Notes under the pieces: generated by a model | What the model saw: the letters and a program-made list of their open reading frames with translations, nothing else | Told to the model about the DNA's origin: nothing | Database searches by the model: none | Part shown: in pieces, positions 1 to 64,000 of the stretch | How positions within the stretch are numbered: position 1 is the first letter of the stretch | Layout: every line of letters starts with the position of its first letter | Program-made: the position numbers and the translations under genes | Source: Antedon bifida | Lineage: Eukaryota > Echinodermata > Crinoidea > Comatulida > Antedonidae | Length of the DNA stretch: 64,000 bases | Direction of reading: 5' to 3' | NCBI GenBank assembly: GCA_963402885.1 | Contig: OY727093.1 | Span: 3,534,001-3,598,000, forward strand

Positions 1-1775
1 GTGAGAACACAGATCTCTTGCAACAGAAATGGTTGTTTTATTTGATTTTTCTTGTGGGCGTCCATGTTTGTCATCGTTGTTGAGATCACTGAAGTCTTGC
101 AGCCATTTAAACTCATCATTAATTGCAGTTTGAATCTAGCAAAAACGAAATGAAATTACAAATGTGTGTTATGTGCCTCTGTAATATTATACAATTTGGA
201 AATAACATTTAAAAAACATCTTAAATAATCGTCTATTTGGGCAATAACGATAATATTTATTATTAGTAGTAGCAGCCTATTATTTAATTCATAATCATTT
301 AATTATGTAATTTTGATAATCATACGGTTTGTGTCATTTCATTTACGTGACCTTACTAAGTGGAATCTACATAATAGACACTTACCGATTTAAGGTATCC
401 AAACAGATCTGGTAATTCATTTTCAAAGTCTACCCAGTGGCTTCCTTTTAGTTGCTTTAGCATTTGGTTTTCAACCGATTCTCGATCCTCGTTTCGAATA
501 ATAATAAAATCTAAAGACTTGGGTTTAGCCTTAACCTTCTGCTGCTGCTCCTTAGGTTTGGGATAACCATGTTTGTTTCCTAACAACGCCATAGCATGGT
601 TTAGTGAATTACGTCCTTTCTGTAGCACGGTAGATATATTAGCAGATATGTTATCATCATCCATTAGAATGCTGTATTCCATTTCAAGTTAACATTCTCT
701 TAATGCTTTTAATTCCTGGCCCAACAAAGATCCATCATCAGAAGAAGGCAACACTTCTGCAAGTTCTTGTTTCAGATTAAACTCTTTACGCCAGTTTTCG
801 TCATCTTTAGCGACTAAAGCAATATTTTTCAAAGCCGAACTTCTCAATTCAGTATCTTCCATCTTTTTCGTTTCTTCTAACAATCGCTTCGCACCATTTG
901 AATTTCCCAATTTAGTTGACTGCGTAAACTTTTCTATCGCTTTAAGTTTATCTCCTGCTTTCGTTGCTTTCTCTCCTTCTGCTACAAGTAATTCTACTCT
1001 AAGTCGTACAGCTATTGTTTCCAATAGTTTCTAACATATATCTACATTCATCAAGGTTACCTATCTTCAAATTCATCTCAGCGACTTTAAGACGTGTAGC
1101 TGTCAATAACTTCTGATCATCGTAGTCATAAATAAATGCTCGCAAGGCTCCTTTATAATACGAATGTAGCTTTGCATTTTCTAGATTCGGTTTAACTTTA
1201 TCTCGACCTTTTGATTTTGAAATTTTTATATTAAAATGTCTTTTTAAATATTTGATTAGTGCATCGACATGGTTCTGTTGCACATCCAAAAATCCATCCA
1301 TTCTCAGACGTATTTTTAATAAATCAATGAAGAGCAATTTTCAGACATGTTTGTTTTTTGCAAACTGCCTCATCATGTTGTTTTATACTATTCAAGTAAT
1401 TAGCATAATTTCGATTTATGTCAAAGCTATCAAATGAGTCGTCTTCAAAATCAAATAACAAGTTATCATATTCGATTTTCGCTTGATCATGTTTTCCCAC
1501 AGAACCTAGGGCTTATCTGTCCTGGCTCCGACGTCAGATGGTTGAAGTTTAACCGCGATTTCAAGACACTCGAGTTGTTTGTGTATGTTATTATTTTCAC
1601 GGTAAAGAACAGCTTCTTGAACAAAGATACACGCTGCTTCATAACATTTTTTCTTCGTGCATTCTATAACGTTATGAGCTTCTTTAAAGTATACGGAATT
1701 ATTATCTTTCGGCCTAGTACACGCTATGTTACGTTTTCGTTTACATCTACACTATGTAATTCTAGTTTAATCTGC
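1..1775 (-). pseudogene. Decayed IFIT-like TPR gene, 5'-truncated, runs off the window edge
   Basis: The terminal exon occupies 1-135 (incomplete) and still reads IQTAINDEFKWLQDF followed by NNDDKHGR. The TPR exon remnant is 386-1775, with donor CG|GTAAGT at 386/385. It carries several lesions: a CAA-to-TAA stop just before the LEMEYSILMDDD segment (about 690), a deletion with frameshift near 1000-1025 (between NLDECRYMLETIG and the LLVAEGEKA helix), loss of the EKIGDFKNAC helix near 1160, and multiple frame changes and stops from 1340 to 1775. The N-terminal half of the TPR region is missing; homology stops in the Cys-rich loop region near 1775. The C-terminal part (LGNKHGYPKPKEQ, SLDFIIIRNEDR) is closest to the gene at 39.5-45.3 kb rather than to its neighbours. 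Clearly non-functional as a TPR protein. Confidence 0.85.
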
Positions 1776-1835
1776 CTGTAACGACAGTTTCTATGATCAT
1801 TTACAAAAAGTAATAATACAAGTTGAGGTATGTCT

Positions 1836-2320
1836 TCTAGTCATTGAAACTTAGCATTTTGTTGCAGTTTGAATCTAACAAGAGAAATGCAATTACAAAT
1901 TTATATTAATATGTATCTTTTTTTATTTTTCTTTTTACATTAATTAAATTAAAATACACGTAACTTAGTTTTATATGTTATAATATTGTATTATAACAAA
2001 AACAAGATAAACTAGAATTTAATTCGTCACTTTGACGAAGAATAATAATGATTTAAAAATAATCTGCTAAACAGCATGAACAGTTTTGATAATGAAGATG
2101 AGCCAGTTTGTGTAGACCATATTGAAAGACAAATATATAAAGAACATTGACTTACCGACACAAGATATACAACATATATTTTGCATTCTTTGATTAGGGT
2201 ATCAGTTGGTATCACTTTCGGAAAACTATTGATCACCTACAGATCTAGCAGATCGAGTCTTCATACATTCTTGTTTCAAAATATATTCCATAGCAAGATT
2301 ACAAAATGTATGCAGCTTAG
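1836..2320 (-). pseudogene. Second, more decayed 3' fragment of an IFIT-like gene
   Basis: At 1836-1876 a terminal-exon relic starts with the family acceptor and ATTCAAACTGCAAC, but soon hits stops. At 2150-2320 lies the end of a TPR exon: a segment reading FPKVIPTDTLIKE then YVVYLVS, followed by the usual GTAAGT donor. Upstream, the LNHAMEYF-coding stretch is recognisable only at base level (tttcaaaatatattccatagc). No TPR sequence remains. With the adjacent copy at 1-1775 it shows that the left end of the array is a graveyard. Confidence 0.7.
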
Positions 2321-2419
2321 TATAAATGTTATTGTTATTTAAAGATTCACACTGCTATATTTGTATCGCATGTTTCAATTCCGTATGGGCAATTTACCAG
2401 TTTCATTTAACTCTTTTTT

Positions 2420-2755
2420 TTTACAAAAATGGAATCGGTACATGAATATGGTACGCGGAAGAAGAGTGATTTCCGTATTGCTCTAAAAAGAACAAACATT
2501 AATATAGGACAGAGAAGTATTGCCTATAGAGGGGCAAACATTTGGAACCGTTTGCCAGAAAAAATACAGTGTGAAACTAAAATTGGAAAATTCAAAAAGG
2601 AAATACAAAAACTATTATTAAATAAATACTTACTCATGTACTTTTGTTACTTTTTATTTCTATTTGATATTTTTACTTTTATTGTTTTAATTGCTAATTA
2701 GATACAGTATTATAGGGTAATGTGTTTAAGAGCTTCGGCTCTAAATAACAAATAT
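2420..2755 (+). mobile_element. 3' end of a non-LTR retrotransposon (reverse transcriptase C-terminus)
   Basis: The 90-codon frame 2429-2701 has the typical last segment of LINE reverse transcriptases: YGTRKKSDFRI, then RSIAYRGANIWNRLPEKIQ, then KFKKEIQKLLL, i.e. the R-S-x-x-Y-x-G-x-x-x-W-N-x-L-P pattern and the closing F-K-x-x-x-K-x-x-L-L helix. It is followed by a short 3' tail (aagagcttcggctctaaataacaa) at about 2729-2757. The upstream RT core is absent, so it is a 5'-truncated dead insertion. Confidence 0.75.
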
Positions 2756-2854
2756 CATTTCTGCGAACACATCATTCAGCCCTTCACGATAATGGTGAAT
2801 ACCAAATCATCTAAATGTTCGCGCTATATTGAATTTTCAGTGTTATGCAAATCA

Positions 2855-3165
2855 TAATTTTGACGGGGTTTTTTTTTCAACCAATCAGAACAAAAATTAC
2901 ATGACCAGAATCTATGAATATTCATCTTTAGTGTAGTGGGAGGCAATCTTTTGTATGTACCCTTTGAGTAACGATAATGATGAATTTAGAGCATGGCCTC
3001 ACCAAAAATACGATCAAAATACGGCCTCTACGCTGTCAGCGGTTGACTAAGTAGATGTTTTAAACATAATTTGACGGGGTTTTTTTTTCTATGATTTTGT
3101 TAAAGTATAAATCATAATATCCACTATTATTTAAGCTTTAGTGTAGTGTGAGGCAATTTTTAATC
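2855..3165. repeat. Two diverged direct repeats about 210 bp apart
   Basis: The stretch containing taattttgacggggttttttttt (near 2856) recurs near 3068, and in both places it is followed by ctttagtgtagtg-gaggcaat (2929 and 3139). This is a local duplication of about 210 bp with later divergence. No coding potential is seen from 2756 to 3540. Confidence 0.6.
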
Positions 3166-3549
3166 GGAGTAGTAGTTTCTGAGTTATGGCGATATAAAGA
3201 CGTTTTTTTAACAAATGACGGTGCGAAAGCAGCGTGAACCCGCTGTGAATGAGCGTTAAGATCGGTTTGAAGCATTAGGGAGTTCAATATATCCATAGAG
3301 ATCCATATATATATATTCTGTTGATACAAAATAAATGGTACGTCTAGTACCGCGAATAATTTAAATGGCATTCCGGCTGGAAACAATTACTTTTGCTTCA
3401 TTTTCAGTAGATTGTTAATATTGTCTTATTATACTGGTTTAAAAATAGACTGTGGGCGATGGACGATGTACCATTATGTGTTTCTTTCCATAAGCTAAAA
3501 TCAGCTTTGCATAATAATATTACATAATTAGCGTCTGTGTTGTAATCCG

Positions 3550-3745
3550 ATTAATGTTATATATCACTTTTATTCAATCCAAAAAACAATAACATCTCAT
3601 GTAACATCTCGTGGCCAAAGGCCAAATTGCTAGTTACAAATTACATTAAAATTGTACCTATTACAATTAAACAAACACAGAAACATAAAAATGTAGAAAA
3701 AATTGAAAAACAGTGTCTGAGAGGAGGCCTGGTATCCCATGCTGT
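3550..3745 (-). mobile_element. Possible 3' end of a retroposon
   Basis: Read on the minus strand this piece contains ggcctttggccacgagatg and ends in an A-rich gattgaataaa tail, as in LINE or SINE 3' ends. No reverse transcriptase is present and no target-site duplication could be seen. Tentative. Confidence 0.35.
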
Positions 3746-3835
3746 ACTCTAGTTGCGGTTAATGAGGTCAATATAAAACGGGATAGGGCTATCAGAAAAT
3801 CGTTTAGTGCAGACGTGAAATGTTAACGGTTTCGC

Positions 3836-3990
3836 AGGTTTCTACCATTTATTTGGAAACGATGATGGTGACAAGTAGAGTGGGCAGTGTTAGAGAGACC
3901 TTTGGCAAACTTCAGGCAATGGGACACCCTCCTCAAGTGCTTCGCTATATGACACAAAGTCACGATCCAACATCAAACACATTAACAAGT
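3836..3990 (+). other. Possible isolated plus-strand exon of unknown family
   Basis: An open stretch of about 51 codons is flanked by an acceptor-like ttcgcag before 3836 and a good donor, AACAA|GTAAGT, at 3990. It translates with few stops nearby and contains VGSVRETFGKLQAMG and VLRYMTQSHDP. I do not recognise the family, and no partner exon is visible on the plus strand. It could be a fragment of an unrelated gene, part of a transposon or chance. Confidence 0.2.
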
Positions 3991-4240
3991 AAGTCCAGAG
4001 TGCCAGGTGTTACCAGTGACCTTACATTATCAGGTTTTTTCCCTGTCTTTCCCATGTTTCCCAAATTTGACATACCTCTGTTGCTTGTTTCAACTTATTC
4101 TAACTTTCTATTTCTACATACCTAATGATAACATCGATAACACAAACATGAAAACATACTTGACGCTGTTTTCTTATTTATTATTTTGATTATACTATTA
4201 TAAGGCGTTTCAGTTCTATAGTATATTCTTTCTTTTTCCT

Positions 4241-6882
4241 TTATTTGGCCAAACTTTCTAATGATTCTTTTGAAAGTTTAATAATGCGTTTTTCAATGAA
4301 GGGATAGTTTGTATTTTGTTCAGTAGCTGACGATTTTACCAAACTGCGACAGTCGACGGATCTAGAATGCTGGGAAAAGGATTTTTCAGAAAAAAATTTT
4401 TCAACGTGTCTACCTTCTAAATGAGGATGGACAAGCCGAATCCACATTGAATATAAAAAACATACATAAAATATGGCACGATGAATATCATGTACAGGTA
4501 TTTTGAATTTTCCAGCATCAAATACTATCTCATGTTTCATAAAATAGTTCTGTGGAAACAAACAAGAATAAAATATTATATTAACGTGAACAGAAACCAA
4601 ATTGTTACTTTTAAACTATAAAACTGGAGCCATTGATACACTCGATTACAATTTTTCTTAGGCCTACAGTTTACGTTTATAAGATAATGCAACAAAACAA
4701 AAATATGGGTGACACATCTGTACTGTAATTTGTTAATTAATGATTACGCCAACCAACTGTCTGTCATGCATTCTGTTCAGAAGAGAACAAAAATCTAAAA
4801 AATTTGTGTAATGTAAGTATTGCCTAAACAACCTTTTACATTTTATTGTTCAATTTAGATGCTATCTTTACCTCATTTTGATCTGCAGTGGTGTGCTTAC
4901 TGACAGTCAGACCTAGATAGAAACAAATAGTATATCATTTACTCTGATTATGTACACATTGTTCGAATCTAAAAAAAATACACATCAAGAAAGAAAAATT
5001 CTTGTACTTCATTTTCATCAAACCGTATAAAATGTAATGCTACAACTTTGTTAAGAAGGGAATGTATATTATTAATACACTAATACTCATCCTTGACATC
5101 TTTAACATATTATTTTATTTCATGAAATAGGAGCCATTTTCTCTTTTTTTTTATCATTCTTTATCATTACTATATATTTCAGCTTTATTACTGGGTGATT
5201 TGAAACGGAAATTACGGAAGCCGGTTTGGGCCACTTATTATAAATTAGGGGCCGTTTTCCGCCACTTAATTATCTGGCTGTCCGCCAACCACTTCAGTAC
5301 TGTGATAAATAGAGTGCATATGACACTATAATTCATGTAAAACTATATTTGAAACGCATTTTAAGCAATAGTATCGCTCAAAAAACATATTATTTATTTA
5401 TTATGAAGTCTAATAAATACAAAATCTGAAATTTATTTTTATTTCATTTTACGTGAGTGCTACGTATTAAGTTTGGTCAGTAATTATCGATTATTATACT
5501 AATATGCCTGCTTGATACATTTAGATTGATTTCTTACGAGCATGCATATATATAATCTATCAATTTTGTTTGCGTTAAAAATGATCAAAATAATAATCAT
5601 CAAGCCTAAAGTTTACTTTTAAATTATATAAACGTAAACTTGTGGGTTTATAATTATATTATCTATTTCTCACCTTCTCCGTTTAGCTTATCAAGAGCAT
5701 CTTTGTATACTTGTTGGTCAAACTGTGTCTTCCAAGTCTGCTCAAACTCCTGCTGATGTTTCTCTGTAAAAAGTATTCTCCCTATGTCTTTCAGAAGTTG
5801 CCCACTTCGATGCAGTTTCCATAAGTTCTTAAGGGCACTGGGATCCACCAAAGATACATTAAATACTATAGATCCACGTTTTATAATTACATCCCCACTG
5901 CATCCACGGTAGAGGAAGTAGCCTATAAATTTTTTCAGATTGTCATAAACCAATGCGACGAACTCCCGAAGTGTCATTCCATGTGCAGGTGACCGTTGTA
6001 CTATATGTATTGCTACGTCAGCGCCTTTAATAAAACATAAGTATACCTTTATACAGAACATGTTGATAAGTGGAATCGAATTTAGTTCTAATCTGACTTT
6101 GCTACAAAATGTCAATGTAACAATAAGTCATGCCATTTTTTCAATCTTTATACCAGACAACGAAAAACGTGTCCAACATGTATAAATCAATGCTTAAAAT
6201 ACTTTAAACTCTACATTATACAATACAATGGCTTCTTGTATCAATAAAAATCAAACAAAATAAAAAAACCTTCTGTGAATGACAAATTTAGAATTAAAAT
6301 TCTGAGTTAGTCTTCATATTTTGTAAAATTGAAATACTCACTAGTTCCAAATAGACAATTCTTTGCTGTTTGGTTAAGATGTTTTGAAAACATTTCTATC
6401 TTTTCTGGTGTATCTTCTAGATATTTTTCTGTCTCCAGATGAAAAATTAAATCCCAAGAAGTTTCAAAATGATACCTAGTCAAACCATAATAGTCTCTAA
6501 TGCTTATTTTGTCATTGTCACCTTTGAAGTTTCGTACTGAATTAAACAGGCGTTTCCGATAATTTGGCAGGCAGTTTTCTTTCGCCGTTTTTGTATTATA
6601 ATCACATCCCTCTGGCATATTATACTTAGTTACAAGATCTATTGCTTCCCTCAGAAGTGACAGTTCGGCGATTTCTTTTAACAAATGAACATCATTAACT
6701 GCAATAATTCCTTTTTCGGCGAGAAAGTTAAGTAACTGATTTCCTGATTTTGCATTGAGGTCCTCTAAAGGTAGTTTGTCAAATAAAAAGAACCTTAACC
6801 ATTTGAATGTGTGCGAGTCACTATATATTTTACCGAAATCAGCTTTTAAGTCCATGAACTTTCTCGCTTCATTGTTTTCCAT
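4241..6882 (-). CDS. DED-module protein with a non-TPR C-terminus
   Basis: Predicted exons, in transcription order: 6342-6882, 5674-6024, 4872-4912 and 4241-4549. The phases agree (1, 1, 0) and give a 413 aa protein. The N-terminal exon carries a death-effector-type domain (about residues 8-92) and a second DED-like bundle (about 105-178). The second exon (182-297) carries the GSIVFNVSLVDP module. The third encodes a short linker (GLTVSKHTTADQNE) homologous to the linker of the IFIT fusion genes. The last exon (312-413) has no resemblance to TPRs; it contains a hydrophobic stretch AIFYVCFLYSMWIRLV and ends FIEKRIIKLSKESLESLAK. The start ATG follows an acceptor-like cagtttag, so a 5' non-coding exon is likely; a donor-like G|GTAAGAT lies near 6955. 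Probably an adaptor or regulator paralogous to the fusion genes. The N-terminal exons are well supported; the terminal exon assignment is moderately supported. Confidence 0.7.
5674..6024 (-). CDS. Exon 2: GSIVF module
   Basis: Acceptor tattaaag|GCGCTG at 6024 and donor GAAG|GTGAGA at 5674. The module core reads GSIVFNVSLVDPSALKNLW, then SGQLLKDIGRILFTEKHQQEF, then a W-x-x-Q-F-D helix and LNGEG. A beta strand followed by helices is likely, reminiscent of short alpha/beta segments that follow death-fold domains in invertebrate adaptor proteins (resemblance only). Unlike the other copies it lacks the basic KRK-x10-KRHER segment at its start and has a different first third. Confidence 0.7.
6342..6882 (-). 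CDS. Exon 1: tandem death-effector-like domains
   Basis: The first domain shows the six-helix DED pattern: FKWLRFFLFDKLPLEDL, then GNQLLNFLAEKGI, then VHLLKEIAELSLLREAIDLV, where helix 6 resembles the RxDL region of caspase-8/FADD DEDs. The second half (YRKRLFNSV, then TSWDLIFHLETEKYLED, then EMFSKHLNQTAKNCLF) follows the layout of a second DED as in caspase-8 and c-FLIP, but is more diverged. The exon ends with donor ACTA|GTGAGT, phase 1. It is clearly diverged from the two near-identical copies at 34.2-34.7 and 44.8-45.3 kb. Confidence 0.75.
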
Positions 6883-7034
6883 ATTCACTAAACTGATGAC
6901 ATTGTAGTAAAATAAGTAGGCCTATATCGATACTACAAAACAAGATATGACAGATCTTACCGAACAGGATCAAGAGAGCGAAACTCAAGTAAGAGCAATG
7001 GATGGAAATCCATTCGACACGACGTACCTTGCGT

Positions 7035-10000
7035 AAGACCAACTTATAGTAATGTGTAACAAAATAGTTTTGACTAAAAATATTCCAAGTCGGCTACTTT
7101 AACCATCTTGATAAACATATTTCCATGATTGAAGATACAGTACCTTATTTATAACATATTCGATGTTGATTGTGTATCTCGAGATCTGAGCAATTTCTAT
7201 TTTCGGTTGAGTCAAGCGGTCATAGAAGAGTGTACGTAAGTAGTCAGCGAGCTTCTGTTAACATTGTATTACTTTCGGCTGATCTGTATTTTGAAATTAC
7301 CATTCTCCTTTTAATAGTGTATCATTTTGAATGTGTAATTCTGAAAAAGTAACAATTACAAATCAATACTAATTTTCTTTTTTCCCCGATTTTTCTTAAT
7401 ACCTTTCCTAGGCAGCAAAAACAGCCCCTAAAATTCTTAATATTAACTTAACCTAACCCTCTTTAAATAATCGTTTACTATATTAAATAAAAGCAGAACC
7501 CGTTGCCGGGGGTTGAACCATTGGAAAATCGAAGCACACCAATCATCCAAAGAGATGGCTGGTAGGAAAGCGTTGACATAACTCTTTTGAAGGAAATGCA
7601 ACTGTACAGGCTATCAGTACCCATGGGGCCGAGATGAAGCTTGCTATCAGAAGACCCAATACTGTAGAAATAATAACATCATGCCACGAAGGAATGTATA
7701 TTGTGATAAACCCGAGCATGACTCCCAAGCATGACTGATTTCGAACAAGGTCCTAAGGTACAGTATTTATATAATATAGGAGATCAACAGGGTGTACAGT
7801 AGACTATTATCTAAAGCAAATACATTTGTTTGCTTCCTCCATAGTTTTGCAATATCATTCAAAGAGTTAATTAAACCTTTACATGTCTTCCACTTCCAAA
7901 GATGATTAATGATTTTTTAGTTTTTCCTACAGGCATTTTCCACAGATCATAGCAAAGGATTAGTAGTGCATTACATAAAGAATATTATAAAAATATTTAA
8001 AAACTCGTACACCAAATAGTATGTTTTGATGATGATTTGTTTGTATTTTAGTCAGTCTTTTCATTCACAAATATTATCCTGGCTTCTTATTATAAACTTC
8101 CTCCTAGCCCTCCTCAAGATGAGGAGCCATAATAATGAACATAGAATATTATAAACATTTATAAAATTTAAAGACATAAAGATCGTAAATAGCTTCCAAC
8201 AATTACACAAACGACTGAATGTAGAGAGGGCTCCTGCGTCTGATGACGTACTATATTGCATTATAAAAAAAACAAAAGTGGTTGTATGTAACCTTTTATG
8301 TACAATACCTGTTTGGTTCTTTGATGACAATTTCTTTGTAGCAGCTGCTCAATCGAAGTTACTGTAATACTGGGACTAGGTGCATGTGAAGCTAAATAAG
8401 ACAGTGAGCCCTCAAACTGATTGAACCTAAACACCTGGGAAATATAAATTATGAGTAAATAACATAAAGCGTTATTATTTACAATTCTTACAAAATGTTT
8501 GTTAAAATAGCACCCATTTGTTCCAATTTCACATGCCGCTGTATGAGTACGAACAACTCACTATTGACAATTAACGCCAACAACACCAGTGTTCACGTTG
8601 AGACACATTGATCTTAAATGCTTTAATGGGAAAGTGACCAGATGTTACTAAATAACATATATAACATATGAAAATCTAAATAAAAAATATAATCAAAATT
8701 CATGATTTTCAGTTTATACAGAAATTAAGTACAGCATATGAATAATTATTGTAGCGTTCAGCAATAACCTCTTCTGTTTATAGAAGCATTAGCTTTTCAG
8801 CCACAAACAAGAAAATTCTACTTTTGCTATTCACAGTTGCGAGAAAATACATAATATGTATGGGAGAAACTCCACAGATATTATCTGTGGAGTTTTTTCC
8901 ATAAAGTGGTTTTATTTGTATATTATGTAAAAGTATTGCTTATATTCAACACAAAAATTACCGAAACACTTTTCTCAACAGAATTGTTATTATTAGCCTT
9001 TCTGTTTCAGCCTGAAAGTTGTTATTGCCGAAGGTACAATGCAATAATATTATTGTACGTTCATGTATTGACACAATTTAAGCATGACTGATTTAGTAAA
9101 CTATTGAGAATAAATGACTATAAATACATTATTTAAACCAAATAAATGTATTTTCTTCCTCAATGAGTTTCTGTGAATCGAGGTATAGGCCTAGGTGCGG
9201 CCAATATCAACATGGCTTCTTTTTACACTTATATTTAAGTAGGCCTATGTATTCTTATTTTTGTACATGATCTGACTAACTTAGCTGAAAGCTAAAATGT
9301 AGTAATGTACATTAAAGTAACTAAACAATATGTAGACACACGCACAATTAGTTTGGGTCGGGAATTTATAATGGACTCTATTTTGCTCAAACAAGTGTAT
9401 AAAAACTACAAGAACATTTACTGTTAATTGTTGTTGGGTTAATTTAGTGTTCCATTTTCCCCGTTGATTTCAGTCCACATTTACAATGTTCGTTCTTATA
9501 CACTAACCCTAACCCTCTCTATATATCTATAATTTTAGGCCAATTGATACACTTTATGGCATAATGGTCATGAAAATAACCTAGTATAATAATAATTAGG
9601 CCTATACGTACATTGAATTAATGTGTTTTTTTCATGACTATACCTTAAGAAAGTTGTAAAGTCGTTGCGATTTCTTTTCTAAACAATTTTAAAACCTCCT
9701 ATTTGTATGCCAATAAATATATATACAGTATATGAAATATAAAAGTAGTTTTTGGAAAAAAAATAAATTTGACTTAAATTGTTGTAACTTTAATGTATGT
9801 GATGACCTTGCAATACTGTTACATTTTAATGGGATTTTTTTATATGTCTTATTTGTATATTTCAATTTTGTGTGTAGTTTTGATGTGAATTTGGCTATTT
9901 TTGGTTCGTCATTTTTAATATTTTAGTTTTTGTACTGCAATATTTTGTCTGTTTATACTATACCAGAAAAAAAAACTAAACACACAGGCCTACCATGAAA

Positions 10001-10130
10001 CGAACGATCAATATGTTTACATGTTGATACCACAATATGAGACATTTTGCCGGCCTCGCCCAATCAATACACTGCGCCGCTAACGTAATGCGACAACTAC
10101 TTTCTTGTCATCAGGAATTTACTCACATAG
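7035..10130. other. Gene-poor spacer
   Basis: No supported gene here. It contains a tRNA-unrelated low-complexity background, a foldback near 8849-8930, diverged copies of the repeat family that is abundant at 36.5-49 kb (near 7690-7745, 8205-8260 with gtctgatgacgta, and 9190-9240 with caacatggcttc), and short telomere-like ctaaccctaaccct runs. The open frames on either strand are short and have no family features. Confidence 0.6.
8849..8930. repeat. Foldback / hairpin (MITE-like)
   Basis: A perfect 13 bp inverted repeat (8867-8879 and 8883-8895) with a 3-nt loop extends to about 18 pairs if G-U pairs are allowed (8862-8900). Outside it, acataatat on the left is mirrored by atattatgt near 8920, with about 14 extra bases on the right arm. 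The arrangement resembles a small foldback element rather than a microRNA precursor, whose loop would be longer. Confidence 0.6.
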
Positions 10131-10161
10131 GCCTACGTCTATAAAATAATTACATTTATTT

Positions 10162-10385
10162 ACTTACCCTTTGTCTTGTCTAACTTGGTCGTAAAACAGA
10201 AAGATTTACTAAAACCAACTTCAAGTTCGAAAATGCAAAAGTTAGTGTAATTCACCAGGAAATGACAAAATATTGCAATGGTATTGGGTCTTGTATTATA
10301 ATTTCACATTGTCCTATTATAATATTACTATCATCTGGAAATTCCCCACATTATACGGATGGGTGATCATGTTAGACAGCTTTGT
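10162..10385 (-). promoter_or_regulatory. Orphan copy of the IFIT-array promoter block
   Basis: Read on the minus strand it has GGGGAATTTCC (10337-10347), a kappaB-type sequence, preceded by the conserved segment that elsewhere contains a GCGCATGCG core (here degraded to atccgtataat). A donor-like GG|GTAAGTAAATAAATG lies at 10162-10168. The block sits in the 3' flank of the 11.4-14.4 kb gene and faces the empty 7-10 kb spacer, so it is probably the promoter of a lost array member. Confidence 0.45.
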
Positions 10386-11447
10386 GTAGATATTAGTGAA
10401 TCGTAAGAAACTATGCCTATTTATTATTATGTATAACAAGCAAAATCAATAAGTGTTACATACATTGGTTACCATAGCACCAGAAATAATAAACAAAAGA
10501 AAAAAAATGCACTGATTGAATACGTAGACAAAAATCACTGGTTTGTATAAAATCAAGGAATTTTCTCTCAAAAATCAACATCAATAATCATAATTTAATT
10601 TCATTACAGTATAAAACTGAATTGCCAAAAAAAAAAGCCTGCAAAAGACAAGGGCATTAACACGAACTGAAATCTTTTTAAAAGAAATCTATTTACATTT
10701 ATATCATTATTCTTTTGCTTCAGAAACAGTAAAATTGAATTCCTATTGTCATCACTTTAACTATTAAAAAAAAGTTAAAACATTATTTTACTATACATTA
10801 TTCCATAAATTACAGTATTTAACATTATTCACATGATGAATTTATTATAAACAATCACACGATAAAAAAGTTTTACAATATACTTAGCCATAAGAAGCGC
10901 GTTTACACATTAACAAATGTGGCGTCATTGCGCAAAATTCTTGGGCTAGATTTTCTTTCAAAAAGAATTTCTATTGTTTTCATTGTTGGTACTGTTATTA
11001 TTACATTGCCGCTACAATGAAAATTTAACCATTGTATTGTTCACATTACAAGTTAACCATAGAATTACTCAATCAAAGAATAAAAGGAATAAAAACATCA
11101 CATATTAGTTATTTGCTAATATTTAGAAGTCTAATATGGTACAGGACTAGAGTACTTTTGTTTTACACTCGTATTCTTGGTATGTTTTATGATTATTATG
11201 CGATTTCAGATCCCGCTCCGTAGCTGAATTAGTAGCAAACCGATTATAGAGCAAGACTCTCGAGTATCAAGTCTTTCAAGACCAGTTGTAGTTAGGGCTA
11301 GATAATAATTTCATATATCATTTTGTAGTGTGTTTGCCTAAGGAGTTTGTATGTTTGCCGATGTGCTTTGTCTTTGTCCTACTCAGAAGTCACATTTTCA
11401 ATCGTTTTGTGTTCGTAGGCTTCCTTACCATCGTTATACCGATAGAT

Positions 11448-11651
11448 TTACTTTTTTATCCACGGTTCTTTTTCAGTGATCCAGCACCATTTGTAAATTT
11501 CTTCAAGTATTTCTTCGATGTTGGAACACATATTTCTAGCAACATGAATGGTTTCACTCGAGATTTCTACTGGGCGCCGATGTTTGTCGTCATTGTTGAG
11601 ATCAACGAAATCTTGCAGCCATTTAAACTCGGCGTTTGTAGCAGGTTGAAT
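11448..11651 (-). CDS. Terminal exon of the 11.4-14.4 kb IFIT-like gene
   Basis: Acceptor gatag|ATTCAACC at 11651, stop TAA at 11448-11450. It encodes 67 aa: IQPATNAEFKWLQDF, the NNDDKHRR motif, then a long helix ARNMCSNIEEILEEIYKW. The same exon recurs in all array members except the truncated rightmost gene. Sense-strand reading frames over it are shadows. Confidence 0.88.
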   Translation of the reverse strand: MQPATNAEFKWLQDFVDLNNDDKHRRPVEISSETIHVARNMCSNIEEILEEIYKWCWITEKEPWIKK

Positions 11652-14444
11652 CTATCAGAGAGAAACGTAATTTTAAATGTGTACCTATCTAAGAATAACA
11701 AAAATAGCTTACTAAGCATTTAAAATACAAGAACTGTAGTAGTTTTTGTTTATAATAATGATAATGACAATACTTAACTAATGATTCTAATTTTGAATTT
11801 GCAGATTTGATACTTTGTGTACATTTAACTTTATTTTTTTTATTTATTTTTTTTTAAATTTTTTTTTTTTTTTAAACCATATTTAATGAGGGTGATCCAT
11901 CCAGCTATTGCTGATCATTAGGGACCCTCAGAGGTTCACAAGACAAACATATACACAAGATGCTCTACATAAACAGTCTTATTACAAGTCTTTGGGAGTG
12001 GAGTAATTTGGTCCTTAGAAAAAATCCTGACATGTGACGGGACTTGAACCCAGGACCCTTAGAGTGGTAGCCAAGCATCATAACCACCAAGCCACAACTC
12101 CACTCCAAAATTTAACAGACAACGTCAAATGAAAACTACAATAATACAGAATGTCACTTACCGATACAAGATATATCAGCAAAGGTTTGAATTTATTTCG
12201 AAAACCTTTCCATTGTCTCTTCTCTAGTATCTTTTGAACTCGTTGTTCAACAGTTTCAGGTGGTGTCACTTTCGGAATAATAATGAAGTCTACAGATCTA
12301 GCTTTGGAATTGGGATAATGCTTGTTTCCAAAATGCTCCATAGCATGGTTTAGTATATTATGGCCTTGTTGTAGCACAATTGAAATGTTAGCAGATATAT
12401 TATCATCATCCATTAGAATGCTGTATTCCATTTCAAGTTGGCATTCTCTTAATGCCTTTAATTCTTGACCCATCAAGGATCCATCATCACAAGAAGGCAA
12501 CATTTCTGCAAGTTCTTCTTTCAAATTAAACTCTTTACTCCAGTTTTCGTCAAGGTTAGCGACTGTAGAAATGCGTTTCAAAGCAGTCATTCTCAATTCA
12601 GTATCTCTGGTCCGTTTCGCTTCTTCTAATAACCTTTTCGCACCATCTAAACTTCCAATCTCTGTTGCACGAGTGAACATTCTTATCGCTTTAATGCTAT
12701 CTCCTGACTTGGCTTCTTTCTTTCCTTTTGCTACAAATAAGTCCATTGTAAGTTGACGGACGTCTTTCTCTGTCACACATGTCTCGCATTTAATAATCGC
12801 TAAAATATTAATACAAACATCAAAACGACTCATCTTCAAATTCATTCGAGCGAATTTAACAAGTGTCTCAATTTCCTCGTCGTGACTTGTATTTGGTGTA
12901 TTTTCATAATGAAATGCTCGCAAGGCTCCTTTATAATAAGAACAAGCATTCTTAAAGTCACCTATCATTTCATGTAGTTTTGCATTTTCTAGATTCGGTT
13001 GAATTTTACCTCGATTTCTCGATCGTTTAATTTTAATATTGAAATGTTTTTGTAAAGATGTGATTAGTTTATTCACGTGACTCTGCTGCTCATCTATAAA
13101 CGCAATAAGCCCATTCTCGGAAATGTTCTTTACGAATGACGTAACAGCAATCTTTAAACACTCTTGCTTTCTGAAAACTGCCTCATCATATTCCGTTATA
13201 CTATTCAAGTACTTTGCATAATTGCGGTTTATGTCGAAGCTATCAAATTGATCTTTAAAATTAGATAGTAAGCTATCATACACTGAAACAACTTCGTCGT
13301 GGTCTCCCAGCAAGGCTAAAGCATTTGCCTTATCTATTCTAGCTCCGACGTCAGATGGTTTCAGTCTGATCGCAATTTCAAGACACTCCAATTGTTTGTT
13401 TGGGTCATTCTTCTCCCGGTACAAAACTGCCTCTTGAACAAAGATACACGCTGCTTTATCGTAATTTTCTTTCGCATATTCTATAACGTTATAAGCTTTC
13501 TCATAGTATATTGAATCGTATTTAGGTTCACTGCATTTCCAGTTTCCTACGCTTCTGCATCGGCATTCACACATTCGGATATAGCTTTGAGCTATAAGGC
13601 TCAGAATTCTTGGCCTGGAGGCGTTTAGTGTTGCTTCTTCGAGTAACTTCATAATTTTCATTATACAAGGATCAAGTTTGTTTTCGAATACAAGACTGTG
13701 GCCAACATCTTGTTCGGATTGTAAACGGTTCTTGACCTCTTGTTGATATTTTCTTCTGTATATATCAGCTAAGATCGTCTTGGCATAGGCATGATCAGAA
13801 TCTAGTTCCAATACTTCAACCATGATTTCTTCAACACGATTCATTTCATTAGACCACTCACACTTGTTTAGATTATGTTTGTTTCTTCGCCATGTTATGA
13901 GTCCAAGCATAAACCTCCACTCGACATTTTCTGGACATATCTCGGTTGCTACTTTCAGTTCAGTCTCACTTTCTTCGTACCTAGAAAATGATAACCTAGA
14001 CAGCGCGAAGCCTTTAGTCACATGGACACTTGCTTGAAACCGTCTCTTGTATTCTTCTGTAGAATCTTCATATGTTTTAAGAATTCTGTCCAATTTATGG
14101 TAACTCTCCTTCTTTTCACGTTGATTGCTTGGAAACCAACACTTTAATGCCAAATATATTGATGTATAACCATCTTTTATTGACTCCGCGTCAGGCAATT
14201 TTGATATGGCACAGAACGCTTCTTCGTTTTTTTGCTTCGCTGTCGCAATATCCTTTTCATCGTTTCCTTTAAAATCTGACATGTATAAGTAGCTTTCAAA
14301 TAAAAGTGCCTCAACGGTGAAGGATTCTTTATCCCCCTGGTGTTCAGCAATTGATTGTTTTAACGATTTGAATGATTTAGAAGTAGGCAAATGTTCAAGT
14401 TTCCAATTAGCATGAAAATGTACGTGTTGTAAATCTCGTTCCAT
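11448..14444 (-). CDS. IFIT-like TPR protein with HEPN-like tail
   Basis: Two coding exons, 12162-14444 and 11448-11651, joined at Y-L-V-S|I-Q-P in phase 0, give 828 aa. The start follows the other plain copies (MERDLQHVHFHANWKLE); an upstream ATG at 14453 would add MST. The N-terminal FHANWKLE corresponds to the CHFTWxL start of vertebrate IFITs. The TPR region (about 20-640) has IFIT-like blocks: GFALSRLSFSRYEESE, CPENVEWRFMLGLITWRR, DHAYAKTILADIYRRK and ACIFVQEAVLYREKN, plus a family-specific Cys-rich loop (CECRCRSVGNWKC). From about residue 670 the C-terminal domain contains HNILNHAMEHFG, SVDFIIIPK and NNDDKHRR (780-787). By family analogy it may bind RNA in the cytoplasm. A SINE sits in the intron. 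Intact. Confidence 0.88.
11832..12106 (-). mobile_element. tRNA-derived SINE in the intron
   Basis: On the minus strand it starts GGAGTGGAGTTG at 12106, has an A-box-like TGGCTTGGTGGTT (complement of 12082-12094), a B box GGTTCAAGTCCC (complement of 12039-12050), a unique body ending near gctggatggatcaccctcattaaa, and an A-rich tail (about 11832-11873). It is about 275 bp and uninterrupted, so RNA polymerase III promoter boxes are preserved. Flanks catttaactt and aatttaac look like an imperfect target duplication; the paralogue at 17.97-18.0 kb keeps the empty site. Confidence 0.8.
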
Positions 14445-15724
14445 TGTGGACATGTTTGAGTCACTGTCAACAGAAACATTAACATTATTAATTTTGACTG
14501 ATAAAGACCCATTCTCTAAAATTTTGTAAAGTGATGCATATATATATATATATATTACTTTAAACACATTAAACCAGGTCATTCCTTGTCTTTTAAATGG
14601 CTAGTCACAGACATAACTCATGTAGAGTCTTCAACATTTTCTCACTCAAAAAGTATAGGAGGGTTAGGTGATGCTACCAATCTCCGAAAACTTCACTATA
14701 TTATACATCGCCAAATCATCCACTGGTCAAATACGGTAAACATTTAGACCTGGGTCCTAGATCCCATTTGGTAATACCAAATTCTCACCCACCCAATTCT
14801 GCTTCTAAAATTTGTGTAACATTTAATTGCATTAAAGCATAATATTATCACCGGTGATATTATAAAATAAATTATGTAAGGTGTTCTATGGCATCTGTTA
14901 ACAATTCCGACAGGTTTAGTATTGATTATTTGATGTTTTTACTACGTGGCAGTGATCATCAGCATCAGAACATCAGAACAATATATAGTATAATTTGTAT
15001 TATAAGTAGACTAGGTAGATTTAGAATGTAGTGCAATTTACCTCCATGTTAAAAAAAAAGACTACGCCGTGCGTACGTTGCAACGTTAATTTGTATACAA
15101 AAAGTTTGATTCCCTAGGACGCAAACGCAACGCAAGTAATTTGACCAATCACAAGCGATAGATTGTCTGAACTCTCGCTCGGTCAACTCATTGTTCTACT
15201 CAAATTCTATCGGTACTTTTCGATTAAGTGTAACTAACAAAATAACATAAATATCGGACGATAAGCAACAAAAATATGTGAAAAGAATAAAAGATCCTAA
15301 TTCCAGGCTGACTGCACATACTACGACACGGTACGCGTCCGATAACCTTCTACTGTGATCTATCTTAAATTGACTGTATAAGGCGTGGAAGAGTACAATA
15401 CATTTTACACAGTAGGCCTTGACACATTAAAATACATATTGATGTTTGTGGTTCGCAACAGTCATCCGCAAACTGTACATACTATAATCGTGCAAATGAA
15501 TTAATGTAACCTTACCATGCGATGTATGTTTATCTTCATAATTTAGATACATGGAACAGCCAGACAATTGGACAATTCAGGAAAAGAAAACGGGTAACGT
15601 GACGCATAGTACAATTTTACATTTCTATGATATCAATATTGTGACGTGGCGAAGCTGAGCTGGCCTATTGCAAAATTTCGTCAGTTCACTCAAACTTGTT
15701 TATATTCGCTAGGCCTATATTATA

Positions 15725-15800
15725 AAATCCAGCATAAACTTCCACTTCCACATATTTTTCACATATCTCGGTTGCTTATTTCAGTACAGTCTATTACAAC
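15725..15800 (-). pseudogene. Short relic of an IFIT TPR exon
   Basis: The bases ccagcataaacttccactt and cacatatctcggttgct match the segment encoding ENVEWKFMLG and the preceding helix in the full genes (compare 13909-13965), but with a deletion and no open frame. It is an isolated fragment upstream of the 11.4-14.4 kb gene. Confidence 0.6.
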
Positions 15801-16039
15801 ATTTAATAGCTTACAAAATTGTTATTCCAACAGTATAAAACCTGGATTACGAAGTTAATTTTACGAAGGACGTTTAGTGCTATGACAAAAACATTAACTT
15901 GAAAACGAATACGTATCCCGCTTCATGAATAAAAATACAGAAAAAATGTTAGTGTAATTCACCAGGAAATGATAAAATATCACAATAGCATTGGGTCTTG
16001 TATTACATGTATTATAATTTCACATTGTCCTATTATACT

Positions 16040-16130
16040 ATTATTATCATCTGGAAATTCCCCACATTATACGCATGGGTGATCATGTTAGACAGCTTGT
16101 GTAGATATTAGTGAATCGTAAGATCTAGAA
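16040..16130 (-). promoter_or_regulatory. Conserved array promoter block upstream of the 11.4-14.4 kb gene
   Basis: GGGGAATTTCC on the minus strand (16053-16063), followed outward by the conserved acattatacgcatgggtgatcatgttagacagc and agtgaatcgtaag. It lies about 1.6 kb upstream of the predicted start. No first exon could be fixed, so the role as promoter is inferred from conservation with the other blocks. Confidence 0.4.
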
Positions 16131-16397
16131 ACTATGCCTATTTATTATTATGTATAACAAGCAAAATCAATAATGTTATACATACATTGGTTACCAGAGA
16201 ACCAGAATTAATAACCAAAAGAAAAAAATGCACTGATTCAATACGTAGACAACTCTCTGGTTTGTATAATATCAAGGATTGTTTTACTAAAAAATCAACA
16301 TCAATAATCATAATTTAATTACAGTATAAAATTGAATTGCTAAAAAAAAGACATTAAAACTGATTTAAATCTTTAAAAAGGAAATCTATTTACACTT

Positions 16398-16823
16398 TCA
16401 GATGACATTGTTGTCCTGGGAGAGCAAATCAATGAAGTAGAGGATATACTTAAGACCTTGCAAATGCCAGCAAATTAATTGAAAATGAATATGAATAATA
16501 CAAAAGTTATGGCAAATTCCATGGTACCTCATGGATCTGTAACTGTTAATGGCAATAAAATTGATGAAGTTAATGAATATATCTATCTGGGGCAGAGATT
16601 TAGCCTGAAAGAAAAGAATCAAGTACATGAGATAAAGAGGAGAATCAGATTGGGCTGGTGCCAATATGGAAAACTGAGCAACATCAGGTGAAATACCGTT
16701 TCAAAAAGAAAGATCTTTAATCAATGCGTGTTACCAACCATGACACATGGAGCTGCGACCTAGGCACTGTCAAATAAAATGGAAAAGAAAATAGCAGCAG
16801 TTGACTGACAATGGCTGATAATG
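16398..16823 (+). mobile_element. 5'-truncated LINE insertion (reverse transcriptase fragment)
   Basis: The fragment encodes part of a reverse transcriptase around the catalytic FADD motif (here ADDIVVLGEQINEVED), then MNNTKVMANS, VNEYIYLGQRFSLKEKN and RRIRLGWCQYGKLSNIR, with frameshifts and stops. It is flanked by atttacactt duplications (16388-16397 and 16824-16833) and ends in a tgataatga tail. Relative to the 26.4 kb copy its left ~55 bp are deleted. The corresponding site near 10700 in the first copy of this block is empty. Confidence 0.8.
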
Positions 16824-17591
16824 ATTTACACTTATATTAATAATATTTTGCTTCAGAGACAGTATTGAATTCATATTGTCATCAATTTAACTATTTAAAC
16901 ATTATTTTTCTATACATTATTTATTCCATTTATTACAGTATTTAACATTATTCAGGTGATGAATTCATTATAAACAATCACACGATAAAAAGGTTTTACA
17001 TTTACTTAGCCATAAGAAGCGCGTTTACACATCAACAAAAGTGGCTTCATTCCGCAAATGCTGGCTAGATTTTCTTTAAAAAAACATTTATATTATTTTC
17101 TTTATTGGTACTGTTATTATTACTTTGCCACTACAATGAAAATGTAACCATTGTATTGTTCAAGTTAACAATAGAATTACTCAATCAAACAATAAAAGGT
17201 ATACAGCATATCACATATTAGTTATTTGCTAACATTTAGAAGTCTGATCACAGATGGTACAGGACTAGAATATATTTTTTTTTACACTTGTATTCTTGGT
17301 ATGTTTTATCAGAACGTTTAAACATGTTATGATTATTATGCGATTTCAGATCCCGTTCCGTAGCTGATTTAGTAGCAAACCGATTATAGAGCAAGTCTTC
17401 TAAGACCAGGTGTAGTTAGGGCTAGATAATAATGTCATATAAAATTTTGTAGTGTGTTTGCCTACATGAGTACTGTATGTTTGCCGATGTGCTTTGTCTT
17501 TGTCCTACTCAGAAGTCACATTTTCAATCAGGGCAAAACAGAATAACGTTTTGTGTTCGTAGGCCTCATTACCATCGTTATACCGATAGAT

Positions 17592-20297
17592 TTACTTTTT
17601 TATCCAAGGTTCTTTTTCAGTAAACCAGCACCATTTGTAAATTTCTTCAAGTATTTCTTCAATGTTGGAACACATATTTCTTGCAACATGAATGGTTTCA
17701 CTCGAGTTTTCTACTGGGCGTCGATGTTTGTCGTCATTGTTGAGATCAATGAAGTCCTGCAGCCATTTAAACTCAGCATTTGTAGCAGGTTGAATCTATC
17801 AGAGAGAAACGTAATTTCAAACGTGTTTATGTAATTTTTATAACTAAGAATAACAAAAACAGCTTATTAAGCATTTAAAATACAAGTACTGTAGTATTTT
17901 TTGTTTATAACAATAATAATGACAATACTTCATTAATGATTCTAATTTGGAATTTACAGATTTGATATTTTATTTACATTTAACTTTACTTAACAAACAA
18001 CGCCGAATGAAAACTACAATAATACAGAATGTCACTTACCGATACAAGATATATCAGCAAAGGTTTGAATTTATTTCGAAAACCTTTCCATTGTCTCTTC
18101 TCTAGTATCTTTTGAACTCGTTGATCAACAGTTTCAGGTGGTGTCACTTTCGGAATAATAATGAAATCGACAGATCTAGCTTTGGAATTGGGATAATGTT
18201 TGTTTCCAAATTGCTCCATAGCATGGTTTAGTATATTATGACCTTTCTGTAGCACATTTGAGATGTTAGCCGATATTATCATCCTCCATTAGAATGCTGT
18301 ATTCCATTTCAAGTTGGTTATTTCGTAATGTCTTTAATTCTTGGCCCATCAAAGATCCATCATCACATGAAGGTAACAGTTCTGCAAGTTTTTGCTTCAG
18401 ATTAAACTGTTTACTCCAGTTTTCGTTATCTTTAGTGACTGAAGCAATACATTTTAAAGCAGACATTCTCAATTGACCGTCTTCCATCTTTTTCGTTTCT
18501 TCTAATAATAGTATCGCAGCATTTACACTTCCCATTTCTGTTGACTGCGTAAACATGTCTATCGCTTTACGATTATCTCCTGATTTAGCTAATTTACAAC
18601 CTTTTGCTATAAGTAAATCCATTCGAAGTTTTTGACATAACTTGTCTTGCTCTTTTGTACACTTATCGCTTTTTATACTGGCCAAACTATTACTACAACC
18701 ATCAAGGTTACCTATCTTCAAATTCATCTCAGCGAACTTAAGACGTGTCTCTGTCAATAACCCCTGATCGTGATCTTTATCTGGCATTCTTTCAAATTCT
18801 TGCAATGCTTTTTTATAATATGAGCAAGCAACCTTAAACTCACGTATTTTTTCATGTAGCCTTGCATATTCTATATGCTCATTGACATTCGAGTTGTACA
18901 GTTTGGGCTTTAAATATTTCTTTAAATACTCAATTACTTTATCAGCTTGACCCTGCTGCTCATCATTAAATTCGATGGGTGCATTTTCAGACTTCACGAA
19001 TGACTCAACAGCAATGTCTAAACACACTTGATTTTTAACAATTGCTTTTCCAAATTCTTGTATTGACACAAAATAACGTGCATAATTTTGGTTTACGTCA
19101 AACAAGACAAATGGATCGTCTTTAAATTCAAATAGCAGATTATCATACACGGCACGCGCATCCTCATGTTTTTTCAAAGCGGTTAATGCCTTTGCCTTTT
19201 GCATTTTGGCTGCGGAGTCAGATGGTTCAAGTCTTATTGCATTTTCAAGACACTCCAATTGTTTGTTTATGTCATTCTTTTCTCGGTAAAGAACTGCTTC
19301 TTGAACAAAAATACACGCTGATTCACCATAATTTTGTTTTGTATATTGTATAACATCATGAGCTTTTTTAAGGTACAAATTGCATTTAGGTTGTTGGCTG
19401 CAACTTAAGTTTCCTTTTAATCTTCTACATCTACAATCATTCATCTGAATATAGCATTTAGCTATAAGACTCAATATTCTTGGTTTAGACGCATTTTCTT
19501 TTGCTTCACTGAGTAGGTTCAATATTTTGTCTATACAAGGATTCTCCACATTATCGAATATAAGACTGTGATCTAAATGGCTGGTAGATGACATATTTAT
19601 ACACTGCTGTTCATATTTTCGTCTCTGTATATCAGCTAATATCGTCTTGGCATAAGCATGATCAACATCTTGTTTCAATACTTCATCCATTATTTTTTCG
19701 ACACGATTCATTCCATCAGACCATTCAAACTTGTACATATTAAGTTTATTTCTTCGCCATGTTATGAGTCCAAGCATAAACTTCCACTCAACATTTTCTG
19801 GACATATCTCTGTTGCCTGCTTCAGTTCACTCTCACTTTCTTCGTACCTAGAACATTTTAACCTTGACAGTGCAAAACCTTTAGTTGCTTGAAACATTCT
19901 TCCTTCTTCTTCTGCAGCATCCTCATATACTGTAAGAAGGCTTTTAAGTTCCTCGTAGATGTCTTCGCTTTCGCTTTGATCGGTTTCGAACCAACACTTT
20001 AATGCCAAATATATTGATTTATACCCATCTTTGATTGATTCATTGCCAGATAATTCTGATATTAACATGAAATGCTTTTTCATTTATTTCCTTCGCTTTT
20101 ACAATATTCGTATTATCGTTTCCATTTGACATGTATAAGTAGCTTTCAAAGAAAAGTGCTTCAATGGTGAACGATTTTGTATCTTCTCGGTGTTCAATAA
20201 TTGATTGTTTTAACGATTTGAATGACTTGCGTGTTTTTTCAAGTTTCCAATTAGCATGAAAGTCGATATTTTTCAAATGTATTTCTTTCGATACCAT
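17592..20297 (-). pseudogene. IFIT-like TPR gene with two frameshifts
   Basis: Same layout as its neighbours: a TPR exon 18040-20297 starting MVSKEIHLKNIDFHANWKLE and an intact terminal exon 17592-17795 (stop TAA, NNDDKHRR present). Two indels break it. Near 20060-20080 one extra base shifts the frame after EINEKAFH. Near 18270-18283 two bases are missing in the DDDNISANIS segment, producing a stop. Between them 600 codons are open and well conserved, and the splice sites look functional. It is therefore either a young pseudogene, an allele that is inactive, or a gene broken by sequencing error. Its N-terminal two thirds would be a TPR region without the HEPN-like tail if translated from the internal frame. 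Confidence 0.8.
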
Positions 20298-20839
20298 AGT
20301 GTAGGCCTAGTGTAACCTATCGTAATAATAACAAAAAGTTTTCGATTATTTGGCTAGGAAAATTAGAATCACTTTGTAGAATAATTAGCATAGAATTAAA
20401 TTAGAAATAACATCTCTAATTTGTTTAATACAACCAATCAAGTGATGTTGAGGGAACTTAGTTCTACATGTAATAGACACAGTTTATGAATCGACTCAAA
20501 TAATACGATCTTTTATCAATCGCTCTTATTAATTTTGGCGACAGAAATCTCTTTTGCCACTCCTTGGCCTAACCAAGCTATTTGTACTTGTGTTTACCGA
20601 AATTAGTAATTGATCAAATAACTATTGTGGTCCATGCAAATTCCAACTTTTGTTATTAAAGTGACACTTAGTCAGTGTTAAACCAACATTTCTGACAGTG
20701 ATGTTAGTATTGTGTTACATAAGCATATACTCTTCGTCGAGAAATAGAGAAATATTGTGTAATTCTAATAAACCAAACGTTCTTAGCTTACTTAAATGCG
20801 TGCTGACTAAACTTTGGAAAGCCTTATGACTCTCTCTTT

Positions 20840-21140
20840 AAAATGATATATTTATTTACGCCACTTACCTGCTTGACTTGTGTAACCATAAAACCGAAAT
20901 GCCCACTAGAAAATACAAACTTCTAGCATTGAAGCAGGCCTACGCGTAATCTTTGAAGAATTCAATGTAATGACGTAATCATCAGAAATTAACATAATAT
21001 ATGCCAACATGTTTTACTGATATCACCATGGTATTCGTTCAGATATTATATATGTATTATACTTACACATTGTCCTGGAAATTCCCCCGCATTATACGCA
21101 TCGGTGACCGTATTAGACAACTTCTGTAAACATGTAGTGA
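20840..21140 (-). promoter_or_regulatory. Conserved upstream block of the 17.6-20.3 kb gene
   Basis: It contains GGGGAATTTCC on the minus strand (21077-21087), followed outward by attatacgcatcggtgaccg and agtgaaccgtaag, matching the blocks near 10.3, 16.05, 26.1 and 53.4 kb. Two donor-like GTAAGT sequences on the minus strand (20863-20868 and 21061-21066) suggest a non-coding first exon that would splice to the acceptor just before the ATG at 20297, but which is used cannot be decided. Confidence 0.45.
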
Positions 21141-21777
21141 ACCGTAAGGAAGTATTCATTCTTATATTATAGATAGGTGTGTTGTTGCAAAACGTGAACG
21201 TGGAATTCTTAATGCACAACCCGATATTTTTCTGTCCAATCATAGTCATTGATCATTTCGACAGTCACTGTTGCTTTGCTTAATGATGGTCTCGTCGTTT
21301 CAATGGCTGCCCTCATTTCTTTTAACAAACGAATAGGCGTTTCTATGAACCACCTTGATCCACTGTTACACTTATTAAATTTATTGAATTTTCCTTCAAT
21401 AGGAGATAGTTACTTGCTTCTCACTTACTACTTACTCAGTATTGAAAACATCAGGCCCTCATTGACTAGTTTCCATTGATGTATGTATTGCTTTTGAAGT
21501 GAGAAAAACAACAATGTATGTGCTTCAAATAAGCTGTATTATGATTAATAACAAGATATTTCTGTCACCACATCCGACAGCAAGGAGCAAATAATAGGAT
21601 GCCTTATAATATATAAATTACGAATAGACAATGCATAGCAGCACAATTGTATAGAAGATCAACATGATTACATTTTAATTATATAATTACATCAACATTG
21701 TAGCAAATATATTTAAATTGAAAAATATTTACATAATTCATATTTACATTCCATAAAAAAGGATAAAAATACAAATA

Positions 21778-21990
21778 CAGACGTCATCAATCACATTACG
21801 GGTGAGATACGTCATAAATACAGGGTAAGAAACGTCATCAATCACATTGCGGGGTAACAAACGTCATCAATCACATTGCTAGGTTGGAAACGTCATCCAT
21901 CACATTGTGAGGTTAGAATCTCGTCAATCACATTATGGGGTTAGATACAATTACATTATGGGGTTATAATCGTCATCAATTACTAAATTA
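21778..21990. repeat. Minisatellite, about 30 bp unit, about 7 copies
   Basis: Imperfect tandem units built on acgtcatcaatcacattgcg plus ggttagaa-like spacers. Copies vary in length and decay toward the right end (catcaattac). It lies in the spacer between the 17.6-20.3 and 22.3-25.0 kb genes. The rest of 21.15-22.3 kb holds nothing recognisable. Confidence 0.8.
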
Positions 21991-22327
21991 AAAATTAATT
22001 TAAACAGGGTTGTTTTCACAACCATAGTATGTTTCCACTCTTTGGACCATCGCGTCTCATCAATCAATGATCATAAGTATCACTTTTGTACCAATGTAAA
22101 AAAGACTGTACATCGTTTATAATATTCATTAAATAGAATATTCAATATCCTTGAAATAAGTCTGAATCTAGATGACTTTTAATAGTCAGTTCCAATCTAC
22201 CTACTGACAGCTGCAGAATCAATTGATCGAACATAACGCACATGATGATTAGAGGTAACTCTAAACAGTGGTTACTTAGATTTGATAAAATACAGTTTAG
22301 ATTGTTCTTGGTAATTTATATCCAAGT

Positions 22328-22522
22328 TCACCAGGAGGCATTATCAGTGATCTGGGCCCATTTGTAAATTTCTTTAAGTATGTCTTCAATGTTAGCACAA
22401 GCATCTCTTGCTACAGAAATGGTTTCCTTCGACTTCTTTAGCGGGTCTCGATGTTTGTCATCATTGTTGAGATCATTCAACACTTCTAACCATTCAAATT
22501 TAGCATCAGTTGCAGGTTGAAT
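22328..22522 (-). CDS. Terminal exon of the 22.3-25.0 kb IFIT-like gene
   Basis: Acceptor gttag|ATTCAACC at 22522 and stop TGA at 22328-22330; 64 aa with NNDDKHRD and the closing helix ARDACANIEDILKEIYKW. Confidence 0.85.
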   Translation of the reverse strand: MQPATDAKFEWLEVLNDLNNDDKHRDPLKKSKETISVARDACANIEDILKEIYKWAQITDNASW

Positions 22523-25043
22523 CTAACAAAAACAAGTAATAAGATACAAATAATGTATATTATCAATTTCTATATTTATAAGTATACAACTGTTAATAAT
22601 ATAACACATCATCGTTTTAATAACAATTATAATAATGATACTCAAGCGAGATTTTATGGATTTTACTATCAATGTAGATACAGTTATTAATACAAATAAA
22701 CACTTTCCTTAACTATATATACTTACTATAAAGGATAGGTCTACTTACCGATACAAGATATTCAAACAGATCTCTAAATCTAATTTGAAAATCTTTCCAC
22801 TTTCTACTATCTAGTACTTTCTTAACTCGTTGATCAACAGCTTTTTCAGGTTTCGGAATAATAATGAAGTCTACAGATTTAGCTTTGGAATTGGGATAAT
22901 GTTTTTTTCCAAAATACTCCATAGCATGGTTTAGTATATTTCGGCCTTGCTGCAGTACAATAGAGATGTTAGTGGCTATTTTATCATCATCCATTAGAAT
23001 GCTGTATTCCATTTCAAGTTGAAAATCTCGCAATGGTTTTATTTTTTTGCCTATAAAAGTTCCATTATCACACAAAGGCAATAGTTCAGCAAGTTCCTGT
23101 TCCAGGTTAAATTCTTTACTCCAGCTTTCGTGACTTTTAGTGACTGAAGCAATACTTTTCAAAGCAGACATTCTCAATGTATTGTCTTCTATCTTTTTCG
23201 TTTCTTCTAATAGTCGTTTCGCAGCATCTAAACTTCTCATTTTTGTTGCCAAAGTAAACATTCTTATCGCTTCAATGCTATCTCCTGATTCAGCTGCTTT
23301 CTCTCCTTTTGCTACACATAACTTCATTGTAAGTTGACGGACGTGGTCTTTCTCTTTCACACATGTCTCGCATTTAATAATCGATACAATATTATTACAA
23401 ACATCCAGATTACCTATCTTCAAATTAACGTTGGCGAACTTAACGAGTATCGCAACCTCCTCGTCGTGGCGTGTATTTGGAGTATTTTCATAGTGAAATG
23501 CTCGTAATGCTCCTCTATAATAAGAACAAGCATTCTTAAAGTCATGTATCTGTTCGTGTAGCTCTGCATTTTGTAGATTCGGTTTAACTTTATCGCGACC
23601 TTTTGATTTTTTAATTTTTATATTAAAATGTTTCTTTAATTTTGAAATCACTTCATCAACACGCTTCCGTTGGTGTTCTATAAATTCGATAGGTTCATTA
23701 CAAGAATTATTCTTGGCGAATAACTGAAGAGCAATTTTTAAACATATTTGTGTTCTGTTTGCTGCCTCATCGAACTGTTTTTTTGATCTGAAATACTTAG
23801 AATACTGTAGGTTTATGTTAAACGTGATAAATAGATCGTGTTTAAAATCAGATAATAGATTGTCAAAAGTTGAAATCGCCTCGGCATCTTTTCCCAAAGA
23901 GGCTAAGGCATCTGCCCTTTGTAATTTGGCTCCAGCATCAGATATATTTAGGCTGATCGCCTCATTAAGACACTCCAATTGTTTCTTTGTGTCATTCTTT
24001 TCTCGGTAAAGAACTGCCTCTTGAACTAAGATACACGCTGCTTGACCGTATTTTTCTTTCGCACATTCTATAACGTTCTGCGCTTCTTTAAAGTATATTG
24101 AATCGTATTTAGGTTCACTGCACTTCCAGTTTCCTTTGACGCTCCTACATTTGCAATCACCCATTCGGATATAGCATTGAGCTATGAGACTCAATACTTT
24201 TGTGTTTGAAGCTTTTTTTGTTGCTGTTTTCAGTAGATCCATTATTGTGACTTTGGCATTATTATTGCCGTTTTCGAATACAAGGCTATGAACGACAACT
24301 AGGTTGGATGATGTATTGTTCTTAGACTCTTGATGATATTTTCGTCTGTAAATATCAGCTAAAATCGTCTTAGCATATGCATGATCAGTATCTAATTCCA
24401 ATACCTCTTTCATGATTTTTTCAACTTGGTTCATTCCATCAGACCACTCAAACTTGTATATATAACCTGCGTTTCTTCGCCATGTTATGAGTCCACGCAT
24501 GAACTTCCACTCGACATTTTCTGGAAATTTCTTTGTTGCTAGTTTTAACTCATTCTCACTTTCTTTGTACCTAGAAAATGTTAATCTTGACAGAGCAAAA
24601 CCTTTAGAAGCATGAACACTTGCCTCAAACATTCTTTTGTCGTTTTCCGCAGAATCCCGATATTCTGTAAGAAGGTTTTTGAGTTCCTCGTCATTGTTCT
24701 TCTTTTCACTTTGATTGCTTGGAAACCAACACTTTAATGCTAAATACATTGATTTATAACCATTTTTAATCGATTGAGGTATTTTATCAGGTAAGTCTGA
24801 TATGGCACGAATAGCTTCCTCATTTGTTTCTTTCGCTGTTACAATATCATTCTCATCGTTGCCTTTAATGTCTGACATGTATAAGTAGCTATCAAACAAA
24901 AGCGCCTCAATTGATAACAGATCTTTATCCTCCTGGTGTTTAGTTGATTGTTTTAAGGATTTAAATGATTTACATGTATTTTCAAGTTTCCAATTAGCAT
25001 GAAAGTCAACATCTTTTAGGTCAAGAATTTCCGGTTCCATCAT
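22328..25043 (-). CDS. IFIT-like TPR protein with HEPN-like tail
   Basis: Exons 22749-25043 and 22328-22522, phase 0, encode 829 aa. The ATG at 25043 follows an acceptor-like aaacag by a few bases, suggesting a non-coding first exon as in vertebrate IFIT genes. The N-terminus MMEPEILDLKDVDFHANWKLE leads into the TPR region with GFALSRLTFSRYKESE, ENVEWKFMRGLITWRR, DHAYAKTILADIYRRK, the Cys-rich loop GDCKCRSVKGNWKCSEP, and AACILVQEAVLYREKN. The tail has GRNILNHAMEYFG, SVDFIIIPK and, in the last exon, NNDDKHRD. The terminal exon is among the most diverged of the array (FEWLEVLNDLNN; WAQITDNASW at the end). No lesions seen. Confidence 0.88.
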
Positions 25044-25530
25044 GTATCCCTATACTGTTTCGTTTCAATAAATAAAGTAAGCAATATTAGATAACGTATA
25101 ATAATAATAAAGCGTATTCATTTAGTGTTGATCATTGAAATATTCAAATACATTACTTGCAAGTTAAACAGTTATATTTTGTCAATGTATAGGAATATAT
25201 ATAATTATATTATTTTGTCTATGAAAGAGTAAGTAAAGTAGGCTACTATATCCAACTCAGTAGGCTTAGACTGGAAATTCAACTTTAAAATCCCGACAAG
25301 TAAATATGATACGTGGCCGGTTCAACCACACTTCCGGGATAAGGTTTAGTGCGCGAGAGTAATGTTATGAGATATGCAAGAGAATCAGAGTTTGCCTCTA
25401 AAATACAATTATTATAAACATAATTCAAAGCTGTTTAAAGGCCTATGATACCTGCCTATTAGAGTCTTATGTTTTTCTCTATGGAATGATGAAAATGAAT
25501 GTATACAGTGTAGCATTTGTTTTAAATTTT

Positions 25531-25640
25531 ACTTACCTCTGTCAGAAAATTTGCATTATGGAAAATCCAAACATTATGCGCATGCGTGACCATTTACACG
25601 GCTTATTCAATGAATTCAGTGAATCGTACGAAGTAGCCAT
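25531..25640 (-). promoter_or_regulatory. Upstream block of the 22.3-25.0 kb gene
   Basis: The minus strand has GAG|GTAAGT (25531-25537), a weaker kappaB-like GGATTTTCC (25560-25568) and an NRF1-like GCGCATGCG core (within 25570-25590), then gtgaatcgtacg. Order and spacing match the other array blocks, about 0.5 kb from the start codon. Confidence 0.45.
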
Positions 25641-26029
25641 TATCATGACACAACAAAATTAACGTATTGAATTTCACATTTGTTGCATTAATTTGTCTTA
25701 TCTATCTTATTTATTTAACGCATTGTTTCCAACAATCCTTGTTCTGTCTTTATGTTGTTCTTTCTTTTTTTCATTACTCACATTTTTAAACATTTATTGT
25801 ACCTGCCTTGCCTACCACAAGTGTCGATTGGAGTAATCCAATTGATGTATAACTTCTAGGGCTCTAACCTCTTCTTTTTTGCATATTTTTAAAATTTGAT
25901 ATGTTTATTTTGAATCAAAAGTATATTAATTATTTATTTTAATAATGTGGTCCTCTTCATCCAAAATATTACTAGGGCTATGTAATTTTAGTTTCTTTAA
26001 ATTTTCAATCTAACTAATTTTGAAATGAA

Positions 26030-27490
26030 ATGAAATTATCACAATGGTATCGGGTCTTATTATAATATTATTATCATCTGGAAATTCCCCACATTTTACG
26101 CATGGGTGATCATGTTAGACAGCTTGTTTAGATATTAGTGAATCGTAAGATCTAGAAACTATGCCTATTTATTATTATGTATAACAAGCAAAATCAATAA
26201 TGTTATACATACATTGGTTACCAGAGAACCAGAATTAATAACCAAAGGACAAAAATGCACTGATTCAATACCTAGACAAAACTCTCTGGTTTGTATAATT
26301 TCAAGGATTTTTTTACTAAAAAATCAACATCAATAATCATAATTTAATTACAGTATAAAATTGAATTGCAAAAAAAAAAAGCTTGCAAAAGACAATGGCA
26401 TTAAAACTGACTTAAATCTTTAAAAAGGAAATCTATTTACACTTGGGAGGATAAAGGAGTGGATATCAATGGGAAAAATGTAATCATCTGAGGTTTGCAG
26501 ATGACATTGTTGTCCTGGGAGAGCAAATCAATGAAGTAGAGGATATGCTTAAAGACCTTGCAAATGCCAGCAAATGTTGTGAATTGAAAATGAATATGAA
26601 GAAAACAAAAGTTATGACAAATTCCATGGTACCTCATGGATCTGTAACTGTTAATGGCAATAAAATTGATGAAGTTAATGAATATATCTATCTGGGGCAG
26701 AGATTTAGCCTGAAAGAAAAGAATCAAGTACATGAGATAAAGAGGAGAATCAGATTGGGCTGGTGCCAATACGGAAAACTGAGCAACATCAGGTGAAATA
26801 CCGTTTCAAAAAGAAGATCTTTAATCAATGCGTGTTACCAACCATGACATATGGAGCTGCGACCTAGGCACTGTCAAATAAAATGGAAAAGAAAATAGCA
26901 GCAGTGGACTGACAGCGGCTGATGATGATTTACACTTATATTAATAATATTTTGCTTCAGAGACAGTATTGAATTCATATTGTCATCAATTTGACTATTT
27001 AAACATTATTTTTCTATACATGATTTATTCCATTTATTACAGTATTTAACATTATTCAGGTGATGAATTCATTATAAACAATCACACGATAAAAAATGTT
27101 TTACATTAACTTAGCCATAAGAAGCGCGTTTACACATCAACAAATGTGGCTTCATTCCGCAAATGCTGGCTAGATTTTCTTTATAAAAACATTTCTATTA
27201 TTTTCTTTATTGGTACTGTTATTATTACATTACCCCTACAATGAAAATTTAACCATTGTATAGTTCACATTACAAGTTAACCATAGAATTACTCAATCAA
27301 AGAATAAAAGGAATAAAAACACTCGTATTCTTGGTATGTTTTAACATGTTATGATTATTATGCGAGTATCTCAAGACCAGGTGTAGTTAGGGCTAGATAA
27401 TAATGTCACATATCATTTTGTAGTGTGTTTGCCTATGTGCTTTGTCTTTGTCCTACTCAGAAGTCAATCGTTTTGTGTTCGTAGGCTTCC
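26030..27490 (-). repeat. Third copy of the array 3'-flank block
   Basis: This block matches 10.2-11.4 and 15.94-17.57 kb, i.e. the 3' flanks of the 11.4-14.4 and 17.6-20.3 kb genes, including the kappaB-like block (GGGGAATTTCC at 26080-26090). Here the match stops abruptly at gtaggcttcc (27490), exactly where the terminal exon should approach, and a palindrome follows. So this is the flank of a deleted gene copy. Confidence 0.75.
26445..26927 (+). mobile_element. 5'-truncated LINE insertion with target-site duplication
   Basis: Reverse transcriptase fragment with LRFADDIVVLGEQINEVED (a frame break precedes it), then CCELKMNMKKTKVM, VNEYIYLGQRF and GWCQYGKLSNIR, ending in a gctgatgatg tail. 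Flanking duplications atttacactt lie at 26435-26444 and 26928-26937. More complete on the left than the 16.4 kb copy. The insertion must predate the duplication that made these two blocks and postdate the split from the 10.7 kb block, which has the empty site. Confidence 0.85.
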
Positions 27491-27520
27491 CAGGGAAGAG
27501 TTAAAAATAACTCTTCCCTG
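27491..27520. repeat. Perfect 13-bp inverted repeat
   Basis: cagggaagagtta at 27491-27503 and its exact complement at 27508-27520 with an aaaa spacer. It sits precisely at the end of homology of the third flank block. It may be a MITE end, a recombination scar or a transposon footprint. Beyond it, 27521-28264 shows no gene. Confidence 0.7.
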
Positions 27521-28264
27521 ATCCACATGGGCGCAGCCATCTTGAATCTTTGTTTACAACTATAGCGCCACCAATCATAAAATAAATCTTAATCAACTAC
27601 AGCATGACGCCCTCATCGGTCAAAAACTAGTTTTTTTTTATCGATAAAACTCGCAACATAATAAATCCTCATAATCCAATAATTATACTCTTCTCTAAAT
27701 AATATAATTACTTATAGGTCAATTACTGACACGCAACTAGTCCGAGAAAAAATATCTCCAATGTAATTATTAACTAAATTTTACCACTCTATATGACTGA
27801 TCGGACAGCGAGATACACTAGCTGATTCTGTAGGCACAAAGCGAACAGTTCAAACATAACATTCGCTTGTATACCAATAATGAGAACAATAATTAATAAT
27901 CAGGAAAAACATTCACCGATTCAATGGGGAGGCAAAAACACTTGTATATATCAAGATATCTTAATTTTTTTTTAATGCATCAATAATCATAATTTAATTA
28001 TTTACCTACGCCCTACTATCCATCTACTTCAGGAGACCACTATACAATTCCATTATTAGGATCAGAAAAAATAATACAATAACATACATCTATATAAAAA
28101 CATTCCTGTATAACTGTTAGCAATATTAAGGATTGTAGATACTATTTGAGTATGCATAAACACATCTTGTAAATGGGCACTAGAAAAAACTAAAAGCATT
28201 TGATCATTAGTTACATAAAATAAGGTGTGCCATTCATTTTTACGGTCTTGGCGAATTGATTTTG

Positions 28265-28450
28265 TCAAGCACCAGTAACCAAACACCATTTGTAAATTTC
28301 TTCAAGTATTTCTTCAATGTTAGAACACATATCTCTTGCCACAGAAATTGTTTTACTCGAGTTTTCTAGTGAGCGTTGATACCTGTCTTGATTGTTGAAA
28401 TAAACAAGATCTTGCAACCATTTAAACTTTTCATTAGTTGCAGGTTGAAT
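28265..28450 (-). CDS. Terminal exon of the 28.3-34.7 kb fusion gene
   Basis: Acceptor tttag|ATTCAACC at 28450, stop TGA at 28265-28267; 61 aa. It contains IQPATNEKFKWLQDLVYF and NNQDRYQR in place of NNDDKHRR, then ARDMCSNIEEILEEIYKW. Confidence 0.85.
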   Translation of the reverse strand: MQPATNEKFKWLQDLVYFNNQDRYQRSLENSSKTISVARDMCSNIEEILEEIYKWCLVTGA

Positions 28451-31400
28451 CTAAAATAAACAATTGATTAGAAATTTGTATTATTATATCTATATATATA
28501 CCACCTTCACCAACAATTGAGAGTGCTCTAATTAACACTTTATTCCACTTAATTGATTATAGTTTAGTTGTATTTAGTAGGCCTATAATTATATTTTTTA
28601 TTACTAAAAGTTTGTACTTAATCGTCTCATTTTTATAATTTCGTTCTTGATATTACTGGAATATTTAGAGTCAATCTGTTTGAGGTTTTGCCTAAATTAT
28701 TAATTTAGTTTCTGGAAATTTTATAAAAATATTCATCGAATGTTGCCTATTCAGGTCATACTGCATCAATATATATATTGTATAGCCTCATGGGTATAAA
28801 AACGTTAAAGTATTCAAACGTCGTAGACGTGCTACTAATGTAGCGCCAACACAGTAGTATTATTTGAAAATTACCTTAACAAATAGTTCTTCAATAAGAT
28901 GGTAAAATTTGTCATTATATTATACTCCTTGAATAAAGCTTTTTTTACTAATTTATTTATTTCCTTTCTTACTATTTAATTTAATTGTATTTGTTAGTGT
29001 GTTGTGGAATTTATTAAAAAACAAAATGTATTTAATACAAATTTTAATAATATTTTATATATTGCTTTCCTAATTTACTAGGCCTATTGATATAAATGTT
29101 GGTAATGCAGATTAGACAGTTTGTGTCTTTATAATAACCGCACTAAATAAACTAAAACGGCCGTAGTATACAGTAGCTTAACTTACCGATATAAGATATG
29201 AAAATAGAAGATTGAATTTAATTGAAAAATCTCTCCAAAGCATATTTTTAATTCGTTGACCAACATTTTTGGTTGGTGTTCCCATCGGAATAACGATGAA
29301 GTCTCTAGGTCCACCCTTGTAATTAGGATAATGTGTGTTTTCAAAATACTCCATAGCATGATTCAGTACATTTCGGCCTTTCTGCAGCACAGTAGAGATA
29401 TTAGTAGCTATATTATCATCATCCATTAGTATGCTGTATTCCATTTCAAGTTGGCATTCTCTCAATGTCTTTAATTCTTGGCCAATCAAAGATACGTCAT
29501 CACATGAAGGCAGCAGTTCTTCAAGTTCTTGTTTTAAATTAATCTCTTTACGCCAGTTTTCGTCATCTTTAGCGACTGAAGCAATACTTTCTAAAGCAGA
29601 TATCCCCAATGTATTGTCTTTGATCTTCTTGGTTTCTTCTAATAAACGTTTCGCACAAACTAAACTTCCCATTTCTGTTGACCGCGTAAACATTCTTATC
29701 GCTGTAAGGTGATCTCCTGATTCAGCTGCTTTCTCACCTTTGGCTACAAATAAATCCACTGTAAGTTGACGGACGTGGTCTTTCTCTGTCACACATGTCT
29801 CGCATTTAATAATCGCTAAAATATTACTACAAACATCGTGATTACCCATCTTCAAATTCACTTTAGCAAACTTGAAAAGTGTATCAACCTCCTGATCATG
29901 GTTAGTATTTGGTGTATTTTCATAGTGAAATGCTCGCAAAGCTCCCCTATAATATGAACAAGCATTCTTAAAGTCACCTATCTTTTCATGTAACTTGGCA
30001 TTTTCTAGATTTGGTGCAACTTTATGTCGACCTCTCGAATGTGAAATAGTGATATTAAACGATCTTCTTAAAAATGTAATTATTTTATCAACACTGCTTT
30101 GTTGCTCATCTATAAACTCAATAAATCCATTCCCAGAAGTGTTCTTCACGAATGATTGAAGAGCAATATTTAAACATTCTTGCTTTCTAAATAATGCCTC
30201 GTCATATTGTCTTACCGATATAAGATAACTTGCATAGTTTTGGTTTACGTGAAACATGACAAATGGATCATCTTTAAAATCAGATAATAGGTTATCATAC
30301 ACGGCACTCGAATCCTCAATTTTTCCAAAAGAGGCTAAGGCATTTGCCTTTTGCATTTTGTCTGCAGGGTCAGATGGTTGCAATCTGATTGCATTTTCAA
30401 GACACTCCAGTTGTCTGTTTGGGTTATTTTTTTTCCGGTAAAGAACTGCCTCTTGAACAAAGATACACGCTGCTTCCCTATAATTTCTTTTCGAATATTC
30501 TATAACATTTTGAGCTTCTTTAATGTATATTGAATCATATTTAGGTTCACTGCACTTCATGTTTCGTTTTACTCTTCTGCATCGGCATTCACCCATTCGG
30601 ATATAGCATTGAGCTATGAGACTCAGAAGTCTTGGCATGGAAGCCTTTTCTTTTGCTTCGCTGAGAAGATTCATTATTTTGATTATTCGAGGATCATTCA
30701 CATTTGCAAATACAAGACTGTGATCAACATCCTGGTTAGATGATGTATTTTGAATAAATTCCTGTTCATATTTTCTTCTGTAAATATCAGCTAAGACCGT
30801 CTTGGCATATGCATGATCAGCATCTAGTTGCAAGACGTCCGTCATGATTTCTTCAGCACGATTCATTTTATCAGACCACTCAAACCCAAACTTGTATATT
30901 GTGTACCTTCGCCATGTAATGAGTCCAAGCATAAACTTCCACTCGACATTTTCTGGACATGTCTGTGTTGCTAGGTTCAGTTCACTCTCACTTTCTTCGT
31001 ACCTGGAGAATGATAGCCTTGAAAGCGCAAACCCTTTAGTTGCATTAACACTCGCTTGAAATCTTTGTTTGTCTTCTTCTGAAGCATCCTTATAGGCTGT
31101 AAGAAGGTATTTAAGTTTCTTGTAGATTTCTTCTTTTTCTCTTTGTTTTGTTGTAAACCAGCATTTTAATGCCAAATACATTGATTTATAACCATCTTTG
31201 ATTGATTCACTTGTATTTAAGTTTGTTATGGCACAGAACGCTTCTTCATTTTTTTGCTTTGCTGTCGCAATATCCTTCTCATCGTTTCCTTTAAAATCTG
31301 ACATGTACAAGTAGCTTTCAAATAAAAGTGCTTCAATGGTGAACGATTCTTTGTCCTCTCGGTGTTCAGCAATTGATTGTTTTAACGATTTAAATGATTT

Positions 31401-34400
31401 AGATGTATTTTCAAGTTTCCAATTAGCATGAAAGTCAACATCTTGTAAATCAAGACTCTGCCGCTCCACTGCGAATACCTGTATTTCAGAAAATGTCATT
31501 TGAGTAGGAAGATTACTGTGGTATACACGCATGCACTTAAAAATAAAACAAATCCATTTTTAGATGGATTGCTTCATGGTTACTAGTAGTGATTTTGAGT
31601 TGGACAGGAAATTATTATTGCTTCATGCATCGAAGATATGATATGCATTGCTGACATAACAAACAATGTGGAGCATCGACAATGATTAAAACACTATTTA
31701 TTGTATATGTAGATAATACTAACATCTTTAAATTTCCCATATCTTGTGAATAGAACAAGATTGTCACGAAGGTATACAAGTGGAATATAGGTTTTGCGTG
31801 AGATAAAACGTAATAATACAAAAACGTGGATTATGTAACAGGTATTGCCTTTAACAGTTTGTTTTGAATGACTAAATATAGACACAGCAACGAATCGTAT
31901 ACATTAAACATAATCTGGCTGTATGAACGAATAGTGCAGTTTTTACTTACTTGAATTTCTGTTTTCTCAATCTCATCCTGTTGAGAAAGCACATGAATAT
32001 ATGTATACAAAGCAATGAATATTTATGAGTTGGATGGTGGAGAAAGATGAGTTGAAAGATTGACTGCTATTATAGTTTAATATATAGGCCTAGCAGTCTC
32101 TTTAAACGAATGAAATTAAATATTATCCACCAGCCAACCACAAAACATTTATTATTTGTTTTATAACACACCTAGGCTACTACTACTACATTGAATTGTC
32201 AACGGAACATATTTAGGCCTCGCCAGGCTGGCAAGCGACAATGAAAATCGCTAGGCAACTTAAACTGGTCAATGCTAATTTTGTTTTTTCAAAGGTTTCA
32301 CGTCTTGTATAGTTCCATTAATTAATTAATTAATTAATCAAAACGTAGTACAAAGGATCTAAAGCTTTTTTGGTCGAAATATTATTACATTTCTAAAAAA
32401 ATGTTAGTTCCGATCGAGTGCCATTTTCAGTGTTTCAATGTTACGGCACTGGTATGTAGCTATACCATATGGAATGCCCGCTTTAAACCGACGTGGAAAA
32501 GTGTTTCCTAATAATGTATTTTTTTTTATAGCAATCTGAATGTTATGCTTTTTGGATGTGTTTTATACTATTTACCTTCTTATTTTAGTGTTTTGTATTT
32601 GTTGTCTTGTTTTGCCCTGCATCTTGGTCCTCCAAGCTGTGACCTGGGATGTTTGTTACATTCTTATGTTTTTTTAATTTGAAATAAAGAATGATTTTAC
32701 TACTAAATAATGATTCCAAACCAATAGGCGGCGCTATTTCATGCGGAGATATTCACAGTTGGCTTTGAAATTGTTTTTCGTACGCGAGTAGATTTTATTT
32801 CGTACAAAAATGCTGAAAATGTGCTATCACACGATCATTTAATAGTCTTTTTAATCAAACGCTATGTGACCAACAATCGTCCAATCAAATCACAAGAATA
32901 TATTTAGGTGTGTATAAAAAGTAATAAAAAAAACACGTGCATGTAGATTATGTAACAGGTATTGAATTAATTTTACTAGAATGAACTGAATGACTAACTA
33001 CATAGAGACACAACAACGGACCGTATTAGACATATAAATCTGTCTCCAAGAACCAATATTATTACTCACATAAACTTCAATAGTTTCTTGGATTTCCTCA
33101 ATCTCATCCTGTTAAGAAAGCACATTCGGAGAACCATTAAATTATAATTATGTCAACAAGGTATAGGCGGTAGTTGTCAAAGTAAACATCTTTTTATACG
33201 TTGGTTGTACTTATTGTTACCTTATACTGACTACGTCTTTCTGATTTTTCTGATTCAGAAACAAGAGTTTGTGAAGTTGTTGCAGTAGTAACGGTGGTAT
33301 TAACGTTGAGACCTACATAAAAAAGAGCATTGTTTCATTTGTTTCACACAATGGTGATAAGTATTTGATATGTCGTATTTTTTACTGAAACGCACAGTGC
33401 CGCAACTAATAGCTAGTTATCAGGTTAAAAATGTTTTAACCTAATTGGAGTCTATTACTACAAATAAATTTTTTTTTTATAAAGAATAGGCCTACCGACA
33501 GGCCATACATATTTAATTTATATATTGTCATAAACAATAATAATAATAGCTTTCTAACTCTAGCTAAATGATTTTCTCATTATGCAGGAATATGTGGACT
33601 AACTTATTTCTCACCTTCTCCGTTTAGCTTATTTAGAGCTTCTATGTATGTTTGATGATCAAACTGTGTCTCCCAAGTCTGTTCAAACTCTTGCCAGTGT
33701 TTCTCTGTAAACATTATTCCAGCTATATCTTTCAGAAGTTGTCCACTTTGATGCAGATTCCATATATTTGTAAGAGCTCTGGGATCCACTAAAGATACAT
33801 GAAATACTATGGATCCCTCTGTTATTTCTAAAGCTTTACTACAACCACGGCATAAAACGTAAAAGTAAGGTTCAATTTCGTTTAGTTTGTCAAAACATAC
33901 TCCTGAAATCTCCACTTTCATTCGTTCATGTCTTTTTGGAAGCGATTGATCTTCAGAATCCTCAGCTTTTTGTTTTAGTGTTATCGCTAGTGCAACGCCT
34001 TTAGGAGGAGAAATTAATAATTATTGTTATATCTATTTTAGAAAAAGAAAACCTGTTGAATAAAAACATTTATATTGGAAGAATTTGAAACAAATATAAT
34101 GAACACTATTGTATATAATTTACAGACGAAAACTGAATAAAATAAATTATACTGTGAATGCACATTGTTAATGTTTAAAATGATATTAAACAAACCAATT
34201 ACATACTATTGTTAAGTAGATGATTCTTTGCTTTTTTGTTAAGACAATTTGCAAACTTGTTTTTTTTTTCTGATCCCTCTTCAAGAATTCCATCTCTCTC
34301 TAACCGCAGTACTAAATCCCAGGTAGTTGGGAAATCATCGGTTAACTCATAGTAATCTTTAATGCCACTTAACTCATCTGGCCCAACGTCTCGCAATGCA

Positions 34401-34744
34401 TTAAACAGGCTCTTTCGATAGTTTGACAGCTTTCCCTTTTCCTTATTTTCAGCATTTTTATTAGCACCTCCATCTAATATATATTCAGTTACAAGATCTT
34501 CTGCCTTTTTCAAACATGACAGTTTTGCGATATCTAATAAAAGGTGAACATTATCATGTGCAATAAACCCAAACTCTTCTAGTGAATTTAGTAACTGATG
34601 TCCTGAAGTTGCAGTTATGAGGTCACTATAACACAGTATGTTAAATAAGCAAAATCTCAACCATTTGAACTTGTGGGAATCAAAGATTTGACCGAATTTA
34701 CGTTTGAAGTCCTTGAACTTTTCAGGGGCATCATTGTCTGCCAT
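28265..34744 (-). CDS. DED - GSIVF module - IFIT-like TPR - HEPN-like fusion protein
   Basis: Predicted exons: 34207-34744, 33615-33998, 33221-33312, 33070-33108, 31951-31977, 29187-31478 and 28265-28450. Junctions are in phase (1, 1, 0, 0, 0, 0) with good splice signals (A|GTATGT, G|GTGAGA, AAG|GTAACA, TAT|GTGAGT, CAA|GTAAGT, TCG|GTAAGT), giving 1,185 aa. Residues 8-178 are two DED-like domains; 181-307 the GSIVF module with a basic K-x-K segment; 309-360 a Ser/Thr-rich then acidic linker; 361-1124 the IFIT-like TPR part with FHANWKLENTSKSFKSLKQ, LSRLSFSRYEESESEL and DHAYAKTVLADIYRRK; and the tail up to 1185. Its HEPN-like motif reads NNQDRYQR, so the usual KH is lost. A shorter form starting at ATG 31532 (MRVYHSN, in frame) is possible. 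Likely a cytoplasmic immune sensor or adaptor; function inferred. Transcript support would settle the fusion. Confidence 0.72.
29187..31478 (-). CDS. TPR exon of the 28.3-34.7 kb fusion gene
   Basis: 764 codons, fully open. The acceptor tacag|GTATTCGC at 31478 is in frame with the upstream linker (V-F-A-V-E-R-Q-S-L-D-L-Q-D-V-D-F-H). In plain IFIT copies the equivalent position holds the start codon. It ends SYLIS|gtaagt. The first ~100 codons are nearly identical to the 39.8-42.1 kb copy, the rest clearly diverged. Confidence 0.88.
31951..33312 (-). CDS. Three small linker exons of the 28.3-34.7 kb fusion gene
   Basis: Exon 33221-33312 encodes a Ser/Thr-rich piece (GLNVNTTVTTATTSQTLVSE) ending ERRSQYK. 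Exon 33070-33108 encodes DEIEEIQETIEVY. Exon 31951-31977 encodes DEIEKTEIQ. The two acidic microexons begin with the same bases after their acceptors (ttaacag or tcaacag, then GATGAGATTGAG) and look like an exon duplication. They are 39 and 27 nt and multiples of three, so they can be skipped or included without changing frame. Confidence 0.65.
33615..33998 (-). CDS. Exon 2 of the 28.3-34.7 kb fusion gene: GSIVF module
   Basis: 127 codons. It begins VALAITLKQKAEDSEDQ with a bipartite-basic look (K-x-K, then KRHER), followed by VCFDKLNEIEPYFYVLC, the core GSIVFHVSLVDPRALTNIW, SGQLLKDIAGIMFTEKH and ending LNGEG at the donor GAAG|GTGAGA. Read-through would give GEK then stop. Confidence 0.75.
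34207..34744 (-). CDS. Exon 1 of the 28.3-34.7 kb fusion gene: tandem DED-like domains
   Basis: Starts MADNDAPEKF at the ATG conserved with the 45.3 kb copy. DED 1: FKWLRFCLFNILCYSDLI, GHQLLNSLEEFGFI, VHLLLDIAKLSCLKKAEDLV. DED-like 2: NYRKSLFNALRDVG, TTWDLVLRLERDGILEEG. The donor GTATGT leaves phase 1. The frame would stop two codons later, so without splicing it would make a free tandem DED of 181 aa, a possible FLIP-like product. Confidence 0.78.
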
Positions 34745-35154
34745 TTCACTAAAACGTTTTTGTCTGAAACAAATAATGAAATGAAAAACCTTGTTAGACC
34801 TACGTCGTTATGCCAGAAATCTGAACATATTTCATAATAAACTACAGTAGTTAAAGTAATTAAAAGTTTTTCTAAATGTAATTTATGTGTTTAGAACCTA
34901 TTCTGTTTCAACGACTTAATTTGTCTGGCAACCACTATACTGTATTTACTATGTTTAGAATCAGATATGAGAAGATGCGTTAAGTGCATGTTGGAATGCC
35001 TTTGGAAAACTACTATTATTTTATTATAGGTTGTAAACAAGAAATGATTTATAGACCGGAGTAAAACAGGAAAGCATAGTCTCACCTATACTATTTATCG
35101 CATATATGGACATATATTAAAACATAATACAACCACCACAAGTCGTATCATGCT

Positions 35155-35345
35155 GACGCAGACATGGTAATTGTAATTGTAATATTTATTGCCATCCATA
35201 TAAAAAAGTAGACAGGTCAAACAATTTTTACCACAATAATACAAGAAAAATAAGTTACAATATATGGAATAGCAGAGGATAACCCTTTAAGCTCAAGAGC
35301 TTGTTTCAGAAGGGGTCCTCAACATAAAAACAAATTATATTAACG
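35155..35345 (-). mobile_element. Retroposon 3' end
   Basis: Read on the minus strand it ends with atggcaataaatattacaattacaattac and contains a ggttatcc preceded by a gcttaaa segment, typical of a LINE 3' UTR with a short tandem tail. No coding part. A duplicated copy lies at 45722-45900. Confidence 0.45.
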
Positions 35346-35619
35346 TAAAAATTCAAATATAAAGTATGATAATTATAATTTAGATATTAAACAGATATTT
35401 TATAAGTAAAAGGTTGTAAATTAGGTTTCGTTTATAAAACGACATTTCATAGAAAAATATTTTAAATATGTATAGTTTATATTCAATTAATTATTATTGA
35501 CAATGTAATTAGATTTTTATTTTACAATTAAGATTAAATTAAATATTGACTATTGGTACTAAATTGTCATTTGTGAGGCAAGATATTTATTTAGAGCTAC
35601 ATTGAAGGCATATCATCTA

Positions 35620-36265
35620 CCCAGCCGAAAAAGGAGAAATAGAGAGAGCAATGCATAATTGGAACGAATGCTTAAGCAGGCATAAAGATAACCGTTTCAA
35701 AGACTGACATCCTCGGTGTCAGTAGGGAAAAATTTAACATCACTATCAATGGAGAAACTGTGAATAAATATCTAGGAAACATCATCATGGGAGAAGGTGG
35801 AAACAAACATTGAATTGGGAAAGGTGCTCTGTAACCCATTCTAAAAGACAGACATGTACCAAAAAATCAAAACAGATCATCTTTGATGTATGGTACAGAA
35901 GCATGACAATAACCACAGCGGATTTGAGTAGGATACAAGCTTCAGAAATGAGAAGCCTCAGAGCAAACAAAATAATAAATGAGGAGATCCGCAGACACGT
36001 AAGACACATCCGCAATAAATTGAGCTACAAGATGGCCTGTTCATTTGAAGAGAATGGATGAGAAGAGGGTAGCAAAAACATGTTGGAACTGGAAACCTCG
36101 TGGCAAAAGACCAATAGAATGGCTGGATACAATTAAAGACACCCTAAAATAGGAATAACATGCCCAGACGTAAGAGAACTTAAAAGTCACGGTCAAATGA
36201 TGGACAGGCCAAAGTGGAGAAAGAGGCTAGCACCATTGACCTGGGAGCTGTAGTAAGAAGTAAGT
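35620..36265 (+). mobile_element. Decayed LINE reverse-transcriptase C-terminal fragment
   Basis: With frame changes one can follow the C-terminal layout of a LINE polymerase: SVSVGKNLTSLSMEKL (like the KTK..I.G strand), ELGKVLCNPF, KTDMYQKIKTDH, and then KRPIEWLDTIKDTLK and DRPKWRKRLAPLTWEL near the end. It ends with a gtaagaagtaagtaa tail. Several stops; dead. The F-side copy (46190-46690) lacks the last ~350 bp. Confidence 0.6.
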
Positions 36266-36519
36266 AAAGGTTTCAAAGAAGTATGTATACTATGAGGAAA
36301 TTATTTTTACAAACATCAGTTAATGTTAGGCGAATTAGGAAAGGACATTTTTTTTATATTTTAAAAAATCATTTATATATTATGGTACATTGATCAGAGT
36401 ATTGCACCTTCAACAAATATATAATTGGAAACAGAAAACAATTGCTTTTTAAAAACTGTTTAGTAGTACGATTTGATTTGATACGAGTTGATGCTTTTCT
36501 AAAGAAAGAGAGCTGTTAT

Positions 36520-38540
36520 TGTCCACAAATACATAATAATATCATACAATGCATTGTGATAAATCCAAGCATGACTGACTTCGAAAATAATCAAAATGCC
36601 TAGAGTAGTATACCATACAGTAAATGGTATGTTTTGCTTCTTTCATGATTTGCCATTTAAGGCGGTATCCAAATTTAATTAACATGGCTTTTTTAAACAC
36701 TTCAAGATAATTCAATTTGTTTCCATTTCCCTTGGTCTAATAAAGATCTTTATACATAGTATATTAAAGGTGTCTCTAATAAAGAAAAGGGACATAAATA
36801 TACTGCTAACAAATTACATCAACGACTGATGTAGAGAGGGCGCTTGCGTCTGATGACATAAGAACTAATATGACGTTGCACAACAAACGTAGGGTATGAC
36901 CGTCATTGTGTTTTTGTTTTTTCAATAATACGAATTACACTATAATAATGTGAACTAAATGCATCGAGAAAAATTGCAATCGAGTGATATGAATTCCGTT
37001 ACGGTGAAAAAACAAATGCATCTCGTAGAAATATGGAAATGCTATATGAATTCCGTTGCGATGAATAAAACACACCGGGTAGAAATCGATCTGGTAAATT
37101 TGTATCGAGTATATTATTGTGTCATCCATTTTGTGAATTAGATGGGAACGTTTTAAATTACTTGCGGTCTAACATATTATAAATAAACAATAGTAGTTGA
37201 ACATTGCATATTTATATAAAGAGCAATACGCAGAGGTGGAAGCAAACAAAATTAATAAAAATAAACTATGTGGACAAATAGTAGGACCAAGAAAACGATG
37301 GCTTGATACAATTACACCCTAAAAAAGAATAACATACCCAAACGTACAGGAACTTAGAAGTGACGGTCAAATGATGGACAGACCAAGCTAGGGAAAAGTG
37401 CTAGCACCACTGACCTGAGACTGCTGTAGTAAGAAGTAAGTAAGAATATTATAATAATTGTTTTACAAACATCAGTTAATGTTAGGCGATTTAGCGTTAC
37501 GTTTGCTGTCATTTCCAGGGAAATTGTTTTAAAAAATCCTCATTGATATTATGGTACATTGATAAGAGTATTGCACCTTCAACAAGTGAAGTAAATATAG
37601 GCCTATAATTGGAATAAGAAAAACCTTTGCTTTTTTAAACTTTTAATTGTATATCAAAAGTACGATTTTTGAGAACTGTTATTGTCGACGCTACATAATA
37701 GAAATAATAATATCATACAATGTATTGTGATAAATCCAATGCTTGACAGACTTTGAACAACGATCAAAGGTCTAGTAGTATACCATACAGCAAATGGTAT
37801 GTTTGCTTCCTTCATGATTTGTCGTTTAAGGCGGTATCCAACATTAACATGGCTTCACCTCCTTCAGAAAAATTTAATTGTTTCGGTTTTCCTTGGTAGC
37901 TACATATAAAGATCTTTATACGTAGTCTATTAAAGGTGTCTCTAATAAAGAAAAGGGACATAGGGCTATTGTTTTCTAACACTGTGTCTATTATTATTGT
38001 TAATTGCTACGGGATATATGCTAGAGAATGCACAGAATATACCGAGGCCTGGTTTTACTTTAGAATTGAGACCACCACAAAATGGTCATTATATGATTAC
38101 TTTATGATCGATATTACAATACATTTTATTCTAAACAAGTCGTGTGCTAGGTCTTATAATAGGCCTACATAACGATCACGATTTGTGTTTTCTATACGTT
38201 ATCGTATCGTATCGTATAAAACACAACTAGAAAACAACACTGGGCCTACTACCACTAGACCTACGGTACTGTAGCTCTATAAACTGTTAGACTATTCTAA
38301 ATTATATTCATTTTGTTTCATCCTCTACAGATGCCTTACCTGTAATTCAGTTCTCTTACACCATACCAATGATCATAGCCAAAATATTACCAAATGTTTT
38401 TTCCTAAAAATATGATAGCAATTAGACCGTGAATAAATACTGCTGCTAACAATTACACCAACGACTGATGCAGAGAGGGCGCTTGCGTCTGATGACGTAA
38501 GAACTAATATTTAGCATACACAACAAACGGGTTGACTCCT
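36520..38540. repeat. Tandem spacer repeat with ctgatgacgtaag boxes
   Basis: A unit of about 1.2 kb occurs twice (about 36520-37200 and 37695-38540). Each unit has tacaatg-attgtgataaatcc, accatacag-aaatggtatg, ggcggtatcca-caacatgg or ttaacatgg, gtgtctctaataaagaaaag and agagggcgcttgcgtctgatgacgtaag. A subregion (36955-37110) has an internal ~47 bp duplication around atgaattccgttgcgatga. The unit also occurs at 46735-47460 and 48000-49170 and, diverged, at 7.7-9.2 kb. Short open frames here vary in length between copies and are not supported as genes. Confidence 0.7.
37215..37445 (+). mobile_element. LINE polymerase tail fragment
   Basis: It contains GPRKRWLDTI-like coding bases (ggaccaagaaaacgatggcttgatac), then AQMMDRP-like sequence and the gtagtaagaagtaagtaag tail also seen at 36.25 kb. 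A 3' fragment of the same LINE family; duplicated at 47465-47700. Confidence 0.5.
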
Positions 38541-39467
38541 AAAACAAAAAGAACAATCGTCATTTAATCTGCCATGCATTCAAGGAGGCACCGAAGCCCT
38601 CTATCAACAAGGCCTATGTTACAGACATAGAAAAGCCCAAAATCAATTCCAGCAGAAGTTGTCGTCGTGACGTTTGTTTGTGGCGAGACTATTGTATGGT
38701 TAATATATATATATATATAAAACACCTCTTGAGTTGAGTATAAATATACACTTCCTTGTCCGGGGAGTTTGCCGCCTCGTAATAATTTGTTCTGATCTAA
38801 CTAGAATACTTTTATTTATTTACCTCATTAATCTTGCAACAAAATAAAACGACAAATTGTGAAATTGTGAATTGTTTAGCTTTAATTTAATAATGGTTTA
38901 GATGTGATTTTCTATGATGGTATTATAATCTGTAAAGTTGTTTCAATTAAGCTTTTTCAATTTATATTGAATTAAATGAATACATACATTGAATAAATAA
39001 TAATAATTACCAACAATATAAATAGCATTAATCATAACGATGGAATGCGATGGAAGACAAAACACAGTTTTGTATCTTTGTTCATCGCTCTATCAAAGAT
39101 AGGTTTTGATATATTTCAGTATTATTGCAAGGTGCTTAGAAATTCTTTATTTGTGTTTACATTGATTGTTAAAGATCATTGTCAAAGCTACAACTTCTCG
39201 ACTAACCCTTTTTAACATACTATTAATTATACAAGAATTAAACAATTTTATTCTAATTTCATCAAAATCGAATGACGGAAAGTTCATTTTTTCTACCGTA
39301 GTTTTAATTGTTAGAGAGACAGTGAACGTACTTGATCTAACTACTGATGCCAGTCTTTCTATTAATCTTTAGTCTATGCTTTAATCAAGTGGCTGGTTGA
39401 CTTAATATAGTGAGACAAAGCTAAGTTGATATATGTTGTCAATGTCAAACCAGAGCCTCATCTTTAA

Positions 39468-39659
39468 TCACGATTCGTTTACCGTGATCCAGCACCATTT
39501 ATAAATTTCTTCAAGAATTCCTTCAATGTTTGAACACATATCTCGTGTAATAGAAATGTTTTTACTCGAGTATGTTATTTTGCCTCCATGTTTGCTTTGG
39601 TTGTTAAGATCACTGAAGTCTTGCAGCCATTTAAACTCATCATTAGTTGCAGGTTGAAT
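39468..39659 (-). CDS. Terminal exon of the 39.5-45.3 kb fusion gene
   Basis: Acceptor ttcag|ATTCAACC at 39659, stop TGA at 39468-39470; 63 aa with IQPATNDEFKWLQDFSD, NNQSKHGG and ITRDMCSNIEGILEEIYKW. Confidence 0.85.
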   Translation of the reverse strand: MQPATNDEFKWLQDFSDLNNQSKHGGKITYSSKNISITRDMCSNIEGILEEIYKWCWITVNES

Positions 39660-42600
39660 CTGAAATAAACAAATGAAAACAATTTAATCTATTATAAATT
39701 ACTAATATTAACTTGGATATTATACGGTGTAAATTTTTACCTACTAAGTTGGATCTATAGAAACTTACCGATTTAAGGTATTCTAACAGATGTGGCAATT
39801 CATTTTCAACATCTTTCCAATGGCTTTCCTTTAATTTCTTTAGCATTTGGTTTTCAACAGATCCTCGATCTTCGTTTCTAATTATAATGAAATCTAAAGA
39901 TTTAGGTGTATGGGGTTTAGCCTTACCCTTCTGCTCCTTAGGTTTGGGATAACCATGTTTGTTTCCTAACAACGCCATAGCATGGTTTAGTGAATCACGT
40001 CCTTTCTGCAGCACAGTACAGATCTTATCAGATATTATATCAGCATCACTATCCATTAGAATGCTGTATTCCATTTCAAGTTGGCAATTTCTTAATGTCT
40101 TTAATTTTTGGCCCATCAAAGATCCATCATCAGAAGAAGGCAAAATTTCTGCAAGTTCCTTTTTTAGATTAAACTCTCTACTCCAGTTTTCGTCATCTTT
40201 AGCGACTGGAGCAATGCTTTTCAAAGCAGACATTCTTGATCTAGTATCTCCCGTCCGTTTCGTTTCTTCTAGTAAACGTTTCGCACCATCTAAACTTCTC
40301 CTTTCTGTTGCCCGCGTAAACATTCTTATCGCTTCAAGGCTATATCCTGAATCAGCTGCTTTCTCTCCTTTTGCTACAAATAGGTCCATTGTAAGTTGAC
40401 GGACGTCTTTCTCTGTCACACATGTCTCGCATTTAATAATCACCAAAACATTACTACAAACATCAAAGTTACCCATCTTTAAATTCACTTTAGCAAACTT
40501 AAAGAGTGTATCAACCTCCTCATCATGTCTTGTATTTGGCATTTTCCCGTAATGAAATGCTTGCAAGGCATCCTTATAATACGAACAAGCATTCTTAAAG
40601 TCACCTATCTGTTCATGTAATGTTGCGTTTTCTGTATTTGGTGCAACTTTATCTCGACCTTTTGAATGTGAAATGTTGACATCAAAATGTTTTTTTAAAT
40701 ATTTAATTATTTTATCTACATTGCTTTGTTGCTCATTTATAAACTCAATAAGCCCATTCTCAGAAATTGTCTTTACGAATGACGTTAAAGCAATCTTTAA
40801 ACACTCTTGGTTTCTGAAAATTGCCTCATCATATTGTTTTACTGATACAAAATAACGTGCATAGTTTCGGTTTACGTCAAACATGACAAATGAATCGTGT
40901 TCAAAATCTGATAATAGATTATCAAACACGCAAATCGCATCTTCATGTTTGTCCAGAGAGGCTAAGGCATTTGCTTTTTGCATTTTGGCTCCAGCGTCAG
41001 ATGGTAAGAGTCTAATGGCATTTTCAAGACACTCCAATTGTTTGTTTGCGTCATTCTTCTCTCGATAAAGAACTGCCTCTTGAACAGAGATACACGCTGC
41101 TTCACCGTATTTTTCTTTTCCATATTCTATAACATCATGAGCTTTTTCAAAATATATTGAATCGAATTTAGGTTCACTGCACTTCCGCTTTCCTTCAATT
41201 CTTTTACATATGCATTCGCCCATTCGGATATAGCATTGAGCTACGATACTCAATATTTTTGGTCTGGAGGCGTTTATTTTTGCTTCGTTGAGTAGGTTCA
41301 TTATTTGTATTATATAAGGATCATCCGTCTTCTCAAACACAAGAGTATGACCAACATTTTGGTTGGCCAATTTGGTTTTTGTAGACTGTTGATGGTATTT
41401 TCTTCTGTAAACATCAGCTAAAATCGTCTTGGCATATGCATGATCAGCATCTAGTTCTAATACTTCACCCATGATTTCTTCAGCCCGATTCAGTCCATCT
41501 GACCATTCAAACTTGTATATACGTGTGTACCTGCGCCAGATCAGGAGTCCAAGCGTAAACTTCCACTCAACATTTTCTGGACATGTTTCTGTTGCTTGCT
41601 TCAGCTCAGACTCACTTTCTTCGTACCTCGACAATGTTAATCTTGACAGCGCAAAACCTTTAGTCACATGTACACTTGCTTTAAATCTTTTTTTGTCTTC
41701 TTCTGAACCCTCTTGATAAGCTGTAACAAGGCGTTTGAGTTCCTTGGCGATTTCTTTTTTTTCGCATTGATTGGTTGTAAACCAACACTTTAATGCCAAA
41801 TGTATTGATTTATAACCATCTTTGATTGATTCACTTGTATTTAAGTTTGTTATGGCACAGAACGCTTCTTCATTTTTTTGCTTTGCAGTCGCAATATCCT
41901 TCTCATCGTTTCCTTTAAAATCTGACATGTACAAGTAGCTTTCAAATAAAAGTGCTTCAATGGTGAACGATTCTTTGTCCTCTCGGTGTTCAATTGATTG
42001 TTTTAACGATTTAAATGATTTAGATGTATTTTCAAGTTTCCAATTAGCATGAAAGTCAACATCTTGTAAATCAAGACTCTGCCGCTCCACTGCGAATACC
42101 TGTATTTTATTAACAGAAAATGTCATTTGAGTAGGAAGATTACTGTGGTATACACGCATGCACTTTGATTGATATAAAATATAAACAAATCCATTTTTAG
42201 ATGGAGTGCTTCATGGTCACTAGTAGTGATTTTGAGTTGGACAGGAAATTGTTATGACGATTATTATTATTGTCTTACGAAGCTACAATGCTTAATGCAT
42301 CGAAGATATGATATGCATTGCTGACATAACAAACAATGTGGAGCATCGACAACGATTAAAACACTATTTATTGTATATGTATATGTACTAAAATATTTAA
42401 ATTTATTTCCCATATCTTGTGAATAAAACAAGATTGTCACGAAGGTATACAAGTGGAATATAGGTTTTGCGTGCGATAAAACGTAATAATGCAAAAACGT
42501 GGATTATTTAACAGGTATTGCATTTAACAGTTTGTTTTAAATGACTCTGGCTCTATTAACCAATAGTGCAGTATTACTTACTTTAATTTCTTGTATTTTC

Positions 42601-45327
42601 TCAATCTTATCCTGATCCTGTTGAGAAAGCACATCATTAGTTAATTATTTAGAACCAACAAAGCAAGATAGTCACGTGGTACAGTATACAAGTGGGATGT
42701 AGGCTTGCACATCGTACATATGTGAGATAATAACAAATAATGAATATTTATGAGTTGGATGGTGGAGAAAGATGAGTTGAAAGATTGACTGCTATTATAG
42801 TTAAATATATAGGCCTAGCAGTCTCTTTAAACGAATGAAATAGTATCCACTATCCAACGACAAATCATGTATTATTTGTTTTATAACACACCTAGGCTAC
42901 TACTACTACATTGAATTGGCAACGGAACATATTTATAGGCCTCGCTAAGCTGGCAAGCGACAATAAAAATCGCTAGGCAACTCAAACTGGTCAATGCTAT
43001 TTCTGTTTTTCAAAAGGTTTGTATAGTTCTCATTCATTAATGAAAACGTAGTACAAACGAACTAAAGCATTTTTGGTCGAAATATTATTACATATTGCTA
43101 TCAAAAAATGTTACTTCCGATCAAGTGCCATTTTCAATGTTTCAATGTTACGGCACTGGTATGTAGCTATACCATATGGAATGCCCGCTTTAAATCTACG
43201 TGGGAATAGTGTTCCCTAATAATGTTTTTTTTTTATAGCAATCTGAATGTTGTGCTTTTTTGATGTGTTTTATACTATTTTTACCTTCTTATTTAGTGTT
43301 TTTTATTTGTTGTCTTGTTTGGCCCTGCATGTACTTGGTCCTCCAAGCTGTGACCTAGGATGTTTTTTTACATTTTTATGTTTTTTTTATTTGAAATAAG
43401 GATGATTTTACTACTAAATAATTATTCCAAACCAATCAAAACAACAGGCGGCGCTATTTCATGCGGAGATTTTTTTCGTACAAAAATGCTGAAAATGTGC
43501 TAACACGATCATTTTTTTAATCAAACGCTATGTGACCCACAATCGTACAATCAAATCACAAGAATATAGTTAGGAGTGTATAAAACGTAATAAAAAAAAA
43601 ACACGTGCATGTAGATTATTTAACAGGTATTGAATTAAATTTTAATATAATTAATTGAATGACTGCCTACATAGAGGTACATATAAATCTGTCTCCAAGA
43701 GCCAATATTATTACTCACATAAACTTCTTCACTAGTTTCTTGAATTTCCTCAATCTCATCCTGTTGAGAAAGCACATTAGGAGAACCATTACTTAATAAT
43801 TATGTCAACAAGATATAGGCGGTAGTTGTCAAAGCAAACACCTTTTTATACGTTGGTTGTACTTATTTTTACCTTATACTGACTACGTCTTTCTGATTCA
43901 GAAACAATAGTTTGTGATGTTTTTACTGTAGTAGCATGACTTTTGGTACTAACGGTGAGACCTACATAAAAACAAAAGAGCATGGCTTCAGTACACAATG
44001 GTGATAAATATTTGGTATATACTTAGCTACTGCAACTATGAGCTAGTTATCAGGTTAAAATGTTTAAAATTATCGGAGTCTATTACTACAAATAAACAAC
44101 CTATCGGCAGGCCATAAACATATAATTTATAAATTGTCATAAACATCAATAGCTGTGATTTTCAAATTATGTAGGAATATGTAGACTAACTTATTTCTCA
44201 CCTTCTCCGTTTAGTTTATTTAGAGCTTCAATGTATACTTGCTGATTAAACTGTGTCTCCCAAGTCTGTTCAAACTCTTGCCGGTGTTTCTCTGTAAACA
44301 TTATTCCTGCTAAGTCTTTCAGAAGTTTCCCACTTTGATGCAGATTCCATATATTTGTAAGAGCTCTGGGATCTACTAAAGTTACATGAAATACTATGGA
44401 TCCCTCTGTTACTTCTAAAGCTTTACTACAACCACGGCATAAAACGTAAAAGTAAGGTTCAATTTCTTTTAGTTTGTCAAAACATACTCCTGAAATGTCC
44501 ACTTTCATTCGTTCATGTCTTTTTGGAAGCGATTGATCTTCAGAATCCTCAGCTTTTCGTTTTAGTGTTATGGCTAGTGCAACGCCTTTTTAGGAGGATA
44601 AATGAAAATGAATTGTTATATCTATTTTAGAAAAAGAAAACCTGTTTAATAAAAACATTTATATTGGAAGAATTTGAAACAAATATAATGAACACTATTA
44701 TATATAATTTACAGACGAAAACTGAATAAAATAAATTATACTGTGAATGCACATTGTTAATGTTTAAACTGATATTAAACAAACCAATTACATACTATTG
44801 TTAAGTAGATGATTCTTTGCTTTTTTGTTAAGACAATTTGCAAACTTGTTTTTTGACTCCTCTTCAAGAATTCCATCTCTCTCTAACCGCAGTACTAAAT
44901 CCCAAGTAGTTGGGAAATCATCGGTTAACTCATAGTAATCTTTAATGCCACTTAACTCATCTGGCCCAACGTCTCGCAATGCATTAAACAGGCTCTTCCG
45001 ATAGTTTGAAAGCTTTCCCTTTTCCTTATTTTCAGCATTTGTATTAGCACCTCCATCTGATATATACTCAGTTACAAGATCTTTTGCCTTTTTCAAACAT
45101 GACAGTTTTGCGATATCTAGTAAAAGGTGAACATTATCATGTGCAATAAACCCAAATACTTCTAGATGATTTAGTAACTGATGTCCTGAAGTTGCAGTTA
45201 TGAGGTCACTGTAACACAGTATGTTAAATAAGCAGAATCTCAACCATTTGAACATGTAGGAATCAAAGATTTGACCGAATTCACGTTTGAAGACCTTGAA
45301 TTTTTCAGGGGCATCATTGTCTGCCAT
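39468..45327 (-). CDS. DED - GSIVF module - IFIT-like TPR - HEPN-like fusion protein
   Basis: Predicted exons: 44796-45327, 44202-44585, 43873-43961, 43719-43760, 42582-42617, 39769-42099 and 39468-39659. All junctions are in phase and the sum is 3,606 nt, a 1,201 aa protein. DED-like domains lie at 8-176, the GSIVF module at 179-305, the linker at 307-361, the TPR part at 362-1138 and the tail to 1201. The TPR exon begins V-F-A-V-E-R-Q-S-L-D-L-Q in frame with the linker, exactly as in the 28.3-34.7 kb gene. The C-terminus differs from other members: LGNKHGYPKPKEQ, SLDFIIIRNEDR, EYLKS at the donor, and NNQSKHGG with His retained. The 5' two fifths duplicate the 28.3-34.7 kb gene, whereas the 3' part resembles the pseudogene at 1-1.8 kb, so the gene is a mosaic. 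ATG 42159 may start a DED-less form. Confidence 0.72.
39769..42099 (-). CDS. TPR exon of the 39.5-45.3 kb fusion gene
   Basis: 777 open codons from acceptor tacag|GTATTCGC to donor CG|GTAAGT. TPR blocks: GFALSRLTLSRYEESESEL, ENVEWKFTLGLLIWRR, DHAYAKTILADVYRRK, the loop MGECICKRIEGKRKCSEP, and ACISVQEAVLYREKND. The cysteine pattern CxC is altered to C-I-C here but kept. Confidence 0.88.
42582..43961 (-). CDS. Three small linker exons of the 39.5-45.3 kb fusion gene
   Basis: Exon 43873-43961 (GLTVSTKSHATTVKTSQT then ERRSQYK), exon 43719-43760 (DEIEEIQETSEEVY) and exon 42582-42617 (DQDKIEKIQEIK). Lengths differ slightly from the other fusion gene but phases are kept; in-frame indels in an otherwise near-identical region are what coding constraint would leave. 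Confidence 0.65.
44202..44585 (-). CDS. Exon 2 of the 39.5-45.3 kb fusion gene: GSIVF module
   Basis: 127 codons beginning VALAITLKRKAEDSEDQ then KRHER, a possible bipartite nuclear signal; the core reads GSIVFHVTLVDPRALTNIW. Donor GAAG|GTGAGA. Confidence 0.75.
44796..45327 (-). CDS. Exon 1 of the 39.5-45.3 kb fusion gene: tandem DED-like domains
   Basis: Nearly identical to the 34.2-34.7 kb exon, differing by scattered substitutions and a two-codon deletion (ILEEESKNKF). The upstream in-frame ATG at 45354 (MFQTKTFCE) is not kept in the other copy because of a one-base indel, so MADNDAP is preferred. Donor A|GTATGT, phase 1. Confidence 0.78.
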
Positions 45328-45721
45328 TTCACAAAACGTTTTTGTCTGAAACAAATAATGAAATGAAAAATCTGAACATATTTCATAATAAACTACAGCA
45401 GTTAAAGTAATTAAAAGTTTTTCTAAATGTAATTTATGTGTTTAGAACCTATTCTGTTTCAACGACTTAATTTGTCTGGCAACCAGTATACTGTATAACA
45501 ATTTACTATGTTTAGAATCAGATATGAGAAGATGCGTTAAGTGCATGTTGGAATGCCTTTGGAAAACTACTATTATTGTATTATAGGTTGTAAACAAAAA
45601 ATGATTTATAGACCGGAGTAAAACAGGAAAGCATAGTCTCACCTATACTATTTATCGCATATATGGACATATTAAAACATAATCCAACCACCACAAGTCG
45701 TATCATGCCGACACAGACACT

Positions 45722-46690
45722 TTTTTAATTGTAGTATTTATTGCCATCCATATAACAAAAGTAGGCAGATCAAACAATTTGTACAACAATAATACAAGAA
45801 AAATAAGTTACAATATATGGAATAGCACAGGATAACCCTTTAAGCTCAAGAGCTTGTTTCAGAAGGGGTCCTCAACATAAAAACAAATTATATTAACGTA
45901 AAAATTCAAATAAAGTATGATAATTATAATTTAGATATTATACAGATATTTTATAAGTAAAAGGTTTTACAGAAAATATAAATTTGTAAAGTAGGTTTTG
46001 TTTATAAAACGACATTTCATAGACAAATATTTTAAATATGTACAGTTTATATTCAATTAATTATTATTGACAATGTAATTAGATTTTTATTTTAAAATTA
46101 AGATTAAATTAAATATTGACTATTGGTACTAAATTGTCATTTGCTAGGCAAGATATTTCTTTAGAGCTACCTTGAAGGCATATCATCTACCCAGCCGAAA
46201 AAGGAGAAATAGAGAGAGCAATACATAATTGGAACGAATGCTTAAGTAGGCATAAAGATAACCGTTTCAAAGACTGACATCCTCGGTGTCAGTAGGGAAA
46301 AATTCAACATCACTATCAATGGAGAAACTGTGAAAATGTAGAGAAGGCAAAATATCTAGAAAACATCTTCATGGGAGAAGGTGGAAACAAACACTGAATT
46401 GGGGAAGATGCTCTGTAACCCATTCTAAAAGACAGACATGTACCAAAAAATCAAAGCAGATCATCTTTAATGTATGGTACAGAAGCATGGCAATAACCAC
46501 AGCGGATTGGAGTAGGATACAAGCTTCAGAAATGAGAACCCCCAGAGCAAACAAAATAATAAATGAGGAGATCCGCAGACACGTAAGACACATCCGCAAT
46601 AAATTGAGCTATAAGATGGCCTGTTCATTTGAAGATAATGGATGAGAAGAGAGTAGCAAAAACATGTTGGAACTGGAAACCTCGTGGTTT
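45722..46690. mobile_element. Duplicated LINE relics
   Basis: 45722-45900 (minus) is the retroposon 3' end matching 35155-35345; 46190-46690 (plus) is the polymerase fragment matching 35620-36115, truncated at aaacctcgtgg where sequence jumps to the equivalent of 36469. Confidence 0.5.
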
Positions 46691-46734
46691 TGATTTGATA
46701 CGAGTTGATGCTTTTCTAAAGCAAGAGAGCTGTT

Positions 46735-49170
46735 ATTGTGCACGAATACATAATAATATCATACAATGCATTGTGATAAATCCAAGCATGACTGACTTCG
46801 AACAATAGTCAAATGCCTAGAGTAGTATACCATACAGTAAATGGTATGTTTTGCTTCTTTCATGATTTGCCATTTAAGGCGGTATCCAAATTTAATCAAC
46901 ATGGCTTTTTTAAACACTTCACCTCCTAAAGATAATTCAATTTGTTTCCATTTCCCTTGGTCTAATAAAGATCTTTATACATAGTATATTAAAGGTGTCT
47001 CTAATAAAGAAAAGTGACATAAATATACTGCTAACAATTACATCAACGACTGATGTAGAGAGGGCGCTTGCGTCTGATGACGTAAGAAATATTTAGCATG
47101 CACAACAAACGTAGGATATGGCCGTCATTGTGTTTTTGTTTTTTCAATAATACGAATTACACCATAATAATGTGAACTAAATGCATCGATTATAGAAATG
47201 CATCGGGAAAATTTGCAATCGAGTGATATTAATTCCGTTACGGTGAAGAAACAATGCATCTCGTAGAAATATGGAAATGCTATATAAATTCCGTTGCGAT
47301 GAATAAAACACACCGGGTAGAAATAGATCGGGTAAATTTGTATCGAGTATATTATTGTGCAAAAGGTCATCCATTTTGTGAATTAGATGAGAACGTTTTA
47401 AATTACTTGTGGTCTAACATTAATTATAAATAAACAATAGTAGTTGAACATTGTAATTTTATATAATGAGCAATACGCAGAGGTGGAAGCAAACAAAATT
47501 AATAAAAAGAAACTATGTGGACAATTCCAAATAGTAAGACCAAGAAAACGATGGCTTGATACAATTACACCCTAAAAAGGAATAACATACCCAAACGTAC
47601 AAGAACTTAGAAGTGACGGTCAAATGATGGACAGACCAAGCTAGAGAAAGGTGCTAGCATCACGGACCTGAGACTGCTGTAGTAAGAAGTAAGTAAGGTT
47701 TTAATGAAGTATGTAAATATACTATGAGGAACTGTTTATAAGAATATTATAATAATTGTTTTACAAACATCAGTTAATGTTAGGCGATTTAGCGTTACGT
47801 TTGCTGTCATTTCCAGGGAAATTGTTTACATTTTTAAAAATCCTCATTGATATTATGGTACATTGATAAGAGTATTGCACCTTCAACAAGTAAAGTAAAA
47901 TTAATATAGGCCTATAATTGGAATAAGAAAAACCTTTGCTTTTTTTAAACTTTTAATTGTATATCAAAAGTACGATTTTTGTTGATGCCTTTCTAAAGCA
48001 AGAGAACTGTTATTATCGACGCTACATAATAGAAATAATAATATCATACAATGTATTGTGATAAATCCAAGCATGACTAACTTTGAACAATAACCAAAGG
48101 CCTAGGGTAGTATACCATACAGCAAATGGTATGTTTGCTTCCTTCATGATTTGTCATTAAAGGCGGTATCCAACATTAACATGGCTTCACCTCCTTCAGA
48201 AAAATTTAATTGTTTCGGTTTTCCTTGGTAGCTACATATAAAGATCTTTATACGTAGTCTATTAAAGGTGTCTCTAATAAAGAAAAGGGACATATGCATA
48301 TTGTTTTAACACTGTGTCTATTATTAATGTTAATTGCTACGGGATACTATATGCTAGAGCATGTACAGTATATACCGAGGCCTAGTTTTACTTTAGAATT
48401 GAAACCACCACAAAATGGTCATTATATGATTACTTTATGATCGATATTACAATACATTTTATTCTAAACAAGTCGTGTGCTAGGTCTTATTTATTTAATA
48501 GGTCTACATAACGATCACGATTGGTGTTTTCTATACGGTATTGTGACTTTAGGTCTATAAAACACAACTAGAAAACAACACTGGGCCTACTACTACTACT
48601 AGGCCTACAGTATTGTAGGTCTATAAACTGTTAGACTACTCTAAATTATATTAATTTTGTTTCATCCTCTTCAGATGCCTTACCTTCAATTCAGTTCTCT
48701 TACACCATAACAATGATCATAGCCAAAATATTACCAAATGTTTTTTTCTTAAAAATAGTGATAGCAAAGACCGTGAATATATACTGCTGCTAACAATTAC
48801 ACCAACGACTGATGCAGAGAGGGCGCTTGCGTTTGATGGCGTAAGAACTAATATGACGTTAACATGCACACCAAAGGTAGGGTATTGCCCTCATTGTATT
48901 TTTTTTTTCCAATAATACGAATTTCATGATAACAATGTGAACTAAATGCATCGATTATATAAATGCATCGGGAAAATTTGCAATCGAGTGATATGAATTC
49001 CGTTACGGTGAAGAAACAAATGCATCTCGTAGAAATATGGAAATGGTATATGAATTCCGTTGCGATGAATAAAACACACGGGGTAGAAATAGATCGAGTA
49101 AACCTGTATCGAGTAAATTATTGTGCAAAATGTCTTCCATTTTGTGAATTAGTTGAAACGTTTTAAATTA
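46735..49170. repeat. Tandem spacer repeat, right copy
   Basis: Two units (about 46735-47460 and 48000-49170) of the ctgatgacgtaag repeat family, with a LINE tail fragment at 47465-47700 between them, matching 36520-38540. The ~47 bp internal duplication with atgaattccgtt is present in both units here (47215-47330 and 48965-49080). Confidence 0.7.
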
Positions 49171-49289
49171 CTTGTGGTCTAACAGTAATTATAAATAGTA
49201 TAGTAGTTGAACATTGTAATTTTATATAAAGAGACACATAACATAAAGAGACATAAATAGCAATGATAGTATGTTCTTTTGTAATACAG

Positions 49290-49720
49290 ATTACAGAACA
49301 GCAGTTCATAGTAGATGGAGAGACCTGATGGTAGACCACTTCCATATGAGGAATGACGATTTTAATGCTGCTGATGATGATGATGATGACTATGAGTCGT
49401 TCATGATATAGTGCCTCCAAACAGGGTTCTCCCTGCCTTATGTCCTTTTATACCTCATCTGGTGGTCACTTTGATTGTTGGTCGCGTCACTATTAAAGTA
49501 GAGATGGATTTTCCCTTCTTCCCACAGGGGAGTGACCCACTGGAGGTCCTGACCGGTCGTGTTTTTTTAACATAATTTTAGTTGAATGTTGTCTGGCATG
49601 TATGCACCGTACATTTAAATGCATTTAAATAGTTACCAAACTGACAAGAACTTGCTTCTTTTGGTATACTGTTAAATATTGTAAATGTAATTGTAAATTG
49701 TGAATAAATGATGACAATGA
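49290..49720 (+). mobile_element. Possible retroelement remnant
   Basis: A GATGAT run (49372-49390) follows a short acidic reading frame (RWRDLMVDHFHMRNDDF), and near 49690 there is a tgtaaatgtaattgtaaattg simple tail. The pattern resembles a LINE 3' end, but no polymerase motif is visible. The rest of 49.2-50.0 kb is unassigned. Confidence 0.3.
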
Positions 49721-50045
49721 AGACAATGTATGCGGAGATAAATAAAAATAATTTATGCAAAAATGATTAAATCTGTGGAAACAATTTAAATCTACAGATT
49801 CGTTGTTTTTTCAGGGAGGCAATAATATCTTTAAAACAAATAAATGATAACAAATTTAAATTATTATTAAATTCGTCATTTAAATTTACTGTATGTGATT
49901 TGGATGAATCTCATAATTATGTTACATGTCTCATGATTCAATCACTATGCTATAAGAGGTGCAAAATGCACTGATTCAGAATAAAATTGTGTATTTGATC
50001 TGCTTTGTCATTGTAATAGTTTGTCAATCAATGTCAATCATTGAA

Positions 50046-50216
50046 TCAGCAATATTTATATATTTTTTCAAGTATTTCTTCAATGTTAGAACACATATTT
50101 CTTGCAACAGAAATTGTTTCACTCGAGTTTTCTACTGGGCGCCGATGTTTGTCCTCGTTGTTGAAATCACTGAATTTCTGCAGCCATTTAAACCTAGCAT
50201 CAGTTGCAGGTTGAAT
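50046..50216 (-). CDS. Terminal exon of the 50.0-52.7 kb IFIT-like gene
   Basis: Acceptor gctag|ATTCAACC at 50216 and stop TGA at 50046-50048; 56 aa with NNEDKHRR. The WCW tail of other copies is lost (YKYC). Confidence 0.83.
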   Translation of the reverse strand: MQPATDARFKWLQKFSDFNNEDKHRRPVENSSETISVARNMCSNIEEILEKIYKYC

Positions 50217-52685
50217 CTAGCACAGAAAACATGAAAAAATAAACAGAAAATAATTAATATTCATTTACAAAACATTATAATACAAAAAGTATTAGTTAAA
50301 ATATAAAATAAGTAAATAAAACAAAACAAACATGATTTTAATAATGCAGATGATATGACTTTAACTGACTTTAATGAAAACCTTAAACGGATAACACTCA
50401 CTCACCGATACAAGGTATATTAACAGATCCTTGAATTTATTTCGAAAATCTTTCCACTTTCTTTTATCTAGTATCTCTAGAATTCGTTGATCAACAGTCT
50501 CAGGTGGTTTTACCTTTGTAATAATAATGAAATCTACAGATTTAGCTTTGGAATTGGGATAATTTTTGTTTCCAAAATGTTCCATAGCATGGTTTAATGA
50601 ATTACGGCCTTTCTGTAGCACAGTAGAAATGTTAGCAGATATGTTATCATCATCCATTAAAATGCTGTATTCCATTTCAAGTTGGCATTCTCTTAATGTC
50701 TTTAATTCTTGGCCAATCAACAATCCATCATCAGAAGAAGGCAACACTTCTGCAAGTTCTTGTTTCAGATTAAACTCTTTACGCCAGTTTTCGTCATCTT
50801 TAGCGACTGAGGCAATACATTTCAAAGCAGACATTCTCAATTCAGTATCTTTCATCTTTTTCGTTTCTTGTAACAATCGGTTGGCACCATCTAGACTTCT
50901 CATTTCTGTTGACTGCATAAACTTGTTTATGATCACTTCAAATTCTCCTAATTCCGCTGCTTTCTCGCCTTCTGCTACAAGTAAATCTCTTGTAAGTTGC
51001 TGAATAACATTGTCTTGTTCTTGTGTACAATTCTCGCTTTTAATACTGTCTAACATATCCCTACACTCGTCAAGATTACCTTTCTTCAAATTCATCTCAG
51101 CGAACTTAAGGCATGTCTCTGTCAGAAGCTTCTGATCGGGATCTGACATTGTTTCAAATGCTTTCAAGGCGTCCCTGTAATAAAAACAAGCATTCTCAAA
51201 GTCATCTATCTTTTCATGTAGCTCTGCATTCTTTTTGTTTAGTAAAACTTTATTTCGACCATATGATTTTGCAATTTGTTTATTAAAATGGTTTCGTAAA
51301 GTATTAACTATTTTATCGACATTACTCTGTTGCTCATCTATAAATTCGATAGGTCCATTCCCAGATTTGTTCTTTACGAATGACTCAAGAGCAATGTCTA
51401 AACAAACCTGGTTTTTGACAACTGCTTCATCATATCGTTTTCTTCGCATCATATACTTAGCATAGTTTCGGTTTATGTCAAAGCTATCAAACGGGTTATC
51501 TTCGAAACCAATTAATAGGTTATCATACTCGATTTCTGCTTGATCATGTTTTCCCTGAGAAGCTAAGGCATCTGCCATTTGTATCCTAGCTCCGACGTCT
51601 GATGGTTTCAACCTGATCGCATTTTTCAGACACTCCAGTTGTTTGTCTGTGTCATTCTTCTCCCGGTAAAGAACTGCTTCTTGAACAAATATACACGCTG
51701 CCTCTTTATATGTTTCTTTAGCATAATTTATAACCTTAAGAGCTTCTTCGAAATATAGGGAATCATTATTCTGCCTAATACATTTTACGTTACGTTTTCT
51801 TTTACATCTACAATCACCCATTCGGATATAGCAAGTAGCTATGAGACTCAATATTTTTGGCCTCGAAGCCTTTTGTTTCGCTTCGTTGAGTAGATTCATT
51901 ATTTTGATTATACATGAATCATTCTTATTTTCGAATATAAGATAGTGACCACCATCTTTGTTGGATGACGTAATTGCTATAGACTCTTGGTCATATTTCC
52001 GTCTGTATATATCAGCTAAGATCGTCTTGGCATAGGCATGCTCAGCATCTAGTTGCAAGACGTCCTTCATGATTTCTTTAACACGATTCATTCCATCAGA
52101 CCACTGGAACTTTGGTATATTATGTTTGTGTATTCGCCATGTTATGAGTCCAAGCATAAACATCCACTCGACATTTTCTTTACATTTTTCGTGTGCTTCT
52201 TTAAGTTCAGTCTCACTGTCTTTATATCTAGAAAATGATAACCTTGAAAGCGCAAAACCTTTAGTTGCATGAATACTTGCTTCAAACTTTCTTTTTTCTT
52301 CTTCTGCAGCACCGTGATATGCTGTAAAAAGTTGTTCGAGTTTCTTTTTGTCTTCATTTTTATCGCTTTCATTGCTTGTATATGAACACTTTAAGGCCAA
52401 ACATATTGATGTGTAAGCATCTTTGGTTTTATTGTCAGATAATTCTGATATGACACGAAAGGCTTCATCATTTTTTTCTTTTGCTTTTGCAATATCCTTC
52501 TCATCCTTTTCTTTAAAACCTATGTATAAGTAACTTTCAAACAAAAGTGCTTCAATTTGGAACGATTTCGTATCTTCCTGATGTTCAGTGATTGATTGTT
52601 TCAACGACCTAAATGATCTAGATGTATTTTGAAGTTTCCAATTGTGAAATTCAACATCTTTTAAACCAAAATTGTTCTGTTCCAT
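50046..52685 (-). CDS. IFIT-like TPR protein with HEPN-like tail
   Basis: Exons 50406-52685 and 50046-50216, phase 0, 816 aa. The start MEQNNFGLKDVEFHNWKLQ lies directly after an acceptor-like cctgcag, pointing to a non-coding first exon; one codon of the FHANW motif is deleted (FHNW). The TPR part has GFALSRLSFSRYKDSE, ENVEWMFMLGLITWR, EHAYAKTILADIYRRK, the loop MGDCRCKRKRNVKC and ACIFVQEAVLYREKND. The tail has GRNSLNHAMEHFG, SVDFIIITK and NNEDKHRR. The last exon ends early (EKIYKYC then stop), about 11 aa shorter than the other plain copies. The donor is CG|GTGAGT instead of GTAAGT. No lesions. Confidence 0.88.
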
Positions 52686-53424
52686 CCTGCAGGCCTATAT
52701 CATATCAAATCTATAAAAAACAGTATATACGTAATAGATTATTTGTCTGTGGAAGATTAGATAATATAGGCGGCTTGACAGAAGACATACCATATCTCTA
52801 GTGTTTATTTTAATACAGCCAACCACTTAAGTGACATTTGGGTAGTCACATAGACATATCCAATAGAAGGTAGATTAATAAGAACTTTGAACACCGTAAC
52901 TAGGCTACTGTACCTAGCACACATGGCATATATATACAGTATATACATGATAATTGATACTTTGTAAACAAACCGTATTCAACTTCCAATTGTTTGTAGA
53001 ACATTAATATATAATATTGCATTTAGTATGCCTAAAACTGAATAAGCGCTTAGTTTGTATAACGTTTGTACAATAGAACGTACAATAAACAATAGACACG
53101 ACAAAATACACTGCACAGTCGTGAATACCGATTTTAGTCAAGAATTTCTAAAATAATGATTAAACAACAATTGTATGTGAATGTGACGTGGCGGCGCCGA
53201 TGCTATTATAGACAGATACGGAATTGTGAGTAGGCCTATTTAGGCTCAACGTCAAACCTCTAAGCTTAAAATAGAATTATTGAATATGTGGTAACAATAA
53301 AACTTGAGCTCTAGTGCCTATTGTCATTAAACAACAACCTACCAGTGAAATTAGGTCTACACTATAACATAATACTCCTTGTCATAAGCTGTTAATGACA
53401 TTATTCTGATTACTATAGTGACAT

Positions 53425-53470
53425 TTAACCGGAAATTCCCTACATTATGCGCATGCGCGACCACTTCTAA
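53425..53470 (-). promoter_or_regulatory. Conserved upstream block of the 50.0-52.7 kb gene
   Basis: GGGAATTTCC on the minus strand (53431-53440) beside a perfect NRF1-type TGCGCATGCGC palindrome (about 53448-53458). It is the clearest version of the paired motif, about 0.75 kb upstream of the start codon. Confidence 0.5.
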
Positions 53471-54033
53471 TGCTTTTTTTTAAAACTCCCAGCTCACTAT
53501 GTCGGTCGTTTGGTCTGTCGGTCGGTCGCTAAACACTACCTTAAATTTGTGCACGCGACTGCAGCCATGTATGGCCTTGTTTACAGTAAAAAGGCTACGT
53601 GTCGAGAACAATTATTCACTATCACAATGTTATGCATTTTATTTTATAATATTCAATTAACACAATGTGCAAATAATCCATGTTCCTGGTTTCAGCTGTC
53701 GTCAATCATTGTGTTGGCTATCGGTAGCCTTCATAAACTCTTATATAAGGGAAATGTTTCTATTCTATTCTTGTAAAACTGTAACAATACTGTATATAAT
53801 AATGTATAAAGTGTTTATATAAAATATATATAATGTAAATGCCCAATAATAAGATCTTTTTTACACACCTTTGCTGCAAGACTAAACCAAGTTATCTTGT
53901 GAATATTAAAATATATTATAGGCATTATTAAGCACAATTTTTATAACTGGAATAGTAATACGACAAACTATTCCAATGGTCAGAATAAACGTTTTGTGTT
54001 CATAGACCTCCTTACCATCGTATACCGATGGAT

Positions 54034-54237
54034 TCACCTCTTTAACCAGGGTTCCTTCTCAGTAAACCAGCACCATTTGTAGATTTCTTCAAGTATTTCT
54101 TCAATGTTAGAACACATATCTCGTGCAACAGAAATTGTTTGACTCGAGTTTTCTTGTAAGCGTCGATGTTTGTCATCGTTGTTGAGAGTATTGACAGCTT
54201 GTAACCATTCAAACTTAGCATTTGTTGCAGGTTGAAT
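54034..54237 (-). CDS. Terminal exon of the 54.0-56.8 kb IFIT-like gene
   Basis: Acceptor gttag|ATTCAACC at 54237, stop TGA at 54034-54036; 67 aa with IQPATNAKFEWLQ, NNDDKHRR and ARDMCSNIEEILEEIYKW. Confidence 0.87.
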   Translation of the reverse strand: MQPATNAKFEWLQAVNTLNNDDKHRRLQENSSQTISVARDMCSNIEEILEEIYKWCWFTEKEPWLKR

Positions 54238-56763
54238 CTAACAGATAAAAAGTCCTATTATTATTATTATTAGTATATGTATCTCTAGAATAAATAACAT
54301 ATTTCTTAGAAATACACCAATTAATTATAAACAGACATATACCTATTATGATGTGTCAAATTACTACAAAACACTAATATTAATTTAAATATTTCAGGAT
54401 GCAGAATATGAGACAGTTTGTTTCTACTTAGATGTTGCTACTCAAAGAAGCTATATAAAGGGAAACAAACTTACCGATACAAGATATTTCAACAGAGGTA
54501 TGAATTTATTTCTAAAATCTTTCCAGCCTCTCTGTTTTAGTATCTTTTGAATTCGTTGATCAACAGTTTCAGGTGGTGTTACTTTCGGAATAATAATGAA
54601 GTCTACAGATCTAGCTTTGGAATTTGGATAATGTTTGTTTCCAAATTGCTCCATAGCATGGTTTAGTATATTACGGCCTTGCTGCAGTACAATAGAGATG
54701 TTAGTGGCTAGTTTATCATCATCCATTAGAATGCTGTATTCCATTTCAAGTTGACAATCTCGCAATGGTTTTAATTCTTGGCCCATCAAAGATCCATCAT
54801 CACAAGAATGCAACAGTTCGGCAAGTTCTTGTTTCAGATTAAACTCTTTACTCCAGCTTCCGTTACCTTTAGCGACCGAAGCAATAGATTTCAAAGCAGA
54901 CATTCTCAATTTGGTATCTTCCGTTCTTTTTGTTTCTTCTAATAAACGTTTCGCACCAACTAAACTTCTCATTTCTGTTGCCCGAGTAAATATTCTTATC
55001 GCTTTAATGCCATCTCCAGATGCAGCTTCTTTCTCTCCTTTTGCTACAAATAAGTCCATGGTAAGTTGACCGACGTGGTATTTCTCTTTTACACATGTCT
55101 CGCCTTTAATAATCGCTAAAACATTACTACAAACATCAAAGTTACCCATCTTCAAATTCACTTTAGTGAACTCAACTAGCGTTTTAATCTCTTGATCATG
55201 ATTAGTATTTGGCATATTGTCATAATGATATGCTCGCAGGGCTTCTTTATAATACGAACAAGCATTCTTAAAGTCACCTATCTTTTCATGCAGCTTTGCA
55301 TTTTCTAGGCTTGGTGCAACTTTACCTCGACTTTCTGCACGTTCTATTTCAATATCAAAATGTCTTTTTAAAAATGTAATTACGTCATCGACTTTGCTCT
55401 GTTGCTCATCTCTAAATTCGATAGGTCCATTGCCATAAGTGGTCTTCACAGATAACTGAAGAGCAATGTCTAAACAGGCTTGTTTTCGGAAAACTACCTC
55501 ATCATATTGTTTTGCCAATGTCAAATAATTTGCATAATTTAGGTTTACGTCAAAGATGACAAACGGATCGTCTTTAAACTCCGACAATAAATTATCAAAC
55601 ACGTCAGTCGCATCCTCATGATTTCCAAGAGAAACAAAGGCCTGTGCCTTTTGCATTTTGGCTCCAGCGTCAGATGGGTTTAGTCTGATCGCACTGTAAA
55701 GACACTTCAGTTGTCTGTTTGGATCATTCTTCTCTCTGTAAAGAACTGCCTCTTGAGCAAAGATACACGCTGCTTCACCATAATTTCGTTTCGCACATTC
55801 TATAACGTCGTGAGCTTTTTTCAAATATATTGAATCGTATTTAGGTTCACTGCACTTCACGTTTCCTTTGACTCTTCTACATCGGCATTCACCCATTCGG
55901 ATGAAACATTGAGCTATAATACTCAATATTCTTGGTCTGGAAGCCATTTGTGTTGCTTCGTTGAGTAGATTCATTATTATGATAATACGAGGATCTTTCA
56001 CGCTTTCGAATATAAGACTGTGGCCAACATCTTGGTTGGATGATGTACGGTTCATAGACTCTTGTTCATATTTTCTTCTGTACATATCAGCTAAGATCGT
56101 TTTGGCATATGCATGATCGGTATCCAGTTGCAATACATCTTTCATGATTTCTTCCGCACGATTCATTGTATCAGACCATTCAAACTTTTTGATATCATTT
56201 TTGTGTTTTCGCCATGTTAAAAGACCAAGCATAAACTTCCACTCGACATTTTCTGGACATGTCTGGGCTGCCAGCTTTAGCTCAGTCTCACTTTCTTCGT
56301 ACCTAGAAAATTTTAACCTTGATAGCGCAAAACCTTTGGTTGCATGAACACTTGCTTTGAACTTTCTTTTGTCTTCTTCTGCAGCATCCTCGTATTTTTT
56401 TAGGAAGCTTTTGAGTTTCTTGTAGTTTTCTTTCTTTTCGCTTTGTTTTGTTGTAAACCAACATTTTAATGCCAAATATATTGATTTATAACCATCTTTG
56501 ATTGACTCAGAGGAGTCAGGCAATTCTGTTATGGCACAACAGGCTTCCTCATTTTTCTTCTTCGCTTTTGCAATATCCTTTTCATCGTTGCCTTTAAAAT
56601 CTGACATGTACAAGTAGCTTTCAAATAAAAGTGCTTCAATTGTGAACGATTTTGTATCTTCTCGGTGTTCAGTAATCGATTGTTTCAACGATTTAAATGA
56701 TTTACTTGTATTTTCAAGTTTCCAATTAGCATGGAAGTCAACATCTTTTAAATTCAGTTCCAT
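54034..56763 (-). CDS. IFIT-like TPR protein with HEPN-like tail
   Basis: Exons 54475-56763 and 54034-54237, phase 0, 830 aa. It begins MELNLKDVDFHANWKLENTSKSF. TPR blocks: GFALSRLKFSRYEESE, CPENVEWKFMLGLLTWRK, DHAYAKTILADMYRRK, the loop MGECRCRRVKGNVKCSEP and ACIFAQEAVLYREKND. The tail has GRNILNHAMEQFG, SVDFIIIPKVTPPETVDQR and NNDDKHRR, and ends FTEKEPWLKR like the 11.4 and 17.6 kb copies. An acceptor-like tatatag lies 9 bases before the ATG. Intact; probably the best preserved plain member. Confidence 0.9.
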
Positions 56764-57317
56764 GTTGTATGACTATATATGTCAACAGAAAAAAAGAAAA
56801 CATTCTCATTAGATTATTTGGCTCGAAGATAAGATAACGTAGTAATAGTATATTACTATCCTGTATTTAAAATAACACCAGAAATCTCTCTACAGCCAAT
56901 CATCAAATTAATATGTTTGTAAATTGAAAATAATAACTATCTAACCTATGACCTATACAAGAAGAACAATAACACAAGAATTGAGGTGAGAAAGGGAAAT
57001 AATTATAGCATTGTTACTGTAGGCCTACTTCCCGAGATCGAACGACAAAAATATATTTTTGACTGTACTTTTTATAATATAATATAATAATCAATAGACT
57101 ATGATACCATGCAATAACATTTGTATTGACATTAATTGCTAGCACTTTGAGACATTGTTTGTAACACGGGATGTGACACTGCGTTGTTGAAACTAATTCC
57201 GGCGAAGAGTTTATTACACACTTCCTTTATTTCAACATAACGTATCTATTTGTAGGATCAGTTGTTTAGTGAATTCATTTTTTTTAATGTTGTTATTGAT
57301 ACGCGAGAGTGATAGGT

Positions 57318-57337
57318 GGGGCGGGGAGGGGGCAGGG
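57318..57337 (+). promoter_or_regulatory. G-quadruplex motif with GC box
   Basis: Four G runs (4, 4, 5 and 3) separated by 1-2 bases, containing GGGGCGGGG, in an otherwise AT-rich spacer about 0.55 kb upstream of the 54.0-56.8 kb gene, on the non-coding strand of that gene. A regulatory role is inference. Confidence 0.4.
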
Positions 57338-57464
57338 AAAGAGAGAGGAGGTTATTAGACAAATTACACAATATATCGCTAGCTTTTGTTTTTTTGGTAA
57401 ATCCCAAATAAATTACCCGGGTAATTTGACTTCATTGGCCAATTATTGCTGACTTTGGTGGGTA

Positions 57465-57760
57465 CAAGTCAAAGTCAAAAGATTTATAATAATAAAGTAC
57501 AATAATTTAGGTAATACACTAAGAGGGGCAACATTAAAAAAAGCAAAGCTTGAGAGAGGCAGTCCAACAGACAAGGAAAAGAGGACAACACGGGAACAGA
57601 AAACATGACAAAAACTGCAATGAAGACTAACAATTTACCCTACCGAAAGAGTAAATAAAAAAAAAAGTAATAATTTGATAACTGGTGTCGTTTCACTGAG
57701 AATAAAAACTTGTCTTTGATGGGAACTGGTAAGTTATTTCAGAGTTTTGAACCAGTTAAC
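57465..57760 (-). mobile_element. Possible retroelement fragment
   Basis: Minus-strand sequence with gttttctgttcccgtgttg, gttggactgcctctctcaagc and a ttattataaatcttttgactttgact end looks like a decayed retroelement 3' UTR with an AT tail. No coding motif. Tentative. Confidence 0.25.
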
Positions 57761-58184
57761 TGAATATTATGTTTAAAATAAGTAGTTTTGTAAAGAACCT
57801 AATAAAGTGGATACTTTGGACAAGATATATAGCGCCACTCGATATTGTTGATGATATTCTGGACTAAAATAATTGTTAGACAGTCTTATGAGACCCAACT
57901 TAAAACATCAAAATAGGGAGAGATTTCTAAGATAATACATTGTACATCTACATCATGATTTATTATTATATTGTAGTCAATGTATTATTATACAATCCAC
58001 GGATGCGTACGGATGTTGTTACTCAAAGGTTTTAGTGAACAGGCATGAATTGCAATTGTTGGTAATATTTAAATCACCAAAAAAACGACGAACTTGTAGT
58101 AAATTCTATGCTTAGTTCAATTATATAAATTATTACTGATTAGGCGTAAGTAGGCCTATGTTTTCTCTATAAAATGATTACATT

Positions 58185-58280
58185 ATTTATACTTACGGTA
58201 CCGCCTTGTCATCGGCCCAATAGCATTTAATACTTATGTCGTATTATTGTAAAATCTACAACATGCGCATGCGTCATGTT
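58185..58280 (-). promoter_or_regulatory. Upstream block of the 54.0-56.8 kb gene
   Basis: A donor-like CC|GTAAGTATAAATAATG (58191-58197) and an NRF1-like GCGCATGCG core (58264-58272) in the same order as in other array blocks, but without a clear kappaB-like site. About 1.4 kb upstream of the start codon. Confidence 0.35.
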
Positions 58281-59439
58281 AATGTCTGGTGACGCTAAAA
58301 ATATCTTGAAATGTTTGTTTTTGAATAATTAACTCTGAATAAAAAAGGACAAAACCATTGAGTTTTCTAAAAGACCCAAAACAACGTTCAATTTCATTTT
58401 GAAGTATAAAGTTTTTTTATTTTCACCTGGTAGATTAAAATAAAACCACAAAACCCACATAAACCTAAAGTAAAACTTTCTGATGGTAATAACAGCGCGA
58501 TATCTTATGCCGCATTTACACAAAGGCCATGGAATAAGATAATAAAAAGAAGGGAAAAAACGAATAGGAAAATATGTTAAATCTAATGAAGTTATCGGAG
58601 TCGCTACTGTGACTTGAAAAACCAAAGACCAAGTCATATCCAGTGCGTCAACAACAGTGGTTGATTTTTGTTTTTAATAAATCTAAATATTACTCCTTAC
58701 CCCTGTATAATATAGCTAAAATATCTAACTTACCCATTTTAATAAATATAACTGAAATAACTACAAATAATAAGGGAATAGTCGTCAAAAAATGTTTGTG
58801 TATTCTAATAAAATACTAGCATTTTTTAACAACCGACCACCTTTATGGTAATGAATTTTAACATAACGTCACGCCACAGCGCCCTCTCTAATAGAAACCC
58901 CAGGATAAGTTAAGTGCAAACATTTTATATTTATAGATGTTGTATGATTCTTCTCTTTAAATTGATAAAATAAGAAGTATGTTACGCAACTACGAGTTCG
59001 TTTACAACTGTTTCCCATTCCTATTGAAGCCTTAATAGCAACATTTTCAACAATATTTCTTCACATGAAAAGCTATATTAATGTACAAAATAATGAGTTT
59101 TTCTTAAATTAAAAATTGTAAAAAAATGACTTAATTTAAAAATGTCCAAACAGAAACAAAACGCCTTTCGATTTATTTCTTATTCACATTTGTGTCGAAT
59201 ATCAACAATCATTAGAGTGTCTATTAAACTTTACATTTTCTTGAATAATATATTTTCTTAATGGATTAGTGTTTTTTATTTCAAATTGGTAATTTAATCT
59301 TTGATCTACAAGGAGAAGGGCTGCGGTTAAATGACCTGCGGAGTGTGAACAATAGAAAAAAGATCGAACTAGACTTTAAGTTCAGAACTGAGTATATAAA
59401 TATAAATATATAGCTTGTAAAAACTAGTTTTCTTTGATT

Positions 59440-59670
59440 CAGAAATACCGGGATGGTGTCCGGCGGGGAATAGTTTTACCTTAGTTAAGCATAGTTACAT
59501 TCTTTCACATTATTGATCGTTTCCATCCCCGAAACCTCGACTAAGAAATACCGGAATGGTGTCCGGCGGGGGATAGTTTATTACCATTAGTTAGGGTCTA
59601 ATGTAAAGCACCTAGAGGGGTCAGTGATCCATTAGGCGCTATAGAAGTATTGTTTATTATTATTTTATTA
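59440..59670 (+). repeat. Direct repeats plus retroposon-type tail
   Basis: A ~50 bp segment agaaataccgg-atggtgtccggcgggg-atagtt occurs at 59441-59490 and 59546-59597. It is followed by aaagcacctagagg, attaggcgctatagaagta and a ttattattatt tail, the common 3' end pattern of metazoan LINE/SINE elements. Confidence 0.5.
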
Positions 59671-59803
59671 TTATTGGTTACGGTACACCAACATTTCCAT
59701 GCCAATAGAATACTAGATTCTATGGTTAAAAGTCCGATGCCTTTCATTCTTGGCTGCTATTTTCACGTTTTTCTACTATTCATTTGAAATAGTTGGCAGT
59801 TAC

Positions 59804-62800
59804 TCAATCATCAAGATTATTTATCTTCAGATTCATCTCAGCGAACTTAAGACGTGCCTCCGTCAATAAATCCTGATCACGAGTTGTATCTCGCATTCTT
59901 TCAAGTACTTGCAAGGCGTCCTTATAATAAGAACAAGCATTCTCAAAGTCACCTATCTTTTCATGTAGTTTTCCATTTTCAAGATTTGCAACAACCTTAT
60001 CTCGATTTCTCGATTTTACAATTCTGATACCAAAATGTTTTTGCAAATACCTAATTATGTCAACGACTATGCGTTGTTGCTCATCCATAAATTCGATTGG
60101 TCCATTACCAGACGTATTCTTCACAAATGACTGAAGAGCAATGTCTAAACAAACCTGTTTTCTAAAAACTGCCTCATCATATTGTTTTGTTGATATCAAA
60201 TAACTTGACAAATTTAGGTTTACGTCAAACATGACAAATGGATCGTCATTAAATTCAGATAGTACATTATCAAACACGTCAGTCGCATCCTTACGTCTCC
60301 TTAAAGATTTAAAGGCCTGTTTTTTCTGCATCTTGGCTGCGTAGTCAGATGGGTGTATTATGATAGCTTTGTAAAGACACTCTAATTGTTTCTTTATGTC
60401 ATTCTTTTCTCTGCAAAGCACTGCTTCTTGAACAAAGATACACGCGTACGATTCTCCGTATTTGTTTTTCGCACATTCTAAAACGTCACGAGCTCTTTCA
60501 TAGTACAATGAATCGTAATTAGGTTCAATACATTGCCAGTTTCCTTCGACTCTCTTACATCTACACTCACCCATTCTGATATAGCATTGAGCAATGAGAC
60601 TCAATATTCTTGGTCTGGAAGCCGTTTTGGTTGCTTCGTTGAGTAGATTCATGATTTTGATTATACAAGGATCATTCTTGTTTTCGAATACAAGACTGTG
60701 GCCACCATATTGGTTGGATGATGTACGGTTCATAGACTCTTGATGATATTTTCGTCTGTAAATATCAGCTAAGATCGCCTTGGCATATGCATGACCAGCA
60801 TCTAGTTTCAATACCTCATCCATAATTTCTTCAGCAGGATTCAGATTATCATACCACTCAAACTTCCTTAACTTACTCTTGTTTATTCGCCATGTCATTA
60901 GTCCAAGCATAAACTTCCACTCGACATTTTCTGGACATTTCTCGTTTGCCAGTGTCAGCTCAGTCTCACTTTCTTTGTACCTAGGTAATCCTAACCTTGA
61001 CAGTGCAAAACCTTTAGTGGCATGAATACTTGCTTCAAATGTTCTTTTATCTTCTTCCATGCAATCCTGATATGCTGTAAGAAGTCTTTTGAGTTCCTTG
61101 TAGATTTCTTCTTTTTCGCTTTGATTGGTTGTAAACCAACATTTCAATGCCAAATATATTGATTTATACCCATCTTTAAGTGATTCTGGTATTTTGTCAG
61201 GTAATTCTGATATGGCACAAAAAGCGTCCTCATTTTTTTCCTTCGCTTTCGTAATGTCTTTCTCATCATTGTTATAAAAATCGGACACGTATAAGTAGCT
61301 TTCAAATAAAAGTTCTTCAATGGTGAACGATTCTTTGTCCTCTCGATGCTCAGTAATTGATTGTTTTAATGACTTCAATGATTTACATTTTTTTTCAAGT
61401 TTCCAATTAGCATGAAACTCAACATTTTGCAAATCAAGAACGTTCCGTTCTGAGATTGATGCCTAATATGTCAACAGAAAAAAATATGCATTATTTGATT
61501 CGATTGGTAAATTTTAAAATACATAATTATAATATAATAATACTGATTATTAAGTGTGTGTATTATTATTTATTTTTTCTTGATTATTCGGCCTTAAATT
61601 ACAAAGTGCTGAATGTGAGATCATCATTTTAACATTGCGACTCTCGGACACACACAAACAGTTTATTCCGTGAATACCCTTACCTTTTAAATGTCATACT
61701 AATTACATCTAATAGTATCAAACTTTATTTGAAAAAAAATAAATATCAGAACTAGAAGGGTGGGTTAGGCTCAAACAAAAAAAAGGTAATGAAAGTGTTG
61801 TTTACCAAAAATAAACATTTTGGCCATAACACACAACTATCAATGTTCTTGTTATTAAGACAAAATGCAAAAAGGAGGCGTCAACTGCGGGAAAAGTTTT
61901 TTGGATTGCGAATGTGCATGTCCATACAACTTAAAATACAAACATCACTTTAATTGTTTCTCATACGTTTATTCTGCTATGTTTACCTTATAATGGCCAC
62001 GTCCCTCTGATTTTTCTGATCCAGAAACCTTTGGAGAGTTTTTTGCTGAAGTGGTATTGCTTTTTGTACTAAAGGTGAGATCTAATTAGAAACCAAGATA
62101 ATGTTTTTTTAGTATAACATTTTAAAATATCTCGTATTTTTTTGAAGCATTACGGAACTCGTATAACTGTTATTTACTTTATTCTATTGAACTAAATAAC
62201 AGGATATGATATATGATAACAGATAGTTAATATATTATTATATTATGGTTTTTCAAGGGATTTTTTTAATTGATTCTTACTTCCTCTTTCATTTATTATA
62301 ATTTAATTACCATATTAAACATATTATGTTTTACATTTTTTTTAATGATTATCATAATGCGAATTCTTAGGCGCACCGAGACACAACTTGTGTTGACCAG
62401 GGTTTAATTTGACCGAACCTTGGTTAGCAACGAGGGCGTATTCCCATACGGTTTGGGGTTTTTTTTCAAGGCTTTATAAATCCAGGATAGTATTATTATT
62501 AAAATGTTTCTCAGAAAAAATTAATCATTAATCTTTTCGGCAAATATACATATTATGCCCATAAAGCTTAATTTCATAAATATTATTTTAGGTACAGCGA
62601 CAATACAAGTTAAGATAATGGATTGGAGAGATTTTTAAACTTCACAATTTTACAAAATTGCTATTTCGCTATCATAACAATTGCTCTTCCTCTAAAATAA
62701 GGTAAGGCCATACATTATACGCCAAATCTCCCCCGCAAAGCAGAATTAAACTTTTCTTGCTTTATCAATCAAAATAATGAAATTATAAGTGTAGAATTAC

Positions 62801-63204
62801 ATTTAATTACATTCATTACTATTTCTCACCTTTTCCATTCAGCTTATAAAGCGCATCAACGTATCTTTGTTGATCAAACTGTGTCTCCCAGGTCTGTTCA
62901 AATTCTTGCCGATGTTTATCTGTAAACATTATTCCTGCTATGTCTTTCAGAAGTTTCCCACTTTGATGCAGAATCCATAAATTTGAAAGAGCATTGGGAT
63001 CCACTAAAGACACATGGAATACTACAGATCCTGTTGTTAAATCACTAACTTCATTGCAACCAAGATATAACAAGTAAGATTCAAGTTGTCTCAGTTGGTC
63101 AAAACATGTTGCTAAAAGCTCAAGTTCCCTTTCATGTTTCTTTGGAGATGTTTGATCTTCAGAATCATCAGCCTTTCGTTTTAGTGTTATGGCTAGTACA
63201 GCGC
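59804..63204 (-). CDS. DED-family/IFIT fusion gene, 5' end outside the window, C-terminus truncated
   Basis: Visible exons: 62830-63204 (GSIVF module), 61987-62081 (linker) and 59804-61462 (TPR), phases 1 and 0. The module starts AVLAITLKRKADDSEDQ then KKHER and has GSVVFHVSLVDPNALSNLW. The linker reads DLTFSTKSNTTSAKNSPK and ends GRGHYK. No acidic microexon was found. The TPR exon opens ASISERNVLDLQNVEFHANWKLE directly after an acceptor attag, in frame with the linker, and has GFALSRLGLPRYKESE, DAGHAYAKAILADIYRRK and ACIFVQEAVLCREKND. It stops at NNLDD, about 200 residues before the normal end, so the last TPRs and the whole HEPN-like tail are missing and no terminal exon follows. The DED exon must lie beyond 64,000 if present. 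Either a truncated functional protein or a pseudogene. Confidence 0.62.
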
Positions 63205-64000
63205 CTTTAATAAAACATAATTATAGACTTTTAGACAAACATATTTATTAAATATTTTTTTCAGAAAAAAACAAAACCTTTATTTTATAAGCATTTAAAG
63301 CTCAGATACAGGCATGAATTTTAAATATAATATTTGGTTAATTGTACATAAATCAAATATTTGTAACAGAAATCAAGACGAAAAAACATGAATTTCCCTT
63401 AATATGGTCAAATACAAAATTTGGCAAAATTCTTCCATAAAAACCAGGAAGAGTTTTTTTTCAGTAGTTAGGTAGTGTAATAATAAATGTAATAACATGT
63501 CTGGTGACTCCCTAGAAGGTGAAAACAGATGGTGGATATACGGTGGATAATTTTTGCTATAGCATGAAAATAAAAATCTGAAGTTGAATAAAAATACCAG
63601 AAATGTAATATTCAAGTTATATTACCTATATTTAGTCATCTGATAACATTTTTTACCACACCGTTTATTTTTCATAGCTTTTTAAAATGCCTCTCTATTT
63701 AAAAAATTTGTGTACAAAAGAATAGAGATTTTACTGTGTAATTTGAACTATCCTCACTGATAAGAAAGTGCTTATTTTCAACAAGCTTGTGTAACACAAA
63801 TAAAATCCCAAAAATTATGAAACATAGGGGAAACTATAGATCGATAATTATTGGAATGTATGATCAATAGAAATTTTTTGCCCGCACCTGGCCTTTAAAA
63901 CAAATAATAATACTATTGTCTGACGTTGATTTTAAATAAAAAGAAGTATACTGTATATACTCTGGGTTATTGTTTAAATTAAATTTAAAAAAAACATACA
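63205..64000 (-). other. Intron or spacer without recognisable exon
   Basis: In the other two fusion genes the DED exon begins about 200 bp upstream of the GSIVF exon. Here almost 800 bp show no DED coding sequence on the minus strand; only AT-rich sequence and short non-conserved frames. Confidence 0.5.

Follow-up and report, generated by a model that had tools for sequence, protein, structure and literature searches.

IFITs are RNA-binding effectors, and in vertebrates they stand alone as proteins. According to the text of one survey of the family, IFIT does not occur beyond jawed vertebrates and could not be identified in sea urchin; TPR proteins from invertebrates that matched with E values under 1e-6 were placed outside IFIT in the trees described there (PMC3688568). 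A second described system is formed by DED-TRADD-N heads, which in marine invertebrates sit on many antiviral C-termini and include NCOA6 and DEDD2 clades (Kaur et al. 2021, eLife, PMC8195603). Fusions named in the main text of that paper comprise Mov10, RLR-like receptors and a TTC28-like TPR region, as well as an oyster cGAS followed by TPRs; IFIT occurs 0 times in this main text.

The locus described here touches both systems. The window, i.e. the whole stretch of 64,000 nucleotides that was analysed, covers 3.53-3.60 Mb of C1, a 33.2-Mb contig of the 315.6-Mb genome of Antedon bifida. Its genes A and B are best explained as single seven-exon genes that were born by fusion and work as RNA-triggered DED receptors, an explanation to which, taken as a whole, we give somewhat better than even chances.

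Exon models and domains of genes A and B

Both genes lie on the minus strand. Seven exons were rebuilt from the sequence for each, with GT/AG at 6/6 introns and zero stops over 1,185 codons in gene A and 1,201 codons in gene B, which reproduces the stop-free totals of the original prediction.
34207..34744, minus strand: gene A exon 1, tandem DED (gene model, Pfam scan; structural match of P0006 to caspase-8 DEDs)
33615..33998, minus strand: gene A exon 2, GSIVF module, TRADD-N-like
33221..33312, minus strand: gene A exon 3, linker 1, phase 1 in and phase 0 out (gene model, linker comparison)
33070..33108, minus strand: gene A exon 4, linker 2 (gene model)
31951..31977, minus strand: gene A exon 5, linker 3 (gene model)
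29187..31478, minus strand: gene A exon 6, IFIT-like TPR superhelix, ancestral ATG lost (GTG) (gene model; fold of the relative P0001)
28265..28450, minus strand: gene A exon 7, C-terminal tail, HEPN unsupported (gene model)
44796..45327, minus strand: gene B exon 1, tandem DED (gene model, Pfam scan)
44202..44585, minus strand: gene B exon 2, TRADD-N-like (gene model, Pfam scan)
43873..43961, minus strand: gene B exon 3, linker 1 (gene model, linker comparison)
43719..43760, minus strand: gene B exon 4, linker 2 (gene model)
42582..42617, minus strand: gene B exon 5, linker 3 (gene model)
39769..42099, minus strand: gene B exon 6, IFIT-like TPR, ancestral ATG lost (GTG) (gene model)
39468..39659, minus strand: gene B exon 7, C-terminal tail (gene model)

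The splice sites, phases and exon order proposed for the two copies were rebuilt exactly. Phase is 1 at the end of the DED and GSIVF exons, changes from 1 to 0 across linker 1 and is 0 at the later junctions; exon lengths, taken from the coordinates, differ between A and B by 6, 0, 3, 3, 9, 39 and 6 nt, each a multiple of 3. That two copies agree had been offered as support, and of this the models themselves stood but the independence did not, and seven DED-GSIVF pairs exist in 184 kb. Over aligned bases, introns 1, 3, 4 and 5 of A and B are 92-96% identical, intron 2 83% and intron 6 52%; among the exons, identity amounts to 95-96% for DED and GSIVF, 82% for TPR and 76% for the tail. The 5' halves of genes A and B are a recent duplication and not two witnesses. 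Since their introns are nearly as similar as their exons, agreement between these recent duplicates is weak evidence when taken alone; it was rejected as proof, and unit C and the unit at C1:1651 kb (see below) were used instead.

The tandem DEDs of the original prediction were supported by the structure model of P0006, an annotated DED-TRADD-N protein of Antedon mediterranea (366 aa) with a short tail exon at its end. The two best Foldseek matches of this weak model are caspase-8 DED structures (probability 0.99 and 0.98, E 0.05 and 0.12). The GSIVF exon, formerly an 'unnamed module', can be named as TRADD-N-like from a match to Pfam TRADD-like_N below the cut-off; for the homologous module of unit C, the TRADD-like_N match is absent at E up to 1. 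With this TRADD-N-like module, the N-terminal half becomes a known metazoan pairing, as set out in the main text of PMC8195603. Both assignments, DED and TRADD-N, are supported but weaker. Pfam scans of exons 1, 2 and 6 of genes A and B detected no caspase domain after the tandem DED. The HEPN-like tail was supported neither by the Pfam scan (E up to 10) nor by a structure model. At that limit no HEPN family appeared in two of the three tails scanned, and the Anneissia tail matched DUF4145, a HEPN family, at 0.098; tail pLDDT was 31-60 from an alignment that contained only three spliced tails. A DKH motif is common in plain tails, and gene A has DRY.

Five annotated homologues of the gene A TPR exon, all in feather stars, were retrieved: four in Antedon mediterranea, of which the best is 67% identical, and one in Anneissia japonica. 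Three of the A. mediterranea matches share one 40.9-Mb contig. The gene A frame shares 68% identity with the relative P0001 and the gene B frame 64%. The model of P0001 is an IFIT-type TPR superhelix with pLDDT mostly 80-95 in the TPR region, and the TPR structures of OGT, LGN and Tom70 ranked below IFIT in the fold comparison, which supports the IFIT-like superhelix that had been proposed. In sequence searches, P0001 and P0005 displayed no relationship to IFIT at E up to 5. Profile A1 retrieved three TPR proteins from the solved structures, IFIT not among them, and profile A4 matched TPR proteins in general, 19 of which ranked ahead of IFIT1 (0.036); an NCBIfam search returned nothing specific. 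A divergent relative (L032), 27-29% identical to the array family, matches IFIT5 at 2.7e-10, second by whole-sequence score to a designed TPR protein. The IFIT kinship hence rests on the fold of P0001 and on L032, and the label IFIT-like is used here for fold and sequence matches. Most positions of the IFIT5 5'-triphosphate pocket look unconserved in the alignment, read by eye at the positions that we take to be the pocket residues.

Another annotated A. mediterranea protein, P0002, carries an IFIT-like TPR region together with a caspase (Pfam Peptidase_C14, E 1.7e-60), and its halves map to different chromosomes in the genome of the window. This joining of TPR and caspase, given by annotation only, points in the same direction as the caspase link considered below.

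The tandem array and the probable joint between head and TPR exon

TPR sequence follows, on the same strand, behind each of the seven DED-GSIVF pairs of the 184-kb region surrounding the window. The TPR 5' end is present in four of these units (A, B, C and E), and D, F and G have TPR remnants only. Given these remnants, a frameshift near the DED exon end and a broken TPR end in unit E, and an early stop in the 886-codon chain of unit C, at most A and B are intact. Linkers 2 and 3 are present in A, B and E; they were looked for in unit C and not found. The array holds 14 further TPR copies with a 5' end and without DED (1 short fragment, 1 frameshifted). Within the window, the additional features are:
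62830..63204, minus strand: unit C exon 2, GSIVF-homologous module (its DED exon falls just past the window edge, at 64535-64004 on the window scale)
61987..62081, minus strand: unit C linker 1, 95 nt, phase kept (adjoining introns unalignable to A, B and E)
59804..61462, minus strand: unit C TPR exon, ATG absent at the homologous site, stop right before the acceptor (open frame)
5663..6921, minus strand: unit D, diverged DED and GSIVF open frames; TPR remnants at 1751-392
54061..56757, minus strand: plain IFIT-like TPR gene with ATG and tail exon (tblastn limits)
50049..52685, minus strand: plain IFIT-like TPR gene with ATG and tail exon (tblastn limits)
22346..25046, minus strand: plain IFIT-like TPR gene with ATG and tail exon (tblastn limits)
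11475..14435, minus strand: plain IFIT-like TPR gene with ATG and tail exon (tblastn limits)

The TPR acceptor, originally placed exactly at the ATG site of plain copies, is in frame with that site and lies 9 nt upstream of it. An ATG at the homologous TPR start is present in 14/14 plain copies and in 0/4 DED-linked copies whose TPR 5' end is intact, counts that do not represent independent events, as some of the plain copies are near-identical duplicates and so are A and B. The ancestral ATG site reads GTG in A and B and other bases in C and E. In the open frame of unit C, the codon directly before the TPR acceptor is a stop; in unit E, a stop lies nine codons upstream of the TPR exon, with no start codon in between. 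Because of these upstream stops and the absence of a local start, the TPR N-termini of C and E, which are ~71% identical to that of gene A, are translatable only if spliced from upstream.

Linker 1 measures 92, 89, 95 and 98 nt in A, B, C and E, respectively. All four lengths are 2 mod 3, as an exon leading from phase 1 to phase 0 requires. Between C and E, 74/99 columns of linker 1 agree. In unit C, the similarity of the introns flanking linker 1 to their counterparts in A, B and E does not exceed that of shuffled sequence, and further upstream intron 1 of unit C has a 52/71 match to A, B and E, above shuffles. The terminal exon of P0006 was sought in the 184-kb array and is absent (best match E 0.12), while the control detected this tail in the cluster at C1:1.6 Mb; a terminal exon of an unrecognised kind may follow linker 1. 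The lost ATG, the linker of unit C, the missing end of the relative and a joint outside the array (locus L040, next section) uphold the predicted DED-to-TPR fusion as gene structure, and on this sequence evidence the joining of a DED/TRADD-N head, a linker and a TPR region is likely.

The alternative of two neighbouring genes that were duplicated together, namely a DED-TRADD-N adaptor whose terminal exon escaped detection and an IFIT-like gene driven by its own promoter, draws on the A. mediterranea annotation, which includes one TPR protein and one DED-TRADD-N protein that stand alone, although the latter (P0006) matches the C1:1.6-Mb cluster and not the array. In genes A and B, moreover, translation of a separate TPR protein could begin at ATGs that lie in frame ahead of the TPR acceptor. 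No fused DED-TPR protein was retrieved from the protein database, either with the fused query, for which the best 8,000 candidates by shared words were scored, or with a DED-linker query, in searches that reach only proteins sharing short exact words, within length limits. However, two genes fit poorly with the absence of the relative's terminal exon from the array, with the inability of C and E to start the TPR exon locally and with the conservation of linker 1 as a phase-1-to-0 exon, behind which the only recognised phase-0 exons lead to TPR. We consider this arrangement improbable.

It is similarly unlikely that the locus makes both products, with a DED-TRADD-N short form, obtained by readthrough past the GSIVF donor to a nearby stop, serving as a brake on the fused long form in the way c-FLIP is a brake on caspase-8. 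Units A, B, C and D each have a stop in their open frame a few codons past the GSIVF donor, as such a short form would need, but the readthrough residues may be conserved merely as splice donor.

Fused genes might also have arisen as a by-product of tandem duplication and now be decaying, without selection on them as fusions. Five of the seven units are broken or truncated, and dN/dS between A and B is near 1 for the three linkers pooled. On the other hand, A and B are open for ~1,190 codons, and dN/dS is well lower in four exons (DED 0.27, GSIVF 0.45, TPR 0.41, terminal exon 0.34); we assign this reading a small probability.

Relatives of the head outside the array

P0006 has at least 117 matches in the genome, 107 of which are in the DED part, and the GSIVF module has at least 48 (7 in the array, 4 in the cluster at C1:1.60-1.69 Mb and 37 elsewhere). 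The P0006 tail is present at two of the four cluster loci (84% and 80%); it was not found within the sequence examined at the other two, L038 and L040. At L038, the stretch examined contains neither tail nor linker. L040, at C1:1651 kb and 1.9 Mb from the array, is a DED-TRADD-N unit with a linker-1-like exon of 86 nt. This exon scored 42, 42 and 35 against the linkers of B, C and E (best of 500 shuffles 28, 26 and 25, respectively); against gene A it did not stand out, with 18 and a shuffle best of 26. It leads in phase 0 to an exon that looks zinc-finger-like by eye (no Pfam family over the cut-off), in a chain that is open for 476 codons.

Downstream of L040 and on the same strand are helicase frames with Pfam matches to AAA_12 (1.2e-17), AAA_11 (1.8e-13 and 2.5e-7) and MOV-10 Ig-like (0.035). 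One of these frames (L045) had no match among solved structures at 1e-3, and the designation 'MOV10-like' derives from the weak 0.035 match and the AAA_11/AAA_12 pair. By gene model, DED-TRADD-N heads thus carry a short tail (P0006), a zinc-finger-like exon with helicase, or the IFIT-like TPR region; N-terminal DED, a variable C-terminus on a constant head and lineage-specific expansion are all found here. A common linker apparently connects a common head to bodies of different kinds, with L040 as one gene predicted from its reading frames. Linker 1 could be an exon-sized joint, entered in phase 1 and left in phase 0, that attaches the DED-TRADD-N head of crinoids to various antiviral proteins which handle RNA (IFIT-like superhelices in the array and, at C1:1.65 Mb, the MOV10-like helicase), a tentative reading that we place a little below even chances. 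Lastly, the genome seems to contain a caspase-8-like locus, the candidate being DEDs at C1:8500 kb beside caspase exons at C1:8496-8498 kb.

Proposed function and comparison with known systems

In the preferred reading of A and B as single fused genes, a DED-TRADD-N gene akin to those 1.9 Mb away would have come to sit in front of members of a tandem array of IFIT-like genes. Splicing would have connected its linker exon to an acceptor where the TPR exon begins, and the start codon of the TPR exon would have decayed after the fusion. The predicted product consists of a tandem-DED/TRADD-N-like head, a flexible linker, an IFIT-like TPR superhelix and a short tail. The superhelix would bind foreign or unusual RNA or RNP, upon which the bound proteins would cluster; the clustered DEDs could seed filament formation together with the caspase-8-type DED protein seemingly encoded by this genome, and the TRADD-N-like domain may recruit a second partner as a second output. 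Transcription of A and B and RNA binding, filament formation and caspase recruitment by their products are thus all predicted. Given the fusion, caspase-8-type signalling that follows the logic of RIG-I with a DED arm is conceivable by analogy, although we would not put it at even chances.

If A and B are fused, an RNA-binding protein could have become an alarm switch. A DED-armed IFIT-like protein in an echinoderm would mean that ligand binding of the IFIT-like type can be wired straight to cell death, and that the fold family is older than jawed vertebrates (cf. the survey text in PMC3688568). Should linker 1 indeed act as an exon-sized joint, alarm receptors resembling RIG-I would form a family with DEDs in place of CARDs for signalling, and IFIT-like proteins with death signalling would exist in animals without interferon. 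The shared linker exon suggests receptor assembly by splicing and yields a testable gene set.

Unlike caspase-8 and c-FLIP, genes A and B show no caspase domain after the tandem DED in exons 1, 2 and 6. RIG-I-like receptors combine an N-terminal death-fold pair (CARDs) with a helicase and a C-terminal RNA-binding part; the likeness to A and B is an analogous layout only and no relationship, with CARDs and helicase in the former and DEDs and TPRs in the latter. P0002 shares with A and B the TPR family and a cell-death domain, but its caspase is C-terminal, DEDs are lacking and the protein is known from annotation only. Compared with vertebrate IFIT1 and IFIT5, P0001 has ~280 extra C-terminal residues and A and B add the DED-TRADD-N head; the fused models are therefore not stand-alone proteins as IFITs are, whereas the plain copies would be.

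The architecture had been put forward as one not known to be described. No description of a DED-IFIT protein was found in the literature searched, which for PMC8195603 means the main text; the novelty shrinks, however, to one more C-terminus on the known DED-TRADD-N theme. Like the DED-TRADD-N proteins in that text, A and B have an N-terminal DED followed by what may be a TRADD-N domain, a variable and often antiviral or RNA-related C-terminus and a lineage-specific expansion, which there includes echinoderms; they differ in that their C-terminus is an IFIT-like superhelix and their DED is tandem (PMC8195603).

TPR remnants and other features of the array

Behind DED-GSIVF pairs of the array lie TPR copies that lack their 5' ends, located at 1751-1 of the window and in units D, F and G; these copies are probably decayed fused units. 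A further feature of the window is situated between array genes, its likeness being judged solely by eye:

26455-26796, + strand, open frame similar to a reverse transcriptase fragment

Tandem DEDs elsewhere in the genome

The DED part of P0006, an annotated DED-TRADD-N protein of A. mediterranea, gave at least 107 matches in the A. bifida genome (112 of 650 candidates scored). The tandem-DED family is thus very large, and its members reside chiefly on contigs C8, C15, C16, C7 and C12. At C1:1644601-1652600 (L040/L045), on the contig of the window, an exon similar to linker 1, the exon following the GSIVF exon in the fused gene models, appears to connect a DED-TRADD-N head to a zinc-finger-like exon, downstream of which SF1-type helicase frames are found.

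IFIT-like TPR proteins outside the array

The annotated A. mediterranea protein P0002 (935 aa) unites an IFIT-like TPR with a caspase domain. In a search of the A. bifida genome (49 of 78 candidates scored), its caspase part matched C1:8496141-8497807 (97%), adjoining DEDs, and no caspase match on C12 was among the matches listed. The TPR part matched a cluster of five at C12:13772199-13803102 (80-84%), and the one copy inspected carries a donor at the end of the linker exon.

Open frames around 730 aa long, IFIT-like and divergent, occur at C8:10106787, C14:11614862, C1:14650631 and 1782-3977 of L032, a divergent relative of the array TPR family. The L032 frame, the one searched, matched human IFIT5.
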